From: an uncultured Draconibacterium sp.
Lineage (GTDB): Bacteria > Bacteroidota > Bacteroidia > Bacteroidales > Prolixibacteraceae
Direction: 5' to 3'
Assembly: GCF_963677155.1 (NCBI RefSeq)
Contig: NZ_OY781884.1
Location: 1,854,501 to 1,918,500 of the forward strand
DNA length: 64,000 nucleotides
The notes under the pieces are model-generated. The model made no database searches. It was not told the origin of the DNA and saw only the letters and a program-made list of their open reading frames with translations. This document shows, piece by piece, positions 1 through 64,000 of this stretch. Positions within the stretch are counted from its first letter, which is position 1; the number at the start of each line of letters is the position of its first letter. A program made the translations under genes and the position numbers.

Positions 1-351
1 TTCGTGCGAAGTAAACGTTACAATTTCTTGTCCATTATATTTCCAGCTCCAGCGCGATTGCCAGAAGTTTTTTATCTCCAGCTCAAAACGTTTGCCGTTT
101 ATCAGCACATCGCTGCGCGGATTAAATATATTCACCATTACCATGGCTAGCAGCGATTTGCTGTTCCCATCGTAGATCTCTAGTTTCGAAAGAAAAAACT
201 CGCGGTTTAGCGTAAAATAACGACCATTAATAATAGCCTGTGCTTTAGAACTCACCATACTTTCCCAATTAATGTTTCCAACCTTCTCATCATCCTGCAT
301 GATCTCCAGCTTCGTCCCAAATATTTGCTTACTCCATCTTAGCTCTTCCAT
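1..351 (-). CDS. Unknown protein, N-terminal 117 residues (runs off the left edge)
   Basis: An open frame on the minus strand begins at an ATG whose last base is 351 and continues to the window edge without a stop. A GGAGG sits about 9 bases upstream of the ATG, one of the few clear ribosome binding sites here, which supports the start. The product begins MEELRWSKQIFGTKLEIMQD, has no signal peptide or membrane segment, and is made of alternating hydrophobic and polar strands rich in aromatic residues near its end (WQSRWSWKYNG), suggesting an all-beta cytoplasmic protein. A LURP/tubby-like fold is possible but unproven. The C-terminus is missing from this window. Confidence 0.7.
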   Translation of the reverse strand, partial: MEELRWSKQIFGTKLEIMQDDEKVGNINWESMVSSKAQAIINGRYFTLNREFFLSKLEIYDGNSKSLLAMVMVNIFNPRSDVLINGKRFELEIKNFWQSRWSWKYNGQEIVTFTSHE

Positions 352-450
352 TCAAAATATCCTCCATTTCAAGAAACGCAATTTATAAAAATTAGCAGGA
401 ATTATTAAAAGGAATTCGGCAGCTTAATTTCATTTTTACAATCTTTAACG

Positions 451-480
451 AAAAAACCGGCTCCTTTCGAAGCCGTTTTA
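451..480 (-). terminator. Rho-independent terminator of the fasciclin gene
   Basis: On the minus strand the stem ACGGCT...AGCCG is followed by six T residues. It lies about 70 bases after the stop codon of the FAS1 gene and before the unknown gene at the left edge, so it most likely ends the FAS1 transcript. Confidence 0.6.
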
Positions 481-548
481 AAGTCATGGTAAATCTCTAA
501 TTAAGTATCATAGCGTACTTTAACGATCAAAATCTATTCTCCCGAATC

Positions 549-2336
549 TTATTCAGGAATAAGCACTTTATCAATTACATGCACCACCCCATTGGCTCCC
601 TGTACATCGGCTGCAATCACCTTACTTTCGTTTATCATTACACCGGATGAAAGATCTACAGTAATGTTACTTCCCTCTTTTAAAGTAGGAACTTCTCCAT
701 CTGTAAGAGCAGTTGAAAGCACGTTGCCTGAAACTACATGATACATAAGAATTGGTGTCAACTGCTCAGCAGTCAGATCATCAATTCCAGAAACTCCAAG
801 ATCAGCAAACAATGCATCGAAAGCAGCATTTGTTGGAGCAAATACGGTAAATGGTCCTTCGGCACTCAAGGCATCAACCAAACCAGCTTTAACTACTGCA
901 CTAACCAGGGTACTGAAATTTTCGTTTGCAATGGCAATATCAACTACCGATGGCGGAAGAATAACTTTATCAACCACATGAATCACTCCATTATCAGCTT
1001 CAATATCAGCAGCGGTTACCATTGTGCTACCGTTGATCGTTACACCGTCTCCTACTTCAATATACATCGACATGTTATTATCGCTAAAGGTTGATAATGT
1101 TGGGAAATAACCTGTCGCCAAATCTGCTGACATGGCTTTACTTCCAATTACGTGATACAATAAAATATTGGTTAGCGTTTCTACCGGAATATCATCCAGT
1201 GAACTTGCTCCTAAATCTGAAAGAAGCGCAGTGAAAGCATCGTTGGTTGGCGCAAAAACAGTCAATTCTGCCTCACTATCCGAAACAGCACCAACTAAGT
1301 CTGCTTTCATAAGCGCCTCAACCAGAATCGAAAACTCCGAGTTAGCCATAGCAATGTCTGCTATGGTATTCGGCTTTAAAGCTTCAGGAACCAAAACAGC
1401 ATCAATTACATGAATTACACCATTTATTCCCTGTATATCAGTTACGGCAACAGTAACTGTTCCGTTAAGCATTACATCGCCATCAATGGTCACATCAATG
1501 TCTTCGCCCGAAATTGCGGCAACTGATCCCGCCGAAAGTTCGGTTGACAATACATTGTCTCCAATTACGTGGTATTTTAATATCGAAGTCAGATCCTCAA
1601 TACTAACTTCATCCAGCCCTGAAATTCCAAGTGCTGCAAAAAGTGCTGCAAATGCATCGTTAGTTGGTGCAAATACAGTAAATGGTCCGTCACCGCTTAA
1701 AGTCCCGGCCAGATCAGCTTTTACCACTGCGCTAACCAACGATGAGAAATTATCGGAATAAGTTGCCAGATCAACAACTGTTGGTGGCAGCAACACTTTA
1801 TCGATAACGTGAATTACACCGTTTGATGCCATAACATCAGCAGTAGTTACGTTTGCATCGTTAACCATTACACCACCATCAACATTTACCAAAAGTGAAA
1901 GTGGGGTTTCATCTGGTGAATCAGTATTTAATGTTGCTACTGCACCCGAAGAAAGATTATTTGAATAGGCCAAATCACCCACAACATGATATTTTAGAAT
2001 CGCTGCCAAAGTAGCGGCATCTATATCATCAAGACTACTTGCACCCAAGTCTGTTAACAAAGCTGCAAATGCATCATCGGTTGGAGCAAAAACGGTGATG
2101 TTTTGCTCGGTGCTTAAAAAATCTGCCAGTCCTGCTTTTTGAGCTGCCTGAATCAATACACTAAACGAACCTGCCTCTACAGCTACGTCTACAATCGTTT
2201 CTTCCATTTCTGGTTCCGGCATCGGATCATCGTCATCGTCGTTACACGACGAAAAACCAATAACCATTGCCAATAATAGTACCGGTAATAAATTAAACCG
2301 GATTTTTGTTTTCCTAAAAGTTTCACTCGTTTTCAT
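549..2336 (-). CDS. Lipoprotein with four fasciclin (FAS1) domains
   Basis: A 595-residue surface lipoprotein. The start chosen is the ATG ending at 2336 because it is followed directly by a basic N-region, a hydrophobic stretch and the lipobox ending FSSC (Cys31), then an acidic linker of five Asp; the frame stays open upstream to 2441 but that extension would bury the signal. Four tandem FAS1 domains follow, roughly residues 47-180, 182-318, 322-458 and 460-595, each with the family H1 signature TVFAPTN/DxAF and an H2 signature near YHV(V/I)xG. FAS1 domains in bacteria mediate adhesion to cells or matrix; the partner here is unknown. Asp and Ser after the Cys fit outer-membrane export in Bacteroidota. 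It is a single-gene unit with its own terminator. Confidence 0.93.
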   Translation of the reverse strand: MKTSETFRKTKIRFNLLPVLLLAMVIGFSSCNDDDDDPMPEPEMEETIVDVAVEAGSFSVLIQAAQKAGLADFLSTEQNITVFAPTDDAFAALLTDLGASSLDDIDAATLAAILKYHVVGDLAYSNNLSSGAVATLNTDSPDETPLSLLVNVDGGVMVNDANVTTADVMASNGVIHVIDKVLLPPTVVDLATYSDNFSSLVSAVVKADLAGTLSGDGPFTVFAPTNDAFAALFAALGISGLDEVSIEDLTSILKYHVIGDNVLSTELSAGSVAAISGEDIDVTIDGDVMLNGTVTVAVTDIQGINGVIHVIDAVLVPEALKPNTIADIAMANSEFSILVEALMKADLVGAVSDSEAELTVFAPTNDAFTALLSDLGASSLDDIPVETLTNILLYHVIGSKAMSADLATGYFPTLSTFSDNNMSMYIEVGDGVTINGSTMVTAADIEADNGVIHVVDKVILPPSVVDIAIANENFSTLVSAVVKAGLVDALSAEGPFTVFAPTNAAFDALFADLGVSGIDDLTAEQLTPILMYHVVSGNVLSTALTDGEVPTLKEGSNITVDLSSGVMINESKVIAADVQGANGVVHVIDKVLIPE

Positions 2337-3169
2337 AATTCTGATTTTTACTGATTTAAAAAATGTTTCTGTTTTTGTTCTCTGAAATTGCTCTCTTGTT
2401 TTCAATTTTTGTTCAACTAATATCAATACAATCTTAAACACTTTTTGTTCATCATTTATGTATTTTCACTAAACAAAATAAAACAAATAATCACCTAAAG
2501 CCAATAAATAAAAGGCTTAAAATACAGATGTTAATTTTTGTTAATTTTAAATTCAAGATATAAACCAGAAAAAATTCAGCAGATTTTAGAGTTGATTGGA
2601 CAATTGAGATTACAACTATTTAGAAACACCTGAAGCTCCCCCATAAAGTTTCAAATTTTTAGGATTGCAAATTCTATTTATACGGGATGAACTACCTCGC
2701 AGCAAGCTAACGAGATATCAATATGGAACGTAGTTTAATAACGACAAGCATCGGAGTATTAACTCATTTACTCCGATACGCTCCGCTATAGGGATTAGTT
2801 CAACCATCAATTACAGTGCACTTCCCTCCTGCAATTTGGGTCTCACTGAATAAACCCCTGATATAACACAGCAGTATAATTCACTTAAAAAATCTACTAT
2901 GAACCCCGTTAAAACCTTAATCCACAATTTTTTTTTGGAATCAGGTATTTCTTAGAAAAAATGCCAAAAAACAAAGCTTTTCAAACAATCAAAACCCTCT
3001 AAGAACAAGACCTTTTTGTCCCAATTTCATTCAGTTTTACCTCAACATTAAATCGACCACATGATTAACATGATTTTTGTTAACATTCGTCAAAAACCAT
3101 AGTGATTCTGAGGTGCGTACATATAAAACCCCTAATTTTGCCACTCGATTTTCAATAACAATTTTCAAC
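2337..3169. other. Long gene-poor interval with degenerate palindromes
   Basis: No convincing gene is seen. The interval holds a degenerate palindrome CTCG...CGAG at 2696-2714 and a perfect 9-bp hairpin (ATCGGAGTA / TACTCCGAT, 2750-2777). The base composition of 2690-2870 is richer in GC than its flanks, which suggests an old repeat element. The promoter region of mutA occupies the last 60 bases. An open frame at 3037-3261 on the minus strand overlaps that promoter and was rejected. Confidence 0.4.
3133..3140 (+). promoter_or_regulatory. Bacteroidota -7 promoter box for the mut operon
   Basis: TAATTTTG matches the TAnnTTTG -7 consensus exactly and lies 30 bases before the mutA start codon. 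No good -33 TTTG is present at the usual distance, only TTCTG at 3106-3110, so the assignment rests on the -7 box. Confidence 0.45.
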
Positions 3170-5032
3170 ATGGCAGATAAAGAGCAAAAACTGTTCACCG
3201 ATTTTGCACCCATCACAACAGAAGAGTGGGAAGCAAAAATTAATGCCGATTTAAAAGGCAAAGACTACGAGCGCGCTCTAGTTTGGAAAACCTACGAGGG
3301 ATTCAAAGTGCGTCCGTATTACCGTCAGGAAAACCTTGCAGGAAAAGACTACCTGGAAAGCTTACCGGGAGAATTTCCATATGTGCGGGGAAACAATAAA
3401 ACCAACAATGATTGGTTCATTCGTCAAAACATCTTTGTTACCGATTTTGAAGAAGCGAACAAAAAAGCTTTAGAAGTACTTGGAAAAGGGATTACCTCTT
3501 TGGGGTTTCTTTTCAGTGAATGTGGTTCGGTTACCAAGGAAAGCCTGGGAGTGTTGTTAAAAGACATTTGTCTGGAAGCAGCCGAAGTTAACCTGGTTTG
3601 CCCTTGCGATAACTGCAACTGCGCCGAGGCTTTTTCAGCTTACGTTTCGGAAGGCAACTGGGACAACGACAAAGTGGTTGCTTCGGCATCCATCGATCCC
3701 ATTGGTACTTTCACTTTAAAAGGGAAACTGGAAGAAGATGCAGTAAAAAAACTGGTTCAGGCTGTTGAGGCTGCAAAAGCCGTTAAGAATTTCCGCGTAA
3801 TTGCCGTTCACGGAAAATTCTTCGCAAACAGCGGATCATCAATCGCTCAGGAGTTGGCATTTTCGCTGGCACAAGGTACTGAGTACTTAACACAATTAAC
3901 CGAAGCCGGTGTTAGTGTTGACGACGCAGCCAAAGCGATAAAATTCAACATGGGAATCAGCAACAACTATTTTATGGAAATAGCTAAGTTGCGTGCCGGC
4001 CGACTTTTATGGTCGAAGATTGTTGAAGCTTACGGCCCAGAGTGCAAGTGTTCGGCAAAAATGATCGTTCACAGCGAAACGAACCGCTTTAACAAAACGG
4101 TTTACGATCCGTATGTAAACATGCTGCGTACACAAACCGAAGCGATGTCTGCCACTTTGGGTGGTGCACACTCGGTAACTGTGCTTCCTTTTAACGCTAT
4201 TTACGAAGAAACTACTCCGTTCTCGGAGCGAATTGCACGTAACCAGCAGATCCTTTTAAAAGAAGAATCGCATTTCGATAAGATTGCCGATCCTTCAGCA
4301 GGTTCGTACTACATTGAAACACTTACTGAAGCGCTGGCCGATCAGGCCTGGGAACTTTTCCTTGCCGTTCAGGAAAAAGGTGGTTTCATTGCTGCTTTCA
4401 AAGAAGGATTTGTTCAGGCTGAGGTTAAAGCAATGGCCGCTGACCGTAACAAAAAAATCGCTCAGCGTCGTGAAAACCTGTTAGGAACCAACCAGTTCCC
4501 TAACTTCACTGAAGAAATGAAGGCTGATTTCGATGGTTCACTATTCGAAGCAGTTGACCTGACTGAAGAAGGTGCTGAAGTGGAAACACTGAAACCTTAC
4601 CGTGGTGCTCAACCATTTGAGACATTGCGCTACACTACCGATATGTACGCTCGCGAAAACAAACGCCCGCTGGCATTTATGCTTACCATTGGTAATCTTA
4701 CTTTCCGCAAGGCACGTGCACAATTCGCCTGTAACTTTTTTGCAGTTGCCGGATTCGATGTACAGGATAACAACGGATTTGCAACAGTTGAAGAAGGTGT
4801 TGCAGCAGCAAAAGCAGCAGGCGCCGACATTGTTGTGGTTTGTAGTTCGGATGATGAGTATGCTGAAATTGTTCCTGCAGTAGCTGAGCAATTGGGTGAA
4901 GAAATTTTGGTTGTTGCCGGAGCTCCTGCTTGTGCAGACGAGTTAAAAGCAAAAGGTATCACAAACTTCATTCACGTAAAAAGCAACATTTTGGACGAGT
5001 TAAAAGGTTACCAAGAAAAACTGGGGATATAA
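3170..5032 (+). CDS. mutA: Methylmalonyl-CoA mutase, small (beta) subunit
   Basis: A 620-residue partner of the B12-dependent mutase that interconverts succinyl-CoA and methylmalonyl-CoA, used in propionate production or use. The ATG at 3170 is preferred over the upstream ATG at 3077 because homologues start near MADKEQKLFTDF and the -7 box lies between the two. The TIM-barrel part carries the family signature around ERIARNQQILLKEESHFDKI and DPSAGSYYIE. The C-terminal Rossmann-like domain (about 490-620) lacks the cobalamin-binding DxHxxG, as expected for the non-catalytic subunit. The natural partner mutB follows, but is separated by a GxxExxY cassette. Confidence 0.96.
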   Translation: MADKEQKLFTDFAPITTEEWEAKINADLKGKDYERALVWKTYEGFKVRPYYRQENLAGKDYLESLPGEFPYVRGNNKTNNDWFIRQNIFVTDFEEANKKALEVLGKGITSLGFLFSECGSVTKESLGVLLKDICLEAAEVNLVCPCDNCNCAEAFSAYVSEGNWDNDKVVASASIDPIGTFTLKGKLEEDAVKKLVQAVEAAKAVKNFRVIAVHGKFFANSGSSIAQELAFSLAQGTEYLTQLTEAGVSVDDAAKAIKFNMGISNNYFMEIAKLRAGRLLWSKIVEAYGPECKCSAKMIVHSETNRFNKTVYDPYVNMLRTQTEAMSATLGGAHSVTVLPFNAIYEETTPFSERIARNQQILLKEESHFDKIADPSAGSYYIETLTEALADQAWELFLAVQEKGGFIAAFKEGFVQAEVKAMAADRNKKIAQRRENLLGTNQFPNFTEEMKADFDGSLFEAVDLTEEGAEVETLKPYRGAQPFETLRYTTDMYARENKRPLAFMLTIGNLTFRKARAQFACNFFAVAGFDVQDNNGFATVEEGVAAAKAAGADIVVVCSSDDEYAEIVPAVAEQLGEEILVVAGAPACADELKAKGITNFIHVKSNILDELKGYQEKLGI

Positions 5033-5035
5033 TTA

Positions 5036-5479
5036 AACACAAAGACTCGAAGACTCAAAGATGATCTCGAAAACTGAAATAGAAAAGATTGGGAAGCAGA
5101 TTGTGGATGCTGCCTTTGAAGTGCATTCAGAATTAGGACCCGGTTTACTCGAATCAGTTTATGAAATTTGTTTAGTTGAAGAGTTGAAAGAACGTGGTCT
5201 TACTGTTGAGAGGCAGGTTAAATTGCCGGTTGTCTATAAAGACAAGATTCTTCAGAAAGAATTTATCATTGACATATTAGTTGAAAAGTGCGTTATCATT
5301 GAGCTGAAAGCAGTTGAAATGTTATTGCCGGTTCACGAGGTACAAACTCTAACCTACATGAAGTTGGCGGACATGAAACTGGGTTATCTAATCAATTTTA
5401 ATGTACCATTAATCAAACAAGGTATTAAACGAAAAATTAACGGATACTTTTAATCTTCGTGACTTAGTGTCTTCGTGTT
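5036..5479 (+). mobile_element. GxxExxY cassette with imperfect terminal inverted repeats (copy 1)
   Basis: A 444-bp unit made of a 25-base left arm (5036-5060), a 130-codon gene, and a 25-base right arm (5455-5479). The arms are inverted repeats matching at 19 of 25 positions. Each arm is itself a degenerate run of an 8-base word close to AAGACTCG. The gene starts directly at the inner edge of the left arm and stops two bases before the right arm. It sits exactly between mutA and mutB. No clear target duplication is visible. Mobility is inferred from this layout and the second copy at 29723-30179. Confidence 0.6.
5061..5453 (+). CDS. GxxExxY family protein (PD-(D/E)xK-like)
   Basis: A 130-residue protein with the name-giving motif GLLESVY near residue 30 and a nuclease-like core DILVEKCVIIELKA, where the Asp and the E-L-K fit a PD-(D/E)xK active site. 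No signal peptide or membrane segment. The family is common in Bacteroidota and PVC bacteria and has no firmly known function. Here it lies between mutA and mutB with flanking inverted repeats and is co-directional with them, so it is probably co-transcribed by read-through. It resembles the copy at 29750-30139 in length and motifs, but the two differ a good deal in sequence. Confidence 0.9.
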   Translation: MISKTEIEKIGKQIVDAAFEVHSELGPGLLESVYEICLVEELKERGLTVERQVKLPVVYKDKILQKEFIIDILVEKCVIIELKAVEMLLPVHEVQTLTYMKLADMKLGYLINFNVPLIKQGIKRKINGYF

Positions 5480-5493
5480 AAAACAAAAGAATT

Positions 5494-7650
5494 ATGAAAC
5501 CGAATTTTAAAGATATAAACATAAAAGCAGCTACCGAGCAGGCGAAAGCATCTGACTGGGCTGCAAAAAATAACATCAAAAAAGACTGGGTAACACCGGA
5601 GCAGATTCCCGTTAAACCAGTTTACACCAAAGAAGACCTTGAAGGAATGGAGCACCTGAACTATGCAGCAGGTTTGGCACCTTACCTTCGCGGGCCTTAT
5701 TCGGCAATGTACGCCATGCGTCCATGGACAATTCGTCAGTATGCTGGGTTCTCAACTGCCGAAGAATCAAATGCCTTCTACCGTCGTAACTTAGCGGCAG
5801 GTCAGAAAGGTTTGTCAGTGGCATTCGACCTTGCTACACACCGCGGATACGACTCAGACCACGAACGTGTGGTTGGCGACGTTGGTAAAGCCGGTGTGGC
5901 TATCGACTCTATCCTGGATATGAAGATTCTTTTCGATCAGATTCCATTGGATAAGATGTCGGTATCGATGACCATGAACGGTGCTGTTCTTCCTGTATTG
6001 GCATTCTACATTGTTACAGGTTTGGAACAAGGCGCCACATTAGAGCAACTTTCAGGAACAATTCAGAACGATATTCTGAAAGAATTTATGGTGCGTAACA
6101 CTTACATTTACCCACCTGAATTCTCGATGAAAATTATTGCCGACATTTTTGAGTTTACTTCTCAAAAGATGCCAAAATTCAACTCGATCTCAATTTCGGG
6201 TTACCACATGCAGGAAGCTGGTGCAACTGCCGACATTGAAATGGCATACACCCTTGCCGACGGTTTGGATTACTTACGCACAGGTGTTAAAGCCGGTTTA
6301 GATATCGATGCATTTGCGCCACGCTTGTCGTTCTTCTGGGCGGTTGGAATGAACCACTTTATGGAAATTGCAAAAATGCGTGCCGCTCGTATGATTTGGG
6401 CAAAACTGGTTAAACAGTTTAATCCTAAAAATCCAAAATCGATGGCACTGCGTACACACTCGCAAACTTCGGGTTGGTCGCTAACTGAGCAGGATCCGTT
6501 TAACAACGTTGGCCGTACTGCTATTGAAGCAATGGCTGCAACCCTGGGGGGAACGCAAAGTTTGCACACCAACGCATTGGATGAAGCGATTGCATTACCA
6601 ACCGACTTCTCGGCACGTATTGCACGTAACACTCAGTTATACATCCAACAGGAAACTGAATTGTGTCGTTCGGCTGATCCATGGGCAGGTTCATATTACG
6701 TTGAAGCATTAACTCACGAGCTGGCACAAAAAGCGTGGGCACATATAGAAGAGGTTGAGAAACTTGGCGGTATGGCTAAAGCAATTGAAACCGGTGTTCC
6801 CAAAATGCGTATCGAAGAAGCTGCAGCACGTGCACAAGGACGTATTGATGGTGGATCACAAACAATTGTAGGGATTAACAAATATCGTTTGGACAAAGAA
6901 GATCCGATTGATATTTTAGATATCGACAACACTGCAGTTCGTAAGTCGCAAATCGAAAGATTGGAAAAATTGCGTGCTGAGCGTAACGAAGAAGACGTAC
7001 AAAAAGCATTGGAAGCGATTACCAAAGCTGCTGAAACTGGTAAAGGAAACTTACTGGCTATAGCTGTTGAAGCGGCACAGAAACGTGCTTCGCTAGGTGA
7101 AATTTCAGATGCTTGCGAGAAAATTGCAGGACGTTATAAAGCAGTAATCAGAACTATTGAAGGCGTGTATAAAGCAGAAGCACAAGACAAGTCTGAATTC
7201 CAGGAAGCTCAGGCTTTAGCGAAGAAATTCGCAGAATTGCAAGGTCGCCAACCACGTATTATGGTTGCAAAAATGGGTCAGGACGGACACGACCGCGGAG
7301 CAAAAGTTGTTGCTACCGGTTATGCCGACCTTGGTTTCGATGTGGATATGGGACCATTATTCCAGACTCCGGAAGAAAGTGCTAAACAAGCCGTTGAAAA
7401 CGACGTGCATGTTGTAGGTGTTTCTTCACTGGCAGCAGGTCATAAAACACTGGTTCCGGCTATTATTGCTGAGTTGAAAAAACTGGGTCGCGAGGATATT
7501 ATGGTAATTTGTGGTGGTGTTATTCCTCATCAGGATTACCAATACTTGTACGATGCAGGTGCTGTAGCCATTTTTGGCCCTGGTACCAGCGTTGCAGGTG
7601 CAGGTAAAAAAATCCTTGAGATTTTGATTGAAGCCTACAAGGAAGATTAG
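5494..7650 (+). CDS. mutB: Methylmalonyl-CoA mutase, large (alpha, catalytic) subunit
   Basis: A 718-residue adenosylcobalamin enzyme. The substrate-binding TIM barrel takes up about residues 40-430, with conserved RGPYxxMY and [10 protein letters not shown] stretches. The C-terminal cobalamin domain has DGHDRG at 597-602, so His599 is the lower axial ligand of the cobalt. Length matches the family (710-730). It follows the GxxExxY cassette by 14 bases and is closed by the terminator at 7693. No epimerase or MeaB chaperone gene is adjacent. Confidence 0.97.
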
Positions 7651-7692
7651 ATTATTGGAATAATAGAATATTAGAATTCTGATATAAGATAC

Positions 7693-7726
7693 AAAGCCGG
7701 TTCTGTTTGGGATCGGCTTTTATTTT
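7693..7726 (+). terminator. Rho-independent terminator after mutB
   Basis: Stem AAAGCCG / CGGCTTT with a 14-base loop, followed by TATTTTAG. It lies 43 bases after the mutB stop and two bases before the end of the convergent gene, so it may serve both strands. Confidence 0.65.
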
Positions 7727-7728
7727 AG

Positions 7729-8277
7729 TTACAAACCTTTCAAAGCTCCAACAACCTCTTCCACATCAGCTCTTCCCCCATGGCTTGAGCTCACTTTGGG
7801 AAAAAGTACATTACCAGTTTTATCAATCACAAATGTTGACGGATAAGCTGTTTCTTTTGGAGCGTCCCACCTCAAACCATATTTATTTACCATCGAATAA
7901 TTCGGATCAAGAGCAAAATAAAATCCATCAGGAAAAGCGAAGTCTTCCGTAAATTCCTCTACTTTCTCCTGCAACACCTTTGATGGTCCGGGGTAAATCA
8001 TAAGCACCTTTGCTCCGTACTCTTTAAATTGATCTGCTTCGGCTACAAACTCGCCAACCTGCCGGCTACAAACCGGGCACTGATATTCGGGCCATCCCCT
8101 GAGAACTATTAGAACAAGCGGCGACTCATCGTAAAATTCATTTAGCGTAACTTCTCTGCCGTCGATCAACCGTGCATTAAAATCAATGATTTTATCTCCG
8201 GTTTTTACGTTAGCATGAGGTTGCGAAAATGCCGGAACAAAAATAAAAGCTAACAAAATGGCAATAATTGTTTTCAT
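7729..8277 (-). CDS. Exported peroxiredoxin/thioredoxin-fold protein (AhpC/TSA type)
   Basis: A 182-residue protein. The start at 8277 is chosen because MKTIIAILLAFIFVPAFSQ is a complete signal peptide; the frame is open 15 codons further upstream. The mature part has a thioredoxin fold with the active-site region RGWPEYQCPVCSRQVGEF, where a CPVC pair stands in place of the usual peroxiredoxin Cys region, followed by a beta strand KVLMIYPG and a cis-Pro-like YPSTFVID. It probably handles thiol-disulfide or peroxide chemistry in the periplasm. Its substrate cannot be read from context: the neighbours are unrelated. Confidence 0.85.
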   Translation of the reverse strand: MKTIIAILLAFIFVPAFSQPHANVKTGDKIIDFNARLIDGREVTLNEFYDESPLVLIVLRGWPEYQCPVCSRQVGEFVAEADQFKEYGAKVLMIYPGPSKVLQEKVEEFTEDFAFPDGFYFALDPNYSMVNKYGLRWDAPKETAYPSTFVIDKTGNVLFPKVSSSHGGRADVEEVVGALKGL

Positions 8278-8415
8278 ATTGAAGTATTTTTTGATAGCAC
8301 AAAAAACATTTAACAGAGCCAAAAATTCTGAATATTGAGAAGTGAAAAGCGACTATTCTCTATATATAAACAACTACTAAAAAAACAGAGAACAAGGAGC
8401 CATTGCCTTGTAAGG

Positions 8416-8450
8416 AATAAAAAAGAAAGCGAACCCCTCTGGATTCGCTT
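8416..8450 (-). terminator. Rho-independent terminator of the small secreted protein gene
   Basis: On the minus strand AAGCGAA...TTCGCTT forms a 7-bp stem followed by a T-rich run. It lies about 45 bases beyond the stop codon at 8494. Confidence 0.7.
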
Positions 8451-8493
8451 CACCTAAACTAACTAACTAATCAAACAATACTTACGAAAAGTA

Positions 8494-8784
8494 TTAGTTG
8501 AGAACTATTTCGTAATCGTATGTTCCACTATTACTTAATGCCGAAAAATCGAAAGTATTCAGAACCAATTTTAACGGTTGCTGAATTTGTTTGTAATAAA
8601 TGATATCGTTGTTTCCGTTGCGAATTTCCATTTCAAATTGGCTTTCTACTGAATTGCTAACACGAACATGAGTCTCAACTCCTTCACCTTTCGAAATGCT
8701 TACTTTTAGATTTCCTGTCGCCATTACAGCTCCCGCAGTAAAGGCAAGAGCAATTGTTAAAACAATTTTGTTTAATCGTTTCAT
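8494..8784 (-). CDS. Small secreted beta protein, short member of a local paralogue family
   Basis: A 96-residue protein with a signal peptide (MKRLNKIVLTIALAFTAGAVMA). The mature domain has the pattern FEMEIRNGNNDIIYYKQ followed by a strand ending NTFDFSALSNSGTYDYEIVL. The same layout, LF-E-LS-x-S-E-x-GE-x-YYK and then FDFxxLxxGxYxxxL, recurs twice in each of the 190-residue proteins at 40.5-43 kb, so this looks like a one-domain relative. A Por-secretion-tail or DUF3244-like beta sandwich is a reasonable guess, not a proof. It has its own terminator and is probably a single-gene unit. Confidence 0.8.
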   Translation of the reverse strand: MKRLNKIVLTIALAFTAGAVMATGNLKVSISKGEGVETHVRVSNSVESQFEMEIRNGNNDIIYYKQIQQPLKLVLNTFDFSALSNSGTYDYEIVLN

Positions 8785-8983
8785 TACTTGTTTTCTCCAT
8801 TTACTTGTTTTCAGCTTCTGTGACTGAAATATATGCTTAAAGTTTAATTGTATTCTGTTAATTTTCGATTAATGGTGTTTTAGTCTTTTATCATCAATGC
8901 ATTTCTCCTGTGTGAATGTGGCGTTAACCATGAGAATTGTTGAGAAAAAGAATAAAATCAGCCAAATGAGAAAGAGTAAAAAT

Positions 8984-9035
8984 TACCGCTTATTCGCCAG
9001 AACCTACCGCTTATTTGCTAGAGCCAACCGCTTAT
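8984..9035 (+). promoter_or_regulatory. Three 21-bp iterons upstream of the LytTR regulator (candidate operator)
   Basis: The word (T/A)ACCGCTTAT occurs at 8984, 9005 and 9026, exactly 21 bases apart. The 11-base spacers are also alike, of the form TCGCCAGAACC. LytTR domains are known to bind pairs of short direct repeats spaced about two helical turns apart, so this fits an autoregulatory operator. An equal array lies after the kinase gene at 12789-12840. Confidence 0.75.
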
Positions 9036-9066
9036 ATAAAAACTAAATATTCTTTACAATTAATCC

Positions 9067-9074
9067 TATCTTTG
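9067..9074 (+). promoter_or_regulatory. -7 box for the LytTR two-component operon
   Basis: TATCTTTG matches TAnnTTTG exactly and lies 32 bases beyond the last iteron and only 6 bases before the ATG at 9081. No -33 TTTG is present, as would be expected for an activator-dependent promoter. The message would be nearly leaderless. Confidence 0.55.
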
Positions 9075-9080
9075 TTAGTA

Positions 9081-9875
9081 ATGACCAATTACAACGCCAT
9101 AATAATCGACGACGAGAAGAATGTTCAGGAGGCTTTAAAGATCTTACTTCAGCGCAATTGCCCAAACATTAACATATGCGATACGGCCAATTCGGCCAGC
9201 CAGGGGCGCGAATTATTAAGCCAATGGGATGTACAATTGATCTTCCTCGATATTTCAATGCCAGGAGAAAATGGCTTCGATTTTCTGGATAGTATTCAGA
9301 AAGAAGATTACGCTATTATATTTACCACTGCCTACGAAGAATATGCCTTACGCGCTATAAAAACAAACGCAATTGATTACCTGCTTAAACCCATTGACCC
9401 GGAAGAATTAAAAGAAGCCGTAACCAAGGCAACGTCGCATCTTGATCTTCGCCGGCAAAACCGGGATATACAAAAAACATATGGAGAATCGTTAAACAAT
9501 CTTACCAAACAAGCTAACGAAGGTCTTGTGTATGCTCCCAAAATAACCATAATTCAGAAGTTTGGTTTTCAGATTATTGAAATAGAAAAGATCAGGTATA
9601 TTGAAGCCGATGGAGCTTATTCAGTAATTCATCTGTCGGGCCTCAATAAAATAGTATCGAGCAAACCAGTTGGAGACATTGAAAAAATTCTCGATCCTTC
9701 CATCTTTGTTCGCATCCATAAATCCACCTTGATAAACTTAAATTTCCTTCGGGGATTTTCAAGCCTCGAAGGCAACTACGCAATAATGGATGACGAAACA
9801 AAATTGGCTATTTCGCGCAGAAAATACAATGAGTTTAAGGAAGCTGTTTCAAAATATTCCAAATCAATAGAATAG
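9081..9875 (+). CDS. LytTR-family response regulator
   Basis: A 264-residue regulator. The receiver domain (about 1-120) has the acidic pair DDE near residue 11, phospho-acceptor Asp in IFLDISMPGENG, Thr in IIFTTAYEEYA, and Lys in YLLKPIDPEEL. The LytTR DNA-binding domain (about 165-260) includes IEKIRYIEADGAYSVIHL and FVRIHKSTLINLNF. The ATG at 9081 is preferred to the one at 9015 because the receiver begins right after it and the -7 box lies between them. It is translationally linked to the kinase gene: its TAG shares one base with the GTG start of the next gene. The iterons upstream suggest it controls itself. Confidence 0.93.
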   Translation: MTNYNAIIIDDEKNVQEALKILLQRNCPNINICDTANSASQGRELLSQWDVQLIFLDISMPGENGFDFLDSIQKEDYAIIFTTAYEEYALRAIKTNAIDYLLKPIDPEELKEAVTKATSHLDLRRQNRDIQKTYGESLNNLTKQANEGLVYAPKITIIQKFGFQIIEIEKIRYIEADGAYSVIHLSGLNKIVSSKPVGDIEKILDPSIFVRIHKSTLINLNFLRGFSSLEGNYAIMDDETKLAISRRKYNEFKEAVSKYSKSIE

Positions 9876-12781
9876 TGAAAAGATCCCTGTTAATACTTAC
9901 ATTAATTTTATCTATCATTCAACTTGTTTGCGGACAAAATCCGTTTATAACAAACTATACAATTGCCGATGGATTGCCCACCAACAAGGTGTTTTGCGTA
10001 TTGCAGGATGAAAATGATTTTATGTGGTTCGGCACTTCAGCCGGCGTTGTTCGTTTTGATGGTACAAGCTTTACCCGTTACACTACCAAAGACGGGATGA
10101 GCTACAACCGCATCGCCCGCATGAAAGAAGATATTGAAGGAAGAATTTGGTGCCTGAACATTGATGGCTCGGTTAATTTTATCGATAAAGGCAAGGTTTT
10201 CAATGAGAAGAATGCTCCGTTCCTGAGTGAAATAAAAACCGACTTTTATTACCACGATTTATTTCAAGACAAAGACTCAACCATATACCTATATAATGGC
10301 ACCGGAGAAGTTTCGGTTATAAAAGGCAATCGTTTTATCGACTATTTACCATCGAGTTTAAACGGAACTGTAATTTTTAATATTACCCGGAACACAAATA
10401 ATAACCTTCTTTTTTGGGATAGCAACCGGATAGTTGAAAAGCGTACCGTAGATGAAACAATAGAAGACCACCCGCTTGATTTTTATGTTGCACGGGTTAC
10501 CATATCGCCCGAAGGAGTTACCTATGTATGCGATATGGATGGAAATATTCATCTGTTTCAGGGCTCGCGACTGATCTCGAAAAACTTTGTTCACGTTGAT
10601 GCCCAGGTGGTAAACGATATGTTGATTAAAGATGAATTCTTATGGGTGTCGACATTCGACAACGGATTGTATTGTTTTAAAAACGACAGCCTGATCTTTC
10701 ATCATGAAATGAATAAAATTCAAAACATGGTGCTCGATACTCAAAACAATTTATGGACAAGTTCAACTACCTACGGTGTTTTAAAAATAAATGCTGGCAT
10801 ATTAAAATACCAAACTATAGAGGCCGGAGAGTTCAACGAGAAAGGAGTACGAGCAATAGCCCCGTCAAACAACGATTTTTTGTGGCTTACCAATGGCGAA
10901 TCAATATATGTTTTTAAAGACAGAAAACTATTCGACAAAAAAATAGATGTTGGAGAGTATATACTCGACCAAATGACTCAGCTAAAAGATAATTCGCTGC
11001 TGGTAAGTGGCATTAATACGCCGTTGTACATATACAAAAATCTCAGAATCGACCAGAAAAGCAACACCATTAAATACGACTATTTAAACAAGTCGAATAT
11101 TCATGTTAAGAAACCGGTTGTCAATCCTTCTGAATCGATAGTAAATTTTTATTTAAACGACAATTTATTTTTTCGCGAACTTAAAAACGACTACCCGCAA
11201 TTTCGCATAAACTATACCGACTGGGGACGAATACGCAATATCTTTCTGAATTACAAAAATAATTTAATTGTAAATGGCAACTCGAACTATGTTGTTTCAA
11301 ACGGCCAAATTTCGACCGATTCTACTTACAGCACTTTCGATGGAAAATGGATTGCATCGAACATTACAATCGACTCAACCACCGAAGTCCTTCAAATTGA
11401 AGAGGCAGACAATTCCGAACTTGTTTTAATACATAACGACAGCACTTACAACCTTATTAGCAATCTCTACGATCATATTAGTCTAAAGGTAAAGGATCTG
11501 ATTTACTACGATAAAACGCTGTTTCTGTATAACCAGCAAACGGTTTATTTCATTTCAAACCCCACAGAAGTTATCCAAGGCAAAACTCCGGTGCTTAACC
11601 GCCTAAATATCACATTCAACAATATTAACGATCTGTATTGCCACAACGAAACTTTATATGTCGCCTCCGACGACGGATTAACACTTATTCCGGTAAACGA
11701 ATGTGTTAATGCCGTATTGATCCCCACAAAACCTTACTTTTCGAAAATAACACTCGACGAAAAAGAGATAGATTTAGCCGACGGAAAAATCAAATATAAA
11801 AGCAAAGACCGCTTAAATATTGAATTTTCGAGTCTTAATTTCACATCATCTCCATCAAACTATGCCTACATGCTCGAAGGCGTAAATAACGATTGGATTA
11901 TCGGGACAGAAAAACAGGTGGTGTACCTAAACCTAAAACCCGGGCATTATACATTTAAGCTAAAATCGCGAAAAAATATGGAGCCCTACAGCGAAGTAAT
12001 CGAACTTCCTATTACTGTAGTTCCTACTTTTTTTCAACGAATCGTTACAAGAATAGGAGCACTACTTATTCTGGCGCTATTAGGATTTCTGATGGTGAGA
12101 AACTACTACCGCCATCAACTTCGCGAACGCGAAAAAGACAACCAGCTTGTTACACTCGAAAACCGGGCTTTACAATCGATGATGAACCCCCATTTTATCT
12201 TCAACTCGCTGGGTTCGATCCAGAAGTTTTTATTGCAGAATAAATCGGAAGAAGCAGGTGCTTACCTTTCGCGGTTTGCTCGTTTGATAAGGCAAACCAT
12301 GAATTCCATTAAGTCGAACGCAGTTTTACTGGATGATGAAATTGAGCGCCTGAGAAACTATATCGAACTTGAGCAATTCCGAATGGAAAATCATTTTGAT
12401 TTCAGTATAATTCTCGACAAGCAGTTGCAACAAGACGATTATTACATTCCGTCGATGATTGTACAACCATTTGTTGAAAATGCCATTTGGCACGGCATTT
12501 CACAACTTTCGGGACAAGGGAAGATCACCATCCGTTTTATATACGTTAATGAAAAAAGTATCCGGATAGTAATTGAAGATAATGGCATTGGCTTCGAAAA
12601 ATCAAAAGCATTCTCAAAAACAAAAAACCATCTAAACATGGCGTCCAACCTAACACAAAAAAGGATTCAGCTAATTGGCGAAAAATACCATGTAAAAACA
12701 CAACTTAGCTACGAAGAGCTTTACCCGGGCGAAACAAATCCGGGAGCCAAAATTTCACTCTTAGTGCCCATAGTTGAATAA
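9875..12781 (+). CDS. Membrane histidine kinase with propeller sensor (LytS/His_kinase type)
   Basis: A 968-residue sensor kinase starting with GTG at 9875, overlapping the regulator stop. After a signal peptide (ending VCGQ) comes a periplasmic two-component-regulator propeller of many repeats (for example ENDFMWFGTSAGVVRFDG), then a Y_Y_Y domain with YMLEGVNNDWI and YLNLKPGHYTFKLKSR. One membrane segment sits near 725-745. The cytoplasmic part has the His_kinase motif MMNPHFIFNSLGSIQ with His773, and a GHKL ATPase end with N-box ENAIWHG and G-box EDNGIGF. It signals to the LytTR regulator next to it. Unlike hybrid propeller sensors of polysaccharide loci it has no fused receiver. The ligand is unknown. 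Confidence 0.94.
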   Translation: MKRSLLILTLILSIIQLVCGQNPFITNYTIADGLPTNKVFCVLQDENDFMWFGTSAGVVRFDGTSFTRYTTKDGMSYNRIARMKEDIEGRIWCLNIDGSVNFIDKGKVFNEKNAPFLSEIKTDFYYHDLFQDKDSTIYLYNGTGEVSVIKGNRFIDYLPSSLNGTVIFNITRNTNNNLLFWDSNRIVEKRTVDETIEDHPLDFYVARVTISPEGVTYVCDMDGNIHLFQGSRLISKNFVHVDAQVVNDMLIKDEFLWVSTFDNGLYCFKNDSLIFHHEMNKIQNMVLDTQNNLWTSSTTYGVLKINAGILKYQTIEAGEFNEKGVRAIAPSNNDFLWLTNGESIYVFKDRKLFDKKIDVGEYILDQMTQLKDNSLLVSGINTPLYIYKNLRIDQKSNTIKYDYLNKSNIHVKKPVVNPSESIVNFYLNDNLFFRELKNDYPQFRINYTDWGRIRNIFLNYKNNLIVNGNSNYVVSNGQISTDSTYSTFDGKWIASNITIDSTTEVLQIEEADNSELVLIHNDSTYNLISNLYDHISLKVKDLIYYDKTLFLYNQQTVYFISNPTEVIQGKTPVLNRLNITFNNINDLYCHNETLYVASDDGLTLIPVNECVNAVLIPTKPYFSKITLDEKEIDLADGKIKYKSKDRLNIEFSSLNFTSSPSNYAYMLEGVNNDWIIGTEKQVVYLNLKPGHYTFKLKSRKNMEPYSEVIELPITVVPTFFQRIVTRIGALLILALLGFLMVRNYYRHQLREREKDNQLVTLENRALQSMMNPHFIFNSLGSIQKFLLQNKSEEAGAYLSRFARLIRQTMNSIKSNAVLLDDEIERLRNYIELEQFRMENHFDFSIILDKQLQQDDYYIPSMIVQPFVENAIWHGISQLSGQGKITIRFIYVNEKSIRIVIEDNGIGFEKSKAFSKTKNHLNMASNLTQKRIQLIGEKYHVKTQLSYEELYPGETNPGAKISLLVPIVE

Positions 12782-12788
12782 GGCAAAA

Positions 12789-12840
12789 AACCACTTATTC
12801 GCTAAAACCTACCGCTCATTCTCCAAAACCTACCGCTTAT
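12789..12840 (+). promoter_or_regulatory. Three 21-bp iterons downstream of the kinase (second candidate LytTR operator)
   Basis: Units begin at 12789, 12810 and 12831, again exactly 21 bases apart, with the words AACCACTTAT, TACCGCTCAT and TACCGCTTAT and near-identical spacers. The array starts eight bases after the kinase stop codon. Its spacing to the following -7-like box is 32 bases, against 31 in the upstream copy. Confidence 0.7.
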
Positions 12841-12872
12841 AAAATACCAAATTTTATTTCAAATCATTTGCG

Positions 12873-12880
12873 TAATATTG
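12873..12880 (+). promoter_or_regulatory. -7-like box for the candidate small RNA
   Basis: TAATATTG differs from TAnnTTTG at one position. It stands 32 bases past the third iteron, almost the same geometry as the promoter of the regulator gene. No -33 element is seen, so activation by the LytTR protein is inferred. Confidence 0.4.
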
Positions 12881-12885
12881 TATTC

Positions 12886-13116
12886 TAATTAAGAAATAGT
12901 TCTTTTATATAAAATATAAACAGGAATAAGAAGACACTATCTCCTCGCATTCGGTTCCTTGTTTATGCTTGATAGAAATACAAACACGGTGATATTAATT
13001 ACGCAAACGCAAACTGTCCTTCACTGTCCCTGAAAGCAAACTAATAGTTAAATCAAGTAAAAAAGAAACAAGGAATACTAAGCCAACCCGTTATCTCAAG
13101 GGTTGGCTTTTTTTTG
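12886..13116 (+). ncRNA. Candidate structured small RNA under LytTR control
   Basis: About 230 bases between the second iteron array and a strong terminator contain no credible protein gene. A perfect 10-bp long-range helix joins TTCCTTGTTT (12955-12964) to AAACAAGGAA (13066-13075), and a nested 6-bp helix joins CTTGAT (12968-12973) to ATCAAG (13052-13057). The enclosed loop has ACTGTCC twice in tandem (around 13013-13029), a possible base-pairing motif. A 22-codon open frame starts at 12965 but has no ribosome site. Ends are estimated from the -7 box and the terminator. No known RNA family was recognised. Confidence 0.45.
13081..13115 (+). terminator. Strong Rho-independent terminator
   Basis: A perfect 9-bp stem AGCCAACCC / GGGTTGGCT with a 10-base loop is followed by eight T residues. 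It closes the candidate small RNA and any read-through from the two-component operon. Confidence 0.9.
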
Positions 13117-13186
13117 CTTCCATTTCAAACTTTTAGCGTAACTATCGGTTTCACCTCCAACAGCAATCATATTTAGGTGCAAACAA

Positions 13187-13216
13187 TTTGTTTTAATACT
13201 AAATATGGTATTTTTA
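13187..13216 (+). promoter_or_regulatory. Candidate promoter of the acyl-CoA synthetase gene
   Basis: TTTG at 13187-13190 and TATTTTTA at 13209-13216 are 18 bases apart, one mismatch from the -33/-7 consensus. The ATG at 13242 follows 26 bases later. Confidence 0.4.
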
Positions 13217-13241
13217 GAAGTTAAATTTTAAATGGCTCGAA

Positions 13242-14882
13242 ATGCGTGATCAAACATTAGCAAAACTATTTACTACTGCTTTTCATGAAAATTGGGAAGA
13301 ACTCGCCTTCTCCGATTTTGAAGGAGAGGATTTCACTTACAAAGACATTGCCGGAACCATAAAATCGTTGCACCTGTTTTATCAACTTGCCGGCTTACAA
13401 CGCGGCGATAAGATTGCCGTTCTGGGAAGAAACTCATCGCAGTGGGCAGCCACTTTTATGTCGGCACTTTCTGCCGGGCTGGTAATTGTTCCTATTCTAC
13501 CCGATTTTAATAAGAGCGATACCAACCACATTATCAACCACTCCGAATCGAAACTGGTTATTGGCGCAACTGCTCTTTTGGAAAAGGTTGACCTGGAATT
13601 ATCGGAAAAACTGCAGGCAATAATTAAGCTCGAAGATTTTAGCTTATATGCCGCAAAAGATGAAAATATTCAATATAAACTCAACGACGGATTTCAATAC
13701 TACAAGGAAAACAGTTTAAGTAAAGAAGCTTTTGTTTTTGAAGAATGGGAATCCGAAGAGATATGCATTATCTCGTATACATCGGGCACCTCCGGTTTTA
13801 CAAAAGGAGTAATGATACCGGAGCGAAGCCTGCTATCGAACGTAATTTTTGCACAGGAACACATGCCTTTGGTCCCCGGAAATAAAATTGTTTCGTTTTT
13901 GCCAATGGCACACGTTTACGGCTTACTTTTCGAATTCTTATTCCCTGTTAGTAAAGGATGCCACATTACTTTCCTAAGCAAAATGCCTTCTCCTGCAGTT
14001 ATCACAAAAGCTTTTGGCGAGATAAAACCACACCTTATTTTATCGGTTCCGCTGGTTATTGAAAAGATTTACAAAAAACGTATTCTTCCGGCTATTGAAA
14101 AACCTTCGGTAAAGTTTATGCTGAAAGTACCAATCATTTCAACTATGATTCTGAAAAAGATCAGGACAAAAATGATTGAAACATTTGGCGGGCGATTCTT
14201 CGAAATTGTTATTGGCGGTGCACCATTAAGCTCCGACGTTGAAGCTTTTTTTAAACGCATAAATTTCCCGTTTACCATTGGTTATGGAATGACAGAATGT
14301 GGGCCACTGATTAGTTACGAAGCATGGGATAAAACAATGCCCTCGTCGGCCGGAACGCTTGTCGATCGCATGGAAGTTCGAATTGATTCGGAAGATCCGT
14401 ATAATGTGGTTGGCGAAATTCAGGTAAAAGGCGAAAATGTAATGCTGGGATATTACAAAAACGAAAAAGAAACAAAAGCCGTATTTACTGAAGACGGCTG
14501 GCTAAAAACCGGAGATCTGGGTGTAATCGATAAGAACAACTTCATTTACATTCGTGGACGATCGAAAAATATGTTGCTTGGCCCATCAGGACAAAATATA
14601 TATCCCGAAGAAATTGAAGCCAAACTTTGCAACCAAAGTTATATCGCCGAGTGCGTGGTTGTTGAGCGCGACCACAAACTGGTGGCATTGGTTTACCCCG
14701 ATTTTGAATCGATGAAAACAGATAATGTTGATGAAAAAGAACTTCCGGCAATAATGGCCGAAAACCAAAAGAAGGCCAACGCCGAGTTGCCACGTTACGA
14801 ACATGTTAGCCGCATTGAACTGGTTGACGAAGAGTTCGAAAAAACGCCAAAACGAAATATAAAACGTTACAAATACGTATAA
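13242..14882 (+). CDS. AMP-forming long-chain acyl-CoA synthetase-like protein
   Basis: A 546-residue ANL-superfamily enzyme expected to activate a fatty acid with ATP and join it to CoA. The P-loop-like motif ISYTSGTSGFTKGVM lies near residue 180, GYGMTECGP (A5 motif) near 345, and the hinge region TGDLGVIDKNNFIYIRGRSKNM near 425. The C-terminal Lys motif appears as EKTPKRNIKRYKYV. It is shorter than typical FadD15-like synthetases (about 600). It is transcribed alone and closed by a bidirectional terminator. Chain-length preference cannot be judged. Confidence 0.9.
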   Translation: MRDQTLAKLFTTAFHENWEELAFSDFEGEDFTYKDIAGTIKSLHLFYQLAGLQRGDKIAVLGRNSSQWAATFMSALSAGLVIVPILPDFNKSDTNHIINHSESKLVIGATALLEKVDLELSEKLQAIIKLEDFSLYAAKDENIQYKLNDGFQYYKENSLSKEAFVFEEWESEEICIISYTSGTSGFTKGVMIPERSLLSNVIFAQEHMPLVPGNKIVSFLPMAHVYGLLFEFLFPVSKGCHITFLSKMPSPAVITKAFGEIKPHLILSVPLVIEKIYKKRILPAIEKPSVKFMLKVPIISTMILKKIRTKMIETFGGRFFEIVIGGAPLSSDVEAFFKRINFPFTIGYGMTECGPLISYEAWDKTMPSSAGTLVDRMEVRIDSEDPYNVVGEIQVKGENVMLGYYKNEKETKAVFTEDGWLKTGDLGVIDKNNFIYIRGRSKNMLLGPSGQNIYPEEIEAKLCNQSYIAECVVVERDHKLVALVYPDFESMKTDNVDEKELPAIMAENQKKANAELPRYEHVSRIELVDEEFEKTPKRNIKRYKYV

Positions 14883-14883
14883 A

Positions 14884-14917
14884 AAAACTCCGGGAGAATT
14901 CCCGGAGTTTTCTTTTT
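14884..14917. terminator. Bidirectional terminator between convergent genes
   Basis: A 12-bp stem (AAAACTCCGGGA / TCCCGGAGTTTT) with a 4-base loop has T-rich tails on both strands. It separates the acyl-CoA synthetase and the MscS gene. Confidence 0.9.
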
Positions 14918-14930
14918 TTATTAACTCTCT

Positions 14931-15755
14931 TTATGAATCCAGTTTGTTTAAATGCACATCCATTTGCGGGAAAGGAATAGTAATTCCGGCCTCATCAAGT
15001 GCAATCTTTCCAGCTTCGTACACATCAAAATATACTGCCCAATAATCGGCAGGCAATGCATAGGGACGAACAGCCAGATTCACAGAACTGTCGCCCAGGC
15101 CTTTTACACCAACAAAAGGAGCCGGATCTTTCAGCACTTTCGGATGACTTTCAATTATTTTTAGTAGCACATCTTTAGCCTGTTTTATATTCGATCCGTA
15201 AGAAATTCCAAAATCCATATCCACCCTTATCACCCCTTCAGTAGTATAATTCACAATATCGTTGCCCGATACCGCGGCGTTTGGAAGAATCACGGTTTTG
15301 TTTTCGGGCGTTAAAAGTATAGTAACAAAAATGTGTATCTCTTTAACTGTTCCAAGGTGCCCTTGCGAAACAATAAGGTCGCCCACTTTAAAGGGTTTAA
15401 AAACCAGTATCATTACTCCTGCAGCAAAATTCGCCAGGGTTCCCTGCATGGCCATACCTACGGCAAGTCCGGCAGCACCAAGTACCGCAATAAACGACGT
15501 GGTTTCAATCCCTACCATTTTGGCAATACTAATCAAAAGCATCACCTTCAGAAGAATGTTTATCATACTTCGTAAAAAACCGCTCACCGAAACATTAAAG
15601 TCACGTTTCTCCATAATTTTTGCAGTTCTCCGGGTTATAATTTTAATAATCCAAAAACCCAGTATCAGAACTACAATGGCTGCAATTACCTTTAAACCGT
15701 AGGTAATTAGCAAATCATAAGCCATTTCAAGATAATCTGTTACTTGCTCATTCAT
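14931..15755 (-). CDS. Small-conductance mechanosensitive channel (MscS family)
   Basis: A 274-residue inner-membrane channel that vents solutes on hypo-osmotic shock. Three membrane segments: about 18-38, 62-85 and the pore helix 92-120, the last carrying the Ala/Gly-rich stretch AVLGAAGLAVGMAMQGTLAN typical of TM3. The beta domain follows (FKPFKVGDLIVSQGHLGTVKEI) and then the alpha-beta cage ending. Size equals E. coli MscS (286). Transcribed alone. Confidence 0.94.
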   Translation of the reverse strand: MNEQVTDYLEMAYDLLITYGLKVIAAIVVLILGFWIIKIITRRTAKIMEKRDFNVSVSGFLRSMINILLKVMLLISIAKMVGIETTSFIAVLGAAGLAVGMAMQGTLANFAAGVMILVFKPFKVGDLIVSQGHLGTVKEIHIFVTILLTPENKTVILPNAAVSGNDIVNYTTEGVIRVDMDFGISYGSNIKQAKDVLLKIIESHPKVLKDPAPFVGVKGLGDSSVNLAVRPYALPADYWAVYFDVYEAGKIALDEAGITIPFPQMDVHLNKLDS

Positions 15756-16181
15756 TAGTCATAAATTTAAAATATTGATCAAGGTAGGTAAAATATGATC
15801 TTGAATCAATAGGAAGCAGAACAAATATTCACGTACAAATTAACAGGAAATATTATTACATTTGTTTCAACTAACTAATACCTTAATGAACTTTAAATCA
15901 AGCGAACTCATCTCTAAGAATCGGCTATTACCACTGACTTTCTTGCGCAGAAAAACGATGTTTCGCTTAGTCGCTGAAGGCCTCCATTCGTCGCCATCGG
16001 TATTAGCGAAGTATCGGGGTAAAAACCATTTCCGAGCTTGCTTATTTCAGTATCATTGCCAATCCAGTGTCGTTATAGCCGGGTACTCACCTTAAAATGG
16101 CGCCTTCTCTTATAGCTGTTTTTTAAACGGATATATTTTAGAGTTTAAAACTTACTTCATATCAACTAAATTTATAAAATA
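15756..16181. other. Intergenic interval, no gene recognised
   Basis: About 425 bases between the divergent MscS and TIM-barrel genes. A 77-codon frame at 15862-16095 has no family resemblance and unusual composition; it was not called. The stretch 15920-16100 is richer in GC than the flanks and may be a decayed repeat or gene remnant, but no clear repeat structure was found. Confidence 0.4.
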
Positions 16182-17090
16182 ATGAAAACAAATCGTAGAA
16201 ACTTTTTAAGAACTACAGCTGCTGCTACTGCAGGAACGATGCTTGTTTCGCCGGCATTTGCGATAAACAGTTCAAAATCGCGTTACCAGATTTCACTTGC
16301 CGAATGGTCGTTTCACAAGGCTTTGTTTGCCAACGAAATGACAAACCTCGAATTCCCGAAAGTTACCCGTGAGCTTGGAATTGACGGAGTGGAATATGTA
16401 AACCAGTTTTTTAAAGACAAAGCAAAGGATGAAAAATACCTGGGAGAATTAAAGAAAATTGCAAAAAACGAAGGTGTTACCAACGTGCTGATAATGTGTG
16501 ATGGCGAAGGGATGGTTGGTCATCCGGAAAAAGCAGAGCGTATAAAAACCGTTGAAAATCATAAAAAATGGGTTGATGCCGCGGCCTATCTTGGCTGCCA
16601 TTCAATTCGTGTAAATGCCGGAAGCAGGGGGACTTACGAAGAGCAGCAAAAACTTGCCGCCGACGGATTACGCATGCTGTGCGAATATGGCGACACCCAA
16701 AAAATTAACATTATTGTTGAAAACCATGGCGGACTATCGAGCAATGGAGAATGGCTTTCGGGAGTAATGAAAATAGTTGACCACAAGCGGGTGGGCACTT
16801 TGCCCGATTTCGGAAACTTTACTATTGACCGAGAAACAGGTGAACAATACGATCGCTACAAAGGGGTTGAACTTTTAATGCCCTACGCAAAAGGAGTGAG
16901 TGCAAAAACCAATGTATTTAATGCAGAAGGCGACGAAGCTAATATGGATTATTACCGCCTGATGAAAATTGTTGACGATGCCGGATACAAAGGATTTGTG
17001 GGTATTGAATTTGAAGGCACCGAGCTTTCGGAACGCGACGGAGTAATAGCCACAAAAGCACTTCTTGAAAAAGTGCTTAAAACATTATAG
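16182..17090 (+). CDS. Tat-exported sugar-phosphate isomerase/epimerase-like TIM-barrel protein
   Basis: A 302-residue protein with a twin-arginine signal ([20 protein letters not shown]...SPAFA). The mature part is an AP-endonuclease-2/xylose-isomerase-like TIM barrel: the first strand [13 protein letters not shown], metal-site candidates [17 protein letters not shown], and VGIEFEG near the end. Such proteins act on sugars or inositols in the periplasm; the exact substrate cannot be read. It stands alone, with no glycan genes adjacent. Confidence 0.88.
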
Positions 17091-17280
17091 ACAAAGAAGA
17101 GCTTTATAATTGCCTCTTAAAAAGTAATTTGCCATTAATTTTTGTGAATCCTGCTTTATTTCGAAACAATAAAGTTGTGTGCGCGTAAATCTAAACAACT
17201 TTGTACACCTGAAAAGACATAAAGGGGTTGATTAAAAAACTTAATACAAAGTTGAAAAGGTAATTAGTTGTTTGTCTTTC

Positions 17281-17312
17281 AAAAAAAAGAAGCGATGATT
17301 TTTCATCGCTTC
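17281..17312 (-). terminator. Rho-independent terminator of the outer-membrane barrel gene
   Basis: A 9-bp stem GAAGCGATG / CATCGCTTC with a 6-base loop is followed on the minus strand by a run of eight T residues. It lies about 40 bases after the stop at 17351. Confidence 0.85.
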
Positions 17313-17350
17313 CCTTATTTAAAATCACTCTTTCTTATATAAAAATAATC

Positions 17351-18208
17351 CTAATGTTTGTTTCGGTAGAATGGGAGATTCGGATCAATCCTTCCTCGTC
17401 TGCTATCAATTTTTAATAAATATACCAATCCCACACTAACTTGTGTGGTTAACGACAAGCGGCGGTTGTATTTTAGCATGTCTACACCATCTTCCCGGAC
17501 GTAAGTAAAATTAGGCACCCCGTCAATAATTCCCGAGTTTAAAAAAGTAAAAGTTCCATCTACTTCAAACAATAAACGATCGCTAAGGGCATAATCAAAA
17601 CCAATTCCGCCACCAACATGAAATACCGGCCATTTTTTCTGCTCCGAATTAGCTGTTCCACGTGCATAAAGCACATCTTCACCTTCGTTAGTACCATCAG
17701 AAGAAAAATCTTTGTATTTTAATTCCGTTCCCACCAATGCCACAACTCCGGTAAATTTTACAAATGGAGTCCAGGTTTTATCGGGCATAAAAAAGTATTT
17801 ATAATTAACAGCCACATTAAACAAGCGCGTGTTGTATTCCAGCGGCAAACCACTATACTCATCCTGATAATACTGAAAATATGGCGTTAGAAAATAGTTA
17901 AAATACGGAGGATCGTCATTAAAACCTTTAAGATGTGTATAATCCAGCTCGATGCCAAAGTAGGCATTTCGGGCAACCTGAAACAAAATTTCACCTTCTA
18001 TTCCTGCCGATAATTGCGGTGTAAATTTTTCGCTGCTAGTAGGTGACGAAGCCAACGAAGCATCGCGATGAGGTACATCAAAAGCACCAAATTCGGAAAT
18101 AAGCATACCGGAATTGGCGGCAACTCTGATTCCAACTAGCTGAGCATTAACAGTAAACACTTCAACTATAAGCAACATAAGAACAAATAGCAATTTCCTT
18201 ACATTCAT
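17351..18208 (-). CDS. Outer-membrane beta-barrel protein of unknown role
   Basis: A 285-residue protein with signal peptide MNVRKLLFVLMLLIVEVFTVNA. The mature sequence is a series of amphipathic strands typical of small Bacteroidota barrels (OmpW/porin-like): FFGIELDYTHLKGF, FNVAVNYKYFF, HVGGGIGFDYALSDRLLFEVDGTFTFL. The C-terminal strand QVSVGLVYLLKID is followed by a short basic tail, which is unusual because most barrels end on the last strand. It is 65 bases downstream of the U32 gene but has no functional link to it that can be seen. Confidence 0.8.
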   Translation of the reverse strand: MNVRKLLFVLMLLIVEVFTVNAQLVGIRVAANSGMLISEFGAFDVPHRDASLASSPTSSEKFTPQLSAGIEGEILFQVARNAYFGIELDYTHLKGFNDDPPYFNYFLTPYFQYYQDEYSGLPLEYNTRLFNVAVNYKYFFMPDKTWTPFVKFTGVVALVGTELKYKDFSSDGTNEGEDVLYARGTANSEQKKWPVFHVGGGIGFDYALSDRLLFEVDGTFTFLNSGIIDGVPNFTYVREDGVDMLKYNRRLSLTTQVSVGLVYLLKIDSRRGRIDPNLPFYRNKH

Positions 18209-18273
18209 CTTTTTGATTTACAGCCGTTAATTTAAGCCGTTTTTATCAAAAAAGGAAACAATGCAAAATAAAT

Positions 18274-19533
18274 CTATCGTCTTTCTTTCACCTGCGATGC
18301 ATCAACCAGCTTGTAAAGTTTATCGGCCCGGCGGATTACTTCATCGATAGGCACAGAGATACGCTGCCCTTTCACCCCTTCGTCAACCGGTTTTAAATCG
18401 AAACGAATTTCGGAAACGGTGTTTTGATAAACCCCTGTTGTTGGGCCGGTAACAACAATCTCTTCCCCCACTTTCAGGTTATTGGTTTCGAGCTTAAACT
18501 CGGCAACTCCGATTTTTTTGAAGTAGTTAGTACATTTCCCAATATACAATTTGCGCTTACTGGCTCTTGATCCGTAGTTTTTGCTCCATTCACCCAAACG
18601 CTGACCAAGGTAATAACCATCCCAAAATCCGCGGTTAAACACGGTTTCTAAACGATTGTTCCAGTCTTCCACTTTCTCTTCGGTAAACGATTCATCGAAA
18701 TAAGCATCAACAGCCTCGCGGTAACACTGCGCAACGGTTTTTACGTATTCGGCTGAACGGGCACGCCCTTCAATTTTAAGAACCGAAACGCCGGCATCGA
18801 GTATTTTATTTAAAAAATGAATGGTTTTCAAATCTTTGGGCGACATGATGTATTCGTTGTCGATCTCCAGCTCGGCACCGGTTTCCTTATCGGTAACCGT
18901 GTAAGCCCGGCGACAAGTTTGCAAACACGCACCACGGTTTGCCGACGAGTTCATTTCGTGCAAACTGAGGTAACATTTTCCGCTGGTAGCCATACATAGC
19001 GCACCGTGCACAAACATTTCAATTTTCATCAGTTCGCCGTTTGGCCCGGTAATATTTTGCTTTTTAATCTGATCGCTGATTTCCCAAACGCGCCCAAGGT
19101 TCATTTCGCGTGCCAGCACTACTACATCGGCAAAATTTGAGTAAAATTTTACGGCTTCGATGTTGGTAATATTTACCTGCGTTGAAATATGAACTTCAAG
19201 ATTAATCGAACGCGCGTACTGAATAACCGAAACGTCGGCTGCGATAACTGCAGAAACACCGGCTTCTTTGGCGGCATCGATAACTTCATGCATTTTATCC
19301 AGTTCGCCGTCGAAAATTTCCACGTTCATGGTAAGGTAAGTTTTTACCTTATTTTCGGTGGCAACTCTTACGATTTTACGCAGGTCGTCGAGATTAAAAT
19401 TATTAGACGAGCGCGAACGCATGTTGAGGTTTTCAACACCAAAATACACCGATCCGGCTCCTCCCTGGATGGCTGCCATTAACGATTCGTACGAACCTAC
19501 AGGCGCCATTATTTCCACATCTCTTCTTTCCAT
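18274..19533 (-). CDS. U32 family protein (TrhP/YegQ-like tRNA hydroxylation factor)
   Basis: A 419-residue cytoplasmic protein beginning at the U32 core (EIMAPVGSYESLMAAIQGGA). The U32 signature is present as EMFVHGALCMATSGKCYLS, and two more Cys in RGACLQTCRRAY complete the likely iron-sulfur site. Although named peptidases, related proteins such as TrhP are needed for 5-hydroxylation of uridine 34 in tRNA, and this length and layout fit TrhP better than the longer RlhA. A C-terminal beta domain (about 330-400) follows. A -7 box lies 32 bases upstream. Confidence 0.88.
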   Translation of the reverse strand: MERRDVEIMAPVGSYESLMAAIQGGAGSVYFGVENLNMRSRSSNNFNLDDLRKIVRVATENKVKTYLTMNVEIFDGELDKMHEVIDAAKEAGVSAVIAADVSVIQYARSINLEVHISTQVNITNIEAVKFYSNFADVVVLAREMNLGRVWEISDQIKKQNITGPNGELMKIEMFVHGALCMATSGKCYLSLHEMNSSANRGACLQTCRRAYTVTDKETGAELEIDNEYIMSPKDLKTIHFLNKILDAGVSVLKIEGRARSAEYVKTVAQCYREAVDAYFDESFTEEKVEDWNNRLETVFNRGFWDGYYLGQRLGEWSKNYGSRASKRKLYIGKCTNYFKKIGVAEFKLETNNLKVGEEIVVTGPTTGVYQNTVSEIRFDLKPVDEGVKGQRISVPIDEVIRRADKLYKLVDASQVKERR

Positions 19534-19564
19534 TACTTAACCGTGAGTTTTAAAAATTGAGGTG

Positions 19565-19572
19565 CAAAGTTA
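19565..19572 (-). promoter_or_regulatory. -7 box for the U32 gene
   Basis: TAACTTTG on the minus strand matches TAnnTTTG exactly, 32 bases before the start codon at 19533. No -33 TTTG is evident. Confidence 0.5.
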
Positions 19573-19747
19573 AGAGTTTTTGGGAATTACGGATGCCTTC
19601 GTTTTGAGTGAGCATATAACTAACTATACGAGCTGCAACCTGCTATAAAACACAAAATAAAATTGTGCATATGTTTACTATAAGCCTTAACTTGAAGTGA
19701 ATTATATGTTTAACCTCGTATCCCCGATACGAACAAAAATCAACAAA

Positions 19748-20488
19748 ATGTCAGACCGAGAAGATTATGATGCATGTTACGATGCATTTATGGCCATTCC
19801 GGCCGAAGAAGTAAAAACACCTGGAATTCCTGTAGAATCAGCAATTCAGGAAAACGAGAACCTTCATATATGGAGCGTCGACGACAAAACCGAACTAATA
19901 GGGGCAGGCCTGCCCGAAATCACAATTGATTCGTTAACTATACGTAACGGTGCATGCCGCACAGCCGAAGCCCTGTGGAAACGCGAACAGCATACGCCAC
20001 AGGATGCCAAAAAAGAATGGGAAGAGCGGGCTCCGGCTGCTTACGAACTGCACGGCCGGTTGCTGCACGACTTCCGGTATGCCTACCGGAACGACCAGCG
20101 CCTGTTAAAAAAGGTGAGTGATATTGCCGACGGAACCGGCGATGCCGATATGATACAGGATTTAAGCAACCTGGTTGCCCTGGGTGAGGCCAATCCCGAA
20201 CCATTGGATCTAATTAATTTTGATTTTACTTTACTTCCGTTGGCGGCTACCACTGCCGACGAACTGGCCATTGTGTTGGCACAAGCCAATGGCGAAAAGG
20301 AAATCGACCACCAGGTGAAAATTACCCGCGACCGTGCCTACACCTACATGCAACAAGCGGCCAACGAAATTAAAAACTGCGGCCGCTATGTATTCTGGAA
20401 AAACGAAGCACGATTGAAAGGCTACCGCAATATTTATAAAAACAAACATCGTAGCTCGGGAAACAACGACAGTGAGAGGGACGATTAA
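19748..20488 (+). CDS. Unknown acidic helical protein
   Basis: A 246-residue protein with no signal peptide or membrane segment. The ATG at 19748 is preferred because the next residues (MSDREDYDACYDAF) are hydrophilic and helical, while the upstream extension from 19697 looks like untranslated DNA. The protein is rich in Asp, Glu and Ala and mostly helical; the middle (TPQDAKKEWEERAPAAYELHGRL...FRYAYRND) and the end (DRAYTYMQQAANEIKNCGRYVFWKNEARLKGYRN) look like a helical bundle with a basic tail. I do not recognise the family. It is followed by its own terminator. Confidence 0.75.
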   Translation: MSDREDYDACYDAFMAIPAEEVKTPGIPVESAIQENENLHIWSVDDKTELIGAGLPEITIDSLTIRNGACRTAEALWKREQHTPQDAKKEWEERAPAAYELHGRLLHDFRYAYRNDQRLLKKVSDIADGTGDADMIQDLSNLVALGEANPEPLDLINFDFTLLPLAATTADELAIVLAQANGEKEIDHQVKITRDRAYTYMQQAANEIKNCGRYVFWKNEARLKGYRNIYKNKHRSSGNNDSERDD

Positions 20489-20509
20489 TTTTTGGTATTT
20501 GTGAGTTCT

Positions 20510-20545
20510 ACCGGGGTAGTGAAGAAACTGCCCCGGTTTATTTTG
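20510..20545 (+). terminator. Terminator after the unknown acidic protein gene
   Basis: Stem ACCGGGG...CCCCGGT (with an inner AGT/ACT pairing) followed by TTATTTTG, about 25 bases after the stop codon. Confidence 0.6.
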
Positions 20546-20592
20546 CTCTATCCCCTGGCAAAAAGTTAATTTATACACATAAAAACCTCCCC

Positions 20593-20616
20593 TTGACCTT
20601 TCCTAAAATAGCTTGA
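20593..20616 (+). repeat. Left terminal inverted repeat of the IS3-family element
   Basis: Starts with TG and contains the 15-bp core identical to the opposite end. It is preceded by the CCT target duplication. Confidence 0.88.
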
Positions 20617-20815
20617 CAGATTATTACTTTCTTTACTGATAGGAGTAAATGATTTTTTCTCATTTACTGTTTTACAAAACTACTAAGTTTTTCTTTACTG
20701 TTCTTTCCTGCGTTTTCATTTTTTGTTTCTGCAAAGTCCGACATGATTTTGTGTATGCCCTAAAACTGGCGACAGGTAAATTTTATCCTCCTGTAGTTTC
20801 TTACAGTATTATTTT

Positions 20816-21736
20816 TTAATCCTGGTTTGCAGGAACACTCTGCAGGCTTTCCCCTGTTTCCGCATTCGCCTTATAATGCCGCTTTTTCCAGTGTTTTTTT
20901 AGTACTCCTGTATGCAAGTGTGCATCTGTTGGAAACATGAAGTCTACGCTGCGGTGAGGCCGTTTGTTGTTGTATTTGTACACCGCAACTTTTGTGGCTT
21001 CAAGCGCTTCCCGATAATCAGAAAATGTATGGTTTAAATCGTATTCGTCCTTTAAAATCCCATTAACCCTTTCGGCTATTGCATTTTCGTACGGATCGCC
21101 GTTTTCGGTCATCGAGATATTTATTTTCGAGCCCTTCAGAAAGTTCACATAGTCGTTACAACAGTATTGTATCCCCCGGTCAGAATGATGGATGAGACCT
21201 TGTTTCACTCCCTCGCCTGCAACTGCCATACGCAAGGCGTTTAATGCCCCTTCGCTGGTTAAATCGGGCCAGAGGCACCAGCCTACTATCTTCTTCGAAT
21301 AGGCATCGGTTACCAGTGAAAGGTAAACAAAGCCTTTTTCGGTGCGGATATAGGTAATGTCGCTCACCCATAAGCGCCCTGAGCTGAGTAGTTCTATCTC
21401 CCGGATCAGGTTGGAATATTTACGGTAAAAATGGTTCGAATTCGTGGTTTTAGGTCCTCTTCTTTTACGTTTTACCAATAAACCGTGTTCGCGCAAAAGG
21501 TAGTAGAATTTGTCACGTCCATATTTAATATTATGGTCCTGTAACTGCGGCGCTATCAAATGATGGAGCTTCTCGGCCCCCATGCGAGGGTGATCCCCAC
21601 GCAGCTCTTTTACCAATGTTAATATAAATACTTCCTGCATTTGAAGCCCCGACTGGCGCTTTTTGCTGTCGTACCAGGCCTGACGGCTAAACCCAAACAG
21701 TCCGCACAGTACCGCTTTGCTTGTTAGCGGGTACAT
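20816..21736 (-). CDS. IS3-family transposase OrfB (DDE integrase domain)
   Basis: A 306-residue catalytic part. An HTH_21 region (VKELRGDHPRMGAEKLHHLI) precedes the rve integrase core. The DDE triad can be read as Asp in RLWVSDITYIRTEKGF, Asp in GLIHHSDRGIQY, and Glu in ENAIAERVNGILKDEY. Its frame is open upstream without stops through the slippery site inside orfA, so the active enzyme is expected to be an OrfAB fusion made by -1 frameshifting; the ATG at 21736 may serve only for free OrfB. Confidence 0.93.
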   Translation of the reverse strand: MYPLTSKAVLCGLFGFSRQAWYDSKKRQSGLQMQEVFILTLVKELRGDHPRMGAEKLHHLIAPQLQDHNIKYGRDKFYYLLREHGLLVKRKRRGPKTTNSNHFYRKYSNLIREIELLSSGRLWVSDITYIRTEKGFVYLSLVTDAYSKKIVGWCLWPDLTSEGALNALRMAVAGEGVKQGLIHHSDRGIQYCCNDYVNFLKGSKINISMTENGDPYENAIAERVNGILKDEYDLNHTFSDYREALEATKVAVYKYNNKRPHRSVDFMFPTDAHLHTGVLKKHWKKRHYKANAETGESLQSVPANQD

Positions 21737-21750
21737 GTGCGTTAGTACAC

Positions 21751-22155
21751 CTACTGCTTGGGGCCAGACTTTTTTCTGATCTCGAGTTTGTAGTCGTTCT
21801 CGGCAATGTCGATCATGGTGTTCAGCGCAACGTTTTTCATTTGCGCCAGTTCCAGCTGCTTCTCCAGCTCTTTGATGCGTTTTTCCAAGGCCTTGTTATC
21901 TGCTCTTTCTTTTGAACTCATAGACTGCAAAGATAAGTGGATTTCGTCGGAATATTTGACTTGCCAGTGCTTGTACGTCTTATCAAATCGATGTGGTAAA
22001 TTAAATTTTTCACGAGCTTCAGTCACACTCATCCGTCCGGAATCAAGTTCGGCTATTAACCAACGCCGAAAACTGGTCTCGTAATTACTGTAATCTACTT
22101 TTTTCTGATTAAAACCTTCCATATTATCCGAAAGGTTAGTGCTGATTTTTTTCAT
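21751..22155 (-). CDS. IS3-family transposase OrfA (HTH protein)
   Basis: A 134-residue protein with a helix-turn-helix region (RRWLIAELDSGRMSVTEAREKFNLP) and a C-terminal coiled coil or leucine zipper (ADNKALEKRIKELEKQLELAQ) used for dimerisation. It binds the terminal repeats. The slippery heptamer lies 6 codons before its stop. Confidence 0.9.
   Translation of the reverse strand: MKKISTNLSDNMEGFNQKKVDYSNYETSFRRWLIAELDSGRMSVTEAREKFNLPHRFDKTYKHWQVKYSDEIHLSLQSMSSKERADNKALEKRIKELEKQLELAQMKNVALNTMIDIAENDYKLEIRKKSGPKQ
21769..21775 (-). other. Programmed -1 frameshift site A_AAA_AAG
   Basis: On the minus strand the orfA frame reads AGA AAA AAG, which contains the canonical slippery heptamer A AAA AAG. 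The -1 frame then runs open into orfB (AAA AAA GTC TGG CCC and onward) with no stop before the ATG of orfB. This is the standard IS3 strategy to make the OrfAB transposase. Confidence 0.85.
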
Positions 22156-22173
22156 TTTTGCTTAACTTTTTTA

Positions 22174-22197
22174 GTCAAGCTATTTTAGTATAAGACA
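22174..22197 (-). repeat. Right terminal inverted repeat of the IS3-family element
   Basis: Inverted copy of the left end with the same 15-bp core, ending in CA and followed by the CCT target duplication. Confidence 0.88.
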
Positions 22198-22377
22198 CCT
22201 GTTTTTTACCCTGCCAAACAATCATTTACATAAGTTTTGATTACATTTAGTGCACTAAACAACAAAATACCCGATACATTGAATACGTCTCTTGCAAAAA
22301 ACAAACAGAAAATCAGCCCGAATTACCTCTACAAGAAAAACATTATCAACACATTACAACAATGCATTCTAATAAGA

Positions 22378-22400
22378 TGCATGTTGCATTGCTACATGCA
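22378..22400. repeat. Small palindrome upstream of the membrane-gene cluster
   Basis: TGCATGT / ACATGCA, a perfect 7-bp stem with a 9-base loop, followed at once by ACGTTAG. A similar CAACGTTTAG occurs at 23148, after the gene at 22769-23155. Whether these mark a cassette boundary is uncertain. Confidence 0.35.
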
Positions 22401-22458
22401 CATACGTTAGCTTTCATTGTGAAAAAGAGCTGCAAAACACTAACTTACAAATAGAAAT

Positions 22459-22718
22459 ATGGGAACATTTTCAAAAATATTAGTTGCTTTTCTAATTTCG
22501 GATTTTATTAGTGCATCTATGGCTGCATTCACAAAAGTAGCATACAAAAATAAATTTTCTTCTGAGTTAAGTACTTATGAGAATGGAGTAAAAATGGGAC
22601 AATTAGTTTTGGTGGTAGACTGAAACTCTTTCTCATTAACCTACTAGCAGGATTTATCGCTCCACCTGTATATTTTAAGGCAATTATAATCTTGATTTTT
22701 ATTTTGTTATTCTTCTAA
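22459..22718 (+). pseudogene. Frameshifted small membrane protein gene
   Basis: An ATG at 22459 opens a 54-codon frame (MGTFSKILVAFLISDFISAS...) that ends at 22623. In another frame, overlapping the end of the first, a hydrophobic sequence continues (GRLKLFLINLLAGFIAPPVYF... to a TAA at 22716-22718). Joined, they give a protein of about 85 residues with two membrane segments. A single-base indel near 22605-22620 explains the break best. A real short 54-residue protein is the alternative. Confidence 0.5.
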
Positions 22719-22768
22719 AAATCAATAAATGTCCAAACTCCATCGAAAAATATTAAAGCGAAATAAAT

Positions 22769-23155
22769 ATGGAAAGATTAATGGAAAATGACTTTTTTCA
22801 AAGCAAACTGGGTCTTGTTTTGAGATGGCTTCTATTTTTACCAACAGCATTGTTAGCCGCCATAATTACAGGTTTTGTTGTACGATTAGCACAGGCGAGT
22901 ACTGGAAATGTGTCAATTATTGCAGCATCTGCAATGTCAGCATCTGCTTTTATGTATTGTATCCTAGTAATTGTTCCCCGTTGGAAAATGACATTTTTAT
23001 GGTTTTTCTTTATAGTTAGATTGATAATGACAGTTATTTGGTTTACCGACCCAAGCTCATCTGAATTAACATTGTTTGGTTTGATTATTCAAGAAGTAAC
23101 AACATTAGGATTCTTACTTTACATTATACTTCGTATAGCAAAAGACAACGTTTAG
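22769..23155 (+). CDS. Unknown small integral membrane protein
   Basis: A 128-residue protein with four predicted membrane segments (about 18-38, 47-66, 72-90 and 103-122) and no recognised motif. It follows the frameshifted membrane gene by 50 bases and precedes another membrane-anchored gene by 15, so these may be one transcription unit. The cluster lies between the IS3 element and the RAYT locus, in a patch with the look of acquired DNA. Confidence 0.7.
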   Translation: MERLMENDFFQSKLGLVLRWLLFLPTALLAAIITGFVVRLAQASTGNVSIIAASAMSASAFMYCILVIVPRWKMTFLWFFFIVRLIMTVIWFTDPSSSELTLFGLIIQEVTTLGFLLYIILRIAKDNV

Positions 23156-23170
23156 TAAAACTTAAAAATT

Positions 23171-23497
23171 ATGAAAATAATATTATTAGTTCTTGGACTT
23201 ATCATTATTTGGTTCATTCGTCAGTATATAAAAGCAAAGTCACATAAAATAGACACCGACGCTTTTTTAGAAAATGTAATTAAATACAAGGTTGTCGAAA
23301 AATATGGAGATGGACTAAAGTGGGCATTATACTTATATACAAACAAAGGAAATGAACAATGGAATGAAACGATTCCTGGTAGTTTTGCTGCTCGCGATGC
23401 AGACAAAGGTGATTTGACGATGGTTTTTCATTCTTATGAATCAGCAAGGGATTATGCTGCAAATTACTTTGTAAACGCAACACAAATTGAAGACTAA
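23171..23497 (+). CDS. Unknown membrane-anchored small protein
   Basis: A 108-residue protein with one N-terminal membrane helix (MKIILLVLGLIIIWFIRQYI) and a soluble C-terminal domain containing KYKVVEKYGDGLKWALYLYT and a conserved-looking FHSYESARDYAANYF. I do not recognise the family. It ends seven bases before the left REP-like palindrome. Confidence 0.7.
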   Translation: MKIILLVLGLIIIWFIRQYIKAKSHKIDTDAFLENVIKYKVVEKYGDGLKWALYLYTNKGNEQWNETIPGSFAARDADKGDLTMVFHSYESARDYAANYFVNATQIED

Positions 23498-23503
23498 TTC
23501 TCG

Positions 23504-23529
23504 CCCTGCCCCTCGTTTGCAACGAGGGG
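23504..23529 (+). repeat. REP-like palindrome, left of the RAYT gene
   Basis: CCCTG followed by a perfect 9-bp hairpin CCCCTCGTT-tgc-AACGAGGGG. An inverted copy with one change flanks the gene on the other side (24163-24188). Confidence 0.75.
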
Positions 23530-23579
23530 CTCGCATTCAGTCGATTGTATCGACATTTATCTTTACCTTTAAAACAAAA

Positions 23580-24131
23580 ATGCCCGCAGACAATTATTTC
23601 ATCTCCGACCAAAACGCAAGCTACTTTTTAACATTTACTGTTGTTAACTGGCTTGATGTGTTTACAAGAAAAGAATATAAAATCGCAGTTGTTGATTCGC
23701 TCAATTACTGCATAAAAAACAAAGGCTTAACTGTTTTTGCCTGGTGTTTAATGTCGAATCATTTACATCTGGTATGTCGTGCTAAGGAAAGAAATAGTAT
23801 TAGTGCAATAGTTCGCGATTTTAAAAAGTTTACCTCTAAAGCTATTGTGAAAATGATTCAGGAAATACCGGAAAGCAGGAGAGATTGGTTGCTGTATCAT
23901 TTTGAATCTGCCGGGAAGTTTGACAACCGGATTCAGCACTTTAAATTTTGGCAGGAGACAAATCATGCAGTGCTGCTGGACACTTCAGAAAAGATTGATC
24001 AGCGCATAAACTATACACATGAGAATCCGGTTAAGGCCTTGATTGTCGCTCAGGCGCATGAATATTTGTTCAGCTCGGCCATTGATTATTCAGGGACGAA
24101 AGGCTTGGTGGATGTTGAAACTGATGTTTAG
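23580..24131 (+). CDS. RAYT: REP-associated tyrosine transposase (Y1/IS200-like)
   Basis: A 183-residue protein. The ATG at 23580 is chosen because the upstream extension from 23487 would read through the REP palindrome. Hallmarks of the Y1 transposase clan: HUH-like metal motif as SNHLHLV near residue 60, start motif YFLTFTVVNWLDVFTRKEY, and the Tyr-containing helix QRINYTHENPVKALIV near the end. RAYTs are domesticated single-strand transposases that act on REP hairpins; the inverted pair of palindromes around this gene fits that. It stands alone. Confidence 0.88.
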   Translation: MPADNYFISDQNASYFLTFTVVNWLDVFTRKEYKIAVVDSLNYCIKNKGLTVFAWCLMSNHLHLVCRAKERNSISAIVRDFKKFTSKAIVKMIQEIPESRRDWLLYHFESAGKFDNRIQHFKFWQETNHAVLLDTSEKIDQRINYTHENPVKALIVAQAHEYLFSSAIDYSGTKGLVDVETDV

Positions 24132-24162
24132 CATGATGTCGTTACAAACGACAAGAAGCTTA

Positions 24163-24188
24163 CCCCTCGTTGCAAACAAGGGGCAGGG
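24163..24188 (-). repeat. REP-like palindrome, right of the RAYT gene
   Basis: Read on the minus strand it is CCCTG + CCCCTTGTT-tgc-AACGAGGGG, identical to the left copy except for one base that makes a G-T pair. A further perfect hairpin GTCGTT-aca-AACGAC lies at 24138-24152, just after the RAYT stop. Confidence 0.75.
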
Positions 24189-24206
24189 AAAGCCCAAAAA
24201 CAGCGA

Positions 24207-24235
24207 TGCCCTCACTCCGACTCAGAGTAAGGGCA
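24207..24235 (-). terminator. Probable terminator of the RND/ABC export cluster
   Basis: A 9-of-10-bp stem TGCCCTTACT / AGTGAGGGCA on the minus strand, followed a few bases later by five T residues. It lies 20 bases beyond the stop of the last gene of the cluster. Confidence 0.55.
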
Positions 24236-24254
24236 CCACCTCTATTCTTATTGC

Positions 24255-24977
24255 TTAAACAAACTTTTCGCGTTTCTGTAAATTATAGAGGCCGTACAAA
24301 ACAAACACCAATGTGGCGATCCCCATAAAAATCCGGTTCTTATGGATTATTCCTATCCAGATCACTTCATTCAGGTTATTTGGAATTTCAAACGGATTAA
24401 GAAAGATATCCCACTGCGTATTTTGCATTCCCGTATCCTGAAGTATAATTAATGCAACACCTATTAACACCATTGCCACAGCCGTTCCGTTACCATTTTT
24501 TATAACAGTTGAAAACATAAACGACATTGACCCTAAAAATATGATCGGATACATGAGTTGATACGACATTTCCAGCAGGTTAATTTTGTATAGAAGTACC
24601 GAAGCCAGGGCTGAAAAAAGTACGATAATAACAAACACAAGTGTGTAGATCATTACCAAACGCACCAACCAAACTTTATAGCGGTAGTTCGGAATTCCGA
24701 AAAGTATTTCCAGCATCCGCGAATCATCGTCGTTTTGTATACCAAAAACCGACGGGTAAAAGATGAGCAAAATGCCCGGAAATATCAGTAAGTTATACAC
24801 CACATCTTCCGACATGGAGACACCGTTATATACCGTTTGTATGGCAAAAAACAAAAAGAATGCAAGTGCTGCTATTAAAAACCATATAAACCGGTTGGCA
24901 AAAATGATCCTTAAATTATACCGTATCATTTTAATTAAAATATACAGCCTGTTTTTTATTTCGAATTGTCTTTCCAT
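24255..24977 (-). CDS. ABC-2 type permease
   Basis: A 240-residue membrane protein with six predicted membrane segments (first near 28-48, last near 213-230), arranged like an ABC-2 exporter subunit; PSVFGIQNDDDSRMLEILFGIPNY resembles the cytosolic loop of Nod/Gld-type permeases. It starts six bases after the RND-ABC fusion gene stops, so the two are surely co-translated. It is the likely membrane partner for the ATPase domain fused to the RND pump. It is the last gene of the 16-kb cluster. Confidence 0.85.
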   Translation of the reverse strand: MERQFEIKNRLYILIKMIRYNLRIIFANRFIWFLIAALAFFLFFAIQTVYNGVSMSEDVVYNLLIFPGILLIFYPSVFGIQNDDDSRMLEILFGIPNYRYKVWLVRLVMIYTLVFVIIVLFSALASVLLYKINLLEMSYQLMYPIIFLGSMSFMFSTVIKNGNGTAVAMVLIGVALIILQDTGMQNTQWDIFLNPFEIPNNLNEVIWIGIIHKNRIFMGIATLVFVLYGLYNLQKREKFV

Positions 24978-24983
24978 AATTCC

Positions 24984-27900
24984 TTAAACAAAGTCTTTTA
25001 ACAAACACAAATAAGCATCCTCGAGATTTGGCAATACACTAACCGCATCGGGTGCGGGCTTTTCTTTCGCCAAACAACGCATCTTAATATTTTCGCCATC
25101 GCGCATATGGTGAACAATCATTTGTTTATTGGCCATACTATCAAATTCCTTAGCCGGAACAGAGAACTGCCAAACAAAATTATTACCCATATTCACCATG
25201 TCGTTTGGTGTTCCGAAATACTTCAGGTTACCACGGTTAATTACCGCTACCTGGTTACACGAGCTCGAAATATCCTCGATAATGTGGGTAGAGAAAATAA
25301 CAATCCGCTCGCGGCTCAGCTCTACCAGCAAGTTCCGGAAACGAATACGTTCCCGTGGATCAAGACCGGCAGTAGGCTCGTCAACCACCAAAATGCGTGG
25401 CAGATTCAGCAAAATTTGTGCAATACCAATACGTTGTTTCATCCCTCCCGAGAAGGCACCGATTTTATCTGTGCGGCGCTCCCACATATGAACACTTTTA
25501 AGTACATATTCCAAGCGGTCTTCGCGTGTTTTGGTATCTTTTATTCCTTTCAGAATAGCTTGGTAATCGAGGAACTCCCAGGCCGACATATTTTCGTAAG
25601 TACCAAAGGCCTGTGGCAAATAACCGATCAAACCCTGCAACTCCTCGCGGTATTTTTGGGTATCCATTCCGTTAATCCATATCTTTCCGTAACTCTGTTC
25701 GAGCACACCGGTAATAATCCGCATCATGGTTGATTTACCGGCACCGTTCGGTCCAAGTAAACCAAACATACCTGTTTTAATCTCCAACGAAACACCGTTC
25801 AATGCACGGAAAGGTTTCTTGCGTTTTCCGATAACCGGAATTTGGCGAACCATGTTAAAGTAACCACGACGCAGCACTCCAAAACGTCCTTCAATACGGG
25901 CAATATTTACCTCTTTATTGTGAATGTACTCTGCGGTTGCGTAGAAAACCAGCAAAATATACCAGATAATTGCAATGAAAATCACCATGCCCAGATTATC
26001 CCAGTCTTTATAGAAATAGAGAAGGAAAACAAGCGGTACAATCCAGAATATCAGGTTATAGATCCACTTATTCAGTTTAAGGTAAAAAGTTTTGCCTGTT
26101 GCTTCATGCTTATTAATCAGCACCTGGTTTAGCGGCACCCTTAATAAGAAAAGGAAGAAGAAAACTCCATGCGATAGCACCCACATCCAAACATGGCTTT
26201 CGATGTAGAAGAAAGTGAAGTAAGCCACAAAAATAAACAGCGGTATTTGCCAAACGAGATCTGAAAAATCGCGCAGATGTTTATAATCTTTCGTCAGCCC
26301 GGCACGTTCGCGAATTCTTAACCCCGATTTCCACTCGCGCACAAAACGCGAATCGCGGTCGTAAATTTTCACCAACCTTCTTACTTTTATTCTTATCGGT
26401 TCGTTCTCATCCACAACTTTCTCACTGGCCTGTCGCAAACTGGTCATTGTAAAGGCCACAACACCCGGCACCAAAACAATCAACAATATAAAATCAAGCA
26501 GTTGCCAAACAAAGCTATCCACTTTCAGGTAGATAAGAACGGCTCCGATGATAAACACTGTTAACATGCCGATTTTTAAGCCTAGATGTAACGACTTAAT
26601 CCAGTCGAGAGCAGTTTCCATTCCGGCATATAATGTTGGAATAAAAACCAATGTAAGCAGTGTACTTAACGCCAAACCGCCAATTACAGTAATGGCAAAC
26701 GGCGCTCCAATGGCACCAACATATTCGGCTTGCCCCATTGCCAGCGGGAATAATGCGACAATGGTAGTAATGGCTGTAATTAATATTGGGCGAACACGCG
26801 AAAGTCCTGCGGCCATCAAGGCACGCGATTTTCGGTAGCCCCGCTTTCGGAGAATGTTGGTATAATCAATTAAAATAATTCCGTTGTTCACCACCACTCC
26901 AATCAGGATAATAAAGCCCATCAATGTGTTAGCGTTAAACAAGCTGTTTCCTGTAAAAATCAGTGCCAGAAATGATCCAATGGCAGCGAGGGGAATAGAG
27001 AAAATCAGTACAAACGGCGTTGATACCGATTCGAAAACCGATGCCAGAATCATTAAAATAAGTATAAATGCAGCAGCAATCAGAAACTTAAATTCGGAAT
27101 ACTGATCCTCTTCGTGTATAACCTCCACAGCAACTCCCGAAGGTAATTTATAAGCACCAATTATATCATCAATTTCAAGTCGATAAGCTTCCAGCAGATC
27201 TTTCGAGTCGCTGGCTTCGTCAACAAAACTGTAGGTTAACTCAATCTGCTTTTCCTGATTAACACGGGTAATGCTGGCCATTCCTTCGGCATAAACCATA
27301 TCGGCCAGTTCGTCCATATCGTAAGTAGCCCCCTGGTTATTGCTTACCTGAAGTCGACGAAGATCTTCAATCCCTTTTGTATTATCCTCTTCTTCAACTC
27401 CATCGGGTAATTTTTCCTTTATTACGATTTCATATTCATCCGTTCCCTGCTTAAAATTCACACCCGAGGTAAACTGGCTTGTAAATGTTCCTAACTCCGA
27501 TGTTATATTCTGAAGTGTAATTCCATATTCAGTCAACAACATCTGATTGAAATACATGTGCACTTCCGGTCGGTTGTTTGCCACGCTAATATTTGCCCGA
27601 CTAATTGTTTCAAGGTCTTCGATGTAGTAAAGCAAGTCTTCAGCCACACCTTTCATCACTTCAAAATTTTCACCTTTTATTACAACACGTTCCTGATCTG
27701 AGCCAATTCCCATAAATTGCTGAAATCCCTGCATACCTGAAAGGCCACCGCCGCCACCGCCACCACGGAACCGCGCACTCGACATAGGCGCCTGAAGTCC
27801 TACTTCTCCCTGCGAAACATTACGAAGACGATCTTCCACATCTTTTTTGATTTCGGCAATGGTACGGTCATCAATATCTTTGTAATCATCGCGTAGTATG

Positions 27901-29708
27901 AATGTCAGAATTGCCTCTTCGGCCTCGATATTGGCCGACAGATCCTGCTTTTCAGCAATGTCTTCCAGTCGACTTTCCACATCGGAAACTACTTTGTCTG
28001 TTGCTTCCAGTGTTGTACCGGTTGGCATGGTAACGTAAATATTGAATTCCTCTTCATCAACCTCCTGCAGGTTGGTAACACTAATTGCCAACACAATAAA
28101 TACGGTTAAGAAGAAGAACACCAAAGCACCAATAATAGTACGCGCAGGAACACGCATACTGGCTTTTAGCAGCAGAATGTAAATTTGTACAATACGGTTA
28201 TTGGTGGTTACTTTTTCGTAAAACACATTATGTTCCCGCTTTTTACGTAACAACACGTGGGCGGCCATTGGAATGAGCAGTAAAGCCACAAATAACGAAA
28301 CAATGAGTGTGGAAATAATAGAAACTCCTACGTGATTCCCCAGCAGTTTTACCATGTAATCGGAAGCGAAAACAAAAGGCAAAAATACGGTTACAGTAGT
28401 AAGCGTTGCCGCTACAATCGAACGCCAAACCTCTTTCGTACCCTGGGTTACCGATTGCTCGGGACTCATTTTATTCCCCGAGAGCCGGTAAATATTTTCG
28501 AGCACCACAATACTATTGTCGAGCAGCATACCAATGGCCAAAACAAGACCAACCAGCGTTAAACTGTTCAGCGAAATATTGAAAGCGTAAAACAGGTTGA
28601 ATGCGGTAAATACCGAAATTGGAATGGCCAGTGCAATAAATGAAACAATGCGCAGATTTTTCAGGAACATCCAAAGTACAAAAATGGCCAGAAAACCTCC
28701 AACCAGCGCCAGATCAATAATCTGATCGATGTTTTTCTCCATGGTTTCTGCCTGGTTGGTCTGAACCACAATTTCGACATCTTTAGCTGCCAGCTTTTTG
28801 TTTAATTCCGCAATCTCTTCCTGTACGTTATGCGACAGTTCGATAAGATTGGCCTGCGAATCGCTAACCAAGCTCATCGAAACCGCATCCAATCCGTTTA
28901 TACGACTAATCGATGTTTCTTCTTTTACGCCAAAAAATACATCGGCAACATCTTTTAAATAAATTGGGCCATCGGCCACAACTATATTTTCGATATCTGA
29001 AACTTTATCGTATTCGGCAGTAACATGCACAAAATATTGTTTCTGCGCATCGTGCAGGTAACCAGTAAAAGTTCGGTTGGTAGAATTGCCCGAAATAGCA
29101 CTCCGAATTTGTGCCGGTGTAATTCCGTAGGCCTCACAGGCACCTGCATCGTAAGTTACTTCAATCGAACGCTCTTTACCACCGAAAACCGACACAGAAG
29201 CCACCCCATCGATATTTTCCATTTGGGAGGTAACTTCCTGATCAACGATATTTCGAACGCGATCAACTCCTCCGCTACCACGTATTTGCAACTCCATAAA
29301 CTGATTGGAAAGCTGATCCAGATCAACACGGTTAACCGTTACAATAAAGTTATCATCTAGCTCGCCAGCAATCAGATCAATCTTCTCCTGTAGTTTCAGG
29401 AAAGTGTATTTAAAGTTGACGTTCTGTTTAAAATTTACCTGTATGGATGCCGAGCGGTTATTAATAGACGACTCCATATCCTCAATACCTTCCATGGTAC
29501 CGATCGCTCCTTCAACCGGAATAACGGCCTGATTTTCCAGATAGGTTGGATCCACTTCAATCCGCGACTGGATCTGAACATACAGCATCGGGAGCTCGGC
29601 ATTTGGCATAAGTTCCACCGGCAACTGTTTGTAAGAGATGTAACCCAACATGGTTAATCCCAGAAACAGCATACTGATGAATATTTTTCTGTTGATAATG
29701 AATTTCAT
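24984..29708 (-). CDS. RND efflux permease fused to an ABC ATPase
   Basis: A single 1574-residue frame with no internal stop. Residues 1-1030 are a full HAE-type RND pump: porter domains and 12 membrane segments, with TM4 motif GMLLDNSIVVLENIYR. The AcrB Asp pair is Asp-Asn and the AcrB Lys940 position reads VVNNGIIL. Residues 1031-1290 add about six membrane segments and a basic cytosolic loop. Residues 1295-1574 form a complete ABC ATPase: Walker A GLLGPNGAGKST (Lys1325), signature FSGGMKQR, Walker B ILVVDEPTAGLDP, H-loop FSTHI. The ATPase resembles the free one at 39322-40215 (shared RERIRFRNLL and DISSSC-type stretches), so it probably arose by duplication. A GxxExxY cassette precedes it. 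Confidence 0.95.
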   Translation of the reverse strand: MKFIINRKIFISMLFLGLTMLGYISYKQLPVELMPNAELPMLYVQIQSRIEVDPTYLENQAVIPVEGAIGTMEGIEDMESSINNRSASIQVNFKQNVNFKYTFLKLQEKIDLIAGELDDNFIVTVNRVDLDQLSNQFMELQIRGSGGVDRVRNIVDQEVTSQMENIDGVASVSVFGGKERSIEVTYDAGACEAYGITPAQIRSAISGNSTNRTFTGYLHDAQKQYFVHVTAEYDKVSDIENIVVADGPIYLKDVADVFFGVKEETSISRINGLDAVSMSLVSDSQANLIELSHNVQEEIAELNKKLAAKDVEIVVQTNQAETMEKNIDQIIDLALVGGFLAIFVLWMFLKNLRIVSFIALAIPISVFTAFNLFYAFNISLNSLTLVGLVLAIGMLLDNSIVVLENIYRLSGNKMSPEQSVTQGTKEVWRSIVAATLTTVTVFLPFVFASDYMVKLLGNHVGVSIISTLIVSLFVALLLIPMAAHVLLRKKREHNVFYEKVTTNNRIVQIYILLLKASMRVPARTIIGALVFFFLTVFIVLAISVTNLQEVDEEEFNIYVTMPTGTTLEATDKVVSDVESRLEDIAEKQDLSANIEAEEAILTFILRDDYKDIDDRTIAEIKKDVEDRLRNVSQGEVGLQAPMSSARFRGGGGGGGLSGMQGFQQFMGIGSDQERVVIKGENFEVMKGVAEDLLYYIEDLETISRANISVANNRPEVHMYFNQMLLTEYGITLQNITSELGTFTSQFTSGVNFKQGTDEYEIVIKEKLPDGVEEEDNTKGIEDLRRLQVSNNQGATYDMDELADMVYAEGMASITRVNQEKQIELTYSFVDEASDSKDLLEAYRLEIDDIIGAYKLPSGVAVEVIHEEDQYSEFKFLIAAAFILILMILASVFESVSTPFVLIFSIPLAAIGSFLALIFTGNSLFNANTLMGFIILIGVVVNNGIILIDYTNILRKRGYRKSRALMAAGLSRVRPILITAITTIVALFPLAMGQAEYVGAIGAPFAITVIGGLALSTLLTLVFIPTLYAGMETALDWIKSLHLGLKIGMLTVFIIGAVLIYLKVDSFVWQLLDFILLIVLVPGVVAFTMTSLRQASEKVVDENEPIRIKVRRLVKIYDRDSRFVREWKSGLRIRERAGLTKDYKHLRDFSDLVWQIPLFIFVAYFTFFYIESHVWMWVLSHGVFFFLFLLRVPLNQVLINKHEATGKTFYLKLNKWIYNLIFWIVPLVFLLYFYKDWDNLGMVIFIAIIWYILLVFYATAEYIHNKEVNIARIEGRFGVLRRGYFNMVRQIPVIGKRKKPFRALNGVSLEIKTGMFGLLGPNGAGKSTMMRIITGVLEQSYGKIWINGMDTQKYREELQGLIGYLPQAFGTYENMSAWEFLDYQAILKGIKDTKTREDRLEYVLKSVHMWERRTDKIGAFSGGMKQRIGIAQILLNLPRILVVDEPTAGLDPRERIRFRNLLVELSRERIVIFSTHIIEDISSSCNQVAVINRGNLKYFGTPNDMVNMGNNFVWQFSVPAKEFDSMANKQMIVHHMRDGENIKMRCLAKEKPAPDAVSVLPNLEDAYLCLLKDFV

Positions 29709-29722
29709 TTTTTCTTTTTTTG

Positions 29723-30179
29723 GAACGCTGATGACACTGATTTTACAGATTATCGCAGAATTTGATTTGTGAATACTTTTATTTTCACTTGCGGCTTTTT
29801 ACCAAAATTTAATAATAATCCTACTTCAACATCAGTTGCTTTTAAATAATTTATCAGTTGAAACTCATGTGCTTCTGTAACAGTTTCGGTTGCTTTTAAT
29901 TCAAGAATCACGACATCCTCAACAATAATATCTGCATAATATTCTCCAACCACATCTCCCTGATAACTTACTTTTATTGGCTTCTGCGATTCAACTTTCA
30001 ACTCCTCATTTTGCAATTCTATTAAAAGTGCATTGTGATAAACCTTTTCCAGAAAACCATATCCCAATTCATTGTAAACCTTGTAGAAGCATTTAATTAT
30101 TGCTTCGGTTAAATCAGAATATTTGTAATCTATTTGCATCTATCAGCGAGTTTCAGCTAAATCAACGTCATCTGTGTTC
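29723..30179 (-). mobile_element. GxxExxY cassette with imperfect terminal inverted repeats (copy 2)
   Basis: A 457-bp unit. Arms at 29723-29759 and 30143-30179 are inverted repeats matching at 26 of 37 positions; each is a degenerate run of a 9-base word near CTGATGACA. The outer edge of one arm overlaps the TAG stop of the upstream RND gene, and the other arm overlaps the stop of the GxxExxY gene. Size and layout equal copy 1 at 5036-5479 although the repeat word differs. It splits two RND genes of one operon without breaking either. Confidence 0.6.
29750..30139 (-). CDS. GxxExxY family protein (PD-(D/E)xK-like), second copy
   Basis: A 129-residue protein with GFLEKVY as the GxxExxY motif and DIIVEDVVILELKA as the nuclease-like core. 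A basic tail (KKPQVKIKVFTNQILR) ends it, as in the first copy (KRKINGYF). No signal peptide. It lies between the RND gene at 30179-33271 and the RND-ABC fusion, is co-directional with both, and starts just inside the right arm of the cassette. Function unknown. Confidence 0.88.
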   Translation of the reverse strand: MQIDYKYSDLTEAIIKCFYKVYNELGYGFLEKVYHNALLIELQNEELKVESQKPIKVSYQGDVVGEYYADIIVEDVVILELKATETVTEAHEFQLINYLKATDVEVGLLLNFGKKPQVKIKVFTNQILR

Positions 30180-33100
30180 TAATTCTCTTTCACAAAAACG
30201 CCCCTCACCCTATCCAAAACATCGTAAACACAAGGAATTACAATAAGGGTAAGCAAGGTTGATGTTACCAAACCACCAACCACAGCCAGCGCCATTGGCG
30301 AACGCAACGATGCACTTTCTCCAAAGCCAACAGTAAGTGGTAACAGAGCTAATATGGTTGTTAAACTGGTCATAACAATTGGCCGAATACGTTGTTGCCC
30401 GGCCTGTATAATGGCTTGTTTTCGTTCTACTCCCTCGCGGATGAGCTGATTGATTCGGTCGACCAGAATAATAGAGTCGTTAACAGCAATACCGACCAAC
30501 ATAATCACCCCAATAATGGCCATAATGTTGAATGTTTTTCCGAGAATAAAGAAGACAAGAACACTACCCACCACAGCCAGCGGAATAGTCAACAGAATGG
30601 TAAACGGATGAATAAGCGACTCAAACTGAGAAGCCAACACCATGTAAACCAGCACTATAGAAAGCAACAATGCAAAAGTAAGGTTGGTCAATGACTCCTG
30701 ACGTTTTTCTTCTTCACCTGTTACCTTAATTCGATAATTGGGCAATAAATCGATGCTTGCTGTTTGCAATCGAATATCTTTTGCCACGTGATCCAACGGA
30801 ATACCGTCTTCCAACTGTGCAGTAACTTTTCCTATGCGGTTTTGATTCCTTCTGAAAATTTCTTTAGGCGATACGCCGTAACTGATATCGGCAATTTCGC
30901 TTAAACGGAAAACCTGGTCGCCTGAGGTAATAATCAATGAACCGATTTCATCGATACTTTTCTCGGGAACTTTAATGACAATATCCTGCATTTCGCCATT
31001 GCGTTCCAGTTCTCCGGCATCTTTCCCCTGCAACTGATCCTGCATTTGCGTAATTACACTACTGATATCGATGTTATACATTCCGGCGCGCATACGGTCT
31101 ACATGAATTTCAACTTCAGGTGCACCATCTTCAATCGATGTTTGAATATTGAACAGCCCGTTAACACCCTGCATTTTTTCTTTAACCTGGTTAACAACAC
31201 GCTCAATTTCGTCCAGTTCTTCGCCACGAACCTCAACTATAACGGGTGCTTCGTCGGTTCCAAGAATCGACTGAAGTGCGCTTTCTTCCTGAGAGAAACT
31301 AACTTCAAGCCCTTCGATATTAGCCGTTAACTGGTCGAGTGTTTTTACAATACTTTCGGTTGATATGGTTGATTCAGGTTTAAGAATTACCTTCAACTCT
31401 GCGGTATTTTCACCTTCAAAAACAGCATTTTGGTCGCCCGACATACTTGACGATGGCCCGGCTTGTGCATAGATTTTATCTAAATTGTCGCCCAGATAGT
31501 CCATTAAAATACCTTCCAGGTTTCTCACTGTCGATTCTGTGCGTTCCAGTTCTGTTCCTTCCTGTAATTTCAGGTTAACGGTAAGTTCATGTGTTTGTGT
31601 TTTTGGCATAAACTCGGTACCAATGTGCGGTATCAACAATCCGGCTCCACCAATGGCTAAGGTTGTAATTATTATCACCACCCATTTTGCATCAATTACT
31701 TTTGATAAGAAACGGCCATATCCCCCAACTCTTACCGATTTTGATTTTAATGGAGCAGTCTTCTTACGGTAAAAACGATGGTACATCATCGGGATTAAAA
31801 AGATAGCTACTACCAACGACGAAAGCAGTGAAAATGCAACCGTCCAGGCCTGATCTTTAAACAACTCGCCCGAAGCACCATGCAAATAAACAATAGGGAG
31901 GAAAACGATAATGGTTGTAAGTGTTGATGCTGTAATTGCCCCACCAACCTCGGCAGTTCCGTTAATTGCCGCATCTTTTACACTCATGCCGTTTTCGTGG
32001 TTTCGGAATATATTCTCCAAAACCACAATAGCATTATCAACCAACATACCCGCACCTAAGGCGAGCCCTCCCAATGTCATTATATTTATGGTGAGATGAT
32101 TGAAATACATCAGGTTGAAAGTGGCAACAATTGATATTGGAATAGCAATACTTACAATCAGTGTAGTTCCGAAACGACGAAGGAAAATAAATAAAACCAC
32201 CACTGCCAGCAAAATACCCAGCAATGCTGTATCCTGCACTTCGCCAATGGCACTGCTTATAAAGCGGCCCTGATTGGTTACGCCAATCAATTCGTAACCG
32301 GGAAGTGCTTTTTCAATATCAACCAATGCTTCGTTGATTTGATCAACTGCATTTACAGTATTGAATTTGGTTTCTTTATAAATCGAGAGTCCTAAACAAC
32401 GTTCTCCGTTTATATGCACAATGTTTGTTGGTTCCTTATTTCCGATAGAAACTGCTGCAATATCTTTTAAATAAACCGGTGCCATTGAAACCGGGTTTTG
32501 ATTAGTACCCTCGGTGCTGCGAATAGCTTTGTAACCCACAATCAGGTTTTCAAAATCCTCCACCGTTTGTAACATCGATACACCTTTTACAATGTATTGT
32601 GTACCCATGTCGGTGATTTGCCCACCGGAAACGTTTCGGTTAAAATTCTGAATGCGTGATGCTACTTCGTCCATCGATAGTCCTTGCGCATCAAGCCGGT
32701 AAATATCGGTTTCAATAATAATTTCACTTTCTTCCTGACCCGACAGTTCAACTTCGGCAACACCTTCCAAACGAACCAACTCGTTACGAACGTAGTTTTC
32801 AGCTACTTTTCGCAGCTCATTCATGTTGGTAATTTCGTTGTGCTTCAGCCCAATTATCATTACCGGGGTTGTGTTCGGATCGTGTTGAGTGATCTGAAGT
32901 TCGTCAATATCGGAATTCTGGGTAAGCGTATTCAAGGCCTTTTGCAGGTCGAGAAAAGCTTCATCCATATCTTTATTCCAGGCGTATTCTACGGTTATTT
33001 GTGCCGATCCTACCCTTGATGAAGAAGTTACCTGCACCACGTCTGACTGGCGAATGGCAAGCGCTTCGATGTTTTCAACAAACTGCTGCTCCATTTCTTC

Positions 33101-33271
33101 CGGAGGGCGCTCGCCCGAAGTCACTTCCACAAAAATGCGGGGTGAATTCAGATCGGGAAACAGGTCGACCCCCAATTTATCGTACGAAATGTAGCCCAGC
33201 AATAAAACGCCAAGCACCACCATTAAAACGGTAACCGGGTAATCGACAGAAAATTGCGTTAATTTTTTCAT
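30179..33271 (-). CDS. RND-family efflux permease (HAE type)
   Basis: A 1030-residue inner-membrane pump of the AcrB fold, normally driven by protons and working with a fusion protein and TolC. The first membrane segment follows a short basic start (MKKLTQFSVDYPVTVLMVV). TM4 reads GMLVDNAIVVLENIFR (Asp then Asn where AcrB has Asp-Asp) and TM10 reads GIAVNDSIILVD, without the AcrB Lys940. This pattern is common in a large bacterial subgroup, so the proton path differs from AcrB but loss of function should not be assumed. It follows the fusion-protein gene by 30 bases. Confidence 0.95.
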   Translation of the reverse strand: MKKLTQFSVDYPVTVLMVVLGVLLLGYISYDKLGVDLFPDLNSPRIFVEVTSGERPPEEMEQQFVENIEALAIRQSDVVQVTSSSRVGSAQITVEYAWNKDMDEAFLDLQKALNTLTQNSDIDELQITQHDPNTTPVMIIGLKHNEITNMNELRKVAENYVRNELVRLEGVAEVELSGQEESEIIIETDIYRLDAQGLSMDEVASRIQNFNRNVSGGQITDMGTQYIVKGVSMLQTVEDFENLIVGYKAIRSTEGTNQNPVSMAPVYLKDIAAVSIGNKEPTNIVHINGERCLGLSIYKETKFNTVNAVDQINEALVDIEKALPGYELIGVTNQGRFISSAIGEVQDTALLGILLAVVVLFIFLRRFGTTLIVSIAIPISIVATFNLMYFNHLTINIMTLGGLALGAGMLVDNAIVVLENIFRNHENGMSVKDAAINGTAEVGGAITASTLTTIIVFLPIVYLHGASGELFKDQAWTVAFSLLSSLVVAIFLIPMMYHRFYRKKTAPLKSKSVRVGGYGRFLSKVIDAKWVVIIITTLAIGGAGLLIPHIGTEFMPKTQTHELTVNLKLQEGTELERTESTVRNLEGILMDYLGDNLDKIYAQAGPSSSMSGDQNAVFEGENTAELKVILKPESTISTESIVKTLDQLTANIEGLEVSFSQEESALQSILGTDEAPVIVEVRGEELDEIERVVNQVKEKMQGVNGLFNIQTSIEDGAPEVEIHVDRMRAGMYNIDISSVITQMQDQLQGKDAGELERNGEMQDIVIKVPEKSIDEIGSLIITSGDQVFRLSEIADISYGVSPKEIFRRNQNRIGKVTAQLEDGIPLDHVAKDIRLQTASIDLLPNYRIKVTGEEEKRQESLTNLTFALLLSIVLVYMVLASQFESLIHPFTILLTIPLAVVGSVLVFFILGKTFNIMAIIGVIMLVGIAVNDSIILVDRINQLIREGVERKQAIIQAGQQRIRPIVMTSLTTILALLPLTVGFGESASLRSPMALAVVGGLVTSTLLTLIVIPCVYDVLDRVRGVFVKEN

Positions 33272-33301
33272 AACTGATTTGTCTTTGTTTTACCGGCTAC
33301 A

Positions 33302-34360
33302 CTATAAAATCACTTTTACTTTTGAATTATCGCGGAGTGTTTCAAAACCTTTTATAATCAAACGATCGTTCGCGCTGAGGCCTTCAGTAACTTCAATTTC
33401 ATCCTGGTTTGCAATACCTGTTGTGATACGACGATCGCTGGCAGCACTGTTTCGCCCAACAATAAATACATATTTCCCGCGCGAGCCAGTCATTATAACG
33501 TCTTTCGGGATAACAATAGCACTGTCTTTTTGTGCCGTAATAATGTTGGCTTTTATAAACATTCCCGGACGTAGTTTTAGCTCCGGATTATCAATTTCGA
33601 GCTTACCTGCAAATGTGCGTGTTTCGTCGCTGATTACTGGAGATAACTCCGCAACATGACCGACAAGTGTATCTTCAGCAAGCGTATAGTTTGTAATCAT
33701 TACTTCCTGCCCGGTAGTTACTTCCGAGATGTTTTTCTCCGGCAAGTTGATCTCCACATACATTTTTTTGTAGTTCATCAGACTAACCATGCTTTCGCCG
33801 GCCGACACACGAACGCCCTGAGTGTAATAAGGCAACGCAACAATAACTCCTGAAAAAGGAGCTACAACCTTCGTTTTTGCCAACTGTATCTCAGCACTTT
33901 CATAGTTATTCTTTGCTGAAATCATCGAAACTTCCGAGTTACGCATTTCAAGCAGTGTAACACCACCTTTTTCGTACAACGATTTTTGTTTTTCGTATTC
34001 CTGTTCCGAAATTTCAAGGTTCAATTTTGTCGACTCAATATTCAGTCCGTTCAGGTACTCTGCATTTTCCAGTTTTACAATAACCTGACCTTTTTCAACG
34101 CGGTCGCCCAGTTGAAATTTACGTCCCGTTCTTGGGTTGGTTTGCAAAATATAATTTCCTTCAATTTCAGAACTCAATTCGGTTTCGTCTACGGCTTTTG
34201 CGCTTCCGGTAGTACTTACAAATTGCTGAATACTCTTAAGTTTTATGTTTTCAACTGAGACAGGAACGGCTAACTCAGTTGATTGAGAACCAGTTTGGTT
34301 GTTACACGAAATGGCGGCAACAACAACGCCTAACAGGATAAGTAATTTTATATGCTTCAT
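33302..34360 (-). CDS. RND periplasmic adaptor (membrane fusion protein), lipoprotein
   Basis: A 352-residue adaptor. The ATG ending at 34360 is chosen since it gives a proper lipoprotein signal MKHIKLLILLGVVVAAISC with Cys19. The order barrel-sandwich / alpha-hairpin / beta-barrel is visible: biotinyl-like halves around GDRVEKGQVIVKLEN and VVAPFSGVIVALPYYTQGVRVSAGE, a coiled-coil hairpin between them (LEISEQEYEKQKSLYEKGG...), and a membrane-proximal domain near the end. It links the RND pumps to the TolC protein encoded just upstream. Confidence 0.94.
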   Translation of the reverse strand: MKHIKLLILLGVVVAAISCNNQTGSQSTELAVPVSVENIKLKSIQQFVSTTGSAKAVDETELSSEIEGNYILQTNPRTGRKFQLGDRVEKGQVIVKLENAEYLNGLNIESTKLNLEISEQEYEKQKSLYEKGGVTLLEMRNSEVSMISAKNNYESAEIQLAKTKVVAPFSGVIVALPYYTQGVRVSAGESMVSLMNYKKMYVEINLPEKNISEVTTGQEVMITNYTLAEDTLVGHVAELSPVISDETRTFAGKLEIDNPELKLRPGMFIKANIITAQKDSAIVIPKDVIMTGSRGKYVFIVGRNSAASDRRITTGIANQDEIEVTEGLSANDRLIIKGFETLRDNSKVKVIL

Positions 34361-34382
34361 TTTGGTATAATTTTCAGATTTA

Positions 34383-35876
34383 TTATTGACCATCGGTTAC
34401 GTACAACTCCTCAGGAATAATAGCTTCGTTTTTTTCAAAATCGAACAACGACTGTATTTTAAGGTTTAACAATTCAAGTTTATAATTTATAAGCGCCTGA
34501 CTCAGGGCAACTTTTTGCGACGAAAGCTGATTTTGATACAGATTTAAGTCCATACCTGTAAGGTCGCCGTTTTCGTAACGTTCCAGGTTAATTTCGTAGG
34601 TCAACTGGGCATTGCGCTCATTTTGTTTTGCCAATTCAATCTGGTTCAACTGGTTTTGAATGTTACGGTAAACCTGGCGAATATCAACAACAATTTGTTT
34701 TTTCTCCTCGCTTAGGTTCAGCTCCTGCGATTCGATGGCTGCTTCGGCGGCAGCAATTCGTGCTTTGCGCTCGCCCCAATCGAAAATTGGAATATTGAAG
34801 CTAATTCCTACCGACGGGCTTTTTGTTGGATTTTGGTAAATGTTACCCAAATCATTGTTATCGCCAGTGATACCAAAACGCAGGTTCATATCTCCTCTGA
34901 ATTCATTCTGAGCTTTGGTACGGATAAGATCAAACTGACTGGTTTCCACATCAATCTCGCGCTGACGCAATTCCATTCTCGATTCCAAACCATTTTCGAT
35001 GGCTTTGTCCAAATCAACAGGAACCGGGTTTGCACTAACATCGGCCAGAATCATTACATCTTCAAAAAGATCCATACCGAGATACAGTTTCAACTGATCT
35101 TTAGCATTCTCAAAAGCCACCTCGTTGTTTTGCAAAGTAGATTTTGCCGTAGCCAGGTTTAACTCGGCCTGGTATTCTTCTTCTTTTGCAGCCAAACCGG
35201 CTTCAACCTTATTTTTTATAATGTCGTAACTTTTTTGCGTGTTAGCCAGCTCATCTTTTGCAATCGTTAAATTCATTTGCGCCATATAAACCTTGTAGAA
35301 AAATTCGGTTACATTTCGCTCGAGATTTAAGTATTGCATGGCGTAGCTGATACGTGCATTTTCGAAGTTCAATTCCAACTCTTTAAGTTGCAGCTTTAAG
35401 GTATTATGCGTAAATAATGGCTGACTCAGGTTCAAATACAGGTTATTAAAGAATACCTCATTGTCGGTAAGCGCCGAAGTAGAACTATTACTCGACCATC
35501 CAAACTCGTTGGTTAACGAGATAGTACCATCGGTTATTAAAATTGGTTGAGCAACCGTAAATAATGTACTTGTTTCAAAGTTTTCGTTGGTATACCACTC
35601 CGAAACACGATTATCAAAACGACGTTGTTTACTGTAGTTTACCGGATCAACCTGAAGTGAAAAGCGTGACTTCAAAGCCGCACGCTGTGCCTCCAGATTT
35701 TTTTGGTAGCGCTCAAGGTTTAATAATGACAGCTTCAAATCAGGGCTTCCGGTTTCGGCAATACTCAAAGCTCTTTCGAGGGTTAAAGCCTCCTGTGCCT
35801 GAACAGCAAAAGTAGCAGTCGCCAGAAAAAACAATGCAATTGCCAGCTTTCGCATAAGTTTGATTTTTGTTTTCAT
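34383..35876 (-). CDS. TolC-family outer-membrane efflux protein
   Basis: A 497-residue protein with signal peptide (ATATFAVQA) and two OEP repeats of long coiled helices, for example LQLKELELNFENARISYAMQYLNLERN and KAQNEFRGDMNLRFGITGD, ending in a helix ALINYKLELLNLKIQSLFDFE. It forms the outer-membrane channel and tunnel of the tripartite system. A second in-frame Met (MRKLAIAL) lies 7 codons in and would also give a good signal. It precedes the adaptor gene by 22 bases. Confidence 0.94.
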   Translation of the reverse strand: MKTKIKLMRKLAIALFFLATATFAVQAQEALTLERALSIAETGSPDLKLSLLNLERYQKNLEAQRAALKSRFSLQVDPVNYSKQRRFDNRVSEWYTNENFETSTLFTVAQPILITDGTISLTNEFGWSSNSSTSALTDNEVFFNNLYLNLSQPLFTHNTLKLQLKELELNFENARISYAMQYLNLERNVTEFFYKVYMAQMNLTIAKDELANTQKSYDIIKNKVEAGLAAKEEEYQAELNLATAKSTLQNNEVAFENAKDQLKLYLGMDLFEDVMILADVSANPVPVDLDKAIENGLESRMELRQREIDVETSQFDLIRTKAQNEFRGDMNLRFGITGDNNDLGNIYQNPTKSPSVGISFNIPIFDWGERKARIAAAEAAIESQELNLSEEKKQIVVDIRQVYRNIQNQLNQIELAKQNERNAQLTYEINLERYENGDLTGMDLNLYQNQLSSQKVALSQALINYKLELLNLKIQSLFDFEKNEAIIPEELYVTDGQ

Positions 35877-35963
35877 CTTAATTAAAATTTTTTCTTCAAT
35901 TGTTCCGTTCCGAATTCGCCCCTGTTATACAAGAACCTGATTCGAAACGTATGCTGATTTATT

Positions 35964-38900
35964 TTATAATTCCACGATTTTTACTGCATCGGCGTATATT
36001 ATTCGCAAATCGGTTTTATCCGTTAGCTCAATAACTGCCTTGTCTGACGAGAAATAGAATGAGCCTAAATGCACCCAGCCGGTTTCAGCACTTTGCGAAT
36101 CAAGGAAGGCTTCTTCCTCTCCGTCATCAGAATGAATAATAAAGTTTAAGCTTCCTTTTTCTTCTCCGCGGTTACGGCCAAACGAATGTCCTTTATAAAA
36201 GTGATAATACACATCATAATAACCGGCCTCTTTAACCGGAACATTCCAGCGGGCAACCTGCTCGCCATTTCCGCCTTTAATATAGTAGGCCGAACGAACG
36301 TACTCGCCATAAAACTCGTCGCTGGTTGTGGCTGTCCACGATAACGGAGGCCTCCACTGGTTTACACTCGAGTATTTCTGTTTTGTTTCTTCCTCTTTTA
36401 CAATAAGCTTTTCGAGCAAACTCACCTGATGTTTTTCGGTTATCTCAAATCCAGGATCCTCGTTATCTACAATCTCTTCATTTGGAAGTTTTGTTTGAAC
36501 CGGTGTTGAACTGATACGCTCTCCTTCCCACACTCTGGCTTTCAGGTCTTCTTCTACTTCGCGGAACATTACCATGTAAGTTTGCGGAACATTTTTAGAG
36601 GTTAGAGAGTTAAAGATAACCATGCGTGGCACTCCATCAAACAGGTAGCTCATTTCTTTGGTTTGGTGGGCAGCTAATTCAATAAGTTTATCCACCGTAT
36701 CTTCCGAGCCCATTCCCGGAGGGCCAAAGCCACGGCCACCACCTCCACCTGCAAGTCGGAAGGTAAGTTTTATTAAACCATCAACATCCGAGAAGTTGGT
36801 AACCTTCAGTGAGATCATGGTTTTCATAGCATCTCCCGATTTTACCTTTACTCCTTTTATGGGCGACACCAGGTAACCCGGCAACGCTTTTGCTTCAAAC
36901 CAACTATTCATCATTGGCTCCAGCTCGATACCATACCTGGCTTTAATCTCTTCATCAAACTCCTCGAACGAAATATTCTGGTACTTATACTTCTCTAACA
37001 CGCCGCGCAGAAATTCTTCAAAATCCTCTTCGCCGGCTTCCAATTTTATGGTAGAGAAAAGCACATCGCCTTTCAATTTAATCACTTCGTTAACAATATC
37101 GCTTTGATCCGGATCAGCCAGAATTTCCTCGAACGAGTAATCCTGTAGGGCAATATTTGCCATAATCTCGGGGCTTGCACCACTCATGCTACTCATAAAC
37201 AGCGATCTCATATCAGTAGACTGGCTTTTTAAATAAGCTTCGAAAACCCTGTTGGTAATCGGCCATTTATCCGATTGAATATTGTTTTGAAAATTGTATA
37301 ACCACGGAAAAATAAAATACGGATTTGGCGACTGCTTCATGCTCATTTCACCTCGCGACCATCGACGTTCAGCTTCGTTTTCTTCGGTAAATTTCCCAAG
37401 AAACTGTTCAAGCACGCGCAACTCTTTATCTTCGTCGGTCATTTCGCCGCCGCCTCCTCGACCTCTCCAACGGCCCATCCGTTCTTTTTGTTTTTCAAAA
37501 TCAGCTTCGCGAAACATGTAGCCTTTCTCCTGAATCAACACTTGCCCAGGCTGAATAACTTCCTGCACCGATGTCCACATGCGTTCGTAAGTTTTAAACT
37601 GCGCCGGAACCTCAACCAATGCCAATTTATCAGAATTGTACTCCAGATTATAACCGCGTTTGAAATCCTCAAAACGCTCGTAAATTACTGAAGCCAGTGT
37701 ATCTTTCGACTCCGGGAAAGCACTGCTAAAATCGTCGTGCCCCTCGATGAACCAAACTCCAAATTCAAAATCATTATGTTCCAGACTTTTATATTCGTAT
37801 TTTCCAATGGCCAGCGAAAGTTGTGTTAGTGGCGTTTCTGGCTCAAAATGGAATTTTCCAGCCGAAACTTCTGTCATAGCACCTTCAGAAACCGCCTGTA
37901 ATCCGTCTTTTGTGTTAACGGTTAACGAATAATCCACAAACTCGGGTTTATACCAACTCACATCTTCGGAGCTGTAAGTAACACCAACTTTCGGATACCA
38001 GTTAGCTTCGCGAGTAAGCAATACATAATTGGGTGTAACAAACGCATAACGCTTGTCGACATTTAATACAAATTGTCCGTATTTTTCCTGTCGTAACTCT
38101 TCGTCAATATCCAGATAGCAATAAGTTTCGTCGATAGTTCCGTTGTAGGTAAATTCAACTTTTGCACTGTCGCCGGGTTGCAAACCAGACTGGTTGGAAA
38201 CGATAACCAGATGATCTTTGCGCAAAAATGGTGTTGTTTTTCCGTTTACTTTCAGATCGGTAATTTCCAGGCCGGCATTCAAACTAAAAATGAGTTTTGA
38301 AAGTGGCTGCTGCAAATTATTTTTTAATATCATTGACGACTGTACACTTAACGACTCTCCATTATGATCGAGTACAATATCGTGCGAAAGCACATCAGCC
38401 AGCGGTTCGCTTACATATTGATTATTCAGCTCAATAATATCAGCCCGTAAAGCTGCTGTTTTTTTGAAACTGTTTATATGATTAAAAGCCAAATACCCGG
38501 CACCACCAATAAATATAATACTAAGAATAAGCGACACGTAGGTCATTGCTTCCGACTGAGGTAAACGTTTCAGCAAGAAAATGGTAAGTAAAATGAATCC
38601 TGAACCTAATCCGAAATATATTCCGCGATGGATGAGAATTACACTAAGATTACTAAATCCAATAATATCGGAACTTAACATTGGGATGTTAAATGCCATG
38701 TAATCGAAAATGTAATAATATTTTGCCTGTAAAAGAAAGAGAGTGATACCGATATAGCCAAGCACCAATACAAAAGTAATGGCTTGATTACGAATTACGC
38801 TCATCAGCAAAAACGACAATCCCATAATAAAAACAAGGGTTGGAATACTTATCAGCATCAAATAAACGCCGTACGAAACCCAATCGATTGAAGTTCCTTT

Positions 38901-39311
38901 TGCCAATGCATTAAAAACCAGTGCCAAAATAACCACCGCGATGTTAAGAATCATAAACACCTGCATATTGCCCAGTGTTTTTCCGATAACATATTCGCCA
39001 TTGGTCATCGAGCGCATGTAAATCACTTCGGTGGTATCTAATTTTTTATCGCGTTTCAAAAAGTCAGAGGCCAAAAACACAGCAATTACAGCCTGGGCTA
39101 CATTTAAAATAAGCAAATTAAAATATGGGATAGCACTCGGAATCGCGCGAATGGCCCAGCTTTCGCCACCTCCGCCTTCAATCACCAATCCAAAGTTTAA
39201 TCCGAACAATACCAGCAAAGAGAGTATACTAAATATGCGAAAAAACCAACTGCGAAAAAGTGTTTTTCGCTCGTATTTTGCTATTGAAAATATATTGTGT
39301 AACGAAATCAT
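35964..39311 (-). CDS. ABC-2 permease with M1-peptidase-like ectodomain and golvesin-type C-terminus
   Basis: A 1115-residue membrane protein. Residues 1-280 hold about seven to eight membrane segments of an ABC-2 permease. Then comes an extracytoplasmic part like the N-terminal beta and gluzincin domains of M1 aminopeptidases, as in known Bacteroidota permease/M1 fusions, but the zinc motif HExxH is not found; the matching place reads VQEVIQPGQVLIQEKGYMF. A Gly/Arg-rich insert (WRGRGGGGEM) follows, and a second Gly-rich one (GGGGGRGFG type) lies near 840. The last 130 residues look like a golvesin/Xly beta sandwich (AYYIKGGNGEQVARWNVPV ... YADAVKIVEL). It follows its ATPase gene by 10 bases. 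Confidence 0.85.
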   Translation of the reverse strand: MISLHNIFSIAKYERKTLFRSWFFRIFSILSLLVLFGLNFGLVIEGGGGESWAIRAIPSAIPYFNLLILNVAQAVIAVFLASDFLKRDKKLDTTEVIYMRSMTNGEYVIGKTLGNMQVFMILNIAVVILALVFNALAKGTSIDWVSYGVYLMLISIPTLVFIMGLSFLLMSVIRNQAITFVLVLGYIGITLFLLQAKYYYIFDYMAFNIPMLSSDIIGFSNLSVILIHRGIYFGLGSGFILLTIFLLKRLPQSEAMTYVSLILSIIFIGGAGYLAFNHINSFKKTAALRADIIELNNQYVSEPLADVLSHDIVLDHNGESLSVQSSMILKNNLQQPLSKLIFSLNAGLEITDLKVNGKTTPFLRKDHLVIVSNQSGLQPGDSAKVEFTYNGTIDETYCYLDIDEELRQEKYGQFVLNVDKRYAFVTPNYVLLTREANWYPKVGVTYSSEDVSWYKPEFVDYSLTVNTKDGLQAVSEGAMTEVSAGKFHFEPETPLTQLSLAIGKYEYKSLEHNDFEFGVWFIEGHDDFSSAFPESKDTLASVIYERFEDFKRGYNLEYNSDKLALVEVPAQFKTYERMWTSVQEVIQPGQVLIQEKGYMFREADFEKQKERMGRWRGRGGGGEMTDEDKELRVLEQFLGKFTEENEAERRWSRGEMSMKQSPNPYFIFPWLYNFQNNIQSDKWPITNRVFEAYLKSQSTDMRSLFMSSMSGASPEIMANIALQDYSFEEILADPDQSDIVNEVIKLKGDVLFSTIKLEAGEEDFEEFLRGVLEKYKYQNISFEEFDEEIKARYGIELEPMMNSWFEAKALPGYLVSPIKGVKVKSGDAMKTMISLKVTNFSDVDGLIKLTFRLAGGGGGRGFGPPGMGSEDTVDKLIELAAHQTKEMSYLFDGVPRMVIFNSLTSKNVPQTYMVMFREVEEDLKARVWEGERISSTPVQTKLPNEEIVDNEDPGFEITEKHQVSLLEKLIVKEEETKQKYSSVNQWRPPLSWTATTSDEFYGEYVRSAYYIKGGNGEQVARWNVPVKEAGYYDVYYHFYKGHSFGRNRGEEKGSLNFIIHSDDGEEEAFLDSQSAETGWVHLGSFYFSSDKAVIELTDKTDLRIIYADAVKIVEL

Positions 39312-39321
39312 TCTTTCGGGT

Positions 39322-40215
39322 TTAAGCGTTAGACCATTGGTTTAGTTTGTTTTCCATAAAGTGTACATAAGCGTGCTCCAGGTTCGGGGCCATGAGTTTT
39401 CCCTGGTAACCGTTTATCTCATTGGCAACAACCTGCACTTCCCAACCACCATCAATAGGGATGGTTGAAATTACTGGGTACTTCTCGTTAATCTCTAAAT
39501 ATTCTTGTTCAGTAGCTTCAATTTGCCACACATGGCCTTCTGCTTCTTTTACCAGTTGCTCGGGCGATCCGGTAAATGCCAGTTTCCCCTGATTGAGTAA
39601 TGCCATGTTATCGCAGGTACTCGAAATATCGCCAACAATGTGTGTTGACAAGATGATAATTACATCGCGGGTACTGATGGTTGAGAGTAGGTTACGAAAG
39701 CGAATACGTTCTTCAGGATCGAGTCCGGTTGTTGGCTCATCAACTATAATTATCTTGGGGTCATTAATAAGGGCCTGGGCAATTCCCAAACGGCGCTTCA
39801 TACCTCCTGAAAGTTTATTCGCATTTCTGTCGCGTACTTCAAACAAACCTACCTCTTCCAACATTTGATCAACCGCGTTGCGGCGTACTGCGCTACTTTT
39901 CATCCCAGACAAACGGGCAGTATAATCAAGAAACTCAGAGGTTTTAAGCTTCGAAAAAAAGCTAAAATCCTGGGGTAAATAGCCCAACATTGAGCGAATT
40001 TCGCGCCGGTTTTTCGAAAGTTCGTAATCGTTGTAATATACTTTTCCACTGGTTGGTTTCATTAGGGTTACCAAAATGCGCATGAGGGTTGATTTCCCAG
40101 CACCGTTTGGTCCTAAAAGACCAAACATGCCATTTGGAATTTCAAGGTTAAGGTTATTTACAGCGTAACTACCTCCCTTGTAGATTTTGTTTAAATTTTC
40201 TATTTTAATATGCAC
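39322..40215 (-). CDS. ABC transporter ATPase
   Basis: A 297-residue ATPase: Walker A GLLGPNGAGKST (Lys41), Q-loop YLPQDFSFF, signature LSGGMKRR, Walker B IIIVDEPTTGLDP, H-loop LSTHI. The C-terminal 70 residues are an accessory region ending NLEHAYVHFMENKL. It is the first gene of the 16-kb minus-strand cluster and is coupled to the permease at 35964-39311. It is a close relative of the ATPase domain fused to the RND pump (shared ERIRFRNLL after Walker B, DISSTC after the H-loop, PNLE-AY near the end). Confidence 0.95.
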   Translation of the reverse strand: MHIKIENLNKIYKGGSYAVNNLNLEIPNGMFGLLGPNGAGKSTLMRILVTLMKPTSGKVYYNDYELSKNRREIRSMLGYLPQDFSFFSKLKTSEFLDYTARLSGMKSSAVRRNAVDQMLEEVGLFEVRDRNANKLSGGMKRRLGIAQALINDPKIIIVDEPTTGLDPEERIRFRNLLSTISTRDVIIILSTHIVGDISSTCDNMALLNQGKLAFTGSPEQLVKEAEGHVWQIEATEQEYLEINEKYPVISTIPIDGGWEVQVVANEINGYQGKLMAPNLEHAYVHFMENKLNQWSNA

Positions 40216-40401
40216 CTTGCAATAAAATTTTTAGAGAACACAGCCTTGGACTTACAAAGCATAAAATCGTTTAATAGTGTTGGTGCACTTTTGTGATTTA
40301 AATTACAGACCTCAGCAGATTTCTTCCATTATTTATGATTACAAAAAGAAATTATTGCCGCCAGAGGCATAACAATACCTACAAGCTGAATTGTATGAGA
40401 A

Positions 40402-40432
40402 CAAAAAAAGCCCTGCAAAACCTTGCAAAGCT
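40402..40432 (-). terminator. Weak terminator after the first of three secreted paralogues
   Basis: On the minus strand AGC...TTGCA / TGCAA...GCT forms an imperfect stem, followed by TTTTTTTG. It lies 67 bases past the stop codon at 40499. Confidence 0.45.
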
Positions 40433-40498
40433 GATACTTTCATTTGAAATAAAAAGAAATGTGCGGGAGTTAACAATTACAGATTAAAAACACCATTT

Positions 40499-41080
40499 TT
40501 ATAATTTTAGCGTATATCTATGATCTCTTACACAATCGCTTAACACAACTTCATAGATACCTCTTTGCAAATAACTAAAATCCAGGCGGGTTTGAATACT
40601 TACATCGCGGCCAAGGTTCGACCCATCAATATATTTTCCGTTTTGATATATACTTACATTAACCGGCTTGTTCCAGGTATTTAAAAACGATAGATTTACC
40701 ATTTTTCCTTTCACCTTATAATACGGTTCGTAACAAAAAGAGGCATTGCTTACTGTAATTTTCTTATCCTCTACCCTTAATACACGATTTATACTCTGAT
40801 TGCCGTAATTTATACTTACACAATACACACCATCACCCAACTCCGAAAAATTAAACATCTTTTTGTAGGCTGCCAGATGTTCCGTCTCCTTATAATAGAG
40901 CAATTCTCCGTTGAAATTGGTAAGGCTTACCTTCAAAGGTGTTTCGCGAGAAAAACTATAGGCAAGCATTACCGTGTTTTCTTTAACCTGAATAATATTC
41001 ATTTTGGGTAACTCAATGGCACTTGCTGCTCCTGCAACAAAAAATACCAGGACTATCATAGCCCAAACGTTTGTTTTCAT
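40499..41080 (-). CDS. Secreted two-domain beta protein, paralogue 1
   Basis: A 193-residue protein with signal peptide MKTNVWAMIVLVFFVAGAASA. Two beta domains: the first (about 22-100) has PLKVSLTNFNGELLYYKETE and FNFSELGDGVYCVSI; the second (about 105-193) has PVNVSIYQNGKYI and LDFSYLQRGIYEVVLSD. The layout equals the two neighbours but identity is much lower. Upstream, CAAAGACA at 41116 and TAAA at 41145 (minus-strand -7/-33, 21 apart) each miss the consensus by one base. Function unknown. Confidence 0.82.
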   Translation of the reverse strand: MKTNVWAMIVLVFFVAGAASAIELPKMNIIQVKENTVMLAYSFSRETPLKVSLTNFNGELLYYKETEHLAAYKKMFNFSELGDGVYCVSINYGNQSINRVLRVEDKKITVSNASFCYEPYYKVKGKMVNLSFLNTWNKPVNVSIYQNGKYIDGSNLGRDVSIQTRLDFSYLQRGIYEVVLSDCVRDHRYTLKL

Positions 41081-41248
41081 GACTTTTCATTTAATTGTTT
41101 CCTACTTAATAGACACAAAGACAACCCCCTACGTTACACTTCCTTAAAGATTGTAAACCAACAGCCTTCTAACGTCGACTAACGCAAAAAAACCGGCTTA
41201 AACAACCGGTTCGAACAATTACAATTTGGGATGAACGAAAAAACGGAT

Positions 41249-41285
41249 AAAAAAAAAGGCCATCAGTTAATTGCTGACAGCCTTA
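41249..41285 (-). terminator. Terminator after secreted paralogue 2
   Basis: Stem AAGGC..TCAG / CTGA..GCCTT with a 2-base internal mismatch, followed on the minus strand by a run of T residues. About 25 bases after the stop at 41309. Confidence 0.65.
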
Positions 41286-41308
41286 CCTAAATCAATAACA
41301 TTTTCTGA

Positions 41309-41893
41309 CTATTTTTCTAAACTAAACGCAAATTCATTATTGTAAGAACTCAATATCACTTCGTATTTTCCATCTCTCAATGCTGAAAGATCATATCCGG
41401 AAGCGACATTAAAATCTTTACCCAAATCAGACTGGTAAACCAAACCTTTTTCGTCGTAAATATTTAAGCTAAGTCTTTCCTCATCAAAATTCAGATAAGT
41501 AAGTTTTAATACGTCATCAGCAAATGCGAAGTAAGGATCGATTCTTAATTTAGACTCGCCCACAAAAATTCCATTTGATGCTACCTGAACATCTTTAATT
41601 AAACGAGTATCGTTTACACGGAGATCCATAGTGTATTTTCCGTTTTCAAGATTTTTGAAATCATAAATCTTTTGATAGGAATTCATTGGCTTTGTTGTGT
41701 GTTTGTAATAAATCAACTCACCATTCTCAGACTGAATGCTCAACTCGAACAACGATGCATTTTCATTCATAATTGTCACTACCGCCTTGTCGTCTGACAA
41801 CGGAGTTACACTCATTTTCGGTTTCTCAACGGCTGTCGCAACTGCTACAACTGCAACTGCCAATACTGTAAATAATAATTTAATTGTTTTCAT
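41309..41893 (-). CDS. Secreted two-domain beta protein, paralogue 2
   Basis: A 194-residue protein; the ATG ending at 41893 is preferred over one two codons upstream because the paralogue at 42957 starts the same way (MKTIKLLFTVLAVAVVAVATA). Two beta domains with ASLFELSIQSENGELIYYK / IYDFKNLENGKYTMDL and LSLNIYDEKGLVYQSDLG / YDLSALRDGKYEVILSS. It is about 70 percent alike to the next gene by eye. It has its own promoter (41931-41963) and terminator, so it is a single-gene unit. Export, small size and strong promoters suggest an abundant envelope protein; no function is known. Confidence 0.85.
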   Translation of the reverse strand: MKTIKLLFTVLAVAVVAVATAVEKPKMSVTPLSDDKAVVTIMNENASLFELSIQSENGELIYYKHTTKPMNSYQKIYDFKNLENGKYTMDLRVNDTRLIKDVQVASNGIFVGESKLRIDPYFAFADDVLKLTYLNFDEERLSLNIYDEKGLVYQSDLGKDFNVASGYDLSALRDGKYEVILSSYNNEFAFSLEK

Positions 41894-41930
41894 AACCATT
41901 CGTTTTTTAGTTTAACATTGAATGACAGTA

Positions 41931-41963
41931 CAAATATATATGTTTTACAGCATACATGTCAAA
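41931..41963 (-). promoter_or_regulatory. -33/-7 promoter of secreted paralogue 2
   Basis: On the minus strand TTTG (41963-41960) and TATATTTG (41938-41931) are 21 bases apart, a full match to the Bacteroidota promoter. The 50-base region is nearly the same as that of paralogue 3. Confidence 0.8.
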
Positions 41964-42318
41964 CAACATATTAAAAAAATTAAACAATCGCACTATATTT
42001 AACATTACAGTTAACATTAAGAGTATTAATATCGTCTTAACACACTAAATATCAAGTATTACAAAAATGAATTTCCAAAATAACAATTTTCATGCCAAAC
42101 CAATCATACATATATTAAATATATTTTAGCTTATTCTCAAATAACGGTTAAGCCCGCAATTCAAACACCCCACTATCTTTATTCACAAAACCAAAACCCA
42201 GACTACCCCACTTCAAAAAACCTTATCACACTTTTCACACCAACAAGACAAGAAACACCCAACTAACCAAAAAAAATCCGGCAAACACCGGACTCCAAAC
42301 AAACAAGTACAACAAAAA

Positions 42319-42351
42319 GAAAGGCTGTCGGAAAATTCCGACAGCCTTTCT
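42319..42351 (-). terminator. Strong terminator after secreted paralogue 3
   Basis: A long perfect stem (GAAAGGCTGTCGGA / TCCGACAGCCTTTC) with a 4-base loop, followed on the minus strand by T-rich sequence. About 20 bases past the stop at 42373. Confidence 0.9.
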
Positions 42352-42372
42352 AAACCAATAACATTTTCTAAT

Positions 42373-42957
42373 CTATTTTTCTAAACTAAACGAAAAATCA
42401 TTACTCATTGAAGCCAAAACCACCTCATATTTTCCAGCAGCCAAAGCAGTAAGATCAAAACCTTTTGCAATATTAAAATCCTGACCCAATTTCGACGCAT
42501 AAACCAAACCGTTTTCATCGTAAATATTCAAACTCAGTTTTTCCTGGTCAAAATTCAAATAGGTAAGCTTTAACACATTATCTGAAAACCCAAAATAAGG
42601 ATCTACTCTCATTTTCGATTCACCCACCGCAATACCTTTTGAAGAAACACTAAAATCTTTAGTCAATCGTGTATCATTTACACGAAGATCTAAAGTATAA
42701 TCTCCATCTTCAATATTTTTAAAATCAAAAATTTTCTGATAAGTAAGAGACGGACTCGCTGCCTGCTTATAATATACCAACTCTCCATCTTCAGAGCGAA
42801 CACTCAATTCAAATAAAGCCTCGGCTCCATTAAGAATAGAAACAACTGCTCTATCTTCCGACAAAGGCACGATATCCATTTTGGGTTTCTCAACGGCTGT
42901 TGCAACCACTACAATTGCTAATGCCAATACTGTTGTAAAAAATTTAACTGTTTTCAT
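42373..42957 (-). CDS. Secreted two-domain beta protein, paralogue 3
   Basis: A 194-residue protein with signal peptide MKTVKFFTTVLALAIVVVATA. Domain pattern and length match paralogue 2 closely: ALFELSVRSEDGELVYYKQ / IFDFKNIEDGDYTLDL and LSLNIYDENGLVYASKLG / FDLTALAAGKYEVVLAS. The pair arose by recent tandem duplication that also copied the promoter. The gene is flanked by a strong promoter (42998-43030) and a strong terminator. Function unknown. Confidence 0.85.
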   Translation of the reverse strand: MKTVKFFTTVLALAIVVVATAVEKPKMDIVPLSEDRAVVSILNGAEALFELSVRSEDGELVYYKQAASPSLTYQKIFDFKNIEDGDYTLDLRVNDTRLTKDFSVSSKGIAVGESKMRVDPYFGFSDNVLKLTYLNFDQEKLSLNIYDENGLVYASKLGQDFNIAKGFDLTALAAGKYEVVLASMSNDFSFSLEK

Positions 42958-42997
42958 AACTATTTTCTTTAATTGTTTTCATTTCAGAATCACTCTG

Positions 42998-43030
42998 CAA
43001 ACATATATGTTTTACAGCATACATGCCAAA
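42998..43030 (-). promoter_or_regulatory. -33/-7 promoter of secreted paralogue 3
   Basis: On the minus strand TTTG (43030-43027) and TATGTTTG (43005-42998) are 21 bases apart, both exact matches. It implies a start about 35 bases before the ATG. Confidence 0.8.
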
Positions 43031-43071
43031 TAACATATTAAAATAATTAATAATGTTGTGATTATTTAACA

Positions 43072-43102
43072 TTGAAATTAATTTAAGATTTTTCTATTTT
43101 TG
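43072..43102 (+). promoter_or_regulatory. Promoter of the comB-patB unit
   Basis: TTG at 43072-43074 and TATTTTTG at 43095-43102 are 20 bases apart. The -7 box matches TAnnTTTG exactly. It implies a 5' leader of about 110 bases before comB. It is divergent from the promoter of paralogue 3. Confidence 0.6.
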
Positions 43103-43221
43103 CATAACCGCTTTATTTAAGGGCTTTACGAAGAAAAAACACGCACAATAACAAGTTTCGTGCCATTTTTTAATTTAGCGTGTTAAATAATTTTTAGTTT
43201 ATTATGAATAAACAGTAAAAT

Positions 43222-43911
43222 ATGCATATAAATATCCTACAGCTTGCAGAAGGAGCGAGAGAGGCAAAAGGAACAGCAATTATCATAGACGTATTGCGGG
43301 CCTTTTCCACAGCCTGTTACGCTATCAACAAAGGCATTGAAACCATTATTCCGGTAGGCGATATAAACCTGGCCTACCAATTAAAAAAGAACAACCCCAA
43401 TTACCTTTTAACAGGCGAACGACATGAACGGAAACCAGAAGGATTTGATTTTGGAAATTCGCCAACACATATTAACGATGCAGCCATTACGGCCAAAACA
43501 ATGGTTCAAACCACCAGCTCGGGGACGCAGGGAATAACAAGCGCCATAAATGCCAGCGAAATAATTACAGGTAGTTTTGTTAATGCAGGTGCTATTATTA
43601 ATTATATCAGAAAAACCAGTCCGAAAGAGGTCTCGTTGGTTTGTATGGGTTTTGCCTGCCAATACCCCACCGCCGAAGACACGCTGTGTGCCGAATACAT
43701 AAAAAACGAACTGGAAGGACAGCCAAACGATTTTCCGGACATGGTGCAACAAATTAAAGAAACCGATGGTGCTCGTTTTTTTGATCCGGCTACTGAAAGC
43801 TGGTCGCCCGAAAGCGATTTCCACCTGTGTATGGATTTAAACCGTTTCGATTTTATTCTGAAAGTTGAAAAGGTTGGCGATTTAAATTATCTTCGAAAAC
43901 TCAAAATTTAA
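43222..43911 (+). CDS. comB: ComB-like 2-phosphosulfolactate phosphatase
   Basis: A 229-residue enzyme of the ComB family: IIIDVLRAFSTACYAINKG near the start, GERHERKPEGFDFGNSP near residue 65, and TTSSGTQGI near 95, all family hallmarks. In methanogens ComB makes sulfolactate on the way to coenzyme M; in bacteria without coenzyme M it may serve sulfolactate or sulfonate metabolism, or a different phosphatase role. No ComA or ComC gene is adjacent. It precedes the lyase gene by 42 bases in the same direction. Confidence 0.87.
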   Translation: MHINILQLAEGAREAKGTAIIIDVLRAFSTACYAINKGIETIIPVGDINLAYQLKKNNPNYLLTGERHERKPEGFDFGNSPTHINDAAITAKTMVQTTSSGTQGITSAINASEIITGSFVNAGAIINYIRKTSPKEVSLVCMGFACQYPTAEDTLCAEYIKNELEGQPNDFPDMVQQIKETDGARFFDPATESWSPESDFHLCMDLNRFDFILKVEKVGDLNYLRKLKI

Positions 43912-43953
43912 CCTGTTTTACCTATAATAAGGTATAACAAAAGCCTTGTAACA

Positions 43954-45123
43954 ATGCAACAATACAATTTCGACGAAATAGTTCCGCGCAAAGGAACCAA
44001 CTGTTTAAAACACGATGCACTTGAACAATTTTTCAAATCGGCCGATGCCCTGCCACTTTGGGTAGCCGACATGGATTTTAAAACACCCGACTTTATTGTT
44101 GATGCCATAAAAAAACGTGCCGAACACGAGATTTACGGTTACACTTTTCGCTCCGATTCGTATTACGAGGCAGTAATTAACTGGATGAGCCGGCGCCATC
44201 AGTGGGATATAAAAAAAGAATGGATTTCGTTTAGCCCGGGTGTTGTTGCCGGATTAACTTATGCCATTGAAAGTTTCTCGGAACCGGGTGACGGAGTCAT
44301 CGTTCAGCCTCCGGTATATTTCCCGTTCTTCGACAGCGTGAAAGACACCAACCGGAGAATGATTCAGAATCCGCTAAAAAAAGAAAACGGTCGTTATACT
44401 TTCGATTTGGAGGATCTGAAATCGAAGATCGACGAAAATACCAAACTACTGTTGCTTTGCAACCCACAAAATCCAGGCGGCATGGCTTGGACACGCGAAG
44501 AACTGGTTGCACTGACGGATATCTGCCTGGAAAATAACATCATGATTATTTCGGATGAAATTCATTCCGACTTAATATACAAGGGACATAAGCACATTCC
44601 GCTTACCAGCATTTCGGAAGAGGTGGCACAAAACTGTATGGTTAGCATGGCACCAAGTAAAACGTTTAATGTTGCAGGGCTTACGTCGTCGCTGGTGATT
44701 ATCCCGAATAAAAGAAAACTGGCGGCTTACGAGCGCACCATTGGTGTTGGACATTTGGGCATGGGAAACATATTCGGGACAGTAGCACTTGAAGCGGCTT
44801 ATACACACGGCGACAAATGGCTCGAACAACTGCTCGACTATCTTTGGGGAAATTACCAGTTACTTGAAAGCTTTATTCAGGAAAAGCTGCCACGTGTTAA
44901 AGTAACAAAGCCGGAAGCTACATACCTGATTTGGATGGATTTTTCGGATTACGGCATGAAAAACGAGGAGCTGGCAAAATTCACCGTTGAGAAAGCGGGT
45001 GTAGCGCTAAATGATGGCGGACGTTTCGGAATTGGCGGCGATGGTTTCCTTCGTATGAACATCGGTTGTCCACGTAGTGTATTACAGGAAGCGCTTGAGC
45101 GTTTGGAAAAAGCTTTCGGATAA
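43954..45123 (+). CDS. MalY/PatB-family PLP enzyme (cystathionine beta-lyase)
   Basis: A 389-residue fold-type I aminotransferase-like enzyme. LWVADMDFKTPDFI near the N-terminus, LLCNPQNPGGMAW, ISDEIHSDLIY (Asp holding the PLP nitrogen) and SMAPSKTFNVAGL with the PLP-binding Lys236 define the MalY/PatB group, which splits cystathionine or cysteine-like substrates by beta-elimination. The C-terminal FLRMNIGCPRS holds the carboxylate-binding Arg. It may be co-transcribed with comB. It meets ruvC tail to tail with three bases between. Confidence 0.93.
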   Translation: MQQYNFDEIVPRKGTNCLKHDALEQFFKSADALPLWVADMDFKTPDFIVDAIKKRAEHEIYGYTFRSDSYYEAVINWMSRRHQWDIKKEWISFSPGVVAGLTYAIESFSEPGDGVIVQPPVYFPFFDSVKDTNRRMIQNPLKKENGRYTFDLEDLKSKIDENTKLLLLCNPQNPGGMAWTREELVALTDICLENNIMIISDEIHSDLIYKGHKHIPLTSISEEVAQNCMVSMAPSKTFNVAGLTSSLVIIPNKRKLAAYERTIGVGHLGMGNIFGTVALEAAYTHGDKWLEQLLDYLWGNYQLLESFIQEKLPRVKVTKPEATYLIWMDFSDYGMKNEELAKFTVEKAGVALNDGGRFGIGGDGFLRMNIGCPRSVLQEALERLEKAFG

Positions 45124-45126
45124 AGA

Positions 45127-45678
45127 TTATTTTACTTTGCCCGGATTCTTTTTAACAAAGTCGCCCCAGCTTTTATACTCTTTCGATTTTGGGGGTTTGC
45201 TCATTTGTATAAAATGACAAATGGCCACAGCCACGGCATCGGTTTCGTCGAGTACTTTATCCATATCCTTCAGGTCGTAAACTTTTTGCAGAAAATAAGC
45301 GACCTGCTCTTTCGAGGCACGCCCCATTCCGGTAATGGCTTGCTTTACCAGCAAAGGTGCATATTCGTGAATCGGCACATCGTGCACCAACGCTGCGGCC
45401 ATCAGCACACCTTGTCCGCGCCCCAGCTTTAGCATCGACTGCACGTTTTTACCATAAAACGGTGCTTCAATGGCCATAACATCCGGTTTGTATTCTTTTA
45501 CCAGGTGCAGCGCCCGCTCGTGCAGGTATTTTAAGCGCACATAATGATCGGAATACCTTTTCGGCGTAATGTTTCCCATATGCAAAATCACCGGCTTTTT
45601 ATCTCTCACCTCAACCAAACCATAGCCGGTTACCGTTGTTCCGGGATCGATGCCCAATATACGAAGCGGTTTATCCAT
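45127..45678 (-). CDS. ruvC: Holliday-junction resolvase RuvC
   Basis: A 183-residue endonuclease that cuts four-way junctions with RuvAB. Acidic catalytic residues are visible: Asp11 in ILGIDPGTT, Glu in VMAIEAPFYG, and the Asp pair in LDETDAVAVAICH. LGRGQGVLMAAAL and KQAITGMGRASKEQVA are family motifs. A Lys-rich tail of about 25 residues extends beyond the E. coli protein. ruvA and ruvB are not in the window. Confidence 0.97.
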   Translation of the reverse strand: MDKPLRILGIDPGTTVTGYGLVEVRDKKPVILHMGNITPKRYSDHYVRLKYLHERALHLVKEYKPDVMAIEAPFYGKNVQSMLKLGRGQGVLMAAALVHDVPIHEYAPLLVKQAITGMGRASKEQVAYFLQKVYDLKDMDKVLDETDAVAVAICHFIQMSKPPKSKEYKSWGDFVKKNPGKVK

Positions 45679-45715
45679 TCGCTGAAAATAGTAATTTGTT
45701 ATTAGCTGCTGAAAT

Positions 45716-46636
45716 TTATGTCCGTTTAGTTTTTGAGGCTAGCTTCTGTTTTCTCAGACTCTTTCTATCGAGTTGCTGAACCAACACTCCCGATACTATA
45801 AAAATCAAACCAATAAAGGTTGTAAAGTAGATGGTTTCTTTTAAAATAAGATGAATAAAAACCAGCGACAGGAAGGGGGCAAAAAATACCAGGTTACCGA
45901 TTTTTGCATTGCTGCTGGTCAGGTTCATGGCTTTTAACCACAATACGTAAGTAATACCCACTTCAAAAATACCTGAGTAAATAGTGGCGATAAACGCTTC
46001 GCCCCAATGTACCCTAAACGACGAAAACAACGCCACCACCGGCACCAAGAAAACCATCCCGATAGCAAAGTTAAGAAAGAGTTTCACCACCTGATCGCGG
46101 GTATCTTTCACATTAAATATCCAATACAACGACCACAGGATTGAACTTCCAACCGCCAGCACAACTCCCAACGGATTGGTGTTGCGAAATCCATCGAAAC
46201 CTCCCTGCGACGAAATAAAAAACACGCCAATAAAACTGATGAGCAGCGCCACAAAACTTATCCAGCTAATTTTTTGTTTGAGCAGGGGCACCGAAAGCAG
46301 CGCCAAAGTTATGGGCCAAATCATATTCAGCGGTTGCGCCACTTGCGCCGGAAGCAAAGAATAGGCTTTAAACAAAACCAGGTAATACAACAGCGGATTA
46401 AAAGCCCCCATTAACAGCGAATACAACCATTCGCGTTTGGTTTGTTTAAAAATTAAATGCGTTTTTCGTTGTGCTACCAACACAAAAAACAGCAACACCA
46501 CCGTTACTGCCGACACATAAAATATAAGCTGAATAAAATCGTATTCGCGCAACGCCAGTTTAAACGATGTGGCTACGGTTGACCAAAACAACACGGCCAA
46601 TCCGGCATACAAATATGTTTTTACGGTTTGCGACAC
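45716..46636 (-). CDS. EamA/DMT-family transporter
   Basis: A membrane protein of about 306 residues with ten segments in two EamA repeats (first TYLYAGLAVLFWSTVATSFKLAL, second beginning LGVVLAVGSSILWSLYWIF). The frame is open up to an ATG at 46789, but that extension runs into the palindromic iteron array and adds about 50 residues not seen in EamA proteins. The GTG ending at 46636 gives a normal length, so I prefer it; this is uncertain. Likely an exporter of small metabolites; substrate unknown. Confidence 0.8.
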   Translation of the reverse strand: MSQTVKTYLYAGLAVLFWSTVATSFKLALREYDFIQLIFYVSAVTVVLLFFVLVAQRKTHLIFKQTKREWLYSLLMGAFNPLLYYLVLFKAYSLLPAQVAQPLNMIWPITLALLSVPLLKQKISWISFVALLISFIGVFFISSQGGFDGFRNTNPLGVVLAVGSSILWSLYWIFNVKDTRDQVVKLFLNFAIGMVFLVPVVALFSSFRVHWGEAFIATIYSGIFEVGITYVLWLKAMNLTSSNAKIGNLVFFAPFLSLVFIHLILKETIYFTTFIGLIFIVSGVLVQQLDRKSLRKQKLASKTKRT

Positions 46637-46740
46637 AAGCTGGTAAAATCTGTACGCCAAAGTACAAAAAGAAATTAGACGGAATTCTGCCCCGCAAACA
46701 AATACAACTAAGAAATTTGCTAACAGAATTGTTTCTCCCA

Positions 46741-46999
46741 TAAACAAACCTTTAAACCATAAAAACCCGGAGAAAAGCTGTTTAAACAAACGTTTAAGGC
46801 CAAAAGATTCGCCGGTCGCGATTTAAACTAAAATTTAAGGATCAAAAGGATCGCGGCCTGCGTTTAAACAAATGTTTAAGCGGCAAAAGTTGCCTGCGAG
46901 CATTTAAAACTAAAGTTTATGCTCCAAAAGGATGAGAAGTGGCACTTAAACATTTGTTTAAGCCTAAAAACCGATCCAATCCTTTAAACTTTTGTTTAT
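46741..46999. repeat. Seven-unit array of TTTAAAC...GTTTAA palindromes
   Basis: A 17-bp palindrome of the form TTTAAACnnnnGTTTAA recurs at about 46741, 46781, 46822, 46863, 46903, 46945 and 46983, i.e. every 38-42 bases. The outer units are more degenerate. The spacers are GC-rich, most contain CAAAAG, and several form a small hairpin around it (for example GGC-caaaagattc-GCC and GCGGC-aaaagtt-GCC). The array lies between the divergent EamA and DUF1905 genes. A protein-binding iteron set is the simplest reading; it is not a CRISPR because spacers are related and repeats are degenerate. Confidence 0.7.
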
Positions 47000-47203
47000 T
47001 GCGAAAAACGATTTCTCCTAATATCAATAAAAAGCGACTATATTTATTGCTGTAAAAACCTATTTAAGTGATAATTATTTGTAACCCGCTCAAATTTCAT
47101 CGCGGTTTGAGAGAAAAGGGCAACGCAATTTGCCTCTACTCACTCAATTTAGAGTTTTGTGCAATTAAAACGAATTGAAAACTGAAAGAAAAAATAACAG
47201 CAA

Positions 47204-47503
47204 GTGCAAGCAAAAATCAGATACACCTTTTCCGGGAAATTATGGAAATCGGCAGGACAAGCAGGATGGTATTTCATTTCACTTCCTATTGAAATATCAA
47301 AAGAAATCAGGGAAAATTTAAAATGGCAAGAAGAGGGCTGGGGGCGAATGGAAGCAACTGCTACTATTGAAAAAGAAGAATGGGAAACGGCTATTTGGTT
47401 TGACAAAAAACAGGACACTTATCTGCTACCCATAAAGGCCGATATTAGAAAAAAACTAAAGCTAGAGATAGATCAAACGCGAGCTGTAAGCATTGCGATA
47501 TAA
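47204..47503 (+). CDS. DUF1905 domain protein
   Basis: A 99-residue protein starting with GTG at 47204. It covers the whole DUF1905 domain: FSGKLWKSAGQAGWYFISLP at the start, GWGRMEATATI in the middle and DTYLLPIKADIRKKL near the end. The family is a small cytosolic beta barrel of unknown function, often fused to YdeI/OmpD-associated domains, which is not the case here. It reads away from the palindromic iteron array. Tail to tail with the TPR gene. Confidence 0.88.
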   Translation: MQAKIRYTFSGKLWKSAGQAGWYFISLPIEISKEIRENLKWQEEGWGRMEATATIEKEEWETAIWFDKKQDTYLLPIKADIRKKLKLEIDQTRAVSIAI

Positions 47504-47535
47504 AATAGCACTTCATAAGAATTAAAATGCTTTTC

Positions 47536-49425
47536 TTAAAATTCACCGGGTTTTATCCCTTCCATAAACACCCCTTCTTTATTTTCCGGCTTTTTATCAG
47601 GATAAACTTTTCGTAGTTCCCGGTATTTCCCGCGCGATTCTTCGGTAAACACACTTCCCGGGTAGCTGGTAAGCATTTGTTTGTACAGCTCTTTTGCTTT
47701 TTCTGGTTGCCCAAGATGGTAGTTATTAAGCTCGGCCAGCAGATACAAGGCATCGTCGCCCAGCAGGTCGTAACTAAAATCGGTAACAATAGTTTGCAGA
47801 TACTCGGCAGCCATTGCATAGTTCTGGTTGTCCATTTCAATTTTTGCCTTCCGGAAAAGAATATTATCCACCAGCGAATGATACGGATACAATTCGGTAA
47901 TAGAATCCAAAACCAGCATTGCTTCATCCGCACGGTTTTGGAAAAACAACAAATCAGCAGCAGCAAACATTTGCAACGGAACCGCGGTGGTATCAAGGTT
48001 GAGATTATTGCCTATCAGCATCGACAGCTCCATGGCATCGTTGGCCGTTAGTTTCGAGGTGCTGGCTTTTAACACATCTAACTGTGCTTTTGCCCAGCTA
48101 AAGTTGCCCATGTAATAGCCCAACTTTGCTTTTTTTAGTTTTACCTCGTCGCCCAGCGAGTTCTTTTTATTGGCTTCAATTACCTGCGAATATATCAACA
48201 TGGCTTCCCACGGATCGTCGGCATAAACATAAATATCAGCCATTTCAGTTTTTAGCAACCCCAATTCATCGGGTTTCAGTTGCGGAACTTTTTCTCCTTT
48301 CTCCAGCACTGCAATTGCTTTTTCGGTATCGTTCAGATAAAAAGCCAGCAAATGTGCATACTCGCGCACCAGATGCAAAGTAGCCGGGCCAATGTTCAGG
48401 TACAACAATCCGTTTTCAAAATCGGTGGCCAAAGTTTGCCCCTGTTCCAGATTGCCATCTCCCTCATTGGTATATTCCATGTATTTGGCATGAATATTCC
48501 GGGCAAAAGCCTGCGAAAAATATGGTGTTTCTTCCCCTTTATCCATTAAATACTGATAAGCTTTTTGTGCCTGTGCATACTCCTTGTTCCGTAATGCCAG
48601 ATCGCCCAATTGCGCAATTTGACCATCTTCTGCTCCGGTTCTTTTATCCAAAGCAATGGACTGGCGCAATGCTCCCGAAAATTTCTTTTCCTGCAAAAGA
48701 AACCAAATCAGCAAACGATTATAACCAATTACATTAGGTTCGGCCTGAATACGTTTTAGCACCTGCCCCCGAAACTGATCGCGCAAACCATCGTCGATAT
48801 CCAGCCGCATAGCCGACGACAAACTGCTTTGCACCCGCGCCAGATGTTTTTCATCTTCGCGCAACAGGTTCAAATACTCTTCCATCATATTGGTGTAATC
48901 GCGCAAATACAGATACGACCGTGCCAACTCATAATTAAACGACTGATCGGGCAAAGCAGCTCTTCCTTTTAAATAAGTATCGCGCGCCAAACCGTACTCG
49001 CCCCAACCTAAAAACGAATTGGCGGTAGTTAAATAAGCTCCACGGTTAGCCGGTGTCTTGTCAATCGCTTCCTGAAACATAGCGTCGGCTTCTTCAATCC
49101 TGTTCTGGCTTTTGTAAACTTGTCCCAGATGCACGTAGTATTCCGGCCGTGGCGTTTTTTGTTTTTTAATTTCCTGCTGAAGCTCCGACTCTGCCTCACC
49201 ATATTGTTCCAGACTAATCAAACTGTTTATGTAATATCGGAAATACGTGCTGTTACGGGTTAGCTGATGCACCTCTTTTAGTAAAGGCGCTGCTTTTTCA
49301 TAGTCTTTTGCATTGTAGTAACGAATAGCCAGACTCGATTTGGATTGAACCTCAGACCTCTTCTGTTGGGCGAATCCAGAATTCAATCCCGTAATTAATA
49401 TCAATAGTATGAATATATATCTCAT
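47536..49425 (-). CDS. Exported TPR-repeat protein
   Basis: A 629-residue protein. The ATG ending at 49425 is taken because MRYIFILLILITGLNSGFAQ is a clear signal peptide; the open frame runs 29 codons further. Many tetratricopeptide repeats follow (SSLAIRYYNAKDYEKAAPLLKEV, PEYYVHLGQVYKSQNRIEEADAMFQEAIDKTP, ALYLLAELNNYHLGQPEKAKELYKQML, and more). It probably acts as a periplasmic scaffold; no enzymatic domain is seen. It is divergent from lipA and has no operon partner. Confidence 0.9.
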   Translation of the reverse strand: MRYIFILLILITGLNSGFAQQKRSEVQSKSSLAIRYYNAKDYEKAAPLLKEVHQLTRNSTYFRYYINSLISLEQYGEAESELQQEIKKQKTPRPEYYVHLGQVYKSQNRIEEADAMFQEAIDKTPANRGAYLTTANSFLGWGEYGLARDTYLKGRAALPDQSFNYELARSYLYLRDYTNMMEEYLNLLREDEKHLARVQSSLSSAMRLDIDDGLRDQFRGQVLKRIQAEPNVIGYNRLLIWFLLQEKKFSGALRQSIALDKRTGAEDGQIAQLGDLALRNKEYAQAQKAYQYLMDKGEETPYFSQAFARNIHAKYMEYTNEGDGNLEQGQTLATDFENGLLYLNIGPATLHLVREYAHLLAFYLNDTEKAIAVLEKGEKVPQLKPDELGLLKTEMADIYVYADDPWEAMLIYSQVIEANKKNSLGDEVKLKKAKLGYYMGNFSWAKAQLDVLKASTSKLTANDAMELSMLIGNNLNLDTTAVPLQMFAAADLLFFQNRADEAMLVLDSITELYPYHSLVDNILFRKAKIEMDNQNYAMAAEYLQTIVTDFSYDLLGDDALYLLAELNNYHLGQPEKAKELYKQMLTSYPGSVFTEESRGKYRELRKVYPDKKPENKEGVFMEGIKPGEF

Positions 49426-49534
49426 TGTTTTCTGCACGTTGTACAAAAATAACACAGTTGTTCGAACTATGCTTTTTTTAAGAACAATTTCGAGAGTTAG
49501 GAGTTTAATCAATTTTAGTTTGGTTTTAAACTTT

Positions 49535-49542
49535 TACATTTG
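49535..49542 (+). promoter_or_regulatory. -7 box for lipA-lipB
   Basis: TACATTTG matches TAnnTTTG exactly, 17 bases before the lipA ATG. The nearest TTTG (49519-49522) is too close to serve as -33. Confidence 0.5.
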
Positions 49543-49559
49543 CACAAAATAAATTTGTT

Positions 49560-50423
49560 ATGGCACATGAGTTGAATGGCAGAGAACGCCTGCCAAAGTG
49601 GATGAAGATGAAAATGCCGAAGGGAGAAAGCTATTCGAAGGTAAAGAACCTGGTGAATAAACATGGCTTACACACCATTTGCACCAGCGGAAACTGCCCG
49701 AATATTGGTGAATGCTGGAACCGGGGAACAGCCACATTTATGATTTTAGGAAACATCTGTACCCGAAAGTGTAAATTCTGTGCCGTGCCTAATGGAATGC
49801 CGCTTGCTCCTGATTTGGAAGAACCCAAAAAGCTGGCCGAATCGGTGCGCATTATGGGAGTAAAACACTGTGTTATTACTTCGGTTGACCGCGATGATTT
49901 GGAAGATCAGGGTGCCGGAATCTGGGCAGAAACCATTCGCGAAGTAAAACGCGTGAACCCGGAAACAAAAATTGAGGTATTAATTCCTGATTTCCGTGGA
50001 AAAATGGAATTAGTGCAACAGGTGATTGATGCCGGTCCGGATGTGATTTCGCACAACCTGGAAACGACCGAAGAACGTACTCCGTTTATTCGTTTTGCTG
50101 CCAAATACCGCCGTAGTCTGGATGTAATTAAATATGTTGCCGACAATTTCGGACGGGCAAAATCGGGAATTATGCTTGGCTTGGGCGAAAAGCACGAAGA
50201 TGTGCTAAAAACTATGGACGATTTACTGGAAGCCGGTTGTAAAGTTATGACCATTGGTCAGTACCTGGCGCCAACAACAAAACACATGCCTGTAGTTGAA
50301 TACATTGAGCCGGAAAAATTTAAAGAATACCGCAACATTGGCATCCGCAAAGGCTTTAAATTTGTTGAAAGCTCGCCATTGGTGCGTAGTTCGTACCGGG
50401 CCGAAGAACATGTAAAAGCATAA
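49560..50423 (+). CDS. lipA: Lipoyl synthase
   Basis: A 287-residue radical-SAM enzyme that inserts two sulfurs into octanoyl groups on lipoate-dependent proteins. The auxiliary cluster Cys are in CTSGNCPNIGECW and the radical-SAM cluster is CTRKCKFC. The C-terminal RSSYRAEEH contains the conserved Arg-Ser-Ser region. Length equals the family. lipB follows 71 bases later in the same direction. Confidence 0.97.
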   Translation: MAHELNGRERLPKWMKMKMPKGESYSKVKNLVNKHGLHTICTSGNCPNIGECWNRGTATFMILGNICTRKCKFCAVPNGMPLAPDLEEPKKLAESVRIMGVKHCVITSVDRDDLEDQGAGIWAETIREVKRVNPETKIEVLIPDFRGKMELVQQVIDAGPDVISHNLETTEERTPFIRFAAKYRRSLDVIKYVADNFGRAKSGIMLGLGEKHEDVLKTMDDLLEAGCKVMTIGQYLAPTTKHMPVVEYIEPEKFKEYRNIGIRKGFKFVESSPLVRSSYRAEEHVKA

Positions 50424-50494
50424 GAAAAGTGATCAATATTCAGTCGCAGCTAACAGATGTAAAACTCGTAGCTTGAGGCTTGTAACTAAAAAAT

Positions 50495-51163
50495 ATGGCA
50501 AATTTTAATTACGTCGATCTTGGTTTAAAAGAATATAAAGCGTGTTGGGATTACCAGGAAGAGCGCTTGCTGGAGCTTACCACCAAAAAGAGAAGTACGG
50601 GCAAACCTACAGCGGATAACCATTTTATTCTGGTTGAGCACCCACATGTTTATACACTGGGGAAAAGTGGCGACGAAGCCAATATGATGGCCAATGCCGA
50701 TTTCTTGAAAAAGATTGAAGCCACGTATTTCAAAATAAACCGTGGTGGCGATATTACTTATCACGGACCGGGGCAGTTGGTTGGTTACCCAATCATCGAT
50801 CTGGAGCATTACAAAATTGGCGTGCGCGAATACATTGAAAAAATGGAAGATGCCATTATTGCAACAGTTGCCGAGTATGGACTGGAAGCCGGAAGAAAAG
50901 AAGGTGCTACCGGCGTGTGGCTGCAACCCGACCACAAAGTGCGTGCACGAAAAATCTGTGCTATCGGGGTACGTGTGAGCCGCTACGTTACCATGCACGG
51001 TTTTGCACTTAACGTAAACACCGACATGCGTTATTACAACTACATCAACCCGTGTGGCTTTGCCTCATCGGCGGTAACTTCTATTCAGCAAGAGCTTGGT
51101 CGAGAAATTTCGATGGATGAAGTTAAAGAGATCGTAAAGAAAAAATTCAACGAAGTTTACTGA
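50495..51163 (+). CDS. lipB: Octanoyltransferase LipB
   Basis: A 222-residue enzyme that moves octanoate from acyl carrier protein to lipoyl domains, the substrate for LipA. The motif RGGDITYHGPGQLVGYPI is diagnostic. The acyl-site Lys and Cys are in ARKICAIGVRVSRYVTMHGFALN and INPCGFASSAVTSI. It forms a two-gene lipoate operon with lipA. Confidence 0.96.
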   Translation: MANFNYVDLGLKEYKACWDYQEERLLELTTKKRSTGKPTADNHFILVEHPHVYTLGKSGDEANMMANADFLKKIEATYFKINRGGDITYHGPGQLVGYPIIDLEHYKIGVREYIEKMEDAIIATVAEYGLEAGRKEGATGVWLQPDHKVRARKICAIGVRVSRYVTMHGFALNVNTDMRYYNYINPCGFASSAVTSIQQELGREISMDEVKEIVKKKFNEVY

Positions 51164-51380
51164 GCCCATTCCTAATTGGCTGAAAAAAGAAGACTTGCTG
51201 CAGGACACTCTAACTTGTTGCTTTTATAAGCACAGAAAAGTCAATACAAAATGTCCAACTAAAAGAACACACAAATATTGAGTATTAGGTATTAATACAC
51301 AGCAGGATCCGTTTGCAATGGGATAACACACAAACACAGAGATTTTCGTAAGCAGGGATGTAACTAAACTACCAAAACAA

Positions 51381-51764
51381 TTAATTCCCGACAGTTTCGC
51401 TAACGTGTTTAAGCACTAATTGCTCGATAGCTCTTTTGTCAAAAGGCTTCAGTAGATAATCGACTATTTCTCCTTTATCCAGGGCTTTCAAAATCTCCGG
51501 GTTTCCCTGATAACACGATAGTATGATGCATGGAATATGCGCACATACATTTCTAATTTCCCGGATAAACTCCAGCCCGTTCATAGCAGGCATTCTCATA
51601 TCGGAGATTACAAATTTTATGTCAGGATGGCTGGTAAATACCTCGATGCCTTTCTCCCCGCTATTCGCACTTAACACCTCAAAAACTTTCGAGAATGTTA
51701 AACGAAAAACAGTGATATTCAATTCTTCATCGTCCACATAAAGAATTTTGGGTTTGTCATTCAT
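51381..51764 (-). CDS. Single-domain response regulator (CheY-like receiver)
   Basis: A 127-residue receiver with no output domain. ILYVDDEELN gives the acidic pair, FVISDMRMPAMNG the phospho-acceptor Asp, IILSCYQG a Ser in place of the usual Thr, and DYLLKPFDK the Lys. The Phe and Cys around the switch region hint at a distinct partner. No kinase is next to it, so it may work with a hybrid kinase elsewhere. Transcribed alone. Confidence 0.9.
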   Translation of the reverse strand: MNDKPKILYVDDEELNITVFRLTFSKVFEVLSANSGEKGIEVFTSHPDIKFVISDMRMPAMNGLEFIREIRNVCAHIPCIILSCYQGNPEILKALDKGEIVDYLLKPFDKRAIEQLVLKHVSETVGN

Positions 51765-52089
51765 GTTTCGTTCGGTTTTGTAGTGATATAAACGTTACGG
51801 TTGTTCATTTGTTTACTTCCGACTCAAATTCGAGGCTTCCTTCATGTTCTTTAATAATGCGAAAGACAGTTGAAAGTCTTAAACGAGTTTCTTTTCCACC
51901 GGATCGTTAGTGGTATAAAAGGGGCGGCGATTTTATTTATATCTCCCTTTTCTATCCCCTACCTGAGTCAGTTACTGTAATGATAAAATGATTATTGTTT
52001 TTATCCGAATTTCTACGAATTGTATTATGGAGAAATTAAAATGAAGGCTGAGTTACAATCTGTGCAAGCGAAAGAAGTCGCCTTTAACG
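51765..52089. other. Intergenic interval with nothing recognised
   Basis: About 325 bases between the receiver gene and the GNAT gene. No open frame, repeat, hairpin or clear promoter stands out apart from the probable promoter region of the receiver gene just beyond 51764. Confidence 0.4.
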
Positions 52090-52500
52090 CTATTCATTTT
52101 GACAAATAATCTCCATCATATTTTCAGGCTTATGCAAGGGTGCAAATCCAAATTGTTTGTACAATCCGTGTGCATCATCGGTTCCCAGTCCCCAACGTCG
52201 AAGCCCCTGCAAATGGTTATGTGTTATTATGACTTCCATTAATTTTTTGCCGTAACCCTTCCCCTGGAATTCAGGAAGAATAAAAACATCGAGCAGCCAG
52301 GCAAAAACAGCGTAGTCGGTGATTACACGCGCAAAACCAACCTGTTTGTTTTCGATGTATACACCAAAACACAGCGAATTTTCGATGGAACGCTGCACGG
52401 TTTCCAATGTACGCCCTTTCGCCCAATACGATTCGTTCGACAAATAATTATGAATAACCTTGATATCGAGCCTTTTCTTATCAGTTGAAATTTCTATCAT
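52090..52500 (-). CDS. GNAT-family N-acetyltransferase
   Basis: A 136-residue acetyltransferase with the acetyl-CoA loop in LPEFQGKGYGKKLMEVII (R/Q-x-x-G-x-G/A pattern) and a preceding strand AVFAWLLDVFIL. The end reads GLGTDDAHGLYKQFGF, as in small-molecule GNATs. Substrate unknown. It lies 20 bases downstream of the DJ-1/PfpI gene and is probably co-transcribed with it. Confidence 0.9.
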   Translation of the reverse strand: MIEISTDKKRLDIKVIHNYLSNESYWAKGRTLETVQRSIENSLCFGVYIENKQVGFARVITDYAVFAWLLDVFILPEFQGKGYGKKLMEVIITHNHLQGLRRWGLGTDDAHGLYKQFGFAPLHKPENMMEIICQNE

Positions 52501-52520
52501 CTTTTCTGTTTTACGAAGTT

Positions 52521-53096
52521 TTAAAATCCCATCAACTGCTTTACCTTTTCAGCATTATCCTGAGTGGTTAACATCTCCAACAACAAGAAAGCCACTCCCG
52601 CTGCCGTGGATGGATTCCACGAGGTGATCATATTATCGTCGACAACAATGGGCTGATCGAGTACATTTACACCAAAATTTTTCAGTGCCTCGCGCCATAC
52701 TGTACTCCTATATGTCGTTCCGTTTTTACCTTTTAAGATACCACTCTTGCCAAGGGGCAAGGCACCCGCACAAATTGATGTAATAATTTTATCATTTGCC
52801 CGAAATTCCCGAATCAAATCGAGAAATTTATCGCTGTATGCATCCTTGTAAAAATCGTATACTTCAAATCCTCCGGGAATTGCCAGTGCATCAAATTCGT
52901 TTACGTTAACCTCGTCGATCTGATAATCGGCAATCAGTTTATGATCGAAAGCACTTTTAATTTCTTTGGTTACTCCGCAAACGTACAGTTTTGTTGAACA
53001 GTCGCCTTCTTCCATGTTCCAACCCATTACATCGATAAAAACACTTGCTTCAAAGAATTCGAATCCATTGGCTAATAGCAGTAATACTTTTTTCAT
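52521..53096 (-). CDS. DJ-1/PfpI-family protein
   Basis: A 191-residue class-I glutamine-amidotransferase-like protein. The nucleophile elbow is SICAGALPLG with Cys109, and Glu16 in GFEFFEASVF fits the conserved acid. The sequence LAIPGGFEVYDFYKD follows the family strand. Possible roles include deglycase, chaperone or isonitrile-hydratase-like activity; none can be chosen. The operon with the GNAT gene gives no more hints. Confidence 0.9.
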   Translation of the reverse strand: MKKVLLLLANGFEFFEASVFIDVMGWNMEEGDCSTKLYVCGVTKEIKSAFDHKLIADYQIDEVNVNEFDALAIPGGFEVYDFYKDAYSDKFLDLIREFRANDKIITSICAGALPLGKSGILKGKNGTTYRSTVWREALKNFGVNVLDQPIVVDDNMITSWNPSTAAGVAFLLLEMLTTQDNAEKVKQLMGF

Positions 53097-53255
53097 CTTG
53101 ACTTATAATTTTGGTATGAGTTGACTTATAATAAATAATGCTTTTCAATCCGTGGGAGGCTATCTATCGCTTATATTCTTTACGGGCTCAACGGGATATG
53201 TTGCGAATTTAACAAAAAAGATTAGCAATACATTTTGGGGTTCGGGCATAAAAAA

Positions 53256-53282
53256 GGGCTGAATTTGTTATCAATTCAGCCC
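53256..53282 (-). terminator. Terminator of the symporter-GH43 operon
   Basis: A perfect 10-bp stem GGGCTGAATT / AATTCAGCCC with a 7-base loop, followed on the minus strand by five T residues, 40 bases past the GH43 stop. Confidence 0.88.
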
Positions 53283-53321
53283 CTGACTCTGGTTTTGCCT
53301 TTCGGCCCTATATTGTTTCAA

Positions 53322-54323
53322 CTAAAACTCAAACACAGGTTTCCCGTCAGCATCAAACTTCACCTCCATCACTCGCGCATGACGGTTAGGATCGTACAAC
53401 GGATCCTCAAGAATCTCTTCCAAAGGTCGTTTGTCGCTTTCGGGAACAACTGCAGGATCGCCAACAGCTTTCTCATAATCGCGGGCATGATAAATACACA
53501 ATGGTGTTACATTATCTTCAGCTACAGTAAAACAATTGTGTCCCGGACCGTAAATACGCTTTTCGTAATCAGTTTCCAAAACCGGATATCTTGATTTCTT
53601 CCACGAATTCCGATCCAGCAAATCTGCATTTTCGTCGGCTTCCATTAATCCCATACAATAGCAAGCACCGGTGGCACTAACCGAGAACGTGATGTAAATT
53701 TTGCCCTTGTTTTTTATCACTGCTGGTCCCTCGTTCACCCAAAAACCAATTCTTTCCCAATCGTAATCGGGCGTGGTAAGCATAAACTGTATAGTTTTCA
53801 GTTTTATCGGCGATTCCATTTCTGCTAAATATAAATTGGATGCAGCAAACTGCCCGCCTGTTTTTTCGGCCCAACAGAAATAGCGTATTCCTTTATTCTC
53901 GAAAATGGTGGCGTCTAACGAAAAATCAATAAACGATTTCTCATCGCCATCGGCAGGCTGCATCATTCCCAATTCAATCCACTCATCTTTTAAAGGATTC
54001 TGGCCTTTACATTCCAAAACATAAGGACGCAATTTCCAAATGTCTTCCTCTTCGCTGGCTGCAAAGTAAACATACCATCTGCCATCGAGGTAATGAATTT
54101 CAGGGGCCCAGATATGGCGGCTCATCGGTCCGGTTTCGTGTTTAAACCACACATCAAAAGTTTCAGCCTCTTTTAAACCGGCTATGGTTTTACTTCTACG
54201 CAATTCTATACGATCGTAAGTTGGCACCGACCCCGTGAAGTAGTAATAACCGTCAGTATGTTTATACACAAACGGATCGGCGCGCTGCTCAACCAGTAGT
54301 GCATTTTTTCCAGTAGTATCCAT
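53322..54323 (-). CDS. Glycoside hydrolase family 43 (five-bladed propeller)
   Basis: A 333-residue protein without a signal peptide, so probably cytoplasmic. GH43 hallmarks: catalytic-base Asp16 in QRADPFVY, HIWAPEIHYLDGRWYVYFAAS, the Asp in FSLDATIFENKGIRYF that tunes the acid, and the acid Glu in WVNEGPAV. The family acts on arabino- or xylo-oligosaccharides, mostly as alpha-L-arabinofuranosidase or beta-xylosidase. It follows the GPH symporter gene with a single base between, so it likely cleaves what the symporter brings in. Confidence 0.9.
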   Translation of the reverse strand: MDTTGKNALLVEQRADPFVYKHTDGYYYFTGSVPTYDRIELRRSKTIAGLKEAETFDVWFKHETGPMSRHIWAPEIHYLDGRWYVYFAASEEEDIWKLRPYVLECKGQNPLKDEWIELGMMQPADGDEKSFIDFSLDATIFENKGIRYFCWAEKTGGQFAASNLYLAEMESPIKLKTIQFMLTTPDYDWERIGFWVNEGPAVIKNKGKIYITFSVSATGACYCMGLMEADENADLLDRNSWKKSRYPVLETDYEKRIYGPGHNCFTVAEDNVTPLCIYHARDYEKAVGDPAVVPESDKRPLEEILEDPLYDPNRHARVMEVKFDADGKPVFEF

Positions 54324-54324
54324 C

Positions 54325-55671
54325 TTAAATATGAATTTTTGCTTTTATCGTTTCGTAATATTTGTCGGTAATTTTATAACGGTAAATCAACATTCCGTTT
54401 ATTACATGAAAAACACCCGGAATTAAAGTCAGCATCAATGCCAGGCCGGTAAGTGCTTTTGTTGTTTGTATGGCATCGGGAATATATCCAAATGCATCGA
54501 GCAACAAACCTACCACTGCCCCAGCAATTCCCATTCCTGCTTTCTGTGCAAAAGAAATACCTCCGAATGCCAATCCTGAAATGCGTTTTCCGGTTTCGGC
54601 ATGACCGTAATCAACAGCTTCGGCAATGGCCGACCAGAATACCGGTGCATGTACATCAACCACCAGCGACAAGATAAAATAGAGCACATAAGCCAACACC
54701 ACACTATCGGGTTGCGGTTTTACCAATACAAACATCAGTACACTTAGCACGCCTACGGCAAACTGCGACATCCAAAACAACTTTACTTTGCAAAAGCGCT
54801 TGGTAATAAGCGTTGATAAGGGCATGGCCAAAATGGCGGCTGCAACACCGGTTCCCATAAAAGTGGATTGCATTCCGGCATCGCCACCCAGGTAATATTT
54901 TGCATAAAATATAGCTACCGAGCTGCGAATTACATAACCAACTGTACCCGACAGACATGATCCCCATAAGATAAGCCATTGCCCGTTTTTTACCAGGTAT
55001 TTTAATTGCTGAAAAAACGGTGTTTTGTCTACAACGTGCTCGATACGTTCGCGGGTAGTAAAATAGCTAAACAAAAACAATAAAGTTCCCATAAGCGCCA
55101 TTAAACCCATGGCCAGCTGATAACCTCTTCCCATATTGTCCTTCCCTAATTTTTCGGCCAGAATAGGAACCACGATCGACACCATAAATGCGGCAACTTT
55201 TGCAAAGAAAAGACGATAGCCGTTAGCCGACAAACGTTCCTGCGGATCGTTAGTTAATACTCCAATTAGTGAAATATAGGGAATAGTGACCGAGGTAAAC
55301 ATTAGCGTTACAAAAATATAGGTAATGTAGGCGTAAATAAGTTTCCCTGCATAGTCGAAACCAGGAGTAGTGAAAGTTAAAAACACCGAAATGCCAAAAG
55401 GAACCGATAGGTACAAAAAGTACGGACGGAACCGGCCTCCTTTAAATTTGTATTTATCTGTTATCAATCCCATCAACGGATCGCTGATAGCATCGATTAG
55501 CCGAACCAACAGAAACATAAGAGCAACATCTTTGGGTTTAAGACCAAAAACATCGGTATAAAAATAAGTAATGATAAGGAACATGGAAGATATAACCACG
55601 TTTACGGCAGCATCACCCGATCCGTAACCAACTTTTTCCAGCAGGCTTAGCTTCTGAGCTTTAGAGTTCAT
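54325..55671 (-). CDS. GPH-family sugar:cation symporter (MelB-like MFS)
   Basis: A 448-residue inner-membrane carrier with 12 predicted segments. YGSGDAAVNVVISSMFLIITYFYTDVFGL at the start and RLIDAISDPLMGLITDKYKFKGGRFRPYFLY are signatures of the GPH/MelB group; the Asp in ISDP-MG likely binds the co-transported cation. It probably imports arabino- or xylo-oligosaccharides or glycosides for the GH43 hydrolase encoded one base downstream. Confidence 0.93.
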   Translation of the reverse strand: MNSKAQKLSLLEKVGYGSGDAAVNVVISSMFLIITYFYTDVFGLKPKDVALMFLLVRLIDAISDPLMGLITDKYKFKGGRFRPYFLYLSVPFGISVFLTFTTPGFDYAGKLIYAYITYIFVTLMFTSVTIPYISLIGVLTNDPQERLSANGYRLFFAKVAAFMVSIVVPILAEKLGKDNMGRGYQLAMGLMALMGTLLFLFSYFTTRERIEHVVDKTPFFQQLKYLVKNGQWLILWGSCLSGTVGYVIRSSVAIFYAKYYLGGDAGMQSTFMGTGVAAAILAMPLSTLITKRFCKVKLFWMSQFAVGVLSVLMFVLVKPQPDSVVLAYVLYFILSLVVDVHAPVFWSAIAEAVDYGHAETGKRISGLAFGGISFAQKAGMGIAGAVVGLLLDAFGYIPDAIQTTKALTGLALMLTLIPGVFHVINGMLIYRYKITDKYYETIKAKIHI

Positions 55672-55879
55672 TGATTTAAATTAAAGTTTGATCGTTTATT
55701 GTTTTTTTGAGCCATTTCAATTTATCCATTCTACACAAGGCTTTATGGATATTTAGCTCAATGCAAAGTTAGATGCTATGGCTAAAACGAGGTGGAGTTT
55801 TGAATATATGAGGTGGACAGATCGCACCATCATGCTTTGAATCGACTTCTTCCATACTTCATATTCGAAAAGCTTTCTT

Positions 55880-55887
55880 TATTTTTG
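55880..55887 (+). promoter_or_regulatory. -7 box for the GH43-like lipoprotein gene
   Basis: TATTTTTG matches TAnnTTTG exactly and is 15 bases before the ATG at 55903. No -33 TTTG is visible. Confidence 0.5.
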
Positions 55888-55902
55888 TTGCAAACAACAT
55901 TC

Positions 55903-56850
55903 ATGAAAAAACTGCCTCTTTTTATCGCCGTTCTCACCCTTTTTGCAGCTTGTACACCAAAGGCGCAGACTTCAAAAGTATACCTATTTTCGTATTTTAA
56001 AGACAACGGACAAGATGGTCTACACCTTGCATATAGTAACGATGGGTATCATTTTCAAGCCTTAAACAACGACTCTTCCATTCTGGCACCTCAAGTTGCC
56101 AACGACAAATTAATGCGCGATCCGTGTATTATTCAGGGGCCGGATAATCGTTTTCATATGGTGTGGACCGTAAGCTGGAACGACAGAGGCATTGGTTATG
56201 CCTGGTCGGAAGATTTGATCAACTGGTCGGAGCAACAATTTTTGCCGGTAATGCAACACGAACCAACCGCAAAAAACTGCTGGGCACCGGAAATAATTTA
56301 TGACAAGGATAAGGAGCAATACATGATTTACTGGGCCACTACAATACCTGGTCGATTTGAAGCTGGCGAAAAACAGGGCGACAGCGAATACAACCATCGT
56401 ATGTATTACACCACCACAAAAGATTTTGAAGAATTTACGCCCACAAAACTTTTGTACGACGAAGGCTTTAATGTAATTGATGCTGTTATAAAAAAAATAA
56501 ATGGTGAGTACCTGATGTTTTTGAAAGATGAAACCCGTTACCCACCGAAAAAACACATTCGCATTGCCAAAAGTAATTCACTTTATGGAGGCTATAAACT
56601 CGCTTCTGAAGCCATTTCGCCCGATTGGGTAGAAGGGCCAACAGTAGCACAAGTAAACGATGCATGGGTTTTGTATTACGACGAATATACCCACCATCAC
56701 ATGGGAGCCATGCGCTCGACTGATTTAACTAACTGGGAAGTAATAAACGACAGCATTAGTTTTCCGACAGGAACACGCCACGGCACTATTATTACCGTAG
56801 ACGAGTCGGTTTTAAACAGATTATTAAATGCTTTTAACGCAACGGATTAA
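55903..56850 (+). CDS. GH43-like exported lipoprotein
   Basis: A 315-residue protein. The ATG at 55903 gives a lipoprotein signal MKKLPLFIAVLTLFAAC with Cys17; the frame is open 30 codons upstream but that part lacks sense. A five-bladed propeller of the GH43/GH32 clan: Asp73 in MRDPCII, NCWAPEIIYDKDKEQYMIYWATT, Asp in GFNVIDAVIKK and Glu in WVEGPTVAQV are in the places of the three catalytic acids. It is divergent from the symporter operon, so it may release saccharides at the cell surface for it. Confidence 0.87.
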   Translation: MKKLPLFIAVLTLFAACTPKAQTSKVYLFSYFKDNGQDGLHLAYSNDGYHFQALNNDSSILAPQVANDKLMRDPCIIQGPDNRFHMVWTVSWNDRGIGYAWSEDLINWSEQQFLPVMQHEPTAKNCWAPEIIYDKDKEQYMIYWATTIPGRFEAGEKQGDSEYNHRMYYTTTKDFEEFTPTKLLYDEGFNVIDAVIKKINGEYLMFLKDETRYPPKKHIRIAKSNSLYGGYKLASEAISPDWVEGPTVAQVNDAWVLYYDEYTHHHMGAMRSTDLTNWEVINDSISFPTGTRHGTIITVDESVLNRLLNAFNATD

Positions 56851-57028
56851 ATATTCCTTTCCCTAACACTTATCCCAAGTACTAAACCTCCACCTTTTAT
56901 TTAGTTGAGATTTTAGGTAATTCTTACTTTGAATAGCTGTATTCGGACATAACAAACAATCCATTCAATACACCAATATTAAAGGTAATTACAATACCGG
57001 GTACAAACTGTCATACCCGAATATAAAA

Positions 57029-57043
57029 CCCTATTTCACAGGG
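57029..57043 (-). terminator. Terminator of the DUF4270 gene
   Basis: Minus-strand stem CCCT-gtgaaat-AGGG followed by TTTTATATT, about 25 bases after the stop at 57065. A second hairpin CGGGTA / TACCCG lies at 56998-57019. Confidence 0.5.
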
Positions 57044-57064
57044 CATGTAAGAAATAAAAGTTTT

Positions 57065-58444
57065 TTAATCCAAAAATTTTGAATAAGTGATTCTCATATC
57101 AACACCACCTTGCTTGGCACCTTTTAATACCACCCGGTTCGCCATATCGGCACGGCGCCCAGTTGTTAGATAAAATCCCTGGTTACCTACATAATTATCT
57201 TCATCTGCAGGATCGGGATAATCGATAATTTGCTGCATGTGCTGTGTAATATTAAATCGATAGGTGTAATCGCTGGTATCAAGAACTCCTCCGTAATAAG
57301 CCGGATTAAAGAAATAATCATCCGGACGATATTCTTCGCCATCAGGAGCCACAAAAGTAAACAGCAACTGGCTTGGTGGCGGGTAATTGTGGATATCACT
57401 CGCAACAGTATCAACATGAAAAATAATTTCGGCCTTGTTGATTCCCATATTAGTTGAGTCTTTCCAGCTTTCAAGGTCGGCGATTGTGATTCTTGATTTT
57501 AAACCACCAGTAGGCTGCACATAAATCAGGTCGCTTTCCTCATCTTCCTGATCAAGACTACCTAAAAAAGGAGCACCGGAGTAATCGTGTTTAAATTCGC
57601 TAACACGTGCACTATAATCCGTAAGATAGTATACATAATTAAAAGAAGTATCAACATCAGCAAGAGTTGTATCAGTTAGCATTTCATCGTTATTGTAATA
57701 TACCACCAGCCCTGGTCTCTGAATACTACTACCTGAAACCATAGCTCTATGTAACGTTATCAGAGATCCTTCTCCGGCAACATTAGCACTTTCTAAATAA
57801 AGTCCTTTAAAGTACTGAAGAAATACATCGTTACTGATCATATCAAGCGAATCAGCACTAATCAGTTTTTCGCCTAAAGTATTATCAATAGAAATGGTCA
57901 ACATCTGGAAGTTGGTATCCTGAGTTGCAGAATCCAATTCTACTTTTGGTGTATAATCAAATTCGGCAAGCGAAATATCCGAAGCCATCGATTTCAAATC
58001 AATATCCTGCGTATATTCAGCATCAGGATTGAGTAATGCTTCCATTTCGTACACTTTAATATGCTGTGATGTAATGGTATCGCCATAAACATCCCTGTAA
58101 AACAGATACAGACGAACCGAATCAACCTTCGGATTGGTTCCGTAATCAGGATATTTTGTTAATCGGAACTGCGCTGCATAATTTGCCGTTGTTTTTCCAA
58201 AAACCGGATCATTCAGGGTTCCCAACAGGTTTTTTGTTCCCTTGTTGGCAACAATTCCATTCTCGTTAAATGTATAAGACGCAATTTTATCCGAAACAGA
58301 AATATTCCGAACATTCATCAAATCTTCGGCAGGAAGCATTCCCAGCCCCAAGTCGTTTTTCTCGCTATTGCACGCAACCAAAATGGTTACAAGAACGAAT
58401 AATCCTCCAACTAATTTTAACAACTGCACGTTATTGTATTTCAT
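57065..58444 (-). CDS. DUF4270 family lipoprotein
   Basis: A 459-residue exported lipoprotein (signal with LVAC, Cys25). DUF4270 features: LGTLNDPVFGKTTANYAAQFRL near residue 75, then KVDSVRLYLFYRD, and a jelly-roll-like series of strands. It has no known enzymatic function and is found near panC/panD or the GT5-like gene in other Bacteroidota as far as I recall. It is transcribed after the GT5-like gene in the same direction, 200 bases apart. Confidence 0.88.
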   Translation of the reverse strand: MKYNNVQLLKLVGGLFVLVTILVACNSEKNDLGLGMLPAEDLMNVRNISVSDKIASYTFNENGIVANKGTKNLLGTLNDPVFGKTTANYAAQFRLTKYPDYGTNPKVDSVRLYLFYRDVYGDTITSQHIKVYEMEALLNPDAEYTQDIDLKSMASDISLAEFDYTPKVELDSATQDTNFQMLTISIDNTLGEKLISADSLDMISNDVFLQYFKGLYLESANVAGEGSLITLHRAMVSGSSIQRPGLVVYYNNDEMLTDTTLADVDTSFNYVYYLTDYSARVSEFKHDYSGAPFLGSLDQEDEESDLIYVQPTGGLKSRITIADLESWKDSTNMGINKAEIIFHVDTVASDIHNYPPPSQLLFTFVAPDGEEYRPDDYFFNPAYYGGVLDTSDYTYRFNITQHMQQIIDYPDPADEDNYVGNQGFYLTTGRRADMANRVVLKGAKQGGVDMRITYSKFLD

Positions 58445-58644
58445 GTCAATAATTCCAATTTATTTTAAGAAGCTCACCCACTGCAGCCTTTGTAAATTAG
58501 CCTGTTTAACAGCTTGGATTACCTCTTCAATTTTCTGATTTCCGAAAAACTACACAAACATAGAAAATTACAACGAGAGCGATTCTGAAATCGGAGTAAA
58601 ATTGAACTTTTTAAATATAATTTTGATTCTTTAACATCGAGGCC

Positions 58645-59445
58645 TTACACTTTATCGTAAAACTCATTGTAGGCATCAATGTATGTTTCTTTTGGTTGAA
58701 AATCGAGAAATAACTTGTCGCTATCCTTGATATAATTTTTTACGTCAGCGTTAATATTCTCCGTTCCCTGAACCACTGCATCTGAATATTCGATAGCCAT
58801 TTTACTTACATTCGTAAAAGTTGGTTCTTCTACCTTTTTCACATCGTCTTTTGTAATCCCTTCAAGCAGTAGTTTCTCATTAAACTTACTATTGAGCGGA
58901 TTTTTAAAATCATCGTCGTAAACCGAGTAAACCAATTTCGAGTTCTGGAATAAGGGATCGTTGTAGTAATACTTTTTAATATATAAAGGCACCAACGAAG
59001 TTAACCAGCCGTGACAGTGAATAATATCCGGTGCCCAACGTAACTTAATTACAGTTTCGAGCACACCACGCGCAAAAAAGACCGCACGCTCATCGTTATC
59101 TTCAAACTCTTTGCCGTCGTCATCGTGCAATACGGCTTTACGGTGAAAATAATCTTCATTATCGATAAAATACACCTGCATACGAGCAGCTTGTATCGAT
59201 GCAACTTTTATGATAAGCGGGTGATCCGCATCATTAATCACAAGATTCATACCCGACAAACGGATAACCTCGTGCAATTGATTTCTACGCTCGTTTACGC
59301 AGCCATAACGCGGCATAAAAGTTCTAATCTCTCTCCCTTTTTCCTGAACGCCCTGTGGCAGGTAACGTCCGATTTCCGACATTTCGCTTTCTGGTAAATA
59401 AGGAGTAATCTCTTGTGAAATATAAAGGATTCTTTTCTTTTCCAT
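58645..59445 (-). CDS. Short GT5-like protein (glycogen/starch synthase N-domain only)
   Basis: A 266-residue protein like the N-terminal Rossmann domain of glycogen synthase: KRILYISQEITPYLPES, AVFFARGVLETVIKLRWAPDIIHCHGWLTSLVPLYIKKYYY. The C-terminal GT-B domain is missing and the KxGGL motif that holds ADP-glucose is replaced by SEMSEIG, so synthase activity is unlikely. Bacteroidota often annotate this short form as glycogen synthase. It is divergent from panC with a shared 150-bp promoter region. A regulatory or sensing role is open. Confidence 0.85.
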   Translation of the reverse strand: MEKKRILYISQEITPYLPESEMSEIGRYLPQGVQEKGREIRTFMPRYGCVNERRNQLHEVIRLSGMNLVINDADHPLIIKVASIQAARMQVYFIDNEDYFHRKAVLHDDDGKEFEDNDERAVFFARGVLETVIKLRWAPDIIHCHGWLTSLVPLYIKKYYYNDPLFQNSKLVYSVYDDDFKNPLNSKFNEKLLLEGITKDDVKKVEEPTFTNVSKMAIEYSDAVVQGTENINADVKNYIKDSDKLFLDFQPKETYIDAYNEFYDKV

Positions 59446-59475
59446 GAACCTATTGTGCAGTTAAAAAACAGTTTG

Positions 59476-59505
59476 CAAAAGTAATAAAAATAACCGAATA
59501 GTCAA
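59476..59505 (-). promoter_or_regulatory. Promoter of the GT5-like gene
   Basis: On the minus strand TTG (59505-59503) and TACTTTTG (59483-59476), 19 bases apart; the -7 box is an exact match. Divergent from the panC promoter. Confidence 0.65.
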
Positions 59506-59542
59506 GTTAAGTTCGTTAGTTTCAGTTACTATCCTTGATTTT

Positions 59543-59576
59543 TTTGCTGTTTTAACAATTAAAATTACTTACTTTG
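59543..59576 (+). promoter_or_regulatory. Promoter of panC-panD
   Basis: TTTG at 59543-59546 and TTACTTTG at 59569-59576 (one mismatch) are 22 bases apart, 19 bases before the panC ATG. Confidence 0.5.
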
Positions 59577-59595
59577 CAGCCGCAAATTTTTAGCT

Positions 59596-60432
59596 ATGAA
59601 ACTGGTTAGTACAATACAGGAGTTACAGACTGAAATACAGCGCCTTGCCGATGGTAAAACAGTGGGTTTTGTACCCACAATGGGGGCGCTTCATCAAGGA
59701 CATATTTCGTTGGTAAAACAGGCCGTTTCGGAAACTCCGGTTGTGGTGGTAAGTATTTTTGTAAATCCAACACAATTTAACGATCCGAACGACCTCGAAT
59801 GCTATCCGCGCACGCTCGAAAACGATATGAAATTATTGGAACCAACAGGTTGTTCAATCGTTTTTGCCCCCAGTGCAAAGGAAGTTTACCCCGAACCGGA
59901 TAAACGTAAATTTAACTTTGGAAAATTAGAAGAGGTAATGGAGGGCAAACATCGCCCAGGGCACTTTAACGGTGTAGCACAGGTGGTTAGCCGGCTTTTC
60001 GACATAGTAAAACCTACCAAAGCTTACTTCGGATTGAAGGATTTTCAGCAATTGGCCATTGTTAAAAATATGGTGAAACAACTACAACTTCCTGTGGAAA
60101 TTGTACCTTGCGCCATTATTCGCGAAGAAAGTGGTTTGGCCATGAGCTCGCGAAATGAATTATTGACGGAAGAACAGCGGAAAAATGCAGCCGTAATTTC
60201 GGAGACTTTATTTAAAGCCAAAGAACTTAAAGGGCAGAAATCCGTACAAGAAATCGCGGATTGGGTAACAAAAACAATAAACAAGAACCCATTTCTGGAT
60301 GTTGAATATTTTGAGATCGTTGACGACGAACAGCTGCAGCCAGTGAATAACTGGGACGAAAAATCTATTAAAGTTGGGTGTGTTGCTGTTTTCTGCGGAA
60401 AGATCAGGTTAATTGATAATATAGTTTTTTAA
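59596..60432 (+). CDS. panC: Pantothenate synthetase
   Basis: A 278-residue enzyme joining pantoate and beta-alanine with [20 protein letters not shown] holds the HxGH nucleotide motif; [37 protein letters not shown] and the KMSKS-like GLAMSSRN (SSRN) are all present. It precedes panD by 19 bases, which makes its beta-alanine. Confidence 0.97.
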
Positions 60433-60451
60433 GACCGAAATAAGCATAGTT

Positions 60452-60802
60452 ATGCAAATTGAAGTTTGTAAATCGAAAATACACAAGGTTACCGTTACTG
60501 AAGCGAACCTGCAATATGTTGGAAGTATTACCATCGACGAAGATTTGATGGATGCGGCAAATCTTATCGAGAACGAAAAAGTACAGGTTGTTAATATAAA
60601 CAACGGCGAGCGCCTGGAAACTTATGTTATCAGGGGCGAACGTGGATCGGGCACCATTTGTTTGAACGGCCCCGCTGCACGCAAAGTGGCTGTTGGCGAT
60701 GTGGTAATTATCATTTCGTACGCTTCAATGGATTTCGAGGAAGCCAAAACATTTAAGCCAAGTTTAATATTCCCTGATATTGAGACGAATACTGTAGTAT
60801 AA
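60452..60802 (+). CDS. panD: Aspartate 1-decarboxylase
   Basis: A 116-residue pro-enzyme that cleaves itself at Gly24-Ser25 (in YVGSITIDE) to form the pyruvoyl group, then decarboxylates aspartate to beta-alanine. [31 protein letters not shown] and [22 protein letters not shown] are family hallmarks. Second gene of the pantothenate operon, closed by the terminator at 60823. Confidence 0.97.
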
Positions 60803-60822
60803 AATACATTACATATATCTGT

Positions 60823-60856
60823 AAACCTCGTAGTTTTTGCTGCGAGGTTTTTTATT
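60823..60856 (+). terminator. Terminator of the panC-panD operon
   Basis: An 8-bp stem AAACCTCG / CGAGGTTT with a 12-base loop, followed by TTTTATTT, 21 bases after the panD stop. Confidence 0.85.
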
Positions 60857-60884
60857 TGAAGGTATATGGTATATTTTATATAGA

Positions 60885-61583
60885 CTATCGATTCTTTCCC
60901 AAAGGGACACCGAGGCGAATACCAAGTTGCAAAAACTCCGTACTACCCGAATAATTATCAAAAACTCCGGTTTCAGCGATGGGTAATTCATTTAAACTTC
61001 TTCCCAAATCAACATTCTCCCAGCCCACATAAAACCAAAAAGAAAGGTCTTCGGCAATAACTTTAAAACCCAAATGAAATCCGGGATACCAATTAAAAGA
61101 TGACTTTGAGCTTCCAAGATACTTTTCTTCTTCGGTCTCCTCGTTCCCAAAAGTGGCGTTACTTTTCGAGCTCTCAATTCCCAGGTTAACATCGGCAAAA
61201 AAGTAAATAATATCAGATAATTCCTGGTAAAACCGCGGACACAGGCTAAGTGTGTAATAACTGGCTTCGGTAAATAATATATAATCATTGCCATACGGAA
61301 CGACTTCACCACCAATGGGTTTTACTCTTTCATGAGAATTCTTTCCCGCATATCCTTTCAACTCAAAGGCAAATCTTCTGGATAAATAATACTCATAACC
61401 TACACCAAAATAATATCCAAAATCATCGTTATCCAATACAAAGGCATTCGTTCCTAAATCAAAGTTTAAGTGGGCAGGAAATTTCTCGTCTTGTGCGTTA
61501 CAAGTATTGATCTTTATGCCAAGGAGACAAAAAGAAAGCAGACAAATATGCAACAGAAGGTGCTTCTCGAATAGTTTTAACAT
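60885..61583 (-). CDS. Small outer-membrane beta-barrel protein
   Basis: A 232-residue protein with a signal peptide (ending NTCNAQ). Amphipathic strands alternate with turns: DFGYYFGVGYEYYLSRRFAFELKGYAG, YTLSLCPRFYQEL, FNWYPGFHLGFKVI, FWFYVGWENVDLG, ending with LQLGIRLGVPLGKNR. It fits an eight-stranded barrel like OmpA-N/PorT-type proteins. No partner genes; function unknown. It lies tail to tail with panD. Confidence 0.8.
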   Translation of the reverse strand: MLKLFEKHLLLHICLLSFCLLGIKINTCNAQDEKFPAHLNFDLGTNAFVLDNDDFGYYFGVGYEYYLSRRFAFELKGYAGKNSHERVKPIGGEVVPYGNDYILFTEASYYTLSLCPRFYQELSDIIYFFADVNLGIESSKSNATFGNEETEEEKYLGSSKSSFNWYPGFHLGFKVIAEDLSFWFYVGWENVDLGRSLNELPIAETGVFDNYSGSTEFLQLGIRLGVPLGKNR

Positions 61584-61796
61584 TATTAGTAAAGTTTAAT
61601 TTTAACTGCTCGGAGTAAAACTTTCAATATTGCAAATATGTGAATCAATCGAAAGAGGCTATCCAAACAAAGCACTCAAAACTAAAAAAAATAAAACCGA
61701 AGTAAACAGTTTACTACTAAAAGTTGAACATAGAATTATCGAAAGTTAACTTGGATTTAGAATCAAGGTTTTACTTCAATTAAAGGAATTAATCAC

Positions 61797-61804
61797 TATT
61801 TTTG
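61797..61804 (+). promoter_or_regulatory. -7 box for rfaE2
   Basis: TATTTTTG matches TAnnTTTG exactly and ends 6 bases before the ATG at 61811, the same tight spacing as at the LytTR regulator gene. A nearly leaderless message is implied. Confidence 0.5.
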
Positions 61805-61810
61805 ACACTT

Positions 61811-62299
61811 ATGAATCTAATGTTTAAATCAAATATTTTTAAAGATTTTGAATCATTTCGTCCCCTTCTTGAGATCTGGAAGGGCAGCAACAACACCATC
61901 GTTTTTACCAACGGTTGTTTCGATCTTATTCATAACGGACATGTTGATTCACTGCACAAATCAGCAGCATTTGGCACCAAATTGATCGTTGGGCTAAACT
62001 CCGATGTTTCGGTAAAATTACTAAAAGGCGATAAGCGCCCCATTTTAAACGAGCAGGCGCGAGCCGAGGTGTTGGCAGCCTTTGGCTGTGTTGATGCGGT
62101 AATTCTTTTCGATGAAGAAACGCCGGCGGAAATTATTGCAAAAATTATCCCCGATGTGCTGGTTAAAGGTGCGCAATACGAAATTCAGGAAATTGCCGGC
62201 CACGACACCGTATTGAATAACGGTGGAAAAGTGGAAACGCTGGAATTAATTGAAGGAATTTCAACCAGCGAAATTATTGAACGAATAAAGAAACTTTAA
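61811..62299 (+). CDS. rfaE2: Heptose 1-phosphate adenylyltransferase (RfaE2/HldE C-domain)
   Basis: A 162-residue nucleotidyltransferase that loads AMP onto D-glycero-beta-D-manno-heptose 1-phosphate for lipopolysaccharide. VFTNGCFDLIHNGHVDSL holds the HxGH motif; GLNSDVSVKLLKGDKRPI and the GISTSEII end are family features. The ATG at 61811 is preferred to the TTG at 61802, which lies inside the -7 box. It exists as a separate enzyme, unlike the bifunctional E. coli HldE. radA follows 72 bases later. Confidence 0.92.
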   Translation: MNLMFKSNIFKDFESFRPLLEIWKGSNNTIVFTNGCFDLIHNGHVDSLHKSAAFGTKLIVGLNSDVSVKLLKGDKRPILNEQARAEVLAAFGCVDAVILFDEETPAEIIAKIIPDVLVKGAQYEIQEIAGHDTVLNNGGKVETLELIEGISTSEIIERIKKL

Positions 62300-62370
62300 A
62301 AACTCTGTATAAAACTCAGTGTTCGATGTGGTTATTTTCCACCATAGAAACGACGGAGAAACTCAAAAAA

Positions 62371-63729
62371 ATGGCAAAAACAAAAACCATATACACCTGT
62401 CAGAATTGTGGTGCACAATCGCCGAAATGGCTCGGAAAATGCTCCACCTGCAACGAATGGAATACCTACGTTGAAGAGATTGTAGAGAAGAAACAATCTA
62501 CCGGAAAACTTTCGGTGCAAATTTCGGGAAACCAACCCATCACACTCGAAAATATCGAAATGGCCAGAACCCAACGCATTTCTGTTGGTATTGAAGAATT
62601 TAACCGTGTTTTGGGAGGTGGAATCGTTCCCGGCTCGCTAATACTTTTAGGTGGCGACCCCGGAATTGGAAAATCAACACTGGCACTTCAGTTGGCATTG
62701 GGATTAAACGGGAAAAAAGTACTGTACATTTCGGGCGAAGAAAGCTTGCAACAGATAAAACTGCGTGCCGAACGTTTAAGCAATGCCCAAAGCAACTGCC
62801 TGTTTTTAAGCGAAACATCGTTGGAACATATTGTTGCACAAAGCGAACAGGCAAAACCGGAGTTGCTAATCATCGACTCGATACAAACCATTTCAACTGA
62901 ACTCATTGAATCATCGCCGGGCTCGGTTGGGCAGGTTCGCGAGTGCACATCGGCAATTTTGAAATTTGCCAAAAAAAATCATGTTGCCGTGGTGTTGATC
63001 GGGCATATTACCAAGGAAGGAAGTTTGGCCGGGCCCAAAGTACTTGAACACATGGTCGACACGGTTTTGCAGTTTGAAGGCGACACCAATTATATGTACC
63101 GCATTTTGCGCTCGAACAAAAACCGCTTTGGCTCCACCAACGAACTCGGTATTTTTGAAATGCGTAGCGACGGTTTGCGCGAAATCACCAATCCTTCTGA
63201 GCAATTGATTTCAAAAGTAAGCGACGATGTTAGCGGCACCGCCATTGCTGCAACCGTAGAAGGCGTGCGGCCATTTCTGATCGAAATTCAGGCATTGGTA
63301 AGCTCTGCGGCTTATGGAACTCCTCAGCGTTCATCTACAGGTTTTGATTTGCGACGACTAAACATGCTTTTAGCCGTACTGGAAAAGCGGGCAGGTTTTA
63401 AACTCATAGCAAAAGATGTTTTCCTGAATATTGCAGGTGGATTAAAGATTAATGATCCGGCAACCGATTTGGCGGTAATCTGTTCCATCCTTTCTTCTAA
63501 TATCGATATTGCTATTAACCACAAAATATGTTTTGCCGGCGAGGTTGGATTAACCGGTGAAATACGTGCCGTAAGCCGCATTGAGCAACGCATTGCCGAA
63601 GCAGCAAAACTGGGTTTCTCGCGAATTTATGTACCTACGCTAAACAAAGGATTCGATGCTTCGAAATTCAAAATTGATATTGTAAAAGTAAGCCGTGTGG
63701 AGGAAGTATTCAAAACTATTTTCGCGTAA
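62371..63729 (+). CDS. radA: DNA repair protein RadA (Sms)
   Basis: A 452-residue recombination protein that acts with RecA at branched DNA. The ATG at 62371 is taken because the zinc finger (C10, C13, C24, C27 in YTCQNCGAQSPKWLGKCSTC) then starts at its usual place. Walker A is GGDPGIGKST, the RadA motif KNRFG is present, and a Lon-protease-like C-terminal domain follows (about 270-452: FLIEIQALVSSAAYGTPQR ... LNIAGGLKINDPATDLAV). Confidence 0.97.
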   Translation: MAKTKTIYTCQNCGAQSPKWLGKCSTCNEWNTYVEEIVEKKQSTGKLSVQISGNQPITLENIEMARTQRISVGIEEFNRVLGGGIVPGSLILLGGDPGIGKSTLALQLALGLNGKKVLYISGEESLQQIKLRAERLSNAQSNCLFLSETSLEHIVAQSEQAKPELLIIDSIQTISTELIESSPGSVGQVRECTSAILKFAKKNHVAVVLIGHITKEGSLAGPKVLEHMVDTVLQFEGDTNYMYRILRSNKNRFGSTNELGIFEMRSDGLREITNPSEQLISKVSDDVSGTAIAATVEGVRPFLIEIQALVSSAAYGTPQRSSTGFDLRRLNMLLAVLEKRAGFKLIAKDVFLNIAGGLKINDPATDLAVICSILSSNIDIAINHKICFAGEVGLTGEIRAVSRIEQRIAEAAKLGFSRIYVPTLNKGFDASKFKIDIVKVSRVEEVFKTIFA

Positions 63730-63755
63730 AACATAATAGGAATGCCGGCGCGAAT

Positions 63756-63817
63756 CGTCACCCTGAACTTATTTCAGGTGCTTTATTTAAAAATGCTGAA
63801 ACGAGCTCAGCATGACG
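63756..63817. repeat. REP-type imperfect palindrome
   Basis: Two 24-base arms (63756-63779 and 63794-63817) are inverted repeats matching at about 18 positions, of the CGTCACCCTGAACTT / TGCTGAAACGAG type, with a 14-base AT-rich loop. This repeat family is widespread between genes of many bacteria. It may act as a terminator for radA. Confidence 0.65.
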
Positions 63818-63912
63818 TTCAAAAGGCGATAAAACTAAAACGATACACAAATAAGCTTTTTTAACGACCTTTTTTTGAAAAAAGATTTAACTATTTATAA
63901 TTTGGCAGCCAA

Positions 63913-64000
63913 ATGAAAAATGCCTTTCTGATACTAATTATTGCTGTGTTCGCATTTACTGCGTGCGAGAACGAGATTATGCCCAAACCCGAGCATTTAA
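63913..64000 (+). CDS. Small lipoprotein, possibly DUF4296 family (runs off the right edge)
   Basis: The ATG at 63913 opens a frame to the window end: MKNAFLILIIAVFAFTAC, a lipoprotein signal with Cys18, then ENEIMPKPEHL. The sequence after the Cys resembles the beginning of DUF4296 lipoproteins (a Lys-Pro-x-x-Leu stretch soon after the lipid Cys). Only 29 residues are visible, so the family is a guess. Confidence 0.55.
   Translation, partial: MKNAFLILIIAVFAFTACENEIMPKPEHL

Follow-up and report, generated by a model that had tools for sequence, protein, structure and literature searches.

RND and ABC exporters are conventionally presented as distinct superfamilies that use different fuels, RND pumps being normally driven by protons. 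Tripartite pumps of the MdtABC (HAE1) kind consist of two RND subunits, an adaptor and a TolC-type channel, and in MacAB-TolC an ABC ATPase energises the adaptor-TolC exit. The closest precedent described for the locus presented here is MmpL7-DrrABC, in which the RND protein MmpL7 and the type V ABC transporter DrrABC export PDIM in mycobacteria and in which loss of any drr gene is reported to abolish this export (PMC11539658, PMC8427324). The same reports name TM_1403 as the closest relative of DrrA of known structure (PMC11539658, PMC8427324), and one of them describes MmpL7 as having no canonical proton relay (PMC8427324). A dual-energy precedent is provided by the carrier ArsB, which is reported to run on the proton force alone or together with an ATPase (PMC13381914); a laboratory-built ArsA-ArsB chimera appears in the reference list of that paper (PMC13381914).

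Here we investigate a gene that encodes an RND permease and an ABC ATPase in one chain, located in a stretch of DNA of 64,000 nucleotides (the window, in which all positions are given). A full-text literature search, with most subscription literature and the domain-architecture databases outside its scope, returned no description of an RND-ABC fusion. The parts are known, and their covalent union, the split ATPase domain and the operon seem to be undescribed within the literature searched.

The fusion gene and its distribution

The original prediction of a single gene, a frame of 1574 codons without stop or frameshift, holds, and the gene can now be assigned to the minus strand, on which the prediction was silent (Table 1). 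Its first 1030 residues form the proposed HAE-type RND permease (Pfam ACR_tran, 1.1e-168), with a full-length match covering positions 3-1018 of the 1021 in profile PF00873. Glycine runs are present in the porter part of the fusion (about residues 649-655) and in the permease ABCM1 of the same operon. Of the "about six" extra membrane segments expected after the permease, six helices were recovered by both the AF2 model and hydropathy, and the picture had to be extended by a beta strand (1107-1116) that also lies inside this domain. A Pfam search of the membrane domain yielded no family, only matches at chance level. The remaining part is, as claimed, an ABC ATPase with intact motifs (ABC_tran 1303-1447, 1.4e-27), including the Walker A sequence GPNGAGKST with Lys1325, the FSGGM signature, the Walker B pair Asp1443-Glu1444 and His1475. 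By fold, TM_1403 was the top Foldseek match of the model of residues 1031-1574, and NosDFY chains were also among the matches of the ATPase part; by sequence, ABCA4 was the best ATPase among the PDB matches listed for the fusion.

Table 1. Coordinates of the fusion gene, its parts and the surrounding features in the window
Feature	Position	Strand	Remark
RND-ABC fusion gene	24984..29708	-	1574 aa (stop included)
Complete HAE-type RND permease, fusion residues 1-1030	26619..29708	-	ACR_tran 2-1028, Asp397 kept
Predicted six-helix membrane domain, fusion residues 1031-1298	25815..26618	-	two helices, beta strand, four helices
Predicted first beta strand and A-loop (Tyr1116) of the nucleotide-binding domain, fusion residues 1107-1116	26361..26390	-	inside the membrane domain
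Remainder of the ABC nucleotide-binding domain, fusion residues 1299-1574	24987..25814	-	
Walker A, fusion residues 1319-1327	25728..25754	-	
PERM2, small predicted ABC-2-like permease, 240 aa	24255..24977	-	next gene downstream of the fusion
Terminator-like hairpin after PERM2, 18 pairs then T run	24202..24240	-	likely operon end
GxxExxY (PDDEXK_3) protein between RND1 and the fusion	29750..30139	-	local insertion
RND1, second, unfused RND permease, 1030 aa	30179..33271	-	
Periplasmic adaptor (MFP)	33302..34393	-	
TolC-family outer-membrane channel	34383..35876	-	
ABCM1, ABC-2 permease with M1-peptidase-like domain without HEXXH and Golvesin_C, 1115 aa	35964..39311	-	
ABC1, free ABC ATPase, 297 aa	39322..40215	-	paralogue of the fused ATPase domain
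Terminator-like hairpin upstream of ABC1	40409..40432	-	likely upstream boundary

An assembly error, or the absence of homologues from other genomes, had been named in advance as what could overturn the fusion. Neither was found. The same single frame occurs across many independent assemblies, single-contig genomes among them, and the genome of the window is itself one contig of 5.27 Mb. All seven partial matches checked stop just short of where their contig does, at a distance of 2 to 15 bases. No support for an assembly or annotation artefact joining two genes was found, and we regard this explanation as refuted; the fusion is genuine and conserved.

Within its own GTDB family, 126 of 140 genomes match the fusion at E<=1e-250 (own genome counted), as do 98 of the 103 high-quality genomes. 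The family matches run from residue 1-3 to 1569 or beyond in 113 of the 126 cases and are partial in 13. At the level of the order, 54 of 393 sampled genomes match at E<=1e-140, representing 33 of 206 genera, and a class-wide sample gave 5 matches in 395 genomes, of which two (one genus) lie outside the order. Carriers in the named collection include Draconibacterium, Mariniphaga, Maribellus, Prolixibacter, Sunxiuqinia, Marinifilum and Carboxylicivirga, and the fusion is also found in Bacteroides faecis, B. faecichinchillae, Parabacteroides massiliensis, Marivirga sericea and Flavilitoribacter nigricans. The closest named relative among the fetched loci is that of Draconibacterium mangrovi (97% identical). 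None of 72,556 plasmid records matched the fusion at E<=1e-100.

The original prediction had proposed to map the taxa of proteins that hold ACR_tran and ABC_tran in one chain; the fusion was traced to Bacteroidota and to genomes of the Calditrichota and Latescibacterota phyla. With a profile of the membrane domain, 9 of 40 genomes matched in the phylum of the Calditrichota locus L107, six of them in frames of 1540-1683 aa and three in shorter frames (606, 730 and 1295 aa). In the phylum of the Latescibacterota locus L117, 2 of 16 genomes matched, both diverged: the copy in L117, with 33% identity and a profile E of 9.1e-19, fills a 4.3-kb contig with a single open frame of 1443 codons, and the second copy, cut by the contig start, runs from the end of the RND part through the membrane domain into the ATPase and is followed by a relative of PERM2 (24% identical). 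Broken frames were seen in two MAG copies, with an in-frame stop in L107 (9941-14701) and two ORFs in different frames in L102 (2097-7174). In a tree built by a quick method with midpoint rooting, the non-Bacteroidota MAG loci L087, L088 and L107 nest within Bacteroidota, and transfer or contamination is therefore possible for these three. Three of the Calditrichota-phylum copies sit on contigs of 82-259 kb, which argues that they are real.

The same profile was used to look for an unfused ancestor in 395 genomes of the phylum, and none was found among them: seven genomes match, six of them in frames of 1561-1640 aa. The match in genome G742 is short, contains stops and was taken as chance. 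RND-only relatives among the fetched loci, many from Firmicutes, are about 25-31% identical to the fusion. A further candidate, L137, was rejected as a fusion since the search had joined RND and ABC hits that belong to separate genes there; in this Deltaproteobacteria MAG (6385-13741) an adaptor, an RND protein, a second adaptor and an ABC ATPase adjoin as separate genes of a different module.

The surrounding operon and its permeases

The fusion is the sixth gene of a seven-gene module in the order ABC1, ABCM1, TolC, adaptor, RND1, fusion and PERM2. Its conservation was assessed in 80 fetched loci, 42 of which hold the fusion as a single frame of more than 1500 aa, the others being contig-cut, interrupted or RND-only. 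PERM2 directly follows the fusion in all 42 single-frame loci, and in all 36 of them that extend 9 kb or more upstream, ABCM1, TolC, MFP and RND1 stand in the same order. ABC1 is present in 33 of these 36; in the remaining three, the fetched sequence ends no more than 460 bases from the start of ABCM1. ABCM1 is in pieces at L081, L084, L097 and L099, and TolC at L084. RND1 and the fusion are often separated by only a few bases or overlap, and long contigs of three Calditrichota-phylum genomes show the same gene order in their visible part. The GxxExxY insertion of the window was found elsewhere only in L071 (Draconibacterium) among the loci compared, and its gene is therefore placed outside the conserved module.

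An RND1 orthologue (E<=1e-260) occurs in 49 of 386 genomes of the order sample, and all 49 also hold the fusion, so that RND1 was not found without it in this sample. In the 38 genomes tested for adjacency, RND1 lies immediately upstream of the fusion every time. Five of the 54 fusion genomes gave no RND1 match at this threshold (G150, G243, G399, G418 and G472); the draws of the order made for the fusion and for RND1 differed (393 and 386 genomes), and in these five RND1 may be absent, off the contig or, in four of them, outside the second draw.

Terminator-like hairpins likely delimit the operon at both ends, in a region that holds 38 such sites against 17.2 expected. Among 19 regions compared, the genes just upstream of ABC1 are found again only in L206, L209 and L211, all of the same genus. 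Upstream of the operon, 40499-42957 encodes three proteins in a row (193-196 aa) that match Por_Secre_tail/DUF3244 weakly and that, among the regions compared, are shared only within the genus. Just past its other end, a REP-associated tyrosine transposase (23487-24240, plus strand) sits beside hairpins at 24240-24202 and 24185-24161, where a REP element possibly doubles as the operon terminator. Further away, at 20816-22155, an integrase-core protein and a small upstream ORF, both on the minus strand, look like an IS3-like insertion element.

Two further proteins of the module resemble ABC permeases. The fold of PERM2 is predicted to be ABC-2-like: its AF2 model (pLDDT 91.2, pTM 0.87) opens with an elbow-like helix, places a short helix between TM2 and TM3 and contains six TM in total, and its best fold matches are NosDFY, PmtCD and ABCG chains, all weak (best E 0.047, TM-score about 0.5-0.6). 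Only 3 of 41 PERM2 members reach the Pfam family ABC2_membrane_3, and weakly, and a profile match between PERM2 and the ABCM1 permease is colinear and below significance. No homology was seen between the fusion's membrane domain and either PERM2 or the permease of ABCM1. The N-terminus of ABCM1 matches ABC2_membrane_2 in 15 of 28 cases. HEXXH, the zinc motif of M1 aminopeptidases, is absent from the M1-like part in 34 of 35 ABCM1 proteins tested, including that of the window; the exception is no more than a pattern match, HESLH in the L107 sequence.

Conserved residues and layout of the ATPase domain

To assess whether both engines are intact, we compared 100 fusion sequences, a redundant set that includes the copy of the window. 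Walker A, Q-loop, SGGM signature, Walker B Glu and H-loop are present in 100/100, the catalytic residues checked are kept throughout and the signature always reads (F/Y)SGGM. Conservative changes occur at motif positions 1326, 1363, 1419, 1439, 1441 and 1476, and the other motif positions are invariant. In the RND half, residues were assigned by alignment to the AcrB positions Lys940 and D407. This reproduces the reported Asp-Asn pair (Asp397-Asn398) and the Asn at the Lys940 position (Asn941). More specifically, Asp397 (the D407 position in TM4) and Arg973 are found in 100/100 sequences, position 398 is Asn in 90 and T, S or C in 10, and position 941 is Asn in all, so that the second Asp and the TM10 Lys of the AcrB type are absent. 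The unfused RND1 shows the same pattern, with Asp in 45/45, the following Asn in 44/45 and Asn at the Lys position in 43/45. The pattern hence looks like a trait of the subgroup, and the caution that it proves no switch of fuel was well placed. With the catalytic residues and Asp397 kept in every sequence, neither engine looks dead, and the conserved residues are compatible with the dual-energy or ATP-gated exporter originally suggested.

The ATPase domain itself appears to be split by four membrane helices, as judged from the structural model and from conservation. In ABC1, the ATPase opens with 'I.I..LNK.Y....AL..' and continues without interruption to Walker A. In the fusion, the segment before Walker A starts only at 'PFRALNGVSLEI' (1299), and the matching 'I.I.NLVKIYD' lies at 1107-1117, about 190 residues earlier, with four membrane helices in between. 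Structure prediction, recommended for residues 1000-1574 and run on 1031-1574 with 81 sequences (pLDDT 86.8, pTM 0.70), gave six helices, one strand and the ATPase domain. The model begins with helices at residues 12-32 and 36-65; then come the strand at 77-86 (fusion 1107-1116), another helix at 91-105 and four long ones, and finally the ATPase. This ten-residue strand is the only one before model residue 270 (fusion 1300); as DSSP assigns a strand only when it is paired, its partner should lie inside the ATPase domain. The predicted nucleotide-binding domain is accordingly not contiguous, with strand and A-loop modelled at 1107-1116 and the rest from 1299.

Conservation points in the same direction. 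I1107, K1114 and Y1116 are invariant in 81/81 sequences, in a membrane domain whose columns average 47% identity. A matrix built from 18 ABC1 N-termini (19 of 37 ABC1 pieces carried no motif, being cut, short or divergent in Walker A, and the gathering pattern was shaped on sequences already seen) placed its best site in the 1107 region in 60 of 63 rows, with a mean best score of 14.1 versus 0.1 for the next best; among 6300 shuffles, the 99th percentile was surpassed by 52 of 63 rows and the highest score by 26. The row of the window itself is unremarkable, scoring 5.6 at 1106 and 6.2, 6.1 and 5.6 elsewhere in the protein. At the strand site, the two sequences from the Latescibacterota phylum are GIRIRNLTKIYG and GIRISNLTKVYG, a usual start for such an ATPase.

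The origin of the fused domain was addressed with a tree of 43 domains, in which 20 further ATPases from this genome, most but not all of its matches, served as comparison. The 12 fusion and 11 ABC1 domains form sister groups whose union is supported at 100/99. The fused domain is therefore probably a duplicate of the operon's own ATPase that predates the divergence of the lineages sampled. The presence of a pair of paralogous ATPases and a pair of ABC-2-like permeases in each operon suggests a single asymmetric ABC transporter; since both ATPases appear competent, a heterodimer and homodimers are equally possible.

A proposed hybrid exporter and its known counterparts

We propose, with a probability of about one half, that the fusion is the anchor subunit of a seven-gene hybrid RND/ABC exporter in which an ABC transporter is tethered to an RND-adaptor-TolC exit. 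RND1, the RND half of the fusion, the adaptor and TolC would make up the envelope-spanning exit, the two RND parts perhaps as a mixed trimer in the manner of MdtBC. ABC1 and the fused ATPase domain would join ABCM1 and PERM2 in a two-by-two, Drr-like type V ABC transporter, which the six-helix domain would tie physically to the RND part. ATP hydrolysis would most likely flip or extract a substrate that, by analogy, is most likely of an amphiphilic or lipid-like class and would then be handed over to the exit; the RND part, keeping one proton-carrier Asp, may add proton drive. As the strand with A-loop Tyr1116 is predicted before the four helices and the rest of the domain after them, the nucleotide state could be coupled directly to the RND-attached helices. 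Because the ATPase has a paralogue in ABC1 and PERM2 follows in 42/42 loci, its likeliest job is to power the tethered ABC transporter and not the RND permease itself.

More tentatively, and at less than even odds, the design can be read in a stronger sense. One polypeptide would place ATP hydrolysis and proton flow on a single export path, as a natural hybrid of primary and secondary transport. Its ATPase would be threaded through the membrane, with four helices separating the A-loop strand from the Walker A half, and nucleotide binding would move helices wired to the RND trimer in an RND-adaptor-TolC-ABC supercomplex. This design would be old and common to at least Bacteroidota, Calditrichota and Latescibacterota.

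The ATPases of adjacent fusion protomers might instead pair and drive the RND cycle directly, with PERM2 and ABC1-ABCM1 as accessories. The single chain, the membrane helices that in the model enclose the first strand of the ATPase and the absence of AcrB's second Asp and relay Lys in 100/100 sequences (N/T/S/C at 398, N at 941) fit such an ATP-driven RND pump. However, Asp397 is kept in 100/100, the unfused RND1 has the same residue pattern, which is thus not tied to the ATPase, and an ABC-2-like permease comes next in 42/42 loci; we consider direct drive unlikely. Improbable, too, is a pair of independent pumps, an RND tripartite and an ABC transporter that handle separate substrates and are merely co-localised, with neither energetic nor substrate coupling. 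Either module looks complete by sequence, but an ATPase split around four helices and the conservation of the whole operon exceed the needs of a loose tether, and none of the 49 RND1 genomes in the order sample is without the fusion. The least likely of these, and very doubtful in our view, is that the ABC module does not transport at all and acts as a flux sensor or regulator of the RND pump, modelled on ABC flux sensing in Bce-type resistance modules. The large M1-like and Golvesin_C part of ABCM1 could bind a ligand for this purpose, yet across the 19 regions compared no gene immediately next to the module was seen to recur beyond the genus, and the upstream neighbours tested in the window are no regulators by Pfam.

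A fusion shared by several phyla, in the same seven-gene operon wherever the flank is readable, suggests that cells build RND and ABC parts as one machine. An ATPase domain interrupted by membrane helices would, if true, be an unusual layout for a member of one of the largest superfamilies of proteins. Furthermore, the fusion offers a tractable, non-mycobacterial system for the question of how RND and type V ABC transporters cooperate, as raised by MmpL7-DrrABC. Since the operon occurs in cultured species (Bacteroides faecis, Parabacteroides massiliensis and Draconibacterium mangrovi), genetics should be feasible.

Among the known systems, ArsAB differs in its parts, its carrier and ATPase belonging to unrelated families and forming separate subunits (PMC13381914). 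MacAB-TolC likewise combines an ABC ATPase with an adaptor-TolC exit; unlike it, the present operon encodes RND permeases and ABC-2-like permeases, and MacB_PCD/FtsX domains were not found by Pfam in its proteins. With MdtABC the operon shares an adaptor, two RND permeases and a TolC-type channel. It differs in that one RND permease carries six extra helices and an ATPase, in its two additional ABC-2-like permeases and second ATPase, and in the residues Asp-Asn and Asn, in contrast to Asp-Asp and Lys there. The type V transporters NosDFY, PmtCD and ABCG are alike as fold matches of PERM2, NosDFY also of the ATPase part; to our knowledge, they have a continuous ATPase domain and no RND component.

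MmpL7-DrrABC comes closest; that system is not known to include an adaptor or TolC. Its RND and ABC components are separate proteins, in contrast to the covalent fusion here; MmpL7 lacks the proton relay of which the fusion's RND half keeps one Asp; and DrrA is not described as split. The likenesses are an RND protein and a Drr-like ABC exporter that serve one path, both types being present in our operon, together with the SGGM signature, two different permeases and TM_1403, which is both the structural relative of DrrA and the top match of the fusion's modelled C-terminal half (1031-1574).
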